DNA from: Dysidea avara
Taxonomy: Eukaryota > Porifera > Demospongiae > Dictyoceratida > Dysideidae
DNA length: 64,000 nt
Direction of reading: 5' to 3'
Assembly (NCBI RefSeq): GCF_963678975.1
Contig: NC_089281.1
Location: 4,737,277 to 4,801,276, forward strand
Part shown: one piece after another, positions 1-64,000 of the stretch
Layout: each line of letters begins with the position of its first letter
Position numbering within the stretch: position 1 is the first letter of the stretch
The notes under the pieces: generated by a model
The model's input: the letters and a program-made list of their open reading frames with translations, nothing else
Told to the model about the DNA's origin: nothing
The model's database searches: none
Program-made: the position numbers and the translations under genes

Positions 1-220
1 GTTTACTTAAACTGTCTATTAGCTGCTTTTTTTTTCGCTAGAGAAAATCACTATGGCGATTAGTCTGGCGCTTAGTCTATATGGCGACTGAGTGATCACG
101 CTGGCATGGTGAGCACTACATGATGAGAGTCGAACAGCGAATGCAGGTTAGTTATATAATTATCCTATAGCGTACTAGCTTTCAATATCTCAGGTGGCTG
201 CAGTACTGTAGAGGGAACGT

Positions 221-425
221 CAGGGATTTTTCTAGGGGGGGCAAAGGGGGCATTTTTCCCCTCCTGAAAATGATTTTGCCCCCCCCTGAACTCTGCCTCA
301 ACCAGCCTGAGTAAATAGGTGATTTAGCCTAATTTAAGCTCTGCCCCCCCCCCCCCCCCCCTCCCCCCTCAATTTCTGAAAAACTCGGATCGCTCCCCTC
401 AATTTATTTTCTAGAAAAATCCCTG
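221..425. mobile_element. Short TIR element (MITE), CAGGG-ended
   Basis: The ends are inverted copies of CAGGGATTTTTCTAG and are flanked by a perfect 5-bp duplication AACGT (216-220 and 426-430). The interior is rich in runs of C and G and has no coding potential. The ends and the short duplication suggest a non-autonomous cut-and-paste element. It lies in the region that would be an intron of, or downstream of, the WDR20-like gene. Confidence 0.75.
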
Positions 426-589
426 AACGTCATTGCAACGTTCGGCTTGGTTACCCACAATCAATGTTAGAAACCTGGCCTTTATAAGTGTTACAGCTGG
501 ACCTTTACATGTCAGGCTATAAAAGAATTCGAGTGATCTGTGAGGTACCTTTCCACCTATTAGGTGAGGTGTAGTAGTGGTCTCAGCTG

Positions 590-785
590 CTGGCACTTGT
601 GCATTGCTGCACAAAACTGCAGCCAGTGCAATATCTGTATATTGCACTGCAGCCGGTGCATTATAACTTATAATGCACTCGTTGTGGTCTACAAAACTGC
701 AACCAGTGCGTTATAAGTTATAATGCACTCACTGTGGTCTGCAGCAGTGCAATATACAAATTATGGCACTGGCGGTGCCTTTGAA
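590..785. repeat. Local repeat with palindromic TATA-type units
   Basis: A unit containing the near-palindrome GCATTATAACTTATAATGC occurs twice (around 657-676 and 708-727), embedded in repeated text of the type CTGCAGCCAGTGC / GTGGTCTACAAAACTGC. Short inverted copies of TGCAATAT surround it. It looks like a small fold-back or tandemly duplicated repeat. No gene is visible. Confidence 0.5.
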
Positions 786-1879
786 CTGCCCACGCAGAGT
801 GGTACATATATGTTATGAACTCTTGGTCTCTTATTGAATTTGTACATTATTAATTAATAAAATAATAATAAACACAAAACTCTATACCATATTTATTTGG
901 TTAAATGCCACAGTATTTATTATCATAGTTAGTAAAATCAATGCAACAACTATTCAAATTCGACCACAACCCAATGATCAAAAATGACACTGAAGCCCTT
1001 ATTTTTAAAATTGATCGTGGCACCATTAAAGTGTGTGGCTACTATTAAGGTGCGATGATTAACCAAGTAAAGATGGCACATGCAAACTGCCCTAAAAGGG
1101 ATATTAAAGCTCTCACAATAAAAACGGACGTGTAAAATTTACACCAAAGGACTGTGAACTTTACAAACACTACATTTTAGCCTTTGCATATAGTATAATT
1201 ATTGTATAGTAACTACAATCTAACAATGGTAAAATGAGACACACTAATTTTATTAACATACTCATTAGGTGTCAGATTAGAGGGGTTTAAGGACTTACTG
1301 TATCCAAATGCTACGTAGTCATCATCTGATACTACATTGCAACACAGCAAATTACATCAAGACACAATAAGTATGAGCAACTGATAAGGATGCATCGTCT
1401 TAGCACTAGTTAGCAGTAGCTTCTAATTCATTACATTGTTACAGACAATGCTTAAACAGTTTATGAAATTAATTGAAACACTCCTTCCATTGTTAATGTG
1501 CATGACAGAACCACTACATGAAAAGTAGAATACAGTACAGTATAGTAAGGTTTGGGCTCCCTGCCAAAAATATCTAAAGGAGGACAAAAGTAATTCCATG
1601 ATGCATCCATTGTAGATGCTGCGATAGGTGAAGGGAATTTCTTGGGCCTAAGTAACAGCTAACAGTCAAACCTATAGCGTTACTTGTGGTCAAGTTATGC
1701 TTGCATGAGTTAATCATGGAAAATTTAAAATCTTGTAGGGAAGAGTTTGGGGTCACTCTGAAATTTTTACTTGGATATGATTGTTAGACAATGTTGCCAA
1801 GCCGTCAAGTGTAGCTGGATTGTGGGTCGAGGGTAGCACATAATGGCCTCCTGTGCTGAATATCATGCTAATAGTGGAA

Positions 1880-2335
1880 ACCAACTGTAATTTCCATAGT
1901 GATAGGATTGATTGCAGGGGTGTTTTCTGTATTATATCTTCATTTGTTGTGCTGTGCAACAGGTGCTGAAAATGAAGTTGAATGGAAAAGTCAGGGCGTA
2001 TGTCTAGACTAAAATATAGTTTTATGATAAGTCTGATACCATATTATCCTGTTATGTGGTGTGCACTGGTTCAACAGTCACAGTTGTGTTACAAGTAAAC
2101 AAGTACAAGGAAAACTTGGGAATTGTTAGTTCAAGTAGAGGGGTCATAGAAATAAAACAATGAACCAATGATAGTTGCCTATTCCTGTATATATACTAGT
2201 ACACGTTGCAGTTATGGCTTTACTATTGACAAGCTTATTACACTGAGGTAGGGATTATATACCTGCAAGTGTAGGAGACTTCCTTTGTTTCATCACTTTC
2301 TTATTTCTATGACCCCTACTCAAATGCAAGTACTT
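1880..2335. repeat. Dispersed repeat family R1, copy 1
   Basis: This stretch shares recognisable text with 22540-22915, 51880-52000 and 58250-58440: a GGATTGATTGCAGRGGTGTT segment, a GCTGTGTAACAGG/GAAAATGAAGT segment, and the tail TTTCATTNCTTATTTCTATGACC..TACTCAAATG. Identity is patchy, so the copies are old. There is no long reading frame. Boundaries are approximate. Confidence 0.5.
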
Positions 2336-2667
2336 GTTTGCATACTAACATCACTGCATCACAGCTGGAATACCATGATATCTCACACAAAACTAACTAT
2401 ATCATGCACAATTGATTAGCTAGAAAAGTCAACCTGGACCCTTCAGTGGAAGAACCTGTTGCAGATTTGCACACAAGGGGTACCACCACTTCTAAAATGA
2501 GGATAAGTGCAAGGCTCAACTTTTCTAAACAATAAGCATTCCATCAATAAGATATTTAGCAGCAGACTGGCAGCCATACAAACCTCCCAACAGAATTGCA
2601 CATAACAGTATTTGCAGTGTTCAGTCACTATTGAAAATAAACTACCCAGTTCTGAAATGTGCAGTGA

Positions 2668-2842
2668 ATGCTTATTTTTTTATTTTATTTGAAGGTCTGT
2701 AGGACCTACAGCCTGTTTAAAGTTGTTACAGAAATTATGTTTGAAAAGGTGGAGAAAGGAGAAAAAATCCATGACTGGACCTGGACAGCCTCGAACCTGT
2801 AGTTCTCCGATTAACGCCCAAACGCTGCCAGGTGGTCAGGAT
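2668..2842 (-). mobile_element. tRNA-derived SINE-like element
   Basis: Read on the minus strand, the head (about 2842-2775) resembles a tRNA and carries a B-box-like GGTTCGAGGC. It is followed by a pyrimidine-rich body and an AAATAAAATAAAAA tail near 2668-2690. The head, body and A-rich tail order is that of a SINE. The A box is less clear, so this is a moderate call. Confidence 0.5.
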
Positions 2843-3215
2843 GTCTTCTCCTTGTTTATTTCAAGTATTTGTATCCATAGGAACTCTAGAGAGTGACTTA
2901 TTATCTCAAAGTATCCCCCAAGTGGACATTATTTTAGTCACAGTTCATAGGACAGATACTCCCATTCAGTATGGTGCTAATATTTTACTACAGAAAGACA
3001 ACAGATGTCTTTTCTATACGGTTACACTTTTAGCCGCATAAAAGTATTTGGCTTATTTGGTCACAGTCACATACACTACATAGTCATAGAATTTGAAATT
3101 GAAACATTCATGCATCCCTGAAACATGCAACTTCTTGGAGAATCAGTCGTAATTACTATGAAAGGACAAGTAACAACTTGTAGGCTGTACCTAAACACAT
3201 ATCAATGGTCAGCAT

Positions 3216-3558
3216 TAGGGCTGTGTGATAATAACAATAACATGATTATCGTGATATCTATCCCATTATTGTCATAAAGATAATGAATTTTCTACTAACG
3301 ATATCTCAAGATAATAGTAAATCTGTCGACTATTGTATATTAAAAGCAGGCTGATGTACCTTGTAAGGTCACAATCAGCTGTGGTAATGCTGAAAAAGGC
3401 AATTTTTCCAAGGGATACTAACCGTAAACAATTATAACTACACAAAACTGTGCTTGTAAAAGTACTCTACACAACGTTTCATTATCAAGATATTATTTAT
3501 TGTGGTAAAATGGTTTTACTTATTGAAATATAGGTTATTTCATGATTGTACAGCCCTA
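3216..3558. mobile_element. hAT-type MITE
   Basis: The element starts TAGGGCTGTGTGATAAT and ends CATGATTGTACAGCCCTA, an imperfect terminal inverted repeat. It is bordered by a perfect 8-bp duplication GTCAGCAT (3208-3215 and 3559-3566). An 8-bp duplication with TAGGGCTGT ends is typical of hAT non-autonomous elements. The interior is AT-rich and non-coding. It sits in the second intron of the WDR20-like gene. Confidence 0.85.
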
Positions 3559-3630
3559 GTCAGCATTTCTCATAGTGGCATTACAGGGTCAGGTGAACGT
3601 GAACAGACTACACACGTAACTAAGACTTAC

Positions 3631-4122
3631 ATCATCATTAAACACTGCTAGAGACTCTTTATTCAGTGGGTTAAGGTGCTGTACTGCTCCACTGGAGAAT
3701 CCCACTAGCAAATCCAGGTGGTTTGTATCAGTGGTCATCTGGTTGAAGTCATGGCAGACCGGCACAACTGTTCCCTTATATATATGTTTGTCTATCGGCT
3801 TGTTCAGGTCTGGACGCTGTAAAATTCTAAATAATGCCCATCATATTATAAGGCATTTTTTTACCTCGCCTGTTTTGCATTGCTCGTAGCAGTAGAGTTC
3901 CTTTCCGACATTAAACGCGATCCATCCCTTCGCGTTTGTTCCACGAGTACGCACCAGCGACAAATGTACTGGTAAGCTCTGCTTGTTAAAATAAGGCGCC
4001 TTAGTTGGCCGCGAATAACTTGACATCTTAGAGTTTTGGTAGACGCCTTCCTTCGTTTTAAAACTTTCGCGATAGTCAGGCGGCTTCTCCGTTAAACGAG
4101 CAGGGGAGAAACCGGTTGCCAT
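3631..4122 (-). CDS. WDR20: WD repeat-containing protein 20-like, 5' exons (partial)
   Basis: Two exons on the minus strand: exon 1 at 4122-3865 (86 codons from the ATG) and exon 2 at 3816-3631 (62 codons), both phase 0, with a GTAAAA donor, a TTTTACAG acceptor and a GTAAGT donor after exon 2. The joined product has the WDR20 N-terminal features TKEGVY, YSRPTKAP, FNVGKELYCYE, then NKPIDKHIYKGT, VCHDFN and LLVGFSSGAVQ. WDR20 is a beta-propeller partner that stimulates the USP12/USP46 deubiquitinases (established knowledge of the family). The remaining WD repeats are not visible at 1-3630, which reads as a long repeat-filled intron, so the gene continues past the left edge. A large transposon sits only 262 bp upstream of the start codon. 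Confidence 0.85.
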
Positions 4123-4384
4123 TTTGCTCTGCCTTAGTTTCCGTGCGCTTCGAATAGAGTGTACCAGTCCGCCTATTAATTATCGTTTGCGGCCCGCGCT
4201 GAATTGTTGCCGCCCAACCGCTCGATTACCAGACGACCTTCGCGTGATTGATCGCGTGGCGGATGGGAGACGAGACTAGGACATCAGTACGTCCTCTTAA
4301 TCCTGTAAGAACCCTATCAATTCACTCCGGTATTCTATTTATTTGGAACATTGTCGGCAAATCGTAATGCACTTGCACTGACTT
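4123..4384 (-). promoter_or_regulatory. Likely promoter/5' UTR region of the WDR20-like gene
   Basis: This 262-bp stretch upstream of the ATG is visibly richer in GC and CpG than the surrounding sequence (for example around 4190-4270). It ends exactly at the target duplication of the inserted transposon. No TATA box or defined motif is claimed. The assignment rests on position and composition only. Confidence 0.4.
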
Positions 4385-4565
4385 TAGTCTCGCGTGGCCA
4401 GACCGCTTTTTCTCCCACGGCGCTTATCGATTAGAAATTATAAGCGCCTGCTCGGAAAAGGGTCTGGTCTGGTTAGAATTGCTGAGTCGTTCTTGACACC
4501 TCCAGGGTGGCGGAGGTGTTGAATGGCCACGTCATCTCTAAGCGCCTCTACATCGTTTTTTCACT
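4385..4565 (+). repeat. Left TIR of the helicase-bearing transposon
   Basis: The 181-bp terminal repeat starts TAGTCTCGCG. It contains a small hairpin (GGCGCTTAT..ATAAGCGCC) near the outer end, and the start codon plus the first 19 codons of the helicase gene at its inner end. It matches the right TIR throughout by eye. Confidence 0.92.
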
Positions 4566-6097
4566 ATGGAGAGTATGGATCTCGGTATGGCTCGGTATGG
4601 ATGCTTCACCTGAACCTTCACCACAGCAACATGAAACTCATCCTCGAACTCGTCTGAGTTTTCAGGACGCGTTGTCATGTACATTGACGACTATGGGCCT
4701 TGCTCCGTTAAAGCCGAAACAGGTATAAGAGTGTCGTTCTTTGTTCCTCGCATTGTTCAATGTTTTCTGTTAATGTAAAGGAGGAAGCTGTTCGAGCATT
4801 TGTTAAAGGCAAAGATGTGTTTGGTATTTTGCCAACTGGGTATGGCAAATCAGTGATTTATGCTATTCTACCATTACTGTTTGATTTTATGTTAGGTAAG
4901 TTTCTTGAAATTTTTGTGCAATATGTCTAAATATGTTGTTTAATGTTAACGAAGGTTGTGCTGGTAGCATTGTTGTTGTCATTACACCATTAATTGCTTT
5001 GATGGTGGACCAAAAGAAGAACTTTGCACCTACTGGAGTCTCAGTAGAATTTGTTGGGAAAGCACAAGATGATAACACTGCCGTAAAGAGAGTACTTAAA
5101 GGGGAAGTACAATTAGTGTATATAAGCCCAGAGAATATTTTAAACAATCGAAGGTTTCGTGATATGTTGCAGAAAAGCAACTACCAGCAGAGACTAGTGG
5201 CAGTTGTAGTGGATGAAGCTCATTGTGTTCAGATGTGGTAAGAACAAGGTGTGATTGACTCTTAATATCAATTTTTTTATGTGCAGGGGTGAAAAATTTC
5301 GGAAAGCTTTCTTCAAAATAGGATCTCTAAGAAGCTTGGTGCCTAAATCTGTCAATGTAATGGCACTTACTGCTACAGCCACTGAGCAGACTGTTGCCAC
5401 AGTGAAGAGGCAGCTGGCCATGGATGATCCCATTATGGTTGGCTTGAATTTGGATAGATCAAACATTAAATACATTGTAAAGCCGTCTATAACTCTAGAA
5501 GAGTTCACAACTACCATTGCCAGTGAACTTATCTCTAGTCGTGTAAACACACCAAAGACTGTGATTTTTTGCCAATCGCTCATAGAATGTGCTGAAGTAT
5601 TTTCTATGGTAAAAGTCAAACTTGGCCATGAGATATCTGAACCTCCAGGATTTGAACATATTGTTGAACTGAGACTTTTGACATCATTTACAGCAGTATC
5701 AAGTAATGAACATAGGGAATCGATTATCGATGAATTCAGTAAGATGGATTCCATTCTCAGGGTGGTAATTGCCAGCAGTGCGTTTGGGATGGGAGTTAAC
5801 ATTCCAGACATTTCCCGAGTAATTAATTGGGGACTACCACCGACACTGGAGGATCTGGTGCAACAAACAGGGAGAGCCGGAAGAAATGGAATTCCAGCTG
5901 ATGCTATACTTTACAGCAACAGTTCATATAATTCCACCAAACCAATTAAGGATTATGCAGCAAACACTGGTTATTGTCGTAGGTATTTATTATTTAAATT
6001 TTTTTTGTTTAGCAAAGACAAGCAGTGTATAACTGGCTGTCGATGTTGTGACCTTTGTAGTTCTTTATGTGGATGTCAACAGTGTAATAATTTGTGA
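4507..6097 (+). CDS. RecQ-like superfamily-2 DNA helicase of the transposon
   Basis: Four exons (4507-4722, 4781-4895, 4955-5237, 5287-6097) join in frame to 474 codons. Motifs in order: a Q-motif-like LKPKQ/EEAVRAF across the first junction, Walker A GILPTGYGKS, VVITPLIALM, the DEAH box VVVDEAHC followed by VQMWGEKFR, ALTATAT (motif III), QQTGRAGR (motif VI), and a RecQ zinc-binding-like tail CRRYLL..C..CC..C. RecQ enzymes unwind DNA 3' to 5' using ATP; here it presumably helps transposition. At 474 residues it is the minimal helicase core with no HRDC domain. The ATG lies inside the TIR, so its first 19-20 residues equal those of the transposase. The last exon reads through a possible 30-bp intron at 5979; the RecQ-type CRRYLLFKFF text argues for reading it as coding. 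Confidence 0.88.
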
Positions 6098-6123
6098 AAC
6101 ATAATAACTTACATGGCATTAAA

Positions 6124-9100
6124 TTACAAAATTTCAAGTTTCAATATTTTACTTTTAACCCACTCATTGATTTTCTCCCACTTTAGGGATGCGAGAAATG
6201 GTTGTTTATTATACATCTTTATTCTACGTCCCACTTGTTTGCTGAACACCTTTTCATCAATGAGAACAGCAGTCATCTTTTCCAAATCTTTTGTAAAGGA
6301 AGGGTAAGATGAGAAGGGTTTTGCAACTGCTATACCATTTTCAGCTTCAAATGTTTTACAAATTTGTGATACCACCCCTAATGACTTGGCTGCCCTGTCT
6401 ACAGAAGAGTCTTTTGTATTGGATCCCATATTACGCAACATGGACTTCAGAGTCCCATTCAAGTGTTCCATATGGAGGTCACACGGAATATTACATCCAG
6501 TCCTTCCACTGGTGTTTACAGTGCGATTCCACTTTAACTCAGTGGCCTTACGTTCAGACAGGTACAAAGTCTGTGCCAAAAGCAAGAATGCTTCTTTAGC
6601 ATAGTTATAGCGACCTTGTTGTTGAAACACAGGTAGCAGCAGCTTCCAGTACAGAACAATCCTGTCACCATCCCCCTCTCTCACTGCATCATGAAAGCCA
6701 TGCCATACAAGGCACATTGTAAGCAGATCAGTAGCATAGTTAAACCTGCTGTCATTTACAGGTGAAGGCTGTGTTCCATCAGATGGCATGATATTGACAA
6801 AATAGCTTACAATATTCCCAGCAACTGCATTGCAGTCTTCAATTGTATTTCCAGCTGTCTCTAGCTGCTTGGCTGCTGCTGCTACATGGGCGCACATGAC
6901 AACAGTAAGAAAATCTTCAGTAGGTTTCATGTTGTTCTTCGGATTAGCCCCAACAGCAGTTCGGTTAACCAAGTGCTTGAGCTGGTTTAGTGTACCTCGC
7001 TCATGTGATTTATTACTAAAAAACCTCCCCCAAATCACCTAAATGGTAAAAGTATAAAAAATTATTTTGACTGGTAGTACAGACATACCTGCACCAGGCA
7101 CATCCTAGCATGCCAATCGGCTATGGTAGGTACAAATCCTGCGAGTCTTTCTAATCGCTTCTTCTCTGGCTCTCTTAGCACTGCCGCTCCCCGAGCTCTA
7201 GCAACTGTAAGCTGGTCACCAAAAAATAGCAATTGGTACAAACGAGAGCTGTCATAGGTATGTTCACGTCCATTCACATTAATGGTAGTAACAGATTCCT
7301 CCACTGGTACGTACTTGTTATAACTTTTCATAATTTGAGACATGTCAACAATGTATGCTTCATTCTTGAACTCCACACCTAATGGGACCTATAAATACAT
7401 GCTCATAATTAGCAATAACATTAATAGCAATACTTACCACTACAGACTTTGCAGCCATTTCTTTTTCATGTTTTGAAGGAATATGCCAAGTAACTTTCTT
7501 CACCTGGTTACTAAATCTCTTCACATTCTGCACTAAAACCCTGCAAAAAATCATAGCAAGAATACATCAAAATATAAGTATATATTTACCTTGATATTAA
7601 TACTTTAAACTCCTCTAAAATTTTTGAAATATCACTTCTGGTCAATAAAAACAGCTCAGGTGAAATCACTACTGAAGCTGGTTTATCAGATAGGGAGGAT
7701 ACGTCCACACGATTTTTCACAGCATATGAATGAAAAATGTGAAGAGATTTGGTCTGTCTATCTTCCCTTTGATGGCTTGGACGAAAGTTTTTGTCAAGAT
7801 TATCCCCAACTAGGACAAATCCTCGACAATTCAATGCTGCTAACTCTTGACCTTTCTGTGTTGTACTGATGGTTCGATTTGCATCTATGCACAGCAAGAA
7901 AAAATACTAAAGCTATAAATTTGTAAGAAAAAATCAAACCTGCTGTTACAGTGGCTGTTGTAGTATCAGCTCTCACTAAACCTTGAACAATAACATTGGT
8001 TCCTGAAGCTTCAGGTGCCACAGAAGGTTCACTGTTGATGGGTGGTTCAGAAGTTCTCACTACAAAACAAACTACCTTGAGTATAGTCAATGAAAATTGG
8101 TATACCTTCAGATGTTATGACATCACTTTCATCAGTTTCCATGGGCTCCCAATTGGGTGAGTCCAGTGATGTATCACTGTAGCAACTCTCCACATCTGAA
8201 TAATCATCGTCTTCATGATTGTCTTCACCTGCGACATCATCATCATCATCATTCTCCAGAGGGAGGGTAGGCATTAAACCAATGTCAAATCTTAGCTATC
8301 AAATAAAATTCATTTATACGTATCCTTATAACACTTTAAATGAACCTCAAAATGCTCCTTCAAATTATCTGCCCAAAGAAATACATCTGCATTGTAATTC
8401 TTAACCACACCATCAATTATTGGCTGCAGCATTGATGCTGACATGCACAGCATAAATGGCTGTAAGTAGTTGTAGATCTAAAAGAATAAATTTAACAAGC
8501 ACTGAAATAATTCAATTCATGATTTACCTGCTTCTTAGCAGATTGTCCATATAAGAGTGTGGACATCACAGTCTGCACTAGGGACATGAATTTGCAGCGT
8601 TTCTTCAGTAACATGCATATAACCAATGCAAGAAACCTCTGGTCAGCCTTTGGAAGAAAGCCACTAAGCAGCTTAAAAAGTGTTGGCACAGCTGCTTGCA
8701 ATTCAGTACAAATGTCACTCCAGTTAAATTCCTGAATCTTCTTAGGTGATGGATTACGCAAGATAGAGTTGTATCCTTCCGAGCATATATATTCCATTTC
8801 ATGTCGGACTTGAAGTGTAACAGAATCAAGTATATGCTCAGATAAGCATTCTGCTTGGGTAAATCCATTGGCAGCTGCTGTGTAGTTTCGTCTTCCCAAT
8901 GACATCATGGGCCTCTTCCTGTTTGGTGTCAGTTCAAACGTTTTTTCCTCTCCACATGGATAATCCACTACCAACTGTAACAAAACACATTAGGACAACA
9001 CATGTATGAGGAAAGGGCCACTGTGATAATATTAATAAAGGATAAACATAGTTACTAAGAACATGCCTATTACTTTATAATTGGCACCACAAATCATATA

Positions 9101-9813
9101 ACAGATACACATGTGTGCATGCACACATGTATGTATTCTTGAGATTTCCCCATACCTTAGCAGACGGTGTACCAAGTTTACCATTTGCATCCTTATCTGC
9201 AGCTACCAAAGAACCATCTGTTGCTGCTTCCACTGTTCCTTCTGAAGATGGTAGTGGAACATTGTTGAAACTATTGGACGGCTGAGATGCAACATGAAGT
9301 TGAGTCAAATTAACAGTTGACTGAGCACCATCAATTGGTTGTGATTGATTGATGCCAAATGCTAAAACAGTTCATCGTTATACTAAATATCAATTATAGA
9401 CATCTGTGCAACTCACATGCTAGGCAGACCTTTTGAAGAGTGGATTCTGCTTTAAACATAACAGTAGTCAATTCTTGCTGAAGCCTGTCTATTGACTTCA
9501 AAAGCCTTTGGCAAAATATGCAAAGGCGTGCATCACTTTTGAAAATAGAAGATGGAATTCCTGTGTGTCATTACTCTGATAATGACACGAACAGCCTGAA
9601 GAAACATGTCTTACCTCTGCTCAAAAGCAACCAGTTTAACACCCTCTGTTCTTTCTCAGAGTTGCCTCCAAATAACTTTTTAAACTTGTCCGCGTTCGAT
9701 GGGCAATTTGGAGGCTGCAAGCAGAATGCACACCATAGGTTGCTGGCCATTCCCAGTGAAAAAACGATGTAGAGGCGCTTAGAGATGACGTGGCCATTCA
9801 ACACCTCCGCCAC
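6124..9813 (-). CDS. DUF6589-type transposase of the transposon
   Basis: Eleven minus-strand exons keep one frame of 1,016 codons: 9813-9615, 9560-9417, 9361-9156, 8974-8528, 8477-8346, 8295-8106, 8059-7940, 7884-7590, 7540-7438, 7388-7089, 7038-6124. The N-terminus has two Cys pairs (CAFC and CIFC), a likely zinc finger, followed by a coiled-coil-like stretch. Around residue 405 there is an acidic run. The C-terminal half has DUF6589 signatures: VGDNLDK..FRPSHQRED with FHSYAVKNRVD (about 500-535), FFGDQLTVARARGA (about 668) and LHMEHLNGTLK (about 903). I infer that GDN, GDQ and MEHLN supply a DDE-type active site. The start codon lies in the right TIR, so the first residues (MAEVLNGHV..) match those of the helicase. 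The 8346/8295 junction is the least certain. Confidence 0.82.
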
Positions 9814-9935
9814 CCTGGAGGTGTCAAGAACGACTCAGCAATTCTAACCAGACCAGACCCTTTTCCGAGCAGGCGCTTATAATTTCTAATCGATAAGCGC
9901 CGTGGGAGAAAAAGCGGTCTGGCCACGCGAGACTA
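9755..9935 (-). repeat. Right TIR of the helicase-bearing transposon
   Basis: Inverted copy of 4385-4565, ending CGCGAGACTA at 9935, followed directly by the second copy of the 9-bp duplication CACTGACTT (9936-9944). It contains the transposase start codon at 9813. Confidence 0.92.
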
Positions 9936-9940
9936 CACTG

Positions 9941-10945
9941 ACTTGTCAATCTCATGTCCCCCCCACCCCCGGGGGGAATACAGGGGATTTGACAAATCGT
10001 GGTGTCAAATTCCCAACTACTGGGGCAAAATCGGCTGTCAAATCCCCACTATGTCCCCACCCCCATAGTAGGGGAACTTTACGCTAACCTTCCAGGTTAT
10101 CTAGCTAGTTCCAGCCCCCCTAGTACCATCCCAACCAATCTTTCCTCCACCCTCAGCAGGCCTGACTTGGTATTGGTTTCAAATGATTCCATTTGTTTGT
10201 TCGAATTGACAGTACCAACTAATACCCAGCAACATCTTCTTGCTGCTAGAGCTAGAGTCGATATAGCTCCTTGCAATATGACCTCCAGCTTTCTGGGTTA
10301 ACTGTCAATTTTGTTCCCATTGAAATTGGTTGTTTAGGCTACTTTTTGTCAGAAACAATTGCCCAAATGGCTACTGCTTGTGAAGTGCCAAAGAAAACCG
10401 TAAGATCCTTGTTTGAGCAGGCAGCTCGCATTGCTGTGTCCTGTTCTTACAGAATTTTTAATTCTAGAGCCTCCCCGGACTGGGATCTCTTAGACCACCT
10501 TAGGTAAACTTTAAGTATTACTTATATGTAGATATAGATTTTTTTTTGGTGTATTGTAATTTAATTTAATTTTAGTTAATGTAAGTCTTGCCAGGGCTCC
10601 TGTACTGATCCATCAGCACATGGTACCCCTGTGTCTAGGCCCCTGTATGCTTGTAATGTATATTTTGTCTTAATCATTAAGATGTTTATTCTCTCTTTCT
10701 CTCTCTTTGGCAACACCTCAAGGATGACTAAGCGCATAGCTATCTCATGCATGCAACTAGTAATAAACCTTCCCTGTAGCTAGTAAAATTATAGCAAGTG
10801 CGATTTTATTGTTTAGAAATGCAGCTACCGAAAATCGCTCAGTGAATTGGCAACTGTCAATTGCCCCAGGGGTGGGGACAAGAAACCGCAATGTCAAATC
10901 CCCACCTGGGGTGTGAGGCCCGGGGGTGGGGCATGAAATTGACAA
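9941..10945. mobile_element. GC-rich TIR element with degraded ORF
   Basis: The left end ACTTGTCAATCTCATGTCCC followed by C-runs is mirrored at the right end by GGGGCATGAAATTGACAAGT. Between them, motifs such as GTCAAATCCCCAC recur in both orientations near the termini. No clean target duplication could be seen. The AcademH-like element's right target duplication overlaps the left end by a few bases, so the big transposon inserted at or into the edge of this older element. Interior: see the ORF remnant at 10080-10507. Confidence 0.6.
10080..10507 (+). pseudogene. Remnant of a mobile-element ORF with PD-(D/E)XK-like motif
   Basis: Two overlapping frames, 10080-10301 and 10271-10507, give a protein remnant joined by one frameshift. 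The first part reads LSRPDLVLVSNDS..LFELTVPTNT, with the P-D...E-L-T spacing seen in restriction-like PD-(D/E)XK nuclease domains of some transposable elements. The second part reads PIEIGCLGYFL and EVPKKTVRSLFEQAARIAV. The nuclease reading is an inference. No start codon context or upstream domain is present, so it is a decayed 3' fragment. Confidence 0.45.
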
Positions 10946-11049
10946 GTGCATAATGATTATTATTATTATTACTGAGCAGTCAGCCCTGCTGGTGTGCTCA
11001 GATTTGCCCAAATACATGCAACACAATTACAATAATGATTGTAGTCCAG

Positions 11050-11905
11050 TTATAAAAATGTCAGCTCAATAAGATCTACTGGTAAGAAGTTCCAATCATT
11101 AATTGTTCTTGAAAAATAACTATTTTGGTGTGCTGTGGTAGATACATGTGGTAAGATGTAGTGCAGTGGATGGTACTGTCTCGTGGATCGTGATGTTGGT
11201 AGGTAGTATGGAGGAATTGTAAGTGATATCTGTTGGTAAAAAACTTTGTGTAATGTTTGTAGTCGAGATAATTTGCGGCGAGTCTGGAGAGTTGGCCATG
11301 AAAGCTGATTTAACATTGAGGTGACAGAACTAAGTCTACCATAAACATTCATTACCCAGCGTGCTGCTCTTCGTTGTATTTTTTCTAGCTCTACAATATC
11401 TCCAGTTTGGTGAGGGTCCCAGACATCAGATGCATATTCTAGTTGTGGCCTGACCATTGTTAGTTAAGCAAATTCTTTAACTTGTTTTGAACATTTGTTT
11501 AAGTTGCGTTTCAGGAAATTAAGTGTTTTAGATGCTTTAGTAACAATACTAGAAATGTGTGGTGACCAAGATAGTGATGTATTAAGGATTACTACCAAGT
11601 ATAAGTATGTTGATCGGGGATGATATAGATTTAAGATGTGATTATTGAGGGTGTAGACGTGATTGAATGGTGTCAAGGATCTTGTACAACATATGACAGT
11701 ACATTTACTAACATTGAATCTAAGTTGCCAGGTGTTTTCCCATTCTGATAACCTATTCAGGTCTTCTTGAAGCATGTTGGCATCTTCTGCACCGTTACTA
11801 ACTCTGTAAAGTAGACAATCATCAGCAAACAAGCGGAGTGGTGAGTTGATAGTAATATCATTAATGTACAACAGAAACATTAATGGTCCGAGCACTGTGC
11901 CTTAT
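11050..11905 (-). pseudogene. 5'-truncated non-LTR reverse transcriptase remnant
   Basis: On the minus strand, 11895-11464 encodes the RT palm end: LGPLMFLLYINDI, the catalytic FADDCLLYR box, FNVSKC and an SWSPHI thumb region. 11457-11050 continues with the C-terminal RPQLEYASDVWDP, IQRRAARWV and WNFLP. The two parts are separated by an in-frame TAA at the place where a Tyr codon is expected (FA-stop-LTMVRPQ). Upstream of 11905 the match ends abruptly, which is the usual 5' truncation of LINEs. Confidence 0.85.
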
Positions 11906-12411
11906 AATGCTGTTTGGTTCGTCACACTGTAAAATTTTCTTGCTATAAACGTGTTCTGTGTAGCTAATTTTGTAACTTATATGTATACGTATGTGTGTAA
12001 TATTTTGGGTGAAGCATCCTCGTGCAGGCTTAGCTATATAGCCTTTTGGCCATGGTAGTGCCACCCCTTCCAATTTGGCCCGGATGAATCATATAATAAG
12101 TAAATAAATAAACCAGAACCACAATGATCGTGATCCGGGTTTGAGAACCAAGATATTAAATACAATTGAATACAATGCATGAGCTTGATATTCCTGGAAG
12201 CATGATTACAGTGATTATAGCTACCATGATTTTCCCTGCCCACAATTATGTAGCTATTAATTTCCGGCTCACCAGCTGAGTTGCCTATTTTTTGACTTTA
12301 TATGTTACAGCTGAGCATAGCATCAATCCAGATTTATATAGCTAGCTAGTATACAGTCTTCCTTCAATTTACCTCGTGACCGACTATAGCTAAGGCATCT
12401 GACTTCTGTCT

Positions 12412-12462
12412 GACCATAGATATACTAACCCCAGGTACCCTGGGGTTAGTATATCTATGGTC
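12412..12462. repeat. Perfect 24-bp-arm palindrome
   Basis: The arm beginning GACCATAGATATACTAACCC is followed by a 3-nt loop and its exact reverse complement. It could extrude as a cruciform. It is not followed by a T-run and lies in repeat-rich DNA, so no terminator role is suggested. Confidence 0.85.
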
Positions 12463-12500
12463 TGACCAGCATAGCTAGCTAGAGCTATACTATTAACTTT

Positions 12501-12601
12501 GCTTGCAAATGCTAATGTAGGCTAGCATTTGCAAGCATTAACATTTGCAATTTTCCATTCCGATGGCAGTCTGGAGTTCTGCCATCAGAATGGAAAATTG
12601 C
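12501..12601. repeat. Two adjacent hairpins at the start of a LINE remnant
   Basis: GCTTGCAAATGCT (12501-12513) pairs with 12524-12536, and a near-perfect 23-bp arm GCAATTTTCCATTC.. (12547-12569) pairs with 12579-12601. The right arm of the second hairpin is already LINE coding sequence (LPSEWKIAF), so the left arm is an inverted duplicate of it, probably from twin-priming or template switching. Confidence 0.7.
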
Positions 12602-13400
12602 TTTTGTTACCCATATTTATAAGAAGGGAAGTAAACATCTTGCATGTAATTATAGACCTGTCAGTCTTACATCTACAGTAGTTAAGCTTAAGTTATGGAA
12701 TCAATTATTAAAACTAACACACTAGAACATCTAAACTCCAATAATTTGTTGACATCCCACCAATTTGGTTTTTTAAGGGGCCATCTACCCAGTTACTTCA
12801 TGTTATGGATATTTTAACAAAATCACTTGATCAAGGAGTACCTATTTGATGTTATTTACATGGACCAGCAAAAAGCTTTTGATAGTGTGCCACATAAACC
12901 TTTATTATGGAATTACAGGCTGCCTTCTTAGATGGATTTCTATCCAATAGGAGACAGCACATTGTTTTAAATGGGGGGAAATAGTGTTGGCAAGATGTGA
13001 AGAGTGGTGTTCCACAAGGATCAATTCTAGGACCTCTTCTCTCCTTTATTTATGTTAATGATATGCCAGAATCCATCTCAAGTCAAGTGTTTTTATTTGC
13101 CAACGATACCAAGCTTATACGAACTATTTCTACATTGGCAGACCATGTACAACTTCAAACTGATTTAGATAATCTATAGCCAAATGGTGTGATGCATGGC
13201 AACTGAATTTCAATGCTACTAAATGTAAAGTGATTCACTTTGGTCGAGCCACACATATAGCTTTGGAGGCTACCATCTTAATGGTGTCTCACTGGACTCA
13301 GTTAATTGTCATAAGGACTTGGGCATTATATTTGATCTTGATGCGAATTTAAAGTTCCACCAACACGTTTCTGAAGTGGCTATGAAAGTAAACAGCTAGA
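12570..13400 (+). pseudogene. Degraded non-LTR reverse transcriptase
   Basis: Fragments in several frames read, in order, PSEWKIAFVTHIYKKGS, NYRPVSLTSTVVKL, QFGFLRG, DQQKAFDSVPH, GVPQGSILGPLL, FANDTKLIR and LNFNATKCKVIHFG. This is the RT order of a CR1/Jockey-like LINE. There are many stops and frameshifts, and the catalytic FADD is changed to FAND, so the copy is dead. The 3' end fades after 13400. Confidence 0.85.
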
Positions 13401-13554
13401 TAATTACTTTTATGACTTTAGATTTATGTTAATGTAATAAATATATTCATAGTTAATTTTGTTTATTGCATCTAATTTATGTATGTATATGTATGTAATT
13501 GAATGGGTGTTAAGCCTCAACCCAAATCATAATCATAGTGCTGCAGTGCCGGCC

Positions 13555-13864
13555 CTGTAAATCAGTTTGTTAGTTGCTCACCAGTGCCCACGTGTGTTAC
13601 CACTGCTGCACTCACCTATTACATAGTTAAATTAACAAACATGCAGTGCAGTTAAAGATTTACCACACTCAAAGTAATATAAATATAGGTCAACAAAGTA
13701 TTATTGGTTAGCAGTACATATCCTATAGCTAATACTTTGAGTGTGGTAATCTTTAACTGCACATGTTTGTTAATTTAACTCTGTAATAGGTGAGTGCAGC
13801 AGTGATAACACACGTGGGCACTGGTGAATAACTAGGTAACAGGAAAATCACAACTGATTTACAG
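13555..13864. repeat. Fold-back element (inverted repeat)
   Basis: The left arm begins CTGTAAATCAGTTTGTTAG and runs through CACTCAAAGTA. The right arm is its inverted copy from TACTTTGAGTGTGGTAATC to CTGATTTACAG. The arms are about 120 bp with small indels, and the spacer is about 70 bp AT-rich. It has no coding content and resembles a fold-back MITE. Confidence 0.75.
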
Positions 13865-13949
13865 TGCATAGCCTTACTAGATGGAAAGTTCCAGATCCCA
13901 GCTGTTAAGGCTTCTTTGGTACATGCCGTGGCTACATGCAGGTTAGACT

Positions 13950-14577
13950 GCATATGTGACCTGATCTTGGAAAACCTACCTTTTTGGCACATTGGTCAAT
14001 TTTCTGTTTTATAGCTTAAATGAGGTATTAGGTAGTCATCTATCTTGTGTTAAAATTTCAGCTTAATATCTTCCCTGAGATATAGCCAATTTTCTGTCCT
14101 GTACATTACAAACTAACTTCTATGGTAATGTATTGAGTTTTGTGAGTGATTAAGGGTGGCAAATGGTGACAAATCAATTTGTTTACCAATAATTCCATTC
14201 TTACCATCTAAAATACTTTAAAAGACATTTCTGATAGTTTAATGAAGTATTCTTGGTACTTTTCTGCAATTAAACGGCATGTATCATTGTCTAAGACTAA
14301 GTTTTAGCCATTCCAGCAGCTGAAAAAATCACCCAATTTGTAAGTTAATTATCCTACACATGTGAAATTACTACATGGTCTGATATAATCATCCATATCT
14401 CCTAGGAAAAAGAAGCTATGGGAGTAAAACTTCACAGCAAGAAGGCTTAATAGTTGCTTTATCCAAATGTGCAGAAAAAAGTAATTTAAAAAATTTGGTG
14501 AAATTTTCATTTGAGTTTTCCCAAAACGTTTGCTTGTGCCAAAAAGGTAGGTTTTCCAAGATCCAGTCACATATTGC
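13950..14577. repeat. Large inverted repeat with ~40-bp arms
   Basis: The arm ending TTGGAAAACCTACCTTTTTG near 13985 is found inverted at 14535-14577 (GTGCCAAAAAGGTAGG..). The arms are about 40 bp with few mismatches and enclose about 540 bp of AT-rich, non-coding DNA. Probably a MITE-like element. Confidence 0.6.
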
Positions 14578-14959
14578 TGGTGGATCAGTCTCCAGCACCC
14601 TGCAGACCTAGTGGTGAATGCAGAAAACTGAAAATCTCATGAGATTTTTTTTTTGCATTTTGAGTGTTATGATCTCATAGCTAACCATGTGCTGTTGAAC
14701 TACTTGGTAAAGAGGGCTAAATGCTTTAGTCTATATACCAGATTTTCTCCCAAAAGTCATTATTAAATGTTTACAGTAACACAGCATATAGCCACAATTT
14801 TAACTTGGCTGGTCTCTTGCATTAGATCTATACATGGCATTAGATCTATACATAGCCAGTTATGGTAATTCAAATGGCAGAGCTGGTACCTGATCATGCA
14901 TTGTTCCAAAAGTTTGCTATGTAAATCATGCTGGCATGAACTATAAGAAATTCTGGAGG

Positions 14960-16797
14960 TATATACATCAAAACTATTCGTAAAGATACTCATGGAATTG
15001 CACCACTCAAAGTAGAAAACTCACTTGTGTACCATTCTGAAGACCAAGCTGAGATCCGTAACAAACAATTTCAATCTGTTTTTACCAAAGAAAACCTATC
15101 TAATATTCCTGAATGCCCTGGACTTCCCATAACTCCATTGCTTAATGTTCCAATCTCAGTTGATGGAGTTAAAAAGTTACTATCTACTCTGGACACATCC
15201 AAATCACGTGGTCCTGATAACATACCAGCTCGAATTCTCAAGTATTGTTGTGATGAAATAGCTCCAATTTTAACAGTGATATTTACTCAATCTTTGAACT
15301 CACTGAGGCAACTTACCAGAAGACTGGCTTACAGCCAATGTTACACCAATTTTCAAAAAAGGAGATAGAGCTAACCTTAGTAACTATCGACATATTTCTC
15401 TAACTTCCATATGTAACAAACTACAAACTATTAGAACGCATCCTCTACCACTGCATAATGGAACATTTAACCACTTACCAAATACTTAGTGACAAACAAT
15501 ATGGTTTTAGGCCCAATCATTCATGTGAGACCCAGTTACTTAATATTGTAGAAGAAATTCAACTAGCGCTGGATCACCACCTTTCAGTTGACTAAATATT
15601 TATTGATTTCCATAAAGCATTAAATTGATACCGTTTCACACCAACGCTTAATGAATAAACTACATAACATTATGGAATTCAAAGTAATGTGTATAACTGG
15701 ATATTCAGCTGGCTTACAAAGAGAACACAATGGGTTGTTATCAAGGGTCACAATTCAACTTATGTTCATGCTGATTCAGGTGTTCCTCAAGGAACAGTTC
15801 TATGTTTTTACTATACATCATGACATTTCTACCAATATTACTTCATCTATCAGATTATCTGTAGATGACTGTGTTCTATACCGTGTCATTCACTCTGAAC
15901 AGGGTCGTTATCATCTACAACAAGACTTAAATTTCATTATTCAATGGACTAAACAATGGCAAATGAATCTAAATATCGACAAATGTGTTATACTTACCTG
16001 CTCTAGATCTACCTTACCACCTGAATTCCAGTATTACATATAAACAATGAAACACTCACTCGTACAAATCAACATCTGTATCTTGGAGTCCTATATCATT
16101 CATCGATGTCTTTTTCTCCTCACATTAACAACATTACAAGTAGTGCAATAAAAATCACTGAACTTTGTGAGACGCAATCTCAACAGATGTGATGAATCAG
16201 TAAAATCTGCTGCTTACCTGGGATTAGTTCAACCAAAACTAGAATATACATCCTCAGTTTGGGATCCCCATTTATCCAAAGACATTCAAGCCATTGAGAT
16301 GGTGCAGAGAATTGCAGCTAGATATGTGAATTCCAAATATGACTGGGAAAGTAGTGTGACCAGTATGCTCTCAGAGTTGCAGTGGCCAGCACTAAACATT
16401 AGAAGACATATTTCAAGGTTCACAATCTTATGTCAAGGATTTCATAATTTAATATCACTAGAAATACCGACCTACATCACAACCACCACCACCACCCATT
16501 TTACTCGATTCCAACATCCCTTTCACTTAAACATACTTACTGCTAGAACTAATCATTATCATAATAGTTACTTTATAAAGACTTTTTGTGATTGGAACTT
16601 ATTACCTATCTCTGCTAAAGTATCGAAGCTAGTACTCTCAATTGCTTTACAAATCAGTTACGTAAGTTATTGATTGTTAGTAATTAGTAATTGGAGCATA
16701 CGTGCATGCATGACATGCACTGCACTATTGATGATTGTACATCCTAGGCAAATCAGCTGTGCTGCCTGCCTAGTAATTAATAATAAAGAATAAAGAA
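14960..16797 (+). pseudogene. Degraded non-LTR reverse transcriptase with 3' tail
   Basis: Segments in shifting frames give IRKDTHGIAPLK, FQSVFTKENLSNIP, SRGPDNIPARILK, LTANVTPIFKKGDRA, QYGFRPNHSCETQL, a DCVLYRV box just after the position of the catalytic Asp pair, WQMNLNIDKC, PKLEYTSSVWDP, MVQRIAARYV and DWNLLP. This is a nearly full RT domain from one LINE copy, broken by several frameshifts and stops (near 15365, 15595 and 16040). The tail ends in TAATAAAGAATAAAGAA at about 16797, a typical LINE 3' simple repeat. Confidence 0.88.
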
Positions 16798-17173
16798 TGC
16801 TACGAAATAGCATGTAATACAATATCTGTTACTGCTCTGTAGAAAGGAAAAGTTAAGTTGCGCCTGTGTGCTGGAGTATCTAACATGTCTAATATGCTGT
16901 GGTGATAGCTATTTGACATTTTTCGGTGCAAAGTGTAATGCTGGCTATCATCATGGCTATGCCACAACATTTCCATATATACAGTAGCATAATCAAACAT
17001 TCCTTGAAACCTTTGGCTATGTACAGTCACGTCTACCCCCATGGCCATGAACCAGCCAGGCACTGAGACACATCTGCGTATAAGTCAGCGCAGGCCTCGG
17101 CGCAGGCAAATCCTCCGAGTCAGTGGTAACCCGTAGGAGCTATGCTATATCTCACATGTGAAGGTGTGGGCAT

Positions 17174-17475
17174 CAGGGGCAGATCCAGACTTTTTAAAAG
17201 GGGGGTTCCACTCTGGAATTGCAATTTCAACCTAGCTAACAGTATGTAAGTCAAAGACCAAAAAAAAAAAAAGGAAGGTCATCACCTGCTGACAATAGCT
17301 GCTCCTACCAACTTATTTATAACTCCACACGTAGCCTGCTCCACTGCTCCCTTAAGAATACTGTGACTGCTCTACTAGAGTATCTCAATCTTGACTGTTA
17401 GTATCTCGAGTAAGAGAGGCTCTTTCAAAAGGGGGGTTTCATGGAACCCTTTGAACCCCCCTGTATCCGCCCCTG
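17174..17475. mobile_element. MITE with CAGGGGCGGATCCAG-type ends
   Basis: The left end CAGGGGCAGATCCAGAC and the right end CTGTATCCGCCCCTG are inverted copies. The subterminal AAAAGGGGGGTTCCA..TGGAACCCTTTGAACCCCCC is also inverted. The flanking 5 bp are GGCAT and GGAAT (4 of 5 match). The same ends are found at 29948-30434, so this is a family in this genome. Confidence 0.7.
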
Positions 17476-18540
17476 GGAATCCAAAGTCGCACCTGGACCT
17501 TCACAAGATAACCTTCACAAGATAGCTATGGACAGCTGGAATTTGCTTCTCCAGTTTACACCAGGTACCCATTGATGTAACAGCTGGGTGGGCTCAGCTG
17601 CTTCCCCACTGAGTTGATACCAGACTACCAGATCACAGCTGGGTAGACTGGAGCAATGTGAGTAAACAGTTTCTTGTTCAAGAAAACAATGACAATAACA
17701 CACCGAGAAAGCATGAAAAGCCTTCGGCACAGTCACACTTCCATGCTCAGAGCATTCGGGGCCACCTGTGCACTACTCACCACAACAATTATCATGTCAT
17801 TATTTTTGCAAGTATTTAAAACTGTCTGTGGAGCTGTGACTCGCAATTCTCAGGAACTTGAGCCCGGGAAGGTAGGTTGGGCCAACTGTAAACACCGGCA
17901 CAGCATGGTACAAGCAGTGGTGTGAATTTATACTTACATAGCGAATACAGATAACTAGAAGTGAGGGTGATACAGTACATAGTGAAAGCCCAGTAATATC
18001 TACAAATAGTGAGATAGACTATAGCTATATATCAGTAGCTACATATGCATGATTCAGTACATGATTACATATGCTATATAAAAGTGCAGTTCTGATTGAT
18101 TGATTGATTGATTGATTGACTGATTTATATATTTAACCCCCGAACAATTGGCTACAGCCGTTCTTCCTTGCCCGGAGGAACACATTACAATACATAAATA
18201 GTACACACAAAACTAAACAAAGCAAGGTATAACTGATACAAAGACAACCAAGGTAAACAACTTACAACACGCACGCACGCACACACACACACACACACAC
18301 ACACAAAACATGCATATAGGTACAATCATATTAATGTTATCAAATGAGTGTGATAAGGGTTCATAGGCTTCATATTAATGTTCTCTGATAAGGTTGAGGA
18401 TAAGGTCGAGGTGAAATCATAGACAGTGAGCTCAAGGTCAGGTGAAGATGAATTAGCAATATTACAGGTGAAGCAGGGTGCGGGCCGGGCCCCCTTTCCC
18501 TTTGAAATTTAGTTTCACAATGTTATTCACATGGCCTAAC
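17476..18540. repeat. Gene-free interval with dispersed repeat and microsatellites
   Basis: 17476-18100 shows nothing I can assign. From about 18100 there is (GATT)n at 18095-18122, then a dispersed repeat whose text (TTAACC..GAACAATTGGCTACAGCCGTTCTTCCTTGCC) is related to 54395-54440, then a (CA)n run at 18268-18304. The interval ends at the palindromic MITE upstream of receptor gene 1. Confidence 0.5.
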
Positions 18541-18613
18541 TAGTCTCGTGCCCAGACCGCTTTTTTCTTTTTGTGTGGGGGCGGAGAAAAAAAGCGGTCT
18601 GGGCACGAGACTA
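18541..18613. mobile_element. 73-bp palindromic MITE related to the AcademH-like element
   Basis: A near-perfect palindrome that starts TAGTCTCGTGCCCAGACCGC and ends with the inverted copy, GCGGTCTGGGCACGAGACTA. The first 30 bases match the outer TIR of the 5.5-kb transposon (TAGTCTCGCGTGGCCAGACCGC, then a T-run) with few changes. The flanking 9-mers TGGCCTAAC and TGACCTAGC match at 7 of 9 positions, the same duplication length as the large element. It lies 256 bp upstream of the ATG of receptor gene 1. Confidence 0.8.
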
Positions 18614-18868
18614 TGACCTAGCAGAACGGTTGACGTAATTGCATGACCACTTAGGGACCAGGGTCTGATGAAATTCATGGCTATTGAAAGTTCAAAGTGG
18701 TTACCTATGTAAATCACCATTTCCGCAAGTTTCAGCAAAATCAGCACCGCCGATCACTGAGGCGTTTAAACGCTTGCCGAAGAGGATGACCGCTTTTATT
18801 CATCAGTCTGTATAGCTACACGATTTGCTGAGCTTTCCAAGGATCCGTGACAATTACTTGTGCCAGTA

Positions 18869-21800
18869 ATGAGGATGGCTGAAACAAGTATCGAAATGTT
18901 TACTGGAGTGTTCAACAACACTGCCGGGATCGAGGATGGGATGCCCTCGGGGATGCCGGATCAAGTGGATGCAGAAGCCACTGAGGCGGTGTCCAATTTT
19001 CCTTCAAAGAATTGCACAGCTCTTTCTACCTTGGATCTTACCGATGTTGTCACCAGGTTAACTATTGGTAACGAAGAGTACTGGGGTACTGTGAGTACAG
19101 CCTGGCTATCGGTGTTTTACGTTTACGTCATTGTATGTTGTCCTCTTTTGTTGATTGTAAATTTCCGGTATCTCTGGATTCTGTGGAAAAAGTTGCGATC
19201 CGCTAAGATCAAGAATAATTTTGCTATGATTCTGATATGCAACTATTGTGTGTGGTCATTCACTGGTGTCATTCATCAACTATTACTGATAATTGAAGTG
19301 AACACAGCTAACCAAACTCTTGCAGTTACTTCCAAAATATTTCATCAGTTATCCTTTACCACTTTGATAAATGGCCTCACCATAGTAGCAGTGTTTGAAT
19401 ATTTTCTTTTACAATATAAATTTGGCAATCGATCGGTGATTAGCTATTCTCTTTGTGGTATTCCTACTTTCTTAATAGTTGTGGTGATAATTGTCATTTT
19501 GCTATCAGCAAGTGGTTCAGCACTTATAGTGATGGTAATATTAACGATGGCATTGGTTCTTATTGGAGTAGGTTCTTCCACTGCAATGGTTATAATGACA
19601 TACCGAATCAGACACCAAAGGCTTAAATCTCTATACAAAGTGGTCTTTACTAGTTATATCTTTTTGATGTTGTTGTCTTATCATTTGGTTAATGCTTTGG
19701 TCAAGGTAATTGCTAATAAAAACTGTGTTGAGAATGCACAGGGGAACAGAGTTAGTTGGTTAATCATACAGTGTATTATAGTGCTGCTTGAGTTAATAGT
19801 TGGATATCTTATTGCCGATTTTGTGAAACCATGGAGACAACAAGGGCATATACAGCAACCTCATTTAACTATCAATGTGAACAGTGTCTTACAAGCTGAT
19901 GCCTTCCATTGTGGTACAAAATCTACCAGAGATCAGCTATTGCAAGGCATTGTGAGTGACTCATTTGAAGCAAAAGTAAACATGACAAAAACAATTGAGA
20001 GTGCAGCCACAGGTGCGGCTGCTGATGAATTTAGCAAATTAGAAAGCAGACCAAAAGAACCCAGCAAAGAAACAAAATTGCGAGAATTCAATGATAATGG
20101 TGGTGTAAAACCTACTGTGGCACGCATTGAATATGTCCCATTACCCTTAAATAATAGTATAGAAAGAGAATGCTTTTCTCATTCTTTTGATACAGAATAT
20201 AGCCTTGAAAGAAACTCTCGTTTACAATTGGAAAAGTCAGGTAACTTTTATGATATAAACACTCTTTCATACCACAAACCTGACTGCAATAGCTTTACAC
20301 CTATTCCTGCACTTGAGTTCAGTTGCAGATCAGTGAGAAATAATGCTTCCCTTATATCCACGCTACATGGTAGGTCTGAGTATATGCATTGCACATTATA
20401 TAATATAATTTCAAATTGTGAATGGGCCTGTGAAAACAGGGTATGTACACCCCATCGCGCAACAGGTAATATCTCTATATTGGAATGGAATCTTTGCATT
20501 CTGTAACTTGTATTACAAAGCCAATCAAATGTGTAGTAACGGCTAAGAAATTCATGGCCATAGCACAATGACACCGAAAGGTACGAGCGATGAAAGTTTG
20601 AAAAAGGTAGGCAAATTTTATGTGCCCACATGCCCTGTTTTTGCAGACCTGGCCACAATGGGTAAAGTAGCAGAAGTGGTAGACACTTGCCTGTAATGGG
20701 TGCACACATGACTCTTAAGCAATGACCAAGCTTCAACTTAAAGGTCTTAACAAAAATGAAGTGTGTATGGTACATGTCTTAAACAGCCCATTAGGTCAGG
20801 CTCATGCCGCATTAATCTAAATTTTTTGCAAATTTATTGTAGCTACCCCAGTATAATTAGTCATCACTACATACATGTGTATATATCCCTGCATGCACAG
20901 ATTTTTGCATAAATTATGCAGTCTATTTAGTACATTCATTCTATTATTATAACATACAATTAATTGAAATTGTTTATTCCAGTTGAGGTAGTTCCTGCAC
21001 ATTCACCAGTTGACACTGACAATTTGATTGGTGACATTGAAGTTGGTTTATTTGATGAAAGAGGAGGAGTATTTCACTCATACAAACATGGAGTAACTGT
21101 TGTAGTTCCAACTGGAGCCATCCCCATTGGAGTACTAGCAGAACTGAAATTTGCAGCCACTTTAGTTGGTAACGTCAAGTTCACTAACAAATCACCTGTG
21201 TCTGCCATATACTGGCTGTGCATGGATGTGGAATTACAGAAATCTATTGAATTACGTTTACCGCATTTTGCTGATATTGCAACCCCAATGAATGCGCACA
21301 ATCTACAATTTGTTAAGAGTATACATTCTCCAAGTGATACAATTGAAGGATCCATGTTTACCATTGATGGTGGAAGGTTTCCTATTGGTGAACCTTATGG
21401 GTTAATCCAAATAGATCATTTCTGTTACTACTGCATTGCAGTAAACAAGTTGGAACGTACCAGCATCCCTAATAACAAGTATAGTATAGTTGCTATAACA
21501 CAAAGGCAACCAGAGAAATCTGAATGGACTGCTCACATCTGTATTTTACCATTAATACGAACATGTATAGAGGTGAGGATTACTACGTATCCATTTAGTA
21601 CATTTTAATTTGCTTACATTTCATTACATTCAGAAATTAAAGGGTCAATATGGCAGTGAATGGAACTGTCAGTCATTGTCAGAATTTTCATTCACACAAG
21701 GATGTGACCAAGTATCCATTGAGTGTCAAGGATACAACCTTCAAGGCATGGCTGAAGTTGTTCTATTGTCAAACAATGAGGTAGTTACATATGTATATGG

Positions 21801-24800
21801 TAGTACTATAGTAGTGATCATAAATAAAGGTTCAGGCATTCCTGCTGAAAATCATCCAACTTCACCATTCTTTATGGCAGCTCAACAGCATTGGTTAGAC
21901 ATACAGTGGAACCTCTCTATTATGAACATTTTGGGACCAGCCACTTTTTGCTGAGGTTTTCCTCTTTCTGAAGTATAAAACTTATTAACCAGACCTGTTG
22001 GGACCAAAAATTTTGTCCTTATTATGGAGGTATTTTTCTATTGTGTCCTTAATTTGGGGAATTTGTTAAGAGAGGTTCCACTGTAATCAAACCCAAATTA
22101 ATGTGCCTTTAGAACAACCTTATATGTTTTCAACAATTTTCTACTAAGTTTTAAATTATATACTGAATTTTCTTCTGACTGACAGCATGCCTCACTGACT
22201 TACTGACTGATGCAAGGATAATTTATTTATTTATTTATTACTGTGTAGGACTCCATCAAGGAGTATAACACACAGATACAAAAACAAAATCAAAGTAAAT
22301 TCAGATGGTTTAACAAAATGTCCTTAAAACAGTTTATAGATGGCTGATTGACCACATCTTCTGGCAAAGTGTTCCATAATTTAATAATGGATGGTAAAAA
22401 GGAAAATAAGTACTAGTTGAGTATGGTTAAGACTTCAAATTCACTGTTCAATATCGATTTAGCCTCCAAGAGTGCTTTTATGATCCGCAACAGCTACAAT
22501 GCATGCATCATGTACTTAAATTTGTCCTCCTTTGTGTTCCATTGTATATTTTCTCTTCTATCATGAATCGTCCACTATTTCTTTAGTATGAGGATTGATT
22601 GCAGAGGTGTTTCTCATACTGCTCTTTGTTCATAATGCATTAAAACAAAGCAGAATAGCCAAGTTCCTTGATAGTGCATATAGTTGTATAGTTGTTAACT
22701 GGCTGTGTTATGTGGACTGGTGCTGGCTCAGTAATGAATTATGCACAAAGTAAACAAATGAGGAAAAATATTGCATTTAAGTAAGAATCACAACAAAAAC
22801 TTTGGTCATAACTATACTACTGACAGGGTGCAATACTGAAGTAGGAATTAAATGTCCACAGAGATGACCTCCCCTGTTTCATTTCTATGGTCTCTACTCA
22901 AATGTAAAGTTTTTAATTTTCCCTGAGCCATAAATGCTAAATATCCTTGTAGATTTATCAGCAAGATGTAGACTTCCACCATTATTATGAAAGTAATTGT
23001 TTGGATGAATTACGATTAAGAATGGATGAAAAACTTTATCCACCACGTTTTACTGTTGTGGTACATGCCAAAGACAAAAAAATGTTTGAATCCTCAAGGT
23101 ATATGAACTACAAACTCACCAGTGGTACAAAGACAATTAGTGGAAAGTTAACTATGCCTAGCATTGGTAAGAGCTTGTAAATATTGTACACAAATATTAT
23201 GTATTGTATGTGTGATCTATAGATGTGTTTGGGCTAAGTTCAAGTGGATCTGATTCCTCTTTTAAAAGGAAAAAGTATAATAGTGGTACAAGTGGTAAGA
23301 TGTATATAGATAATTTAGTGGATATTTATATACTAGCCTTTTAGGATATAGAAGTGATGATAGTATTGAACATCTTCCAGACGAACACGAATTTGTCACA
23401 GGTGTGTGTAATGTGGATGTGTGTATGCATGTATGTCTGTGTCCATTTATGCACTTATCGGATTATGTATGTAGCTACTTTTATCTTCTGCCAAGGACTT
23501 AAAGTAATTATTTGTAGTATAGCTACCTATTTAGTTTTGTATATGTTTTGTATTGTGTGTATTGATGTGCTGTATATGTGTGTGTGCTCTGGTAGGGAAG
23601 AATGACTATTGCTGACTACCATGACATTAAACTAAAAATCAAATCAACTAAATCAGCTATATCTCAGCTATGACAAAAACCAAGTGTGAAACAATACAGC
23701 CATGCATCCTGTTTTAATTTTCATTTTTATTCTCTGGTTCCTGTTTTTTGAAAGGCTGCCAGATTTCAAAATTTTAAACTGTATATACTAAGCTATAGGG
23801 AAACTGTAATATACAACGTTATGGCAAAAAAAAAAAAAAAAAAAAATTCTGGTAAAATATTTATTAAGTGTGCAAACTCATTTAGCTCCAGTTTAGTAAA
23901 GAACACAAAAAACATTTGCTTAATATGTGTATGCATGTGTCTGGTCTGGGGAACTGGTCTTATCATCTATTACAAATACACTACCATATTTCACTGTCAA
24001 GAGTTGATTTGCTGGTTGCATTTTCCAAACCCACGCAGTGGTAAGCCACACAAATAGTCTGAGGTCTTAACAGAGCTCTGGCTAACGGGAGATGTGGCTG
24101 CACAGCTGGATAAAGACTTAGGCTGCACATAAGTTTCAACTCATTACTTGGTCTAATTTATCATACAACTTTTTCTTTCATTTTGAAAATAACTCTTATT
24201 GACCCTTGTTCATCATGAAGCTCACCTGATATGGTCAATGTAACATAAACCGATATAAAATGGTAGATAATTTAGCTGATTGGCTACAGTAGATGCTCTG
24301 GAATTTAAGGAATTGGTGTATGTGTGAAACTTAGCTTCAACCATAAGTGACTGGATTTTGGAAAAATGACCCAAATTGCACATTAGAAGTTTCGAGATTA
24401 ACAGTTTTAAAGAATTTAATTTAGCATAACTTACCAAGGTTAGTGAGCACACATGAAATTTACACAAGAGATGTATCAATCTATTACCTTTCAGACCACT
24501 TCCACTACAGCTAGTAGCTGCTTGTAGAGTTCCCACAAAAGAAGATAGAAATCTGAGCAAATGAAGTAGTATCATGAGTGCTCACAAAGGGGCAAAAAGT
24601 GTGGGGCTGGTGGGGTAGGCAAGAGTTAGACTCAAAATGGATGCAGACCATGATTGCAGAAACCACCATGTGCACCGCTTAGAAAAGACACCTCTTAAAA
24701 CCAGCCTCGGGTAGTTTGATGGTCAAAACCAATAGTATGATAGTGTAGCCATCCACTGGTGGTGTTAGTTTGATTTTCCTGATGTGCCATTTGGATTGGT

Positions 24801-27800
24801 TTTGTAAAACACATATATATAAGCTACAACATTCTAAATATTTATAATTGTGTTTCTCAAATAGGCAATAAGACCAGGGCCTCCCAGAAACAGTCACAAA
24901 TGATGGTAGCTACATAATTTATTATTCAACAGGAAAGTTACAGTTCAGGAATTTGATGGTGCTAACTATGTCAGTTAATCCCAAGTGGTTTACTCTTGGA
25001 TGTGCTTTGTGTGTGCCCATTGACAAGTTGGAGAGACTTGGTGATAAATATCACGATAATCCAATGAAAGCTCTTGTTAGGGTATATCGCTACTGGTTGG
25101 CTGATAAGAATGGATTACAGCCTACATGGGAGAAACTGCTTGGTGCCTTACAGAAGATCAACGAGTACAGATTAGTTACTAGTTTAACGAGAACACAATT
25201 GGTGAATTTCATATTTACTCTAAACAATACTGCATTCAGGCTTTTAAAGTGCTTGCCATGCATATATATGTATTGTGGATTATGTCAGATATACTTAACA
25301 CTGAATTAATCTACATGCACATATTAGGTGCAGAGGAGGGCGGACACAATTTAAGTGCTGCTAAAATATATTATACAAATGGTTCATTGAAAACATGTTG
25401 AAGAACACTATGCTTATGACAGGAGCGCCAAGCAATGTTTATTGCTGCTTTGTATGGCATGCGAAGGGCTGAAGTAATTGCACACAATATATGTGACATT
25501 ATTAATATACGTGACATTATTAATATACGTGACATTATTAATATACGTGACATTGTTAATATTGCCTTAAACTAAAAACCAAACGTACCATTTCAATACT
25601 CAATTCAATTATCCAGTAAGTCCCATTCAACCCCACAGATTTATATTCACTCACATGAAATAACAAGTGGAGCTATGCATTAAAGCAATAATTTTACGTA
25701 GCATTTAAAACATGTCTGCTCTCTTCTGTATTGGGTGTACATGTATTTATTAAGGGTTTTTTAGCAAAAAAAATAGAGGACACAGCACATGCCCAAGATG
25801 CTATTATAGCAAAGCCAAATGTCTTGTTCTAGCCATAGATGGAGCTATGTAGTTCTAGACCTCTACATGCATGGTGGATAATTCCTATATATGGAAAATA
25901 TAGTATTCATGATCCCTTTGTTGCTTCCACACAAAATTCCTACACTTTTAGAGCTACCATAATGCACATTGGTATACCATATTGGTGTTTTGATCCATTT
26001 ATTATGCAGTATTATTTCATTTACAGGGGGATAACCACCATGTACAATACTCACCAGTGTTTTATGGTAAGAATATTCTGTTGCTATTTATAGTACATGT
26101 ATGGGATTCTAAATGGGGCAGTTGTACACTCAATTACAGTGTATTAAAATTGGATAGGTGGAGGGGTAAAAGTAAAGGAACAAAAGACTTGGCTGCTTTT
26201 AAGCATAAATAAGTTATAGAAAGCATCTAATCAACTGTACGAAATGGATTCAACTTTACCAAAGAGATAAACATATTACAAAGGCCTGTCTGTACAAGTC
26301 ACAATCCAGTGCAAAACACAATCCACATACATAATCAAACACAAATGTGACTGGATTTTAGAAAACCAATCCAAATCGCACATTAGAAGTTTCGAGATAA
26401 GAGATAAAATGTTTTAAAGACTTTAAGCCATTGTATAACTTGCCAAGGGAAGTGAGCACTTACAAATCAGACCATTTCCAGTACTTGTAGCTGCTTGCAG
26501 AGTTTGCCACCAAATAATATAGAAAATCTGAGCAGTTGGACAAGCAAAGTAGTATCACAAGTGGTCACAAAAGGGTGGGAGGCAGGGATGGGGGGGGGGG
26601 GGATGGACAAGGGGTTACACTTCAAAATGGAGGTATAGCATGATTGAATCCATACATCTGATATGTAGCAAAGACCACACAGAATACGTTTGGCCAACTA
26701 TGTGAGGCCATCCACCTGTGCACCATTGCTTCTCATAAATCCAGGTCCTTCACAAGGCTATAAACTGCCATTCAGGCTTGCCACACCACTTAGAAAAGAC
26801 ATCTGTTAAAACCAGCTTTGAGTAGTTGTCATAATTCTGAGGGTTATATTATAGCCTTCTCACAGGTCCCTAGTGGGAAAGCATTTAATAAAAAATAAAA
26901 CTATTAGTACGATAGTGTAGTTATCCACTGGTGGTAGTAGTTTGATGTTGCCTAGTGTGCAATTTGGGTTGTAAAATCTGGTCACAGATAATAATTAAGT
27001 ACACTGTAGACACAAAAGAAACAACAGTAAAGCAGCCACAGACAAGACATGATAATCACTATACAGCAACTAGTCATATAGAGTGCGTACAGTGGAAGGT
27101 TGAATGGCGATTAATGTCTTAAAATATCACAGGCACTGTATTCCACACAAAACAGGTATGGAAAAAGGAATGCCTTCTAGTGTTGATAGTTGAAGAGAGT
27201 GCATAGAATAAAAATGATGAACCAGTGATTTAATACCAACTTTTCTTGTTAAACCAGCTGAGATATATAGATTGTCATAACTCACACTGTTCATGTGTCT
27301 GCAAAAGAAGACCAGGCAATGTGACGATTATCTTTAATTTTTTATATGAAGTAGCTACCTCATCTGTGAAATTATTTATAATTATAATAATAATAATAAC
27401 ATTTTTGTCTTTTAGATGACTGCAGTGAGCCAGAAAAGGAGTTGGTCATGAGGAACATTAGACTGGAGATGTTGAATCTCACAGCACTAATACCGGTGCT
27501 CAACAAACACCACTTACTCACCCTGGATGATAACTATGTGTTGTTGAACTACTTGGTGTCCCCAATGGAGAGGGCTAATGCTTTAGTCTACCAGATTCTT
27601 CCTAGTAAAGGACCAGAGGCCTTTAAGAAATTTATAACATGCTTGCAGGAAGAAACTGAACACATAGGACATCAGGAATTAGCAAGAATACTAACTACTC
27701 TTAAACGTAAGTGTAGTAGGAATGAAAGAATTTTTCCAGTAAACTTTGAGCCATAATAGGTTGGTAAGACCAGGCAAAATTAATTCACAGTCGATCGTCA

Positions 27801-29016
27801 CTGACTGCATGTGCATATTTCAATATTTACTCCAAATTTTTCATTATTTATTTTTGAGTTATATTTAAAACAGTATTATGGCTAGCATATACCTTATACC
27901 TAGGAATATATGGGCTTGAAACTCCCATGCATTTTGGATTCTCAATTCTTTAACTTCCTAAGATCAAGATACTCTAATACAACAATCAAATCCTCTCTAA
28001 TAAAACAGTCAGGCACTGCTGAGTCTGTATGTATTACTATTCTATGCATATTTGTGTAAATAGTCTAGTAACCTATGATTTACTATGATTTACTACACCT
28101 GTACATGTATCTCACAGATGGTCTGGCTCTAACTGAAAGAGCCAAGTTCCAGGTACTTTTTAAAGGCTTGTACCAAACTAAGGGGATACTCCAAAGTATA
28201 ATGGTATATGTGGTCAAGTAACAGAAATGCTGCATTACACTAATCTTATGCAATGATTAAATAATTAATCAAGACTGGCGTTGGCATACTATGATAGCTA
28301 TATCAATTTTGCATATGAAACTTGGTGGATAAATCTAGCTGAAATGCAGATTAGCAACGAGTTCTGAAGTACTATATAATTAAAAGCGAAAAAATGACTT
28401 CCTGCCTTTATGCTTTTTTTGAAAACTCATTGATGACATGCAGTAGTGAATAACTATCATATGCATGTAAATTTTCAAGGTACGCAATTTTCTTGGATTG
28501 ACAAATTTCAGCAGTTTTATTTTTGAGGATCAGTTGTTTTTCACTGATGTTATCTCATACAGCTAACGCCGATAATCAACAATTTTTGAGGATAAAAATT
28601 TTGTGGAAAGTTGAGCAACCACAAAATCCGCTAAAATTATGTCCCTCAAAATTATATACCTGGCTTAAGCACAAAAATTGGGCCCTTCCATAAAGTGTAG
28701 CTATTAATTAATTGTACTAATCACTACTGTTTAAGCAACCTCCCAGCCTTGTTGTTTGGGGCATAGCTAAATTTAAGTGACCCTATCAACCTACTGTAGA
28801 GAGAAAATACCAATACAGTTACTAGTGTTATTGCAATGTGGCCTATTATAATAGCACAGACACTGACTTTTTGTCTTGATTGAATAGAGCAGTTTTACAT
28901 GTATAGAGCCATTCTAGCTACTCAGGTCCATGCATTCTTATTGTATATTTTATTTTCAATGTATAATTATTTGCTTTTTATCTTACACAGCAAAGATGAT
29001 GGAAACAATGGTGTGA
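18869..29016 (+). CDS. 7TM-ZU5-UPA-like-Death-CARD receptor, gene 1
   Basis: Ten exons keep one frame of 1,068 codons: 18869-20369, 20983-21572, 21634-21780, 22953-23166, 23223-23294, 23345-23401, 24933-25201, 26027-26066, 27416-27706, 28991-29016 (stop TGA), all GT..AG. Residues 1-75 form a short ectodomain with NNT and NCT sequons; seven hydrophobic helices follow at about 76-106, 118-142, 157-183, 192-213, 217-245, 255-281 and 294-318, then a tail to 500. Next come ZU5 (about 501-697; DERGGVFHSYKHGVTVVVP), a UPA-like segment (698-817), a Ser-rich linker, Death (about 861-950), a 13-residue micro-exon, CARD (about 964-1060) and a final PKMMETMV. Expected role: plasma-membrane receptor recruiting Death/CARD adaptors. 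No DRY motif is seen and the 7TM family is not recognised. The ATG at 18869 is chosen; a GTG-initiated frame three codons earlier is not plausible in a eukaryote. Confidence 0.82.
22218..22915. repeat. Dispersed repeats in intron 3 of gene 1
   Basis: 22218-22490 begins with (TTTA)n followed by CTGTGTAGGACTCCATCAAGG and resembles the inverted 3' part of a retroelement, with related text near 2670-2760 and 54390-54850. 22540-22915 is a copy of family R1 (see 1880-2335). No coding potential is visible. Confidence 0.45.
23930..24870. repeat. Dispersed repeat family R2, copy in intron 6 of gene 1
   Basis: The segment GTGACTGGATTTTGGAAAA..GCACATTAGAAGTTTCGAG (from 24347) and the following 300 bp recur at 26345-26650. 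24660-24800 recurs at 26780-26990 (TTAGAAAAGACATCTSTTAAAACCAGC..ATCCACTGGTGGT). The leading part, 23930-24120, also recurs in gene 3 introns at 57360-57620 and 61140-61400. Non-coding. Confidence 0.65.
25491..25560. repeat. 18-bp tandem repeat in intron 7 of gene 1
   Basis: About four copies of GTGACATTATTAATATAC, the last with a G replacing A. It is the source of a spurious MSRILI-repeat reading frame on the minus strand. Confidence 0.85.
26225..26990. repeat. Dispersed repeat family R2, second copy (intron 8 of gene 1)
   Basis: Same orientation as 24235-24870 and aligned with it over most of its length, with a poly-G insertion at 26587-26601. Together the two copies bracket the Death exon and the micro-exon of gene 1. 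Confidence 0.65.
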
Positions 29017-29947
29017 CATCAGAAATGCATTACACTAGCACATAAAACAGTTTGTACTGATTTCTTAGTAATGAAATTGCTGTTGGTGAAGACAGCAGAC
29101 AACAACGTAAAAAGTATAACAAATGATATAGTCCATGGTCACCCTTGCAATGAAGGTGTTATAATAGTAGTTCCTGTAATGTCATCCATTGTTTTGTTTT
29201 CCTGGTAGTGCATGTTGTATATTGGCAGCACAAGCTGTCTGCAGTAATAATGTGTAGTGTGTTCATGCTTTGCTGTGTTTTTGACACGAATTGTGCATGT
29301 GGTTTAAAAATCTTGAAAATCGTATTATACTGGTATAATGCTTGAGCTTTTGCTAGCCGATTATGCCAGCATAAGTGGATAAATGATCATATTGGTGCCT
29401 CCTCATTCCTCATTAGAACCTGGTTATAACAGGCATGCTGTCATCATTCTGATATTACATATGGAGTGGCATGAAACTCCCTGATATAGTACATGATGTA
29501 AGAGAACTACATACAAATTTGGATAAACCTTGAATTACAAAAACTAAGAGTGGGAACAAAGGATTTCCAGTACTTCTAGTATGAAAGGCAAGAAATGTAC
29601 ATGTTATTATCCCTATAACAATATCACACAGTGGAAATTCTATATAATGGGCACTTTGGGACCAAGATGAAAATTCATTGTTTTACTTAAAGAGGTTGTC
29701 CTTTTTTCAGAGATAAAATTGTATCAGTAGCTATAGATGCCTATAGGGACCTCAGAAAATGTTTACTGAATTATTCTTGTTTAACAAGCTTATTAATTCT
29801 TAAGCAATTTCTTTGTCGCATATTTAAAAATTTCCTCTGAGTAGCTCAGAAAACACAAAAGCTGTCATGATCATTGGGTTTGGCATGGTATGTGAGAAGA
29901 ATAGAACTCTATATGAGGATCTTATTATTTTCTTATTTGGGTAGGTT

Positions 29948-30434
29948 CAATGGCGGATCCAGGATAGGGCATTTGGGGCAAATGCCCCCCCCCCCCCCTC
30001 ACTTTGTGGAAGAGCCAGCCACACTTGTGATTAAAATACTAAACTTTATGTCAGGCCAAGATCAGGTTAGCTATACAACTCATGAAAATGTGCACATTTT
30101 ACTAGTACTTATTACAATTTCACCTGAAATCGAAGCAAACCAATGTCGAACTAACTTAAATTGTTAACCAGCACCTTCGTGCGTACTAAGCGCCTCTAAA
30201 ATTAATTATCGTGTTGCTGTTGTTTAAGACGCTTGGAGCCTTTAACAGCTTTTAAGACTTCACAACCATCTTCAAAGGCCAAAATGGCAAAAATCATTAG
30301 TGAAACACTACTAAGAGGTGATTATTTGCTGCTTCAAAACTGCACCAACTAGCAAGAGAATCTGGATCTCCCCAACCACCTACAACTTAGCCTGTTTGTG
30401 CCCCTCCCCTTGCTGGCTCCTGGATCCGCCCCTG
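29948..30434. mobile_element. MITE with CAGGGGCGGATCCAGG-type ends and 5-bp TSD
   Basis: The left end CAATGGCGGATCCAGG and the right end CCTGGATCCGCCCCTG are inverted copies. They are flanked by a perfect AGGTT duplication (29943-29947 and 30435-30439). Near the left end is GGCATTTGGGGCAAATGCCCC followed by a C-run. A short relative of this left end also lies at 49110-49150. Non-coding. Same family as 17174-17475. Confidence 0.82.
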
Positions 30435-31309
30435 AGGTTGGGTCTTTTCAAGATGAAAAACATCTCAGCTGATGATAATCATACAGTTACTTTGTAATGT
30501 TTTATTGCAAACTAGGCCAGTGGATGTTAAATAATTATATTAATTTATAAGCTTTGGTATAGTCATAGCTCATCCAATGTAGAGAAAAGGGAGCTAAGTA
30601 TACTCACACATGATGTAGCTATGCCAACCAATGCTAAATCTGAAATTTTGAATAGACATTGCATTTACCAGTTGACCATGCATCTGGATAGTCATCCTCT
30701 GATTCACTGCATAGCTACTTTGGCTTTGTACACATGAGCCTGAAATGTTAACCAACTGACAAGTCTCAGGCGAGTTTTCTATTTCAATGTTACGCATCAT
30801 TTTCATAAAAACATATAACTGCATTGTAACTAAATTCACACATCTCTATGTTTTACACTTTAGGTCAACTTGTGGGAGAGTATCAGCACTTCACAAAGTT
30901 AATTAGCTAGTTAGGCTACCAGTGTAGGTCACTGCAGCTGGTAGACCCTTAGAATTGTATGTTCATTTATTATTCTGTATTCTGTGAAGCAGTAAAATAA
31001 ACTTCGGTCATCATCATTAGTTCATTTATATATATTTGCTAATGTTTTTCGATGCTCTAAAAGTTTGACAGCTAGGTTATTGTGGATGTAATATAAACTT
31101 TGTCTTTTTGTTCCCAGGGTTGCCACTAACTTTGGTAAAAGAAGTTTCTTTTATTGCGGAACAATTTATGGATTAGTTTGTCTTAAAACGTTGCGGAGGC
31201 TGCCACTTTGCCATTTTTAAAAGTATTTGTGCACGTATTTTAATCAAGTTTTAATTCTTTCTGGTGTATTGTGCATTTGTTGGTGTATATTTTTGCATGA
31301 TGTTTTCAG

Positions 31310-31565
31310 GGCTCCATCACTGTAAAAAAATTCGTCACTGCCACAATACTCACTGCCACAATGCCAAATAGTGTAGTGAATTTCACTGCCACAATACTGT
31401 CACTACACTATTTTTGTGTAGTGACATTCATTACTAATTTTGTAGTGACCGTCACTACTATGTAGTGAGGGTCACTACAAAAGTAGTGAACATCACTATA
31501 CAAAAATAGTGAGTATTGTGGCAGATGTTAGTATAGTGACCTTCACTAGTTAGTTTTTACTGTGA
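31310..31565. repeat. Palindrome-rich repeat built of TAGTGA..TCACTA units, copy 1
   Basis: Many copies of TAGTGA and TCACTA in alternating orientation, with CACTGCCACAATACT at the left and AGTATTGTGGCAG at the right, and ends CACTGTAAAAAAATT / AGTTTTTACTGTG. A related copy is at 34170-34385. It looks like a small TIR element with internal palindromes. Confidence 0.7.
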
Positions 31566-31639
31566 TGCATTGAAAATCAGTATAAGCTGAGTGGAATCCT
31601 GGGAATTGGAAAAACCCCTTTAAGCAGGATTGTAGAAAT

Positions 31640-31712
31640 GGAAAGTGGAAACAGAAACTGGAAATAGAAACTGGAAATGGAAAGTAGAAATGGAAAACGA
31701 AAATGGTCAAAC
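31640..31712. repeat. Degenerate GGAAAT/C short tandem repeat
   Basis: About six degenerate copies of a unit of the type AACTGGAAATGG. A simple-sequence array. Confidence 0.7.
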
Positions 31713-31766
31713 CATTATATGTACATGTATCCTAGCTCAATTAGTGGTCAACTTTTAATGACTACC

Positions 31767-32312
31767 ATTTTACAAATCTGTACAAAGACCACATTGTAGT
31801 TATAGGTTTTAAAGATAGCTAAGGCATACTTTGTGATCTAATTGATTAGACCACCCCATAATCACTTTTTAAAGACCACCTCTTTACAAAGACCACTTCT
31901 TTACATGGTAATATTTGATAAGCTCCACTAAACATGTATCATGACTCATAGAAAGGGGTCAATGTAATCTCCCATATTTTGGTCCACACTTCACTGACTC
32001 AAGTCATCTGTCTATCTGTATCACTTAGTTTGTACTAAAATGTGTCATACAAAGATAGTCCATCCAATTCTAGTAGTTTAGTACACTGTAACCTATATTG
32101 TGCTAGAGAAAATGAGGTCTCACAAGGAGATCATGACCTTATTTAGAGCCTAGCCTTTTTTGCTGACCTAACTGTTTTGATAAAGTCATGAAATAGATGT
32201 TTGGAACTTAGTTACTATAAAGAAGTACGTGGTGAGGGTGGTCTTTATGAAAGAGTATCCCTTAGTCATCTTTGAGACATAATTACAATGTGGTCTTTGT
32301 ATGGAGATGGTC
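31767..32312. repeat. Inverted repeat element (GACCAC family)
   Basis: TACAAAGACCACATTGTAGTTA near the left end matches the inverted TAATTACAATGTGGTCTTTGTA near the right end. Further GACCAC and GTGGTC words lie in mirror order inside. It appears to be a MITE of about 550 bp with imperfect arms. Non-coding. Confidence 0.55.
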
Positions 32313-32529
32313 TTTCCATTTTCAGTTCACTGTTTCCAGTTCCCCATTTGAATTACAATTCAAGTTTCAATTTTTGAAACCTGAACTGCATATCCTCAAT
32401 ATTTGGTTAATCAGATGAAATAATGTTTAAATCTTTTAATAATGGGGAAATACATGCAGCAGTAAAAATACATGCAGGTGCTGATGAAAAACAGAAAATC
32501 AGTGCTCCACTAATGATCATCACCGTGCC

Positions 32530-32860
32530 TTCTTGATGTCCCCGTGTTTAACTCCCTCCAATATAGGTTTTTGTCTTCAAGTGCTACTTTTTGGAGGCAT
32601 GAGTAGGAGAAGCGACATGCATATGAGGAAAGGGTTCGGGAGATGGAGCATGGTTGCTACACTCCCACTTTTTTTTTTTTCATCATCTGGTGGTATGAGG
32701 AAAACTGCTTCTGTGTGTTCAAGCATCTTTCCAATCTTTTGTCCATCTGAAGGAACACCTCTTACTCTTTCATAATCAGCTGGCTATACTGCTAAGCTTT
32801 TCACAGTTGAGATCATCAATAATGTGCATTCGTGGCTCTCTGGACACCCTACCCTATCTT
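32530..32860 (+). pseudogene. Decayed mobile-element ORF fragment
   Basis: In shifting frames the text RKTASVFFKHLSNLLS..YSFIISWLYC..LSFSLLRSSIMCIRGS can be followed. It resembles the C-terminal region of uncharacterised retroelement proteins that I recall from marine invertebrates. There are several stops and frameshifts. The family assignment is a memory-based inference. Confidence 0.35.
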
Positions 32861-33054
32861 CTCCTGTGGAGCTTGCGATTGCTGATCGAGCCCAGGGTGT
32901 CAACTGTATGTAATTCCCCCCCTAGTAGGTCTGTACAGGTCTTTGTAGGTATCCTTCAGTGTAGGCATATCCCTTTTTAGACTAACAGTTTTTAAACAAA
33001 TTTCTTCTAGCTTTTTCATATAGATGTGTAGTTCAGAGAAGGGGAGGAAGAGGA

Positions 33055-33560
33055 GTACCATTAGGGCCGTATGGTACGCGGTTCATAACATTATTCTATC
33101 CTTATCTTGGGCCCAGTTTAGCTTATCTCAGGCCCACTTTAAGCGCACGTGACTTATCTCGGGTCCAGCTTAAGCGCCAGAACCGGAATCAGGAATGGAA
33201 CGGAACGGTCACTCTGACAACTCCACTATCAAGCACACTAGGTGTATGAAGGTAAGTTTCCAACCCGGCCTAGCTCGCCTCGAACTCACCAAAAACTTAC
33301 CTTCATACAGACAGTGAAAGACATCATTATGCTTAACAGGCAAACCTCATGTTAGCGTTAGAGTTAAGGTCGGGTTCAGCTTTGGTTTCTTCTTCACCTG
33401 GTTTAGTCATTCCGTTCCGTTCTATTCCTGATTCCGGTTCCGGTCATTATAAATTGCCCTTATTATGGGCTCTAGATAAGAGCAGCCTTATCTCGGGCCC
33501 GAGATAAGCCATAAGGTGGGCCCAAGATAAGCGATATTGTTATCTCAGAAGTAGTAGAGT
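33055..33560. repeat. Fold-back element with nested inverted repeats
   Basis: The outer arms carry CTTATCTTGGGCCCA-type words (33105-33170) mirrored at 33490-33535. The middle arms GAACCGGAATCAGGAATGGA (from 33180) are mirrored at 33418-33445. The inner arms TGTATGAAGGTAAGTTT and AAACTTACCTTCATACA form a hairpin. It is non-coding and palindromic at three nested scales. Confidence 0.75.
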
Positions 33561-33750
33561 CAGTTAGCTAGCTTTATCGAAAGATATAGCAACACTAGGA
33601 AAATCAGTTTAGTTAGCTATAATTATTTCTTGATCAAGGCCAAACACTGGTTTAGAGTTATAACTACATTGCTTAGTATTATTGCAGGGAGGCTCTTTGC
33701 AGAACGAAGGTTATGTGGTTTCCAAAAACTGGTCAAGTGTGATTGAGATA
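33457..33750 (+). repeat. Inverted duplicate of 38783-39075, left copy
   Basis: About 290 bp from TTATGGGCTCTAGATAAGAG through GGTTTCCAAAAACTGGTC is found again, inverted, at 38783-39075 with scattered differences. The shared unit includes the AGATAAG/GGGCCC end of the fold-back and a unique-looking 200-bp tail. Confidence 0.75.
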
Positions 33751-34169
33751 TATCCTAATAGAGCAGTCACCCTAATAGCTACATACAGTTTATATTGTAT
33801 TTAAAAATCACTCTCCAACTCAGCTTCAGAAGATCTGTGTCTAGATTTCAGTGTATCAACATGATTCATATACACGATTATGGTTAAATATGCATGGGTA
33901 AAGTCACAGCCCGTATACCTGAAAGAGGTATTTATCTCCTTTGCAAAAATTATAAGAGTTCCAAATTGTGATTGTGCTTTACATTGATTTCATTTAACAT
34001 TAATTATCAAATTGTAATGTTTTTTGCCTTGCTGTATTTTGGTAGCTACTGTGTCATGCATTCCACTGTTTTTGTTTTACCAGTATGCATGATGTTTTTT
34101 CCCTGTTTTTGCATATGTTCTGTGTACTTTTGTGTGCTGTTGTAACTTTTTGCTTGTATATACATGTAT

Positions 34170-34385
34170 ACCAGTAAAGACAAACTAGTGAATGTCGCTA
34201 CTATAGTGAACATTTCTACTAATGTTTGTCACAATGCTCACTATTTTGGTGTTGTGACATTCACTACTAATTTTGTAGTGACTGTCACATACATACAAAA
34301 GATTAGTGAAGGTCATACTTAAAAACAGTGAGTATTGTGGCAGAAATTAGTAGTGAAATTCATTACTAATTTTTTTACAGTATAC
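34170..34385. repeat. TAGTGA/TCACTA palindrome-rich repeat, copy 2
   Basis: Related to 31310-31565, with the same CAGTGAGTATTGTGGCAG segment and a terminal TAATTTTTTTACAG. Non-coding. Confidence 0.65.
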
Positions 34386-37300
34386 GTAGTTGTGTGCAGG
34401 CCTATATAGCTAGCCTTTAGGTGCCACCCTTCCAAATTTGATGAAATAGACAATAAACTAAACTAAATTGAATCAACATGACATAGAGGATATAGTCAAG
34501 TTTGCAATCTATACAATAATTGCTGAACATTCCATTATGAAGCTGCATGCTTGTTGGAAGCATTATCAACAGTTGTTATTGTGTGTAAATAGTAGTAATA
34601 TTGCTGTTATCATAGTGTAATGAGCTCAATGCAATAACAATTATGTGTGACTGTCAGAATTAAGGGTCCCTACACATAGCTTAATTATCTGGCCCAAGTA
34701 AAAGTACTTTAGCTTCTATCTTGGTAGTCACATGCATAATAATATTAATAGCGGCAACAACAACAGCATGAATCAAGTGGTACATTGGCTATTTATACTG
34801 TGAGTTCAGTAGACCTTACAATAACAATGGTTGTTTAATACGTGATTGTAATTAACATCAAGGTCTACAATAGTCATATGATCACTATACACAAGTAATG
34901 GAATCTGTGATGTATTATAATTAAGGTCATACAATTATGTTGCAGTACTTGTAGTGTGGTTTTAATAATGGTGAGGATCCCATAGATTTCAACATACCTG
35001 GGATTTTGATTCCAGTATAAACATACATGTACTTAGTCCTTGCCACATTTTATTATTTGTGAGGATGCAGTAAACATTTATGAGTTTACTAATTTTACGC
35101 ACTTCACATAATCTTATTATATTTCAATTGTAATTCTATTAATACTATCCTACTAGGGACTGTGAGAAGGCTAAAGTCTGTGAATACAGGGAGTCAGAAA
35201 CATGTAACTATAAATGTTGAAGTATGCAGAAAAAATTCCAGAGCGGTGACTTGATCCCCCGCAACATGCAATTCCTGTGGCATTATATACTGCGACAACT
35301 TGCTTGTAGTGTTAGAAATAAAACCATGCGTAAATAGTCTGCATAGCTTTTTTTTTGTCATAATATCCAGCATCATATGATTACATGTTGTGATAATGCT
35401 CATAGCAAAATAAATTGGACTCTATTTAGATGAGAAATAAAATGTACTCCACCTTTGTGTGAGGATATGCATGCATGTGTGTGGACTACTGTGCTTGTTG
35501 TCATTGTGAAGAAATTGCAACAGGTTTTATGCAAATAATTTTCATCTAGTGATATAATTAGGACCGAATTTGAGCATTTGTTGTATTGTCCCTGAAAGTG
35601 TACAAAGTACTTATATTGCTCAGCATGTGCGCACACGCACGCACGCACACACGCATGCACACACACACTACCAAATGCCTATTAATGACATTCATCCAGT
35701 TTTGATTGATTCACTGTAACAGTTACTTGTGATCAGATGCCACCTTATAATAAATACTTGTGTGCCATAACAAATTCCATTGGCTAGAAAGATTACGCCT
35801 CCTAGTCCATTTAAAGGAAATGTTGACCGGATTGGAACATGTATTCTCTATCCTATGTTTCATGGTATCCTTTAAAATTATAACAATTATTTAAGGTTTT
35901 CTCAACCATTTGGCAACCGTGGACATAGTTTGATCTCTTATCTGTAATGTAAGTGTCTGCTATTGCTCATCAATCATATTCAGCACACAACTGAACTTCA
36001 ACCACCAACTAACTTTCCGACACTATAATTACTGTACATGTATGTACTGGGCTGTAGGTACTGGTTGCCTGCAGACCTTTGGCTTCTTGCCATAAAGCAG
36101 CAAATAAATAAAATAAATAAATAACTTGCTGTGTAATATAATGCCATTCTAGAAATTCCCAAAAATAATGTTGATATCAGTCTCGTACTTGGCTTGAAAA
36201 CTATGAGCACACATGCAATAGTATGCCTGACCGCCGCACAACTCCAAAACTAACTGAGATGAGCAGAACTATACAACTATTCTACAGAACTACTGTATAA
36301 TTATGTTTCCCATTACATGTATTGGTGCTACACAGTATCCTGGTCATAATCCAACTGTACTAATTAAGCTTTCGTCAGGCTCTGTGTAAAAAAACACAAA
36401 ACTTTCTTAAGGATGATTTACAACCACTTTAGTTTAGTAGTCCAATAAAAGATAATCCACCCTTCTCCATATTACATCTCAAGGCCATATCACTACATGA
36501 GATCCTTGTCAACCAGTGTTAATTGCCACTGTCTTCATGAATTGAATAAATCAGATTCTCAAGTGCTTTTTTTAATACTGAAGTGAAGTATGTTTTTGAC
36601 TGTAATGAAGTCAGATTTATGGTAAATAGCTCCTCAACTATGCATCTGTTCCAGAAATGATTACAATTAACTCAGGCTATGCATTTATTGTGACAATTGC
36701 GTCCAAAAGCAAAACTCACTATTACAGCCTCTTCAGGTTGAAGTTTTTGCTGTTCCAAGTTAACCTATCAATATCATCTCACTGGATTCAGTTTGAAAAT
36801 TACAGCAAATGAATGGCTAATTAATATTATGGGTGGCTCCAAGAATTTTGATGACTAGTTTATAATCCAGACTATTTGTACATGTGCAGACAGGTCACAC
36901 TAGCATGCCAATCTACCATCCATATGTTGAAGCATAATTTAACATTGTGGCAGAGATAATAACAGGCAGCTGCAGCTCAGTGCACAACAAAAGGTAGAGA
37001 GAGATTTGTTTCATGATTGTTGCTTTATACAATGTGTTCTGTCACATAAAAAAACATCATGCATGGATTGTTACATCAACTTAATCAGTTTGCCTGACAC
37101 TACATCTACTTACCATGGATTAGCCCTCAGACTTAATGACAGAAAAGAAAAGTGATCTGGCTGCTTGACATAATAGAATATCAATTTAAAATTACAATCT
37201 TTTTCTATTCCATAAATGCACTGTTCTCTGAATCAGATAATGGATTGTTACAGAGCTACTAATTATTCATATAGAAAATTGAGCCTCATAGATCTATTTG

Positions 37301-37577
37301 GTTATGACAATCAATAATTAGGGGATGGTATCAATGCCATTTAAACCACATCCTAGGCTACCAATACCATGCACATGATGAAGTTTTAGGATCACAGAAG
37401 TAAACAGGTGATCAGGAGTTTTATTGTGATTTGTAGGCATAGAATGATTACACTAAAACATTTTTATACGGTATCAAATACAGTGCGCACAACAAATACA
37501 TGATGGCTGTATACAAAAATACATATATTACAGTCAAGTGTTAGTGCTGCAGGAGTTGGCAACGGGCAGACCATCCC

Positions 37578-38426
37578 TCAGTAACACCTCTTTCCCTCAA
37601 AGTCAATGGGATGGTGGCCTAAATAGAAGGAATCATGCCCAGAAAAACTGTTAATGAATAAGTCCAATGAATTACATTTGACCAATCGCTGCAATAAAAA
37701 ACTGTCATCCATAATATGGTAGCAGAAGGAGTAAGCATGGGTAACGGAAGTAAGGATAGGACAAAATTTGTGAAGAAGTCCTTGACACCGTAAATCTAAC
37801 AATTTACACAACGGGTCAATAGAGTTGGCATTACAACGAGAAGCCAGAGATGAAAAAGTGGTGCCACACAACTTCTCAACCATCTTCTGAATTGAATCCA
37901 ATTTATGTAGATGAATGGCAGAAGCTCCCATAGATACAATGTTACTGTACTCACATATTGGCCAAACAAAAGATTTAAAAGCAATAGTGAGACCACTCTG
38001 ACCAAGATAATCTCTAGCAAGAAAATTAGCACCCAATCTTTGGCAAGAACGAGCAGCCAACTGATCTATTATACAGCTCCAAGTAAGTTTACGATCAAAA
38101 TGAATCACCAGGATTTTTAATACATCCACTTCCGTGATACAAAGGGTATCCATGAATAGTGATGGGTGCAAATCAACATCCTTAAGTGACACACAAAGTG
38201 AATGACACTTACCAGGCTCAAAATTAATATTCCATGATCCACTTTCATCCCCATAAGTAAATTCTTCAGCATTCAATTCATCAGCTGCACTGAACAATCC
38301 TATCATCCTTTGAAGGTATATCACTTTTATAAGAGTTAAATTGTCAGCATATGAAAGCAAATCACAATGAAGAACTTGAGCTGAAAGGTGACGTATAGAC
38401 AAATTAAACAGTATATCGGGCAGCAA
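37578..38426 (-). pseudogene. 5'-truncated LINE reverse transcriptase with open frame but dead active site
   Basis: A single minus-strand frame of 282 codons with ILFNLSIRHL, the catalytic box as YADN instead of YADD, NFEPGKCHSL, an HFDRKLTW thumb motif, RARDYLGQSGL-like text and VWPICEYSNIV. The order matches the RT C-terminal half of a non-LTR retrotransposon. It begins mid-domain, so it is 5'-truncated. The second active-site Asp is Asn, so it should be inactive although the frame has no stop. Confidence 0.8.
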
Positions 38427-38559
38427 ATTCCACTCTAAGGAACGCCTGCTGTAAATGGTCTCCAGGATGCACCATGTGCAACAACAAACAAATTAAAGCT
38501 CTGTCACATAGATTAAAGTCCTGTAACATAGTCCTGTCCTGTCAATTGTAATGACAAAG

Positions 38560-38589
38560 AAGAAAAAGTGGTCTGGCTGCATGAGACTA
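38560..38589. repeat. Solitary end related to the AcademH-like TIR
   Basis: AGAAAAAGTGGTCTGGCTGC followed by ATGAGACTA resembles the right terminus of the 73-bp MITE and of the big transposon (AAAAAGCGGTCTGG..CGAGACTA). A weaker relative is at 37141-37170. No opposite end is recognisable nearby, so it is a decayed relic. Confidence 0.4.
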
Positions 38590-38782
38590 GTGGCAAAAAA
38601 GCTATAAATTATTATTTTGAATATAAGTATCCTGACTACTTCATGCATATACATCTTTAAACCACTCAATGTTATTGTAAGTTAGATTTTCTGAAGCTGC
38701 GTGAATTTGCAGTGCTATATATCAATAAAATTAATGCTTGTGACTGTTGTGTTTGGGTGTTCCCGATCCGCACATTTGACCA

Positions 38783-39075
38783 GTTTCTGGAAACCATATA
38801 AACTTCCTTCTGCATAGAGCCACCCTGTAATAATACTAAGCAATGCAGTTATAACTCTAAACCAGTGCTTGGCCTTGATCAAGAAATATAGCTAACTAAA
38901 CTGATTTTCCTAGTTTTGCTATATCTTTCGATAAAACTAACTGACTCTACTACTTCTGAGATAACGATATCGCTTACTGATCTTGGGCCCACTTTATGTC
39001 TCATCTCGGACCCGAGATAAGGCTGCTCTTATCTAGAGCCCAGAATAAGAACGCCCAAGATAAATCGCTCACGCT
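38783..39075 (-). repeat. Inverted duplicate of 33457-33750, right copy
   Basis: Carries the same unit in opposite orientation, from CCAGTTTCTGGAAACC through GGGCCCACTTTATGTC to CTTATCTAGAGCCCA, 5.3 kb away from the left copy. Confidence 0.75.
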
Positions 39076-39089
39076 GTAGGCAGATCTAA

Positions 39090-39366
39090 TAACAATATAT
39101 ACTTTAGGTTTAAGGAAGAAAATCCATCCCTCCTGGAGGAGACTGAGTGTGGCCCCGACTAGACATTGGGTGACCTGCAGTTCGAATCCTAGGGTGGGAG
39201 GGATTTTTTTCCTTACTTTGGCCCCTTTTCTGTTACACCTTTTCAGCTATAAGCCACTAAGTCTAAGTCCTTGCAATTAGGTTTATAGGTAATTCTAAGG
39301 CTGCAGCACATGTTGCTGTCAGACCTTCAGTGCTGGTCACTGTAAAGCGCTAATAACAATAACAAT
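39090..39366 (+). mobile_element. tRNA-derived SINE
   Basis: The head at about 39135-39200 has a box-A-like TGGCCCCGACTAGACATTGGG and a clear box B, GCAGTTCGAATCC. A body of about 150 bp follows, with GTTGCTGTCAGACCTTCAG and a tail of AATAACAATAAC. This is the order of a tRNA-derived SINE with an (AATAAC)n tail. It abuts the TIR element at 39367. Confidence 0.75.
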
Positions 39367-39779
39367 CTGCGACCACGGTCAAAGTCTTGACCGGGGAAAA
39401 TTTCACCTTGACCCTTGACTTGCAGCGTTTATCGTCTTTGACCTGTGACTTGAGCGTTTCTTGTCTAACTTTTGACCTACACTTATTTCTCTATTTTCCT
39501 ATACGCACCTGCGCTTGTAACCTAGTATAATATTTTCTTAGTGCGTGCTACCAGCAGCTGGGAGAGAAAAATCATTATAATTACGGCGAAATGCCTGTTG
39601 GAGCTTTATAGAGATCCTTACTTTCTTGTGAGGTACGTATAATCCCGTAAACGTGATAATAGCTACGTATAGTTTTCGATTGTGGGTTTCGAACCTTCCG
39701 TATCGTCTTGACCGTTGACCCACCGTAAGAGCTATTTAGTGGCCTTGACCGTTGACTTAGAGTTTGACCGCGGTCGCAG
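39367..39779. mobile_element. TIR element (MITE) upstream of gene 2
   Basis: CTGCGACCACGGTCAAAGTC at the left is mirrored by GAGTTTGACCGCGGTCGCAG at the right. TTGACC / GGTCAA words recur in the interior. It ends 258 bp before the ATG of receptor gene 2 and is GC-rich compared with its surroundings, so it may lie in that gene's 5' regulatory region. No coding content. Confidence 0.75.
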
Positions 39780-40037
39780 ATCTACCTACAGCACGAGCCT
39801 GAGCGACACCCCCTTGAATAATGTTACGAACCACGTGCCCTAGGGCCGGATAATTAAACAAACAAAAAGACTGGGTATTGAGCTCATGCACGCACCGTAA
39901 TCAAGTTACGTAATGTGTGATGTCATCGTGTTAAATCCTCTTTTAAAAATCGAATTAGCTATTAATGGTCGAGAGATCTGGTTGTATCAGCTACGTAGCT
40001 TTGTGAAGAAAAGTCATTTGATTCCGGCCAAAACACG

Positions 40038-43000
40038 ATGGGAACAAACATTCACATGGAAACGATCCAGAAGAATATGACGAGTGACGACATCAAGCTC
40101 GAGTCTGATATACATAGTAACGAGAGCTTGAGCGAGAGTTTAACCACACTGAATTGTACTACTCTAACTAACTTGGATCTAATAGATGTATTCACCAAGT
40201 TAAGTATTGGTAACAAGGATTTTTGGGGTACCGCGAGCACTCTCTGGTTAGCTCTTTATTATATCCACTTCACCATATTCTTCACTTTATTATTAATCAT
40301 TACTTGTTGGTGTGGACTAATCCTGTGGGAGAAGGGACAATCAGTGAGAAAACATGCTTCACTTGTGTATGTAGTGTCAACTTATTGTGTGTGGTCATTT
40401 ACCAGTGCCACTTATTATGTGTTATTAACTATCGGGGTAAATAGCCTGGCCAGCCGACAACTTGCAATAACTACTGAAATATTTGAAATATTATCTGTGG
40501 CTAGTTTGATGAATGGACTGTTAGTGACTGCAGTCTACCAGTACTATCAGTTACGATTTCACGTGTACCAATCTATTAAAAAGTACATAGCGTATACTAT
40601 TCCTTCTCTGCTAACAGCTGTGATCATCATCATTGTTTTACTATCAACAAGTGGCTTAGCACTTATAGTATTGATGGTACTGACTCTAATGTTGGTTATC
40701 ATTGGTTTGGTAGGTACCACAACTTTAGTAGTGATGTATACAGAGCTCTGGTTCAGAACAAAGACAAGTCGAAGCTTACATGGAAATTCTGCTAGAAAGG
40801 TACTAACACGGCGATTAGTTGTCAGAGTTTTAACTTTTGTGTATTTACCAGTACTGACTTGTAGTTTGGTAAATTGTTTAATCATAGTGATCATAAATAT
40901 GAACTGCATTGAAAATGCTCAGGGAAGCAGATTTCTGTGGCTAGCCGAACAATCTCTTCTCAAAGTATTTGAGCTGCTCTTGATTCTACAATGCCTTGTT
41001 GTGCCGCAAAGGTTACAGAAGATTATTAATAAAATCTTTTGGTCATCAAAACCTGTGAAAACAACACAATCATCAATAATGAACAAATCAATCATAAACA
41101 CTCTATCACAACCAGAAGATTTTAACGTTAGTTGGTTTATGCAGTCAGTGAGGTTAGAAACATGTGCACCCTGGGGCAGTATTGAAATGAGAGCAGAAGA
41201 AAACAAGAACACATCTGATAGTGCGTCTAAAAGTTTACCCTTATCAAAAACTAGACCACAACCTGCTCAGTTTCAAGCATCTGCACTGACTGTACAGCAA
41301 CCTCCCAGACATGTCAAATGTATTGCTCTGCCTCCAAATGTAAGTAATGCAGTGGAAAATGAATACCTATCTCATGCATGTGGCCCTACATATAACCCTG
41401 AAAGAAAAACGTATTTGAAAATTGAAGAGATTACTAGTGTACATGAAACAACTTACCATAAACCCGATAACGGCAACTTCATGAACTCAGTCCTCACTGA
41501 CATTCCATTACAAGAATCATTGAAGGGTGATACTCTTTCTTTATCACCGCTACATGGTAAGTCTTATATTTATAGCTATAGATGTGTATTATAGCTACTG
41601 AGCTTGTCTGATGTTTGAGAATACACCTATAGTCAGCTGCCATTTGTCATTTGTATGGCATGTATTTGTTTGTATACTTAATACTACTTTCCTGGTAGTT
41701 GGTTATCATAAATTCATTGCTGTAGACCATATTAGGGACTATAGTATTTAATTACAGTTTCATGCATGGTGTTTCCTTAACATATATGGATAGCACGTGA
41801 CAATATAATTTGATATTTCCTTCAGTTGAGGTAGTTCCTGCACATTCACCAGTTGACACTGACAATTTGATTGGTGACATTGAAGTTGGTTTATTTGATG
41901 AAAGAGGAGGAGTGTTTCACTCATACAAACATGGAGTAACTGTTGTAGTTCCAACTGGAGCCATCCCCATTGGAGTACTAGCAGAACTAAAATTTGCAGC
42001 CACTTTAGTTGGTAACGTCAAGTTCACTAACAAATCACCTGTGTCTGCCATATATTGGCTGTGCATGGATGTAGAATTACAGAAATCTATTGAATTATAC
42101 TTACCACATTTTGCTGACATTTCAGATGCAACACACAATCTACAATTTGTTAAGAGTATACATTCTCCATTTGATGTAATTGAAGGGTCTATGTTTTCCA
42201 TTGATGGTGGAAAGTTTCCTATTGATGAACCTTATGGGTCAATCCAAATAGATCATTTCTGTTACTATTGCATTGCAGTAGACAAGTTGGAACGTACCAG
42301 CATCCCTAATAACAAGTATAGTATAGTTGCTATAACACAAAGGCAACCAGAGAAATCTGAATGGACTGCTCACATCTGTATTTTACCATTAATACGAACA
42401 TGTGTAGAGGTGAGGAATACTAGTTAGTGTTTAGTTCACCTTTGCTCTATACTGTTAGAAGCTAAAAAGTCAATATGGAAGTGAATGGCAGTACCGGTCA
42501 CTATCAGAGTTCTCCTTCACTCCAGGATGTGACCAGGTGTTTATTGAGTGTGAAGGACATATCTTCAAAGATAAGGCTGAAGTTGTGCTGCTGTCAAATG
42601 ACGAAGTATGTATTAATCTACCAGGGAGGGCACTGGGGTTGCTGAATTAGATCCCCTCCTCTCTAACATTTTGCTAAGTGCTAAGCTAGATAGCTTGTAC
42701 ATGTGGCTGGAAACAGCAAGTAAAATTTTAAAATTAAACCAGTTGAAAATCGAAAATGCTATAACATAACAGTAACTATATGCATTTCAATGAAGACCTA
42801 CTCAATGAAGTGTGTAAACTATCGGTGAAGTGAACCTCTTCTTGACACTCTGCCCTGTAATCTCACCATTTCTAAAATCCTATTCCTTACCAAATTAAAC
42901 TATACCTTGTAATGCGATAATCCATATAATGTTACTAATTATATATTTGTGTTTTTGAAAACCATTCCAAAAAAAACTTATTGTACCTAAAATAGTAGAT

Positions 43001-46000
43001 ACTTTAAAGGTAATAACTCTGGTGAAATTTTTAACAGCTTTAAAACTATATAATAAGGCTATATGCATTGTCTGGGAGCTCAGTTAGTAGACAGCTTAGA
43101 GATTATCCGTCAATAATTATAGGCTCCATGGCTCTATGTAACTAAAAATTAGTACATGACAAAAATGTGGCCACTTACTACATGCATATTGGATATGCTA
43201 TACACTGCAAATTAATTTAGCACTCAAAATCCTTGTCTATGTTGTAAATTATGTCAAAGTAATATATATAAATTTGTTACCTGTGTGCGCAGATTTACCA
43301 ACAAGATGTAGACTTCCACCATTATTATGATAGTGATTGTTTGGATGAATTACGGTTGAGAATGGATGAGCAACTTTATCCACCACGTTTTACTGTTGTG
43401 GTACATGCCAAGGACAAAATATTTTTTGAATCCTCAAGGTATATGAACTATAAACTTACCAGTGGCACAAAGACAATTAGTGGAAAGTTAACTGTGCCTA
43501 GCGTTGGTAAGCTATAGCTAGTGCTTGTAAATGTTGTACATAAATATTGTGTATTGTTTGGGTGATATCTGTAGATGTGTTTGGGCTAAGTTCAAGTGAA
43601 TCTGATTCCTCTCTTAAGAGGAAGAAATATGGAAGTTTCACAAGTGGTTAGTGGCTTCCTGAACTACGTATATTGAATTTTATGCACACAAATACTGTTA
43701 GGATACAGAAGTGATGACAGCATTGAGCACCTTCCAGATGAACAAGAGTTTGCCACAGGTAAAACTATAAGAATTACCCATGATTTATATGAAGTTTTAA
43801 ATTGGCTTACACTATATATACACATTAACTCTCAGGGTATGTTTTAATTTATCATTTTACAGGAAAGTTACAGTTCAGGAATTTGATAGTGTTAACTATG
43901 TCAGTTAATCTCAAGTGGTTTGCTCTTGGATGTGCTTTGTGTGTTCCCATTGACAAGTTGGAGAGACTTGGTGATAAATATCACGATAATCCAATGAAAG
44001 CTCTTGTTAGGGTATATCGCTACTGGTTGGCTGATAAGAATGGATTACAGCCTACATGGGAGAAACTGCTTAGTGCATTACAAAAGATCAACGAGTACAG
44101 ATTAGCTACTAGTTTAACGAGAACACAATTGGTGAGTTAAACAAACTGTACACAAATAAAGATACTTCCTCATGAAACTTTACATGGGGAAACTAAATAA
44201 GTTATAATTAATAAGTCATGACTGCTGATTACTAATATGGTCAAGTGGAATTTGCTGACGTTATATATGCACAGTTGTACTGCATCAACTAGTACCATTT
44301 ACGCTTTTAATAAAAATATCCACATCATTTCATAACATTGCTATATTAGGATCAGATTGCATCATAGCAGGGGGATTATTATTATTATTAAGACTTTAAA
44401 TCTTTATCATAGTTAAGTCATTAACCGAATGTAATTATCATTATCCTGTTGTTTTAATAATAGAGTAAAGATCAATGTCTATCCTCATCTGTGTTTAATG
44501 GTAAGGGATTTATCATGTTTATAAATGTTTTGAAACATTGCATTATATGTGTGGGTGAAATGTGGGTGGCAAAAAATTATGTGGTTTATTTCTAGACCAC
44601 ACTTTGAGCATGTGGTGATGATTACCTGCAAGAAGTATATGACATCATGAACTCAGTTCTTAGACCATTCATCAATGAAAAAACACCTAATTCATGATTA
44701 CTAATAGCAGAAAGGATATTGCACTGGCAATCAGTTATTAGAAATTGGGTAGTAGTCCATTACATACTGGGTATATAGTTTGTCAGGGAACTGGGTAGTA
44801 GTCTGTTGAGGTTTGTGTTCAACCCAAGTGATGAATGACTTTAACATGTTAATGGCAACACCCTATAGGTAATGTGCGCGTGGCTACAGATTCAAGCATT
44901 GCACACCCCCAGGGTGCAATGGACAAGATCACCGTTTACTGAAGATTTTAATATATTTATATACATGGCTTAACTAATACAACAGTTGCCTATCTATATA
45001 CACCACCCTTTCACCCACAAGATCCATGCCAGCTAAGTTGCATGGTTCCCAGCTTTGTGGAAATGTTAAATGTTAGGATAAAATCCAGTAAATTAGGCAA
45101 TGACAGAGTATGGTACAGTTCTTAAACCTTTTAATTATGTAATGATTGATGCAATTATAATCACTTCATTCTGAGTTCACATTCTACACCTACACCCAGT
45201 GTGTCAACTTCAATTCAACATGATACAATGAACAATATCAAATATTGTAAACCTCTGAATCAGCACCTGAAGCAGGATGGGAGCAAAAAAGTTTACCTTG
45301 CAGCTAAAAGTTTACCTTGCAGCTAATCATGTACTGAACAATATAAAATAGTTAATCCTGAGTTAATCAGCAAAATTAATAAAAATTAGAAAATTTCTTT
45401 CAATTTGCCAATATCACCAAACTTTAGTCATGTCAAACTTTTGCCATTTATGGTAAGTTAGTTCATGTTCTACACAGTACCATTATCAAAAATAGAATCT
45501 CATATATGCTATCAAGACACACGGTAGTGTGTCGTGCGGCCCAAGAAGCCGGCGCGCAACATCAGTGAGTATATTGACAGGAAGAAAGAAAACGCAATTT
45601 TTGCACCTCCGTAGCTCTGTGTTGCCTTGATGAAACAAGACGATTTTTGCTGTGGACACTCCCTCAAACTTCAGCACTCCACATTACGAATTTGAGCGAA
45701 ATCGCTTCTAGCGTTCACGAGATATGCGACTTCAAAAATTGGCTTAGTTTCTTCGTTTTTTTTCTTCTTATTTTTCTTCCTCTTTTCGCACACTTACAAA
45801 AACTGCTATAAAACGCGAACGCCATATCCGATTGCCTTGAAATTTGGCACACAGAAGGGGGGTATAAAGGCACATCTCGGCACCAACTTTGGCTGGAATA
45901 CGATAAACAGGCAAAGCGTTATGAGCGATTATTCACTAAAAATAACACCAATATTGTGTCACGCCTACAGAGTAAACCGCGTATGGGAAGAAGCTGAAAA

Positions 46001-49000
46001 TCGGTGGGTGAATAGGTTAACTATTAAACCTCAAACCTGTTGTAGTTTGAAAGAAATTGAGCTAAAAACCAGGAAGATACAACGAAAAAACCAACAGTGT
46101 GTAACAATTATGCAATCGAGATTAGCTAATAAAAAACCACTGCTTGCCACGCCTACCAGATAAACCGCTTAGGCTAATGCTTTGAAAATTGCTATACAGA
46201 TGGAGTAATTATCTTAGAAAGGCTCTTCAATGGTGTAGAAGAATCAGACTTAAAGCCACGGAGTTATAACACGAAATCCAACTTGGTGTAGCAAGTGCGA
46301 GATCGAGATACTCTAATAGAGCAGTCATCCTAATAGAGCAATCACCCTGAAGAGAATTCAAGAGATCAGCTAGAAACAAGTAAGCTGTATAGAGATCAGC
46401 TACAAACAAGTCACCCTGTAGAGAGATCAGCCACAAACAATTCACCCTGTAGAGAGATCAGCTAGAAGTAGGGAGTTCATGCAACTATGGAAAGAGATAG
46501 TTCAGCTAGAAGAAATCACCTTGTAGAGTTCAGCTACAAAGAAATCGCCCTGTAGAGAGATCAATAGAAGAAGTTACCTTGCAGAGAGTTCAGCTACAAA
46601 GAAACCATCATGTAGAGAGATCAACTACAAACAAATCTCCCTGTAGAGAGATCAGCTAGAAGAAGTTACCTTGTAGAGAGTTCAGCTAAAAAGAAACCTT
46701 CACGTAGAGAGTTCAGCTGCAAACAAATCACCTATAGAGAGATCAGCTAGAAGAAGTTTCCTTGTAGAGAGTTCAGCTACAAACAAATCACCCTGTAGAA
46801 AGATCAGCTAGAAGAAGTCACCTTGTAAAGAGTTCAGCTACAAACAAATCACCCTGTAGAAAGATCAGCTAGAAGAAGTTACCTTGTAGAGAGTTCAGTT
46901 ACAAAGAGACCACCATGTAGAGAATTCAGCTACAAACAAATCGCCCTGTAGAGATATCAATAGAAGAAGTTACCTTGCAGAGAGTTCAGCTACAAATAAA
47001 CCATCATGCAGAGAGATCAGCTACAAACAAATTTCCCTGTAGAGAGTTCAGCTAGAAGAAGTTACCTTGTAGAGGGTTCAGCTACAAAGAAACCATTCTG
47101 TAAAGAGCTCAGCTGCAAACAAATCACCTGTACAGAATTTAGCTACAAACAAATCACCCTGTAGAAAGATCAGCTAGAAGAAATTACCTTGTAGAGAGTT
47201 CAGCTGCAAAGAAATCACCCTGTAAAAAATTCAGCCACAAACAAATTGCCCTGTAGAAAGATCAGTTAGAAGAAGTCACCTTGTAGAGAGTTCAGCTACA
47301 AAGAAACCATTCTGTAAAGAGCTCAGCTGCAAACAAATCACCTGTACAGAATTCAGCTACAAACAAATCACCCTGTAGAAAGGTCAGCTAGAAGAAGTTA
47401 CCTTGTAGATAGTTCAGCTACAAACAAATCACCCTGTAGAGAGATCAGCTAGAAGAAGTTACCTTGTAGATCGTTCAGCTACAAACAATTCACCCTGTAG
47501 AGAGAGCAGCTAGAAAAAGTCACCTTGTAGAGTGTTCAGTTACAAAGAAACCACCATGGAGAGTTATGTGATAAATATGTAACTGTATTATATATATAAT
47601 TTGTACATTTACTGATAAAATATCTAAAGTACATCTGCTTCATCTTTTCTTCTTCCTGTGGTAAAGAAAAAATATAGGTTTAAAAAGTCCCAAAGCCGGC
47701 CTATCTTTAGGGTATGCAAATACAAACAGAAGTGAAATCTAATCCAAAACAGCCAAGCTGTAAAAAAAGTGTGCGGCCCTCAAAAGGGCTATAGTGAAAA
47801 AAGATGTGAAATCCAAGGTGGCGGCCAAGAAATGGCTGTGATGGTAGGTCAATGGTAAAAATTTTAATAATGACAATTCAGGTGAATTTTGGTGCCGTTT
47901 GGTCAATTGGCACAAAATTCACTTGAATTGTCGTTATTAAAATTTTTACCATTAACCTACCATCACAGCCATTTCTTGGCCGCCACCTTGGATTTCACAT
48001 ATTTTTTCACCATAGCCTTTTTGAGGGCCGCACACTTTTTTTTACAGCTTGGCTGTTTTGGATTAGGTAATATAAAACAAGCAAGTTAGTGTATCGTACA
48101 ACACTTTATATAGACCTTTTGTTGGCAATAAACCAGAGAATGATATCACTAAACTACATTTCTAGTATAGTCTCCACTCAATGGTAGTGAAATAGCCAGC
48201 AAACACTTTAACTGGTGCCGGTCATTGATTACTGATTATCATCTTACAGTAGCTAAATGTTAAAAATGGACAGTATAGTCAATAAGACTTTTTGATTTGT
48301 GAACACTTTTAAATCTGTATAAGACCCCTTGTTATAACAACTAAGGATTAATTATATACTGAAGCTTTCTTGTAAGACTATATAAAGCTCTCTCATTTTT
48401 AAACCTTGAAAATATGATGGCTTTACTTTAGATGACTCTAATGAACCAGAAAAGGAGTTGGTCATGAGGAACATTAGACTGGAGATGTTGAACCTCACAG
48501 CACTAATACCGGTGCTCAACAAACACCACTTACTCACCCTGGATGATAACTATGTATTGTTGAACTACTTGGTGTCCCCAATGGAGAGGGCTAATGCTTT
48601 AGTTTACCAGATTCTTCCTAGTAAAGGACCAGGTGTCTTTAAGCAGTTTATAATATGCTTGCAGGAAGAAACTGAACACATAGGACATCAGGAATTAGCA
48701 AGAATGCTAACTCCTCCAGCAAAGCGTAAGTGTAACTTATTCCTGTAAGGAACTTCTGTTGTTTACTGTATACTGTGGTACATGCAAACTATGATGCCAC
48801 ATGTGTGATGCATATTTTAGTACGTGTAGACAATATCCTCTTAGAGTTTTTGACTGTTCTATTAGAGTATCTTGATTAGTTATGAAATTATATTTCCCTC
48901 TAAATGCTATCCCACTAGGGGATCTGTGAGAAGGCTAAGCCAGTTAATACAGGGAGTTAGAAGTGGATGACATCTTTTTTTAAGCTGGAAAAGGCTGCAG

Positions 49001-49373
49001 GGAGGATGCTTCATGTCCCTTTCTATACTAGATGAAGTCTGCTTTGTATAGTGCCAAGGTTACATATCACTTAGCAGTAACTTGAGCAGAGTTGGGAAAG
49101 GTAGGGGGAGTAGGGGCATTCGCCCCAAATGCCTTATCCTGAATCTGCATATGTATATAATAATATTTATTTATACACATCACTTTCATACAATTTATTA
49201 TATTTGTACAATTTATACAGTACATTTACCAGGTATACAGGTGAATGTCGTTAGTTTATCTAGCAATTCACCTACCAATTAGTGACACTCATAAAAATAA
49301 TTTTACCATACGTAGAATTTCTTGACATACATATTTTTACCTTATAGCAAAGATGATGGAAACAACTGTATAA
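40038..49373 (+). CDS. 7TM-ZU5-UPA-like-Death-CARD receptor, gene 2
   Basis: Paralogue of gene 1 with the same ten-exon plan and phases, 1,072 codons: 40038-41556, 41826-42409, 42459-42605, 43293-43506, 43575-43646, 43702-43758, 43863-44131, 44464-44500, 48432-48725, 49348-49373 (TAA). Exon 1 holds an ectodomain with NMT and NCT sequons, seven helices (about 67-97, 108-132, 147-173, 182-203, 207-235, 258-287, 299-321) and a tail to 506. Shared 7TM landmarks with gene 1 are IGN..WGT, YCVWSFT, S.SG.ALIV, and C.ENAQG.R before helix 7. ZU5, UPA-like, Death and CARD exons are close to identical to gene 1, and introns 4 and 5 are recognisably homologous. The micro-exon differs (SKDQCLSSSVFN). Intron 8 is 3.9 kb and contains a minisatellite and a fold-back. 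Two independently intact copies make it unlikely that the 7TM-to-ZU5 join is a model error. Confidence 0.83.
44501..46290. other. Intron 8 of gene 2, first part, with unidentified GC-richer insert
   Basis: 44501-45480 is plain AT-rich intron. 45490-46200 changes composition: it is CpG-richer and carries reading-frame-like text (for example GGVTKAHLGTNFGW-type and CHAYRVNRVWEEAENRWVN around 45837-46040) without a conserved domain I recognise. It may be an old mobile-element insertion. The 45837-46163 frame is not called as a gene. Confidence 0.4.
46290..47565. repeat. Minisatellite with 61-bp higher-order unit in intron 8 of gene 2
   Basis: About 1.27 kb of tandem units made of two alternating half-units of about 30 bp: AGATCAGCTAGAAGAAGTTA+CCTTGTAGAG and AGTTCAGCTACAAACAAATC+ACCCTGTAGAG. 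Copies vary by point changes and a few half-unit losses. The left edge grades into AATAGAGCAGTCATCCTAAT-type text. Confidence 0.92.
47739..48066. repeat. Near-perfect fold-back with ~150-bp arms in intron 8 of gene 2
   Basis: The left arm (47739-47898; CTAATCCAAAACAGCCAAGC..) is inverted at 47917-48066 (..GCTTGGCTGTTTTGGATTAG) with very few mismatches and a spacer of about 20 bp. The transcript would form a very long hairpin. Non-coding. Confidence 0.9.
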
Positions 49374-50254
49374 CTCCTGTTATGGAATTTGCGTATCACT
49401 TTGTCACCATGCAGATGCATTTTGTGTTCTACTAGAATGCTATATATTGTGTGTATTGGAATCTGTATATAATACACAAGCACTGGTACCTGCCCTGTAG
49501 TGTATGACATACCCTATGGTGTATGTTACGCATTATTAGTTTTAATAATAATACAGTACTGGAAAGCTAGTAGTAAAAATCAGTGCCATTTACATGTTTA
49601 AATCAATTATCAATAGTTATGTAGTGTGTATTATGTGTGGCACCAAACTTCATACCTTTATACCATCATGTAGTGAAAGCACATTAGCAGGGTTAAGGAA
49701 ATGTTAAAGCGCATGTATAAGGTAAAGCAATTACACACACAATTGTGTAAACTACCCAGTAATACCTAGCTGTGCTATTGTGCAGATTATTATGAAGTTG
49801 CACCTATCCTGTCATGTATTTCAGTTTTAGAAATCACATTGCATTGGGCACCATCATCTATTATGAACTTTGTTCTTTGGTTATTTTAGAGAGATTGTTA
49901 TTTGCCACTCTTAATTTGGTGTTGTGAATATTCTGATGTGCACCAATGAATATATCTGAGGTTTCATTGCTGTTGTCCATATGTATGTGCAGTGAAGTGG
50001 TCACAATTTTGTATGACATATGCATTCACATCTGCAGAATTTTGTGCTGAAAACTGGGCATATTTTTTTGCATGCCTGCTATGCCAGTTTCCATATCAGT
50101 CACACAATTGCTTGTCTTCTGCATGCTGTGTATGTCTGTTGGGTGTTTGTAGCAAATGATTTCATTTGTGTAGTCACATGTGTAGTCGCATGTGGCTTCT
50201 GCATTATATCAATAACATCAGTCTCCTTTAATAATCTGCTGCTGATTTTGGCAT

Positions 50255-50573
50255 ATCTGATATGGCAAACTATTCTATTGCAAATTAATTAATTAATTAA
50301 GTTATCCTTGAGGTTGCAAGATTCACATCTCTGAGTTTTTTCCTGAGATCAGTGATGTATTGGTCAATGGTTTCATTATCATGCTGATTGCATGCATTTA
50401 AACATGTCTTTTCCCATTTGTTCTCTAGACAAAGCAAGCTTTGAACTTTTGCTAAGAGTTATTGCTTATTTATATCTGATATGTGGCAAACTATTCTGTT
50501 ACAAATCAATTAAGTTACCCTTGAGGTCATGAGATTCATATCTCTGAACTTTCTTCCTGAGATCAGTGATTTA
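50255..50573. repeat. Direct duplication of ~100 bp
   Basis: The text TATGGCAAACTATTCTATTG, then AAGTTATCCTTGAGG..AGATTCACATCTCTGA..TTCCTGAGATCAGTGAT (50255-50352), recurs at 50475-50573 with about ten differences and is separated by unrelated sequence. Confidence 0.75.
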
Positions 50574-53349
50574 TTAACTCAAGAGTTATTGTTTTCAACT
50601 CTGCAACTTTTCAAGGGAAGCTATATAGGAGGATTACTGCCTTAGATTTTCTCTCTATGGACAAATGAGCTTCAGTGCTTCAGTTGTCCAAGTACATTCT
50701 CGCAAGCATATGCATGGTACACTACAGCATACATGTCATCATCAAATTACACATGCATGGCAAGCTATATATATGGCTACATTCTACAGGAATACATTGG
50801 TTATATAGCAATACAAACTACATTGTATAAGCTAATACATTTTGTAGATGTAAAACTCAGTTGTTAAAGTTGGGTAGCCTAGTTTGGCAACTACACTTGG
50901 TACCCTGAACCATTATAGTTGCAGTGATTGATTACCAGTACTAGAGTACAAGAAAGCTCCAGGACTGACAGTTTGGTATAATTTTTAATTTAAAATATTC
51001 TGCCACTGAAAAGGATAGTTTTCCCAAACCATTGGAATCTCCCCTGGCTATGCCCTTGAATTCGTGCAAGTAAATGGGTCATGGACATGGAGTATAACAC
51101 AGGAAGGAAGGCTACGCAGTTTTTGTCCCTGAAGAGTTAACAGATTTTCCAGTAGTAGTTCAGTGGTAAAATAGTAACAAGAAGGTAAACAAGATGGCAT
51201 AATATCAAAGTACTCTTATCAAAACATTATGACTTCATATTTACTAGTGGACTTATACCTCTTCCAATTGATTTCTACAGCTTCTTTGTAATTGGGTGGG
51301 CTTTTTAAAGTGGTGAGTGTTTTATTAGGATTTGGGTAAATAAATTATAGGCAATCTCTATTATGAATCACTACTGCGGTGCTGCTATACATTTTTATTT
51401 AAATATATGCAGCTCAATGGTAGTAAATTACTTTTTCTTCTTGGCGTACAAATCAATCAAGTCTGAAATTACAAGCTTTTGCTCTCGGTAGTGTAGATTC
51501 ATCTTTTTTCAACAAAAAAAAGCTATTCCTCTGTGAGCAAAACTTACCTAAAACTATTGGTAGTTTGATTGGTGAGGTAGATTTCTTGTTACTGCATCAT
51601 TTTATCACAGTTTTTGGTCTTCAACAACAGATTTTCATCAAATGAATGATAGCCAAAACTTCCTCATATCATGGTAGTAGTCATCTGTTGACAAAGAAGC
51701 TCACTAAGAAGTCACATAGCTACAAGAACCTAATGGCCACCTGAACCTTAGCATAACTGTCATGTGACCATTGTCTCAACTGATTCCCAATCAGTTTGTA
51801 CAAATAGACCACAACACTCAAAGTTAGCTACTCATTTTAAAAATGATTACAGGGGCATGTCATACATACATACCTAAAAAATGAAGTATAATGGACCACA
51901 TTGTTTTCAGTCATACATGCCCATGACCTCCTTTGTTTCATTGCTTTTATTCTTATGATCTTTATGTACTCAATTGCAAAATTTCTAATTTGTCTTTATA
52001 CACTTGTGATAGTAAGAGATAGTAACTACCCTATACCAAAAAAGAGACCATGTTATCCTTAAACATAATAAACTCTTATATAGCTAACATAATTTTGAGC
52101 TATACTGTAAACACATCAACTATTTTTGATCAATGGTGTCAATAATAAAGAGACAAATTACATCATTACATTTAAAGGTTTCTGATGACAGAAAGTTTTG
52201 CATAATATTTTGTAACTTTTTATTTCTGATTGCAATGCATTTTGTGACCATTCAACCATGTAAAAACTCCAGACACATAACATAGCCAGTGATCTACATA
52301 ATTATGTATAATGGCCATGAACATAGCTACCAAAGTAAACATTAGTTATTTTGACTCCAATATTACTCTTTCAAGATTTTATCAAGAAGCTGATATAGCT
52401 AACTGCATGTACCAATGTCTAGGTTGTCATTTTTAATAAACATAGTAGTGTCATACTGCAGTAAACTGTCTGCTCAAAATAGTGTAAGAAAGATTACTAA
52501 TCAGGTTGACTAACTGTGTGTTGTAAAGAATTTTAAGAAAAATGACACCAAAGAATTGTAATAGGCAATTTTTCAGCTGCACATGATTAACACTGGTATC
52601 TGCCCAATCGTATAGATAGTTTCTACTGCTAAAAATTGGCCATAAACATTATAATATCCAAAGTGTCACTATCCAGATATGTATAGGAATCTGATAATGG
52701 CATAATATAATTCTCATTAATCATTTCTGGAAAACAACGCAGCCTTCTCACAGGTCCCTAGTGGGATATCATTCAGAGAACACGTAAGCTTGGTAAAATC
52801 TGGCCACTACTTTGTAGACTGACCACTCGTGATAAGTTAATTATAGGTATTTATAAACGCACAAATATCGAGAGTGCTACAATCATAGCTAACACAATGC
52901 ATATTTCAAGATCAGTATAGGTTGTTTGGGTTCCATTTATCACATTGTAAAGCTGTAAGGATGCAGTACAACACAATTAAATCTCTATTTGTAGAAACAA
53001 AAATTAGCTATACTTAGTGTGAGAAGCCCAATGGTATGCAAAACATGCCAGGGACATTCAGGGGGTAAAAGTTGGAGTTGAATCCGAGAGCGGTTTCAGC
53101 AGTTATGGTCACAGGCCTTCCATGCATTCTTTTTGTAGTGATAGCTTAATATTGCCAATAATAGAAATGTGCCACAAATTAGTTCCTTAATTGGTAAAGA
53201 ATTTAGTGAAGTGGTTCAAATGATATGCTGGCAATGCTGCAAAATACATCCCACAACGCTATGCATTATGAACCACTTTGAACAAAGATGACTTTTGACC
53301 TTGTCAAGTCCAATATTTCACTGTAGAGGAGATCTAACAAACATTGTAC

Positions 53350-54330
53350 CATCAGCATCAAATCAATCCAGTATCTCTGGCACAGTTCCCCACCAGATCT
53401 AGAGATTACTGAACAATTTAGGTTACATTCTCAGTACCTGGATATCCCAAAGGTCTCCGCAAAGAGACATTTATGATAACTACTCAGAGTTTCTACCTGT
53501 TGAATTTGGTGTCCCCAGGGAACAGTCCTGGGCCCTATATATCAATTATATCAGTATATTTCACTAAGGTTGTTTCCTGATGATTTTACAGAATAAACAA
53601 ATCTGATGAAGATAACCAAATCCTGCAATCTGACTATACTTTTCTGGTCACAAACCTGGTAAATACGCATAAAGCCAAGTGTGTAACTTACCACTTCAAT
53701 GCAGCAGGTCACCAACACCATGTATCCTTATTTACCTACCAACTCAATGGTCATTTTTTAACATACATATAGCTAGTTAAGTAACTTATTCATTTAATAA
53801 TCTACGATGCTAAATTTAATTAAGTGCAACCTTCATCAGTGCTCTGAAGATGTCAAGTCCATAGCATACAGAAGCCTAGTATATACATCCAATCATCCCT
53901 GATATCGGACCCATAGCTACTTGGACAAGGGCATGCATTCAAATCTTGGAGAAGGTATACAAATGAGGGCTGCCCGCTGGGTTTTGTATTATTATAATTG
54001 GACTAGCAGTGTAACTGTGCATGCCATGCTAGGATGATCAACTTTAGCCTAACGTTGTCACTTTGCCAGACTCTCAACATTTTACACCTGTCTGCCACAC
54101 AAATATCTTCATACTATAATCTCACCACTAACCTTCTCACTATATAGCTACATTGTCCTTTCAGAACTAATTTCTACATGTATAGCTTCTATCCCAAAAC
54201 AGTCCATGACTGTCCGGCTCAGTGACAATTTTCAAAGAGATATCCAATCATGAAGTCTCTACTTACCTGTCCTTTATTGTATATACTTGTGCTTGCTAAA
54301 TTATGAATATGTCATATTGTACTAACTACA
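53350..54330 (+). pseudogene. Heavily decayed non-LTR reverse transcriptase
   Basis: Fragments in several frames follow RT order: GVPQGTVLGP-like text at 53510-53540 (needs a one-base shift), RLFPDDFTE (53565-53595), SIAYRSLVYTSNHP (53860-53905), and MRAARWVLYYYNWTSSVT followed by a MLG motif (53965-54035). There are many stops. It is the most eroded of the LINE copies here. Confidence 0.7.
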
Positions 54331-54369
54331 TTTCTTGGACTGTGCCCCTGGGTAGCTATTTCCAGCACC

Positions 54370-54850
54370 TTGCTGATTATTGATTGGTTGATTATTGATT
54401 TAACCTCACGGTAATCGGCACAGCTGTTCTTCCTTACTGAAGTGAGTACACACACATACGTAGCTACACATTACAAAACCAACAAAGGAATAAGACAATT
54501 ACAACTACAAAGAAAACAAAACTAAACAAGACATTCACATAAGCTGATTACAAAGTACAACTAGTGTCACTGTGACAACTACTACTCATATAACACCAAA
54601 TGATAATAAATAGTGGCTGGGAGTCGGAAGATGAAAAAAGGTCGTTTGGCAATTTATTCCACCAATGTGACACAATGTGTTGAAACAGTGTTTTAGTGGA
54701 GGCTAAATTACAAAAGTCCGGTGGAATAAATCTGGATGAACATCTTGTTTATACGTAGCAATGATTTTGAAAGTGATGGATTGAGTAAACTATTATTTCT
54801 ATTAGTGTAGATGTTATTCGTGGCACTCACTAAAGATGGAACAGATCTGC
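54370..54850. repeat. Dispersed retroelement-type repeat
   Basis: Begins with (GATT)-rich sequence then TTTAACCTCACGGTAATCGG..CAGCTGTTCTTCCTTACTGAAG, related to 18105-18200, and continues with text about accessory ORF remnants (AATTTATTCCACCAATGTGAC). Probably an inverted 3' LINE end. Boundaries are approximate. Confidence 0.45.
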
Positions 54851-55159
54851 TGTACCCAGTATCCAAGTCAAAATTCATTCAGCCTTTCAAACAGTCTAGC
54901 TAATTCAGCTGATTAGGACTAGCTATATAAAACACTGCAAAAATCATTTCAGTTGTTATGACATGCACTGACTAACATGAACTCATTGGAAGCCACATGC
55001 GTGTTTAATTAACTTTGCCAGCTACCAGTATCCCATAATTGTACTCTCTAGTCGCTGAGGTGGCTAATGATTACTGTTATCTCTATGGAAACAATGTACT
55101 GATTACGATGTCACGTGCGTGTTTTGCAGAAACTCAAAGTTCAGGCCAAGGGATTCACC

Positions 55160-58100
55160 ATGTTAGCAATCGCCTTGGTTATATTGTTGCTGACTGTACC
55201 GATGAGTTCTGCTAGAGGTACACGTACGTGAGTGTTATACACAGTTATTTTATCTGTATGCCTTCTACAACGAGAAGTTGTTGTCACGCACAGCATGGGG
55301 GACCCCCATGACGTTGTTCTACGCTATTTGCACTAACAGAGACCACAGATCGTGTAGTCTAAACACTGAATGCATTGCTACTATGTTGTCCTAATAGCTT
55401 GTAGTAAAATAGCTAGCTAGCTAACTACATGTTTTTTGAACAAAAATATAGCTAGCTAATCACGGTGACCGCAGCTACGTAGCTACCGCAAGAGTGTAGG
55501 TAAAGAACAACTTACTGAACGTGACACCATGGGTACCTATGGTCTTCTGGATACTAGGGACAGGCTATTGGTGATATCTATTTATACAGAGGCATTATTA
55601 TTTAGTTAGCTAACCCGTTACAATAATTTCATGTAGCCGCTATAGTTAGCCGATACCACTAGGAGTTGCCGCCTTTTATGCATGCTTAGCCATCCTTTAA
55701 CATTTGTCAAATTGGAGAGACCTGCTTATTTCATCAAAATTAGCTGTACACTTGCTTCAGTTTAACGACTAACTATCAGCAAATTTGAACTATATTATTC
55801 ATATCAGTCTTGTAGCAAATTTGTACCTTCAGGTAATATCTGTAGTAATGTGTATTCTTTGGTAGCACAAAGAAATTCAATGATCAAAGAAGTCATAATC
55901 ACTTCCTTAGTTTAAAGGTCACCATGTGCAGATAACAGATTATAGGTCATTGTAAAATGCCATGCAATAATAACAGCTATATAGTTTACTTATCAGTTAT
56001 CATAATGTACTTGTGGTGCAATTGTGTAGATGGACCACTGAATGTGACTATTAGTACTGATCCTCCACTTCATAATATGTTTTGTAAGAATGAGACAGTG
56101 ATCCTAATATGCACTGCCTCTGATGGTGCCACTCAACCAAACTACCAGTGGTCTACTGATAACCTTAGCATTGCAGGGCAAACCAGTAAAATTGTGGTAT
56201 ATGCTGCCCTTGAGCCAGTTGAATATCACTGTAAAGTAAGTGATGAAACTACTGGAAAACAGGGACAAGCTAGTATTACTATAGTTGTTGATGGTGAGTT
56301 AAGTAGCTACAGTTTTCATAGCTATAGATGCCAGTAAATGTATTCTTGAAGTGCCACGTTTACATCCACTAGTCATAATATCAATCCCTGCATTATGTAT
56401 TTTGTTATCAAAGTGCATGGTTACCATATCAATACTCCAACAAAGCAATCACATTATGAAGTTTAATATTTGCTACTGCAAAATTGTTATATCATTACCA
56501 TATGTGCATAAATGAAACTTTAGTGCTTCATAAGTACTCACATTAAAAGATACGTATCAGTTGAAAGACATAAACTTGCAGTATACCTACTATAGCTAAG
56601 GTGTCACAGTTATATAATAACAGTTATCTCCCATCAGATCTTCTAAATCAAACCCAGTATTATGCATTTTATCTATCATGAATGTCCGTGCTTTAAGTAA
56701 GTACAATGGTTATTGTTTCTTAAATTGCTGCAGTTCACTTAATCTCATGAAAAAGGTAGCAGTGACAAACTGTAAATTTACAGCAGCAATTTACATTTGA
56801 CCTTTATGGCAGCTTCTGCTGGACTACATGTATAGCTTACAACATGTGATGGTCATCATGCTTATCTGCACATGTTAGACTGTAAATTATGAGTACAAAG
56901 AGAGTGAGAGGAGGGACCTGAAGTGCTGAAGTAGACATGTTTGGTTGATGCTTACACATACTATAATGATAATTAGTGTGCTTTGTTGCTAGGAAACAGT
57001 GTGAGTTACAACCCTAAGGCCTGAGATGTGACTGTGAATACTTTTAAATAGCCATACCACTCCCATCTGATGTAAACACAGCTGTTAGTAGACCAGCAGT
57101 TGCCTTTATGTTTGTTGTACAGTTTTGTAGCAGTAAGCAGTATGACTTGCTTAGCCATAAAAGTCATGCTCATTCAAGTGGACTTTATCTGTTACAAAAT
57201 ACTCAGTGTGTCCTTAGAAGATTGCTTTATGTACAACTTGTCTCTAAATGTCGCAATGATATCAAAATTGGTGAAATGCTTTTCGTTTTAGTCCAAAAAC
57301 CTTAACATTTTGACTTATGTGAATGAGACCTTGCAAAGTGTCAATGTAATCCATTTATGTGACTGGAAAACCAGTCTTATCATAAGTTGCCAGTGGAAGT
57401 AGGTTAGATTTTTTTGCCACAAACACAAACTACATGGATCAGTATACACTATCAAATTTCACTGTCAAAATCAGCTGGGCTCTAGTGGTCTGCTTTTGCT
57501 GGCAGCTTTTTTCAAACACACAGTGGCAAGTTTTATGAGTGGTCTGGGGCATTAATAAAGCTCTTGGTACCTGGAGATGGCAACATGTGGCTGTACAGCT
57601 CCGTGATGTTGAATAAGATCTATACTGCAGGTAGTTAGGATCTCTCAGTCTCAATGCATATGTGCATTGAAACAATCTTCAGTAGTTGCTTTCTGTTTAA
57701 ATAAGATGGAATTGTTGCAGTTTGCATATTAGCATCCTGTGCCAACCTCACAATACCTTTATGGTGCCTTGGTGGGTATAACCAAGCCCAAAAGTACCTT
57801 CAGTGTGACCTGAAACACTTGAGGTTGCTATAAACTTAAAAAATATTATTTAGTGGAATTTTCTAGCTGATTGCCTGACTGCCTGACTGATTGACTGACT
57901 GACTGACTGACTGACTGACTGACTGACTGACTGACTGACTGGCTGGCTGACTGACTGACTGACTGACTGACTGACTGACTGACTGACTGACTGACTGACT
58001 GACTGACTGACTGACTGACTGACTGACTGACTGACTGACTGACTGACTGACTGACTGACTGACTGACTGACTGACTGATGCCTTCAGACAAACGTAACAT

Positions 58101-61100
58101 CAATAATGGCTAAGGCTACAGGTGATTTTTTTCACTGTTTGATTCACTTCAGCTTAACAGGTGCCTTTTGGCATACTGCAGTACGTACAATGCAGGCTTC
58201 ATGAACTTGCATACCTGTGTCCACCCATTTATCTTTGCTGACAGCACAAGGTATCAATATGTAGTAGTGCTGTGCAATGGCTTCCCTACATTTGTAATGG
58301 GAATTGGAATCTTCTGAGTTTTCCATCGTTACTGGATTAATTGCAGAGATTCTTCTTGTTGTGTTCTTCATTTGTAATGCTGTGTAACAGGCTGCACATA
58401 GCTGAAAATGAAGTGTAATGGCCACTGTGTTATTTGTTGTATCTCTAACCATAACACATTTCATTGCTCATAATTATTGTAACTGAGTACATGATTTCCT
58501 CTCTGCGCGTAGGTTTCTCTCCAACTTTAAAAGAAATTAATTTTGATGAAATAATGATCCAGATAGAGGGAGAATCTGTAAACCTCACTGTTGAAGTGAT
58601 CACTAATTTGTCCTTGACTGCTGATCCAACTTGGTCAAAACTTGATGATCAACTACCTTCAAAAGCTACTGTGATAAACTACACTAGTGGCAATCAAACC
58701 TACAGCACTCTTGGTCTCCCAAATTTAACTTCCTTCATTGATACAGGAAACTATACATTGACCGCATCTAATAGATGTGGAACTTCGAGCACTTTTGTGT
58801 ACATGGATGTTAAAGGTAAAGAGTTATGTGTGCTGCTCTGTAGTGTAAAATTACTGTTTATATTCTGCCAGTGAAAACAGGGATATTTGTGGACACCCCA
58901 GTATAAAAGTATAGTAAGTCCTTGTGTCAGGGAGTTGAAACTTATTTTAACTGACCATAGACAAGTATCCTGACTTCGCATTGCAAGAGTGTTCCAAAAG
59001 TTTATTTGTTATGGTCCCAAGGTACATACAACTGTAGAGTATTGACTTATATATACCATGCAGTTTAGAGTAATGCATATGGCACACTGTTATTTTTTAT
59101 AGGCTTGAATAGTAACTGTCCCTCACTCACTCCTACACCAAAATTATTACGCGGCTGTGTTGACACTGAAACTGTTGATGATGAATCAGTAGTCTTTGAT
59201 TGTATATTTGGTGCAAATTTTACTCGCTTTGTTCTCCTAACTGCACATTATTGGATAATCAAGTTTCCAGATGGCCATAACAAACCTGTTGATGGATCTG
59301 GTGATGATTATTTTGTGTTATTACAACAAGATTGTCCATCTCAAATTGATGAACCATGCTGTCGTGTCAAGAGCTCTTTGATGATTACTAATGCCACATT
59401 ATCCCTGAATAATGCAATGGTATCTTGTTATGCAGGGTTGAAATTCCCTAACAGCGAAAAAAGCAGTATCAGTGCTAATTTAAGTAAGTACTATACGTGC
59501 ACGTGTGTATGCATTGTTTCTTTAAAAAGGTAACTTACTTGATATTTCTTCTAAACAATGTATTGCTCCACATTTACTACTCACAAATAAATATTAGCTG
59601 AGGATGGTACATAACTAGTAACAATATTATACTTTTGTCTGTGTTACAAGCTACATGTATATGTAAAGTCCAACTTGCTAAATCTTGCTAAATACTGGCT
59701 CCTAGCCTACACTAAAAGTTAGTGGCATGCGTGAGACACATCATGTTACGTTACAAAACACATCACAAGAGTGTTCCCTAGTTAAGCCAACATGTCACAA
59801 AACATGCTTTGTTGCATTGCCTTAGCTTCAAGAGCACTTTTCATACACTATTATTCTTTGTTATATGCCTCCAATGCTGCATGTCCCCATTGCTGCCCGG
59901 ATCCAAAATGCAACCAGTCATCAGATAAATGCACATTAAAAAGGAGTGATGCATTATGATTTCTGAGGGTTGTATGGTGCAGTGCACTACTTGTTACTGC
60001 CAAAACAATATTATTTTGTATTACATTACATTGTATAATGTGTTACCCCATGGGAAGCATGAGTTAAGTGCATGGACCATGTATGTGTGTGTGCGTGTGT
60101 GTGTGTGTGTGTGCATGCGCATATGTACAATAATCTACTATACTAATTATCAGCCTTGCTAGCTTTATTTAATTTCATGCAGCAATTTATGTGCAGCCAA
60201 AGTTGATAGCAGCACCTACTAATGTCACAATAAAGAAGAATAATGTGGCTCACTTCAAATGTCAGTGTAACTCTTCTACATTACAATATTTTACACTTTT
60301 TAAATGGTTAAGAGATAGTAATACAATTGCGAATGACAATAACAAATACCAGATATCTGGGGGACCAGTGTCTCACCAAGTCAACATGGTCTATTCTGAA
60401 TTGAGTATCTTAAATGTTACTGAAGATGATGAAGGAAGTTACAGTTGCTATTGTTACTATAACCAAACGATGCTGTCAAGAATTCATATTTCCAAACAGT
60501 TCAAGTCAAACACAAGATCAGCTGTACTAACATTAACAAATGGTATGATGCTTAAGTGTAAATATGCATAATTTTGTAGTTTGTATACTGTAAAGTCAGG
60601 TTGTTAAGCACATGCACTTATAATTTTTAGAGAAAAACTTTTTGTAAAAATCATACTATCTGTTAGGCGCATATGCCTAATAAATAATTATGGTCAGTGT
60701 AACTACGTTGTAATAGAGTAGTTGTTTGTGCTGGTCACCACGCCGGTGTGTAAGGATACAGTATTTGACTCCATTTCTGGGTGAAATCCTTCGTATTATC
60801 ACTATCCAGATGGCTGATTTGCTGTATACATAGCGAAGGAAGACCTCAAGGGAGAAGTAAGCGCTTGAGGAGACATTAAGTACTTTCAGGGTTTCTTGCT
60901 GTGTGTAGCTTTATCATCGCATTTGGTCATGTGCACTTATCATCCATGGTTGATTACAAGAAATGTGTATGCACTTAACAAATAATATGCGCTTAATAGA
61001 TACAAGTGCTTAACAACCTGACTCTACAGTATATAAAATTGGGCGCTGTAGTGTTATCACAAAAGAATAAAAGAATAGAAGAGTATAATTAACTAAGACA

Positions 61101-63591
61101 AGCCATAATGAGACTCCAAACAATAGAAAACCATTCATATGTGACAGGGTCTGGGAAAAGCGACCTTATTGCCCATGTCAGCAGATTTGATTTTTCACCA
61201 AGAACACAAAGCTACATGAATAAACTATCAAATTTTACAATCGAGACTTGAGTGGTGTCTGCTCTTTACCCAAACCCAGTGGCAATCCGTATGTGTGGTG
61301 TGGGGCCTTAATGGAGCTCTGATCAACCTGGGGATGGCTGTATGTGGCTTTACAGCTCCATCGTGTTGAATAAAGACCTCTGCTGTAAATGACCTTTCAT
61401 TTAAGCCAGTTTTGAGACCTGAATGGCTTATAACTTGGCCTAATTCATCCCTACGCCTTCCTCTTCAATTTAAAAAAAAGCCTCTAATTCTCCTTCCGGG
61501 CCCTCACCACCCACCCCTTTTAGAGCTCAACTGATTCAGTTTAAAACTATCTAATATGGTGGGAAACTTAGCTATGAGCTACTTGTACAGTGGATGCTGT
61601 GGAAGACAAGGAATTGGTGTAAAACGTGTGACACATATTGGCAAACTACAATGCACTAGAAACCAGCATTTCTCAATGCTTTTAAATAGGTGATAAGACC
61701 AGTTATTCCCACATATTATTATGACCATAATTCCAGGCTTGCACAATGAGATATACTGTCAGCATTTCTTACTGCTGAAGTTCAGCTATAGATTATAAAG
61801 GTTAAATAGCAACATTGAGCTCGAACATGCATGAACATGCTAGCAATATGAATAATATCACCTTCATATTTTCATTATGTAACTTCACATAACAGTATAA
61901 AATGGCATTGCTTACAAAAGCCCTAAAGATTTAAATCTCTGTCTCACTTATAACAAATAAATAATATAAATGCAAGTTATGTGTTTCACTTGCAAGAGTG
62001 CTTAGAATTTAAAACATAGGGTAGGTGAGCATACTGTAATGCCTGGGAATTAAGAATAGTCAGTCAGTAAACTTGGACCTGTGTCTACATAACCATGAAC
62101 TTTATCCTAATGGATTTTTTCTTAAATTACAGCTATAATAGTAGCTAGCAGACAGCAACATTTACCTTTCTACAGTAACTTAATAACAATGGTTACTGCA
62201 TAATCATTTACATGCATAGAGGATTATGATCACAAACTCTCTTATGGAAAGGTCACAGCAATCTTGTGCTCCATTGTAGTTTTCATTATAGTCCTGGTTG
62301 TGGTCATCATCACTTTGTACTACAGAATAGCCAGCAGGAGGTATATGTCATCACATATGAGTGGTAAGTCACTTGCAGCTCAGTAATGCATTGACATGTT
62401 ACATTTCTATAGGTTCTTTGACACATTTATTACCTGACGTGATTGATGATCATCCAACCATAGATAGTAATCATACAATAAATAAGTGACAGTTTTGTGA
62501 AATGATTTTTATAGGGGAGCATAATCAACAAAATGATACACAACCTGTTGGTATACACAAGAAGTTGAAATCATATACTGATAAATTTGATCCTCTGGTC
62601 AGTGGAAAAGGTACGGTGATTCCAATAGTGATTTTAGTACGTATATAACTGGATTCTGTGTATTTTTGCAGTCAAGCATGTTAAAGCACAGAGTCCACCA
62701 GGTGGAATTAATGATATTGAAATAGATATATTCGATGAAAGAGGAGGGGTGTTTCACTCACATAATCATGGAGTAACTGTTGTAGTCCCAAGTGGGGCTA
62801 TTCCAAGGGGAACAATTGCAGAATTAAAATTTGCAGCAATGTTGATAGCTCCACTAAAATTTTCAAGGGAAAATATCCCTGTATCTGCTATGTACTGGCT
62901 GTGCATGAGTGTGAAATTACAGAAGCCCGTACTGTTATTTATTCCACACATTGTACAGATTGACAGTGAGGCTGATGCTAAGGATCTTAGCGTTGTTAAG
63001 TTTCACCATGGTCAAGAATCTATGGAGATGATTGGTGGTGGAAGGTTTAATGTTAAAAGATCTTATGGGTACATTGAAGTGAGCCATTTCTGCTATTTTT
63101 GTATAGTAGAGGCAAAACTTGATGCTTCAAAGATTCCTCATAATAAGTATGGGGTTGTTTCTGTTAAGCAAAAACAACCTTCACATTGTATCTGGAAAGT
63201 CGATATTTGTGTGCTACCATATCTACGGACTTGTCAGGAGGTGGGTCTGTTTGCTCCAGCTATATGCAAGTGTAGTAGTCTATTAATACTCTGTGATCTT
63301 ATCTCTCATGTTCTACACAAGTATGCATGTATTCCTATAACAAATGTATGATTGTATAATGATATTGTGTTATCTGCTTGAACCTGTATTTCTGAAACTT
63401 TGCAGGGTTGCTGCAGTTTTAATCAAATATTTTGAATATTGTGTCACTTTTAGAGGCTAAAAGATCAGTATGATTGTGAGTGGGAGTTTCAATGGCTATC
63501 ACCTTTCTCATTTTCACAAGGATGTGATGAATTAGACATAGAAATTACAGACTGTGAATGGCAAGGAATAGCTCGTGTTTCAAATAACAAG
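55160..63591 (+). CDS. Ig-TM-ZU5 receptor, UNC5-like layout, gene 3 (3' end beyond window)
   Basis: Visible exons join in frame (789 codons): 55160-55217, 56030-56293, 58513-58815, 59103-59483, 60183-60542, 62220-62363, 62413-62466, 62515-62610, 62672-63240, 63454-63591, continuing past the right edge. Exon 1 is a signal peptide (MLAIALVILLLTVPMSSA). Four Ig-like exons follow: exon 2 (LIC..YQW..YHC), exon 3 (Trp present but the Cys pair lost: VNLTVEV..NYTLTA), exon 4 (FDC..YWI..VSC) and exon 5 (FKC..FKW..YSC), with many N-glycosylation sequons. Exon 6 is the membrane helix (AILCSIVVFIIVLVVVIITL). Exons 9-10 are ZU5 and the start of the UPA-like segment, clearly homologous to genes 1 and 2. 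All Ig exons are phase 1-1. By analogy Death and perhaps CARD lie downstream; this is inference. Likely a cell-surface receptor with UNC5-like signalling. Confidence 0.82.
57360..57700. repeat. Dispersed repeat R2, copy in intron 2 of gene 3
   Basis: GTGACTGGAAAACCAGTCTT..AAATTTCACTGTCAA..GCAGTGGCAAG..GAGCTCTTGGTACCTGGAGATGG corresponds in order to 23930-24120 and 61140-61400. Non-coding and diverged. Confidence 0.55.
57875..58080. repeat. (GACT)n microsatellite in intron 2 of gene 3
   Basis: About 205 bp of almost uninterrupted CTGA/GACT tetranucleotide repeat with one GGCTGGCTG interruption near 57940. It produces an artefactual SVSQSVSQ minus-strand frame. Confidence 0.97.
58250..58440. 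repeat. Dispersed repeat R1, copy in intron 2 of gene 3
   Basis: Carries the R1 words TACTGGATTAATTGCAGAGA..TTCATTTGTAATGCTGTGTA and GCTGAAAATGAAGTGTAATGG, ending just before exon 3. Confidence 0.5.
60082..60122. repeat. (GT)n microsatellite in intron 4 of gene 3
   Basis: TGTGTGTGCGTGTGTGTGTG-type dinucleotide run of about 40 bp, 60 bp before the fifth exon. Confidence 0.9.
61140..61740. repeat. Dispersed repeat R2, copy in intron 5 of gene 3
   Basis: GTGACAGGGTCTGGGAAAAG..CTATCAAATTTTACAATCG..CAAACCCAGTGGCAA..GGGCCTTAATGGAGCTCTG corresponds to 57360-57620 and 23930-24120. The downstream part (61400-61740) has a GATAAGACCAG end similar to 24860-24880. Non-coding. Confidence 0.55.
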
Positions 63592-64000
63592 GTGCTGTTC
63601 ATGCATGCATGAATACTGTAGTCCGACTTTATATATAGTTTTATGCACATGTAAACATTTGTCATAGCTACTTAGTTGGAGGATACCCATATAGCAGGTA
63701 AATTTTGAAGAGTTTTTAAAATTAACTTGTTGCAATTTGATCCAATGTTTTGACATGGGCACATATTATTCTTCTACACCATTAATGAAAGAAACGGTTA
63801 ACCAGTATCGATATTTCAAATCAATCTTATAGCCATGCAGTGAACTGCTGATCCATTTTCAAAATTAATGCCAACTGCTGTCTACAATTAGACTGGGTGT
63901 TGATAAGAATTTACTCTACTCAAGACTCCTCCTGTGGTCTGTTCAGTGCATGTGGGTTGGCAGTATGTCAGTTGTTGACAAGCATTTTGTATCCTTGACT

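Follow-up and report, generated by a model that had tools for sequence, protein, structure and literature searches.

A seven-helix receptor-like gene with a ZU5, Death-like and CARD-like tail, in a tandem family of the sponge Dysidea avara

Gene A splices into a single reading frame

The window analysed here comprises 64,000 nucleotides of genomic DNA from the sponge Dysidea avara. Gene A (18869-29016, forward strand) consists of ten exons that splice into a single frame of 1,068 amino acids plus stop, with GT..AG borders at 9/9 introns (Table 1). The junction between the seven-helix (7TM) exon and the ZU5 exon is in phase 1. These results bear out a sequence-only reading of the same DNA, which had proposed one 1,068-codon frame with GT..AG junctions throughout and a phase-1 7TM-ZU5 splice; the phase is matched in the paralogue, gene B. 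The donor of the Death exon (gtgaat) is weak but occupies the same position as the donor of the paralogue. Translation of gene A may start at the second Met (18875), the position at which the homologous protein P0004 begins. A shorter Death exon (donor 25175) combined with an extra exon at 28118-28152 was dropped once the exons of the paralogue had been mapped. An earlier version of gene A (1,063 residues), without nine residues after Death and with a different C-terminus, was used for one alignment and for the database search concerning P0007 and P0008 (see below).

Table 1. Features of gene A and of its relatives in the window (positions are those of the window).
Feature	Coordinates	Strand	Basis
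Gene A, exon 1: N-terminal end, predicted seven-helix region and cytoplasmic linker	18869..20369	+	500 codons + 1 base; matches P0001 residues 1-500 exactly
Seven predicted hydrophobic helices (residues 69-324)	19073..19840	+	Hydropathy peaks; low-confidence models
Exon 2: ZU5	20983..21572	+	Pfam ZU5
HFC, residues 646-648, end of ZU5: candidate self-cleavage site	21417..21425	+	Motif comparison
Exon 3: between ZU5 and Death, possibly UPA	21634..21780	+	Splice model
Exon 4: possibly UPA	22953..23166	+	Splice model
Exon 5: Ser-rich linker	23223..23294	+	Splice model
Exon 6: linker	23345..23401	+	Splice model
Exon 7: Death-like domain, absent from P0001 (isoform X2)	24933..25201	+	Pfam (below cut-off), profile
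Exon 8: linker; early stop here when exon 7 is skipped	26027..26066	+	Splice model
Exon 9: CARD-like domain	27416..27706	+	Pfam (below cut-off), profile
Exon 10: last codons and stop	28991..29016	+	Splice model
7TM exon of the paralogue gene B, with an open frame	40038..41556	+	Splice mapping
Gene B tail: the 9 exons from ZU5 through CARD, following NCBI P0002	41826..49373	+	Mapping of P0002
Sibling Ig1 (NCBI P0006): exons for Ig domains, a single helix and ZU5; extends past the window	55990..63594	+	Protein mapping

Among the database proteins found, one belongs to gene A: P0001 (UniRef name 'isoform X2', 862 amino acids), which is letter-for-letter identical to exons 1-6 plus 8. P0001 supports the predicted 7TM-ZU5 junction; it omits the Death exon and stops prematurely, and so lacks Death and CARD. 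The NCBI model P0002, which begins inside the 7TM exon of gene B, connects the end of that exon to ZU5, Death and CARD. We considered whether the model wrongly joins two separate genes, one encoding ZU5-Death-CARD and the other a 7TM protein with a 3' UTR of its own. Exon 1 is a single long exon, as would suit such a gene, since 7TM genes made of one exon are common, and the fusion in gene A is predicted from genomic DNA and database protein models. Against a wrong join, the identical junction is present in both P0001 and P0002, its donor and acceptor are conserved at three loci (genes A and B by mapping, gene C by eye), and P0004 reads on through the same donor context, LHGR. The earlier claim that the 7TM exon and the ZU5 tail belong to one gene is supported, and we regard a false fusion as highly improbable.

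Gene A belongs to a tandem family with two kinds of sensor

Gene B (40038-49373) also has ten exons, in the layout of gene A and with matching phase at 9/9 junctions; residues 501-816 of gene A are 89% identical to gene B. Gene C, a third 7TM copy about 15 kb outside the window, adjoins the same tail exons; its 7TM frame is broken, and its ZU5 exon has diverged at the end. Contig C10 carries six ZU5 matches within 185 kb, each with membrane-sensor exons upstream, three of the 7TM type and three of the Ig type. The Ig-to-ZU5 junction of P0006, read by eye, is likewise in phase 1. Given the paralogue, the third 7TM copy and the three Ig siblings with a like tail, the gene layout indicates that these genes form a tandem family along a single chromosome, with exchangeable sensors (7TM, or Ig plus one helix) set on a common kind of tail. 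The existence of this family adds to what the first reading had described.

A sharp limit of the tail likeness to the exons, with tail introns that cannot be aligned, was weakened by a shuffle control of the exon flanks. Flanks of 100 bases around the Death and CARD exons were 68-79% identical, as compared to shuffle averages of 70-74%, and their alignment scores exceeded nearly all shuffles in 3/4 flanks. Of three short introns compared, two were clearly alike and one was borderline. The exon limit of the likeness is therefore real but not sharp.

The N-terminal part has a probable seven-helix pattern

Hydropathy averaged across four homologues showed seven peaks. Peaks four and five are only 15 residues apart, inside one unbroken hydrophobic stretch (188-247) that, at 60 residues, has room for two helices. 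Seven long helices also appeared in each of two AlphaFold models of the 7TM part, whose confidence was very low (pLDDT 36.1 and 41.5). The seven helices proposed from the sequence thus rest on hydropathy and on these low-confidence models. Lys and Arg were denser in the predicted inner loops of 4/4 homologues, with helix borders placed by hand. The 7TM core has undergone fewer amino-acid changes than silent sites predict (dN 0.47, dS 2.2, the latter near saturation).

The proposed likeness to G protein-coupled receptors (GPCRs) extends to the probable seven-helix N-terminus but was not matched by sequence. At E ≤ 10, a Pfam hmmscan with the frame of exon 1 listed no GPCR family, the sole listing being MMPL (E 8.2), and P0004 and P0005 matched no 7TM family at E ≤ 1. 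Alignment of the 7TM part against PDB sequences gave seven matches at E ≤ 10, none to a GPCR or other receptor. DRY-type and NPxxY-type motifs, the marks of class A GPCRs, were found by pattern search in 0/4 of A, B, P0004 and P0005. A Foldseek search with the 7TM model returned no match at E ≤ 0.001; the best 50 of 411 rows were all GPCRs, none significant. We claim no GPCR class, in view of the low pLDDT values and the lack of a Foldseek match at this threshold. A search for relatives in viral contigs and genome contigs found none.

The tail contains ZU5 followed by Death- and CARD-like domains

The ZU5 exon frame scored above the Pfam cut-off (E 3.2e-7), and ZU5 was also detected in the whole 1,068-residue protein (E 1.4e-5), making the profile-based identification of this domain firm. 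Aligned against PDB sequences, ZU5 matched only ZO-1 (2/2 matches), with UNC5B absent. The CARD exon frame scored 23.3 bits (E 6.8e-5), short of the cut-off of 23.9, and fell to 18.3 bits (E 0.0024) in the whole protein. The Death exon frame reached 15.5 bits against a cut-off of 22.6 (E 0.019). When compared with the PDB, a Death profile built from four sequences matched Death-domain proteins in 12/12 cases, with a best E of only 0.019, and a CARD profile matched CARD proteins in 5/6 cases, the best being RAIDD (E 0.0032). These weak similarities point to Death- and CARD-like domains in the tail. In the whole protein, Pfam at E ≤ 10 listed neither Death nor UPA, with filters removing most weak matches; it also listed no FIIND, and no catalytic domain was matched in the tail. 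Judged by position alone, exons 3-4 of gene A, between ZU5 and Death, possibly encode UPA. Thus, of the tail proposed in the sequence-only reading (ZU5, UPA-like, Death and CARD exons), ZU5 stands above cut-off and Death and CARD are weakly recovered, while UPA has no Pfam match at E ≤ 10. The HMMER check it had suggested on the joined protein recovered ZU5 and, below cut-off, CARD, and left Death and UPA unlisted.

The Death exon (dN 0.024, dS 0.076) and the CARD exon (dN 0.039, dS 0.138) change fewer amino acids than silent sites predict (dN/dS about 0.3), indicating that both are retained for some use. This retention counts against a reading in which the 7TM part signals via G proteins while the tail serves for scaffolding or localisation and takes no part in assembly, as does the absence of a GPCR family match by sequence in Pfam or the PDB. 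The basic inner loops and the GPCRs that fill the best 50 Foldseek rows would fit G protein signalling; nevertheless, we consider this reading very unlikely.

A candidate self-cleavage motif at the end of ZU5

The motif HFC is present in the ZU5 domain of 6/6 receptors on the contig, at the end of ZU5 and before the Death-CARD part. PIDD and CARD8/NLRP1 are described as cleaving at HF/S and SF/S directly after ZU5, and the same source gives Ser, Thr or Cys as the nucleophile for such self-cleavage (PMC3210808). UPA-CARD fragments of NLRP1 and CARD8 are reported to assemble into filaments (PMC7794386). By analogy, ZU5 of gene A might cut itself between F647 and C648 through an N-S acyl shift, the halves staying bound until loss or movement of the 7TM-ZU5 part frees a filament-forming UPA-Death-CARD fragment. 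However, Cys stands in place of Ser, and its neighbourhood is Cys-rich (CYYC), so that it may be structural. Moreover, the NB-ARC-ZU5 relative P0007 retains the Cys but has QSC, and no FIIND or UPA profile was matched. We regard self-cleavage as doubtful.

A bolder version, which we hold just as tentatively, is a membrane-bound inflammasome-like sensor: an outside signal would release a ready UPA-Death-CARD part from ZU5 already cut at HF|C, and the family would swap 7TM and Ig sensor exons on a tail that keeps similar Death and CARD exons inside each class. If true, an early-branching animal would couple 7TM sensing straight to death-fold polymerisation without a G protein.

Proposed mechanism

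On balance, we think it more likely than not that gene A encodes a 1,068-residue membrane receptor with the N-terminus outside and seven helices, followed on the inside by a linker of ~175 residues, ZU5, a UPA-like stretch, Death and CARD, in which assembly through Death and CARD is clamped by ZU5. This model builds on the gene structure, the paralogues and the ZU5 domain and, with less weight, on the helix pattern and the likeness to Death and CARD. In the resting state, ZU5 would clamp the downstream domains, as proposed for UNC5B. Ligand binding or clustering of the 7TM part would open the clamp. Once free, Death and CARD would nucleate an assembly at the membrane, to which a caspase or adaptor with a CARD would be recruited. 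A receptor that omits the Death exon, like isoform X2, would lack both Death and CARD and might damp the response.

UNC5B itself is described as a dependence receptor, causing death without ligand (PMC8358048). Gene A might likewise signal death when its ligand is absent and be silenced by ligand. It shares the ZU5-to-Death order of UNC5B, and the single-helix Ig siblings resemble UNC5, one of them (P0003) matching Unc5_NetrinR_N weakly and below cut-off (E 0.0034). The additional CARD and the 7TM sensor argue against this, and we judge it unlikely.

The clamped-assembly model suggests that the receptor could start a response of the cell-death or inflammation type without a separate relay. Should this reading be right, a single molecule would reach from outside sensing to caspase recruitment, and the family would show an early-branching animal swapping sensors on a fixed death/immune tail. 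It would also provide a compact system for studying how 7TM conformation drives ZU5 clamping and CARD nucleation.

Comparison with known systems

The literature searched gave no earlier description of a 7TM receptor fused to death-fold assembly domains, in line with the first reading, which knew of no 7TM protein carrying Death plus CARD. The UNC5 netrin receptors (UNC5B) are membrane receptors with cytosolic ZU5 followed by Death, as is predicted for gene A. They have Ig-TSP domains and one helix, whereas gene A is predicted to have seven helices and an extra C-terminal CARD, with a possible UPA; their closer likeness is to the Ig siblings of the cluster. NLRP1 and CARD8 (FIIND-CARD) and PIDD resemble gene A in having ZU5 followed by a death-fold effector, and in gene A the end of ZU5 likewise bears a candidate motif for cleavage. 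The motif differs, being HF/S or SF/S in these proteins and HFC in gene A, where the FIIND profile is unmatched at E ≤ 10. To our knowledge, NLRP1, CARD8 and PIDD are not 7TM proteins.

Within D. avara, the NB-ARC-ZU5 proteins P0007 and P0008 show 38-39% identity across 56% of the tail query, taken from the 1,063-residue version, and P0007 has a weak N-terminal CARD match (E 0.0069). Unlike gene A, they are NB-ARC proteins encoded on another contig, and the isoforms found stop after the ZU5/UPA-like part.

Fusions of 7TM receptors to enzymes are already known in some eukaryotes (PMC6033456); none to a death-fold domain appeared in the literature searched. These GPCR-bigrams (GPCR-PIPK, GPCR-TKL and GPCR-TK), described from oomycetes, amoebae, choanoflagellates and sponges, have catalytic C-terminal domains (PMC6033456). 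Gene A shares their layout of an N-terminal 7TM region and a C-terminal cytosolic signalling part. As the bigrams are defined there (PMC6033456), however, their tail is catalytic, whereas that of gene A, with no catalytic match, would consist of non-enzymatic assembly domains.

Gene A joins a predicted seven-helix exon to a tail with ZU5 and Death- and CARD-like domains

The window (G000:C10:4737277-4801276) comes from a genome of 550.8 Mb in 108 contigs, and the NCBI and UniRef names on matching proteins identify the source as Dysidea avara, a demosponge of the order Dictyoceratida. Gene A splices ten exons into a protein of 1,068 amino acids plus stop. The nine introns all follow GT..AG, with phase 1 at the end of the 7TM exon, bearing out the single 1,068-codon frame proposed in the sequence-only reading. 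The proposed splice from the 7TM exon to ZU5 is likewise correct: the database protein of gene A, P0001 (862 amino acids; 'uncharacterized protein' at NCBI, 'isoform X2' in UniRef), is identical across that junction and, in a splice comparison, equals exons 1-6 plus exon 8 letter for letter. This supports the junction independently of that reading. Isoform X2, as annotated, omits the Death exon and meets a stop directly afterwards, so that this form contains neither Death nor CARD. By eye, other open frames in the window resemble remains of non-LTR reverse transcriptase (11053-11901 and 14940-16670) and a RecQ-type helicase (4909-6094).

Coordinates of the receptor genes and their exons
Feature	Coordinates	Strand	Remark
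Gene A	window 18869-29016		Ten exons
Gene A Death exon	window 24933-25201
Gene A CARD exon	window 27416-27706
Gene B	window 40038-49373		Full second 7TM-ZU5-Death-CARD gene; ten exons
Gene B Death exon	window 43863-44131
Gene B CARD exon	window 48432-48725
Gene C	G000:C10:4701801-4721892 (L009, L022, L023)	minus	7TM gene, same kind of tail
Gene C 7TM exon	4721892-4720373	minus
Gene C ZU5	4719661-4719131	minus
Gene C Death	4714185-4713919	minus	92%
Ig1 (P0006)	window 55990-64000, onward in L010		Ig-ZU5-Death-CARD receptor gene; no 7TM, same tail

The seven helices

Averaging four homologues gave seven hydropathy peaks, the fourth and fifth lying 15 residues apart inside one 60-residue hydrophobic stretch (188-247) with a short SASGSA turn. 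With helix borders set by hand, Lys and Arg were denser in the predicted inside than outside loops in 4/4 sequences (gene A: 13/63 inside, 3/28 outside). AlphaFold modeled seven long helices at a pLDDT of only 36.1 (two sequences) and 41.5 (four sequences). Foldseek returned 411 matches at E<=10, the best 50 of the 411 all being GPCRs (top E 0.11), and none at E<=0.001; given the low confidence of the model, this likeness is a hint only. The exon matched no Pfam 7TM family, a PDB sequence search with the 7TM alignment gave seven matches with no GPCR among them, and a pattern search found no DRY- or NPxxY-type motif in any of the four homologues. The seven helices of the sequence-only reading are suggested by hydropathy and by low-confidence modeling; a GPCR identity is not supported. 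Because of the weak fold models, the lack of a Pfam or PDB GPCR match and the absent motifs, we describe exon 1 as a seven-helix receptor-like region not assigned to any GPCR class.

Tail domains and a candidate cleavage site

The domains proposed for the tail differ in strength. ZU5 of gene A exceeds the Pfam cut-off, while CARD falls narrowly and Death clearly below it, each with weak profile matches; for UPA, position is the sole basis. Searched against the PDB, a profile built from four Death regions matched 12 entries, all Death-domain proteins (10 FADD, RIPK1 and ankyrin-3; best E 0.019), and a profile of four CARD regions matched six, five of them CARD proteins (best RAIDD, E 0.0032).

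All six receptor ZU5 domains on this contig contain HFC (residues 646-648 in gene A), a candidate self-cleavage site. According to excerpts of PMC3210808, PIDD self-cleaves at HF/S and CARD8/NLRP1 at SF/S, in each case after ZU5, and Cys is counted among the possible nucleophiles of such reactions. P0007, an NB-ARC-ZU5 protein, has QSC at this place.

Relatives and the gene cluster

In protein searches (3 of 7,990 scored candidates at E<=10; 3 of 7,997 at E<=1; 6 of 5,663 at E<=10), the named relatives were from D. avara in every case. P0004 (JGI, 3,041-base contig; 64% over the whole exon) and P0005 (317 amino acids; 66% over 61%) are 7TM relatives; the P0004 protein continues through LHGR where the 7TM exon ends, consistent with use of the same donor. 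P0007 and P0008 (NCBI, 54.7-Mb contig) combine NB-ARC with the same ZU5 type as the receptors and lack the Death-CARD tail in the isoforms examined. The N-terminus of P0007 weakly matches CARD.

Gene B, the paralogue in the window, shares its phases with gene A at 9/9 junctions. All of its NCBI protein, P0002, maps here: the model begins at a Met inside the 7TM exon (40899) and runs to the stop codon at 49373. Owing to this start it lacks most helices, although the frame is open upstream (531-aa open frame). Gene C, a third 7TM copy, is found ~15 kb beyond the window edge, on the opposite strand, with a CARD at 91.8%. Near helix 1 its 7TM frame is interrupted, and the end of the ZU5 exon has diverged, so that the gene may be decaying.

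The six ZU5 matches on C10, among 45 listed for the genome, span no more than 185 kb, and sensor exons precede every one of them: 7TM exons for genes A, B and C, Ig exons for the siblings Ig1, Ig2 and Ig3. In the DNA stretches examined, Death exons are present in 5/6 and CARD exons in 5/6 of these genes; the sixth, Ig3, extends past its stretch, and its NCBI protein P0003 weakly matches both domains. Another contig, G000:C12, holds 18 of the 45 matches at 4.10-4.40 Mb; by eye, long exons there resemble protein kinase, coiled coil and Kelch, and a ZU5 exon comes after them (L025 6204-9999, L026 5567-9999).

The tail is more alike than the sensor

Genes A and B are 41% identical in the 7TM core (dN 0.47; dS 2.2, near saturation) and 21% in the linker (dN 0.95, dS 1.34). 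In contrast, identity reaches 89% over residues 501-816 including ZU5 (dN 0.055, dS 0.26), 94% in Death (dN 0.024, dS 0.076) and 91% in CARD (dN 0.039, dS 0.138). The tail has thus been homogenized much more recently than the 7TM region. The DNA of Ig1 and Ig2 shows the same contrast (ZU5 71%, Death 99%, CARD 97%).

In blastn, likeness between A and B reached 18 and 7 bases past the edges of the Death exon; for the CARD exon it reached 5 and 9 bases. The 100-base flanks were 68-79% identical, compared to 70-74% in shuffles; flank alignment scores beat nearly all shuffles in 3/4 flanks, and 2/3 short introns were clearly alike. DNA likeness between members of one receptor class is 94-99% in the Death and CARD exons, while their flanks are near chance in identity; homogenization appears nearly limited to the exons. 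Conversion from cDNA, short conversion tracts and constraint on synonymous sites are possible causes.

Proposed working and known systems

For gene A, the gene structure in DNA, the paralogues and the domains, each at its graded strength, are shown by the sequence. The protein would have its N-terminus outside, and ZU5 may clamp the tail, by analogy with the clamp proposed for UNC5B (excerpts of PMC8358048). Death and CARD would drive assembly, helped by UPA if present (excerpts of PMC7794386), and the assembly could then recruit a caspase or adaptor. Family resemblance makes an immune role possible. Excerpts of PMC6208332 report that NLR expression in D. avara rises on microbial patterns, its authors inferring apoptosis activation in both sponge species tested.

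The sequence-only reading knew of no described 7TM protein with Death and CARD, and we found none in the titles and abstract starts of the open-access journal papers listed. Excerpts of the D. avara genome paper count 39 CARD and 128 DEATH genes and describe no 7TM fusion alongside (PMC12909245), and 'death' occurs 0 times in the available text of an Amphimedon GPCR paper (PMC4302439). Sponges have GPCR-TK and GPCR-PIPK, in a paper whose available text does not contain the whole word 'death' (PMC12716839). As excerpts of the respective papers state, GPCR-bigrams with catalytic C-terminal domains are already described (PMC6033456), and shortcut receptors of another kind, TNFR-caspase for example, occur in amphioxus (PMC2575513).
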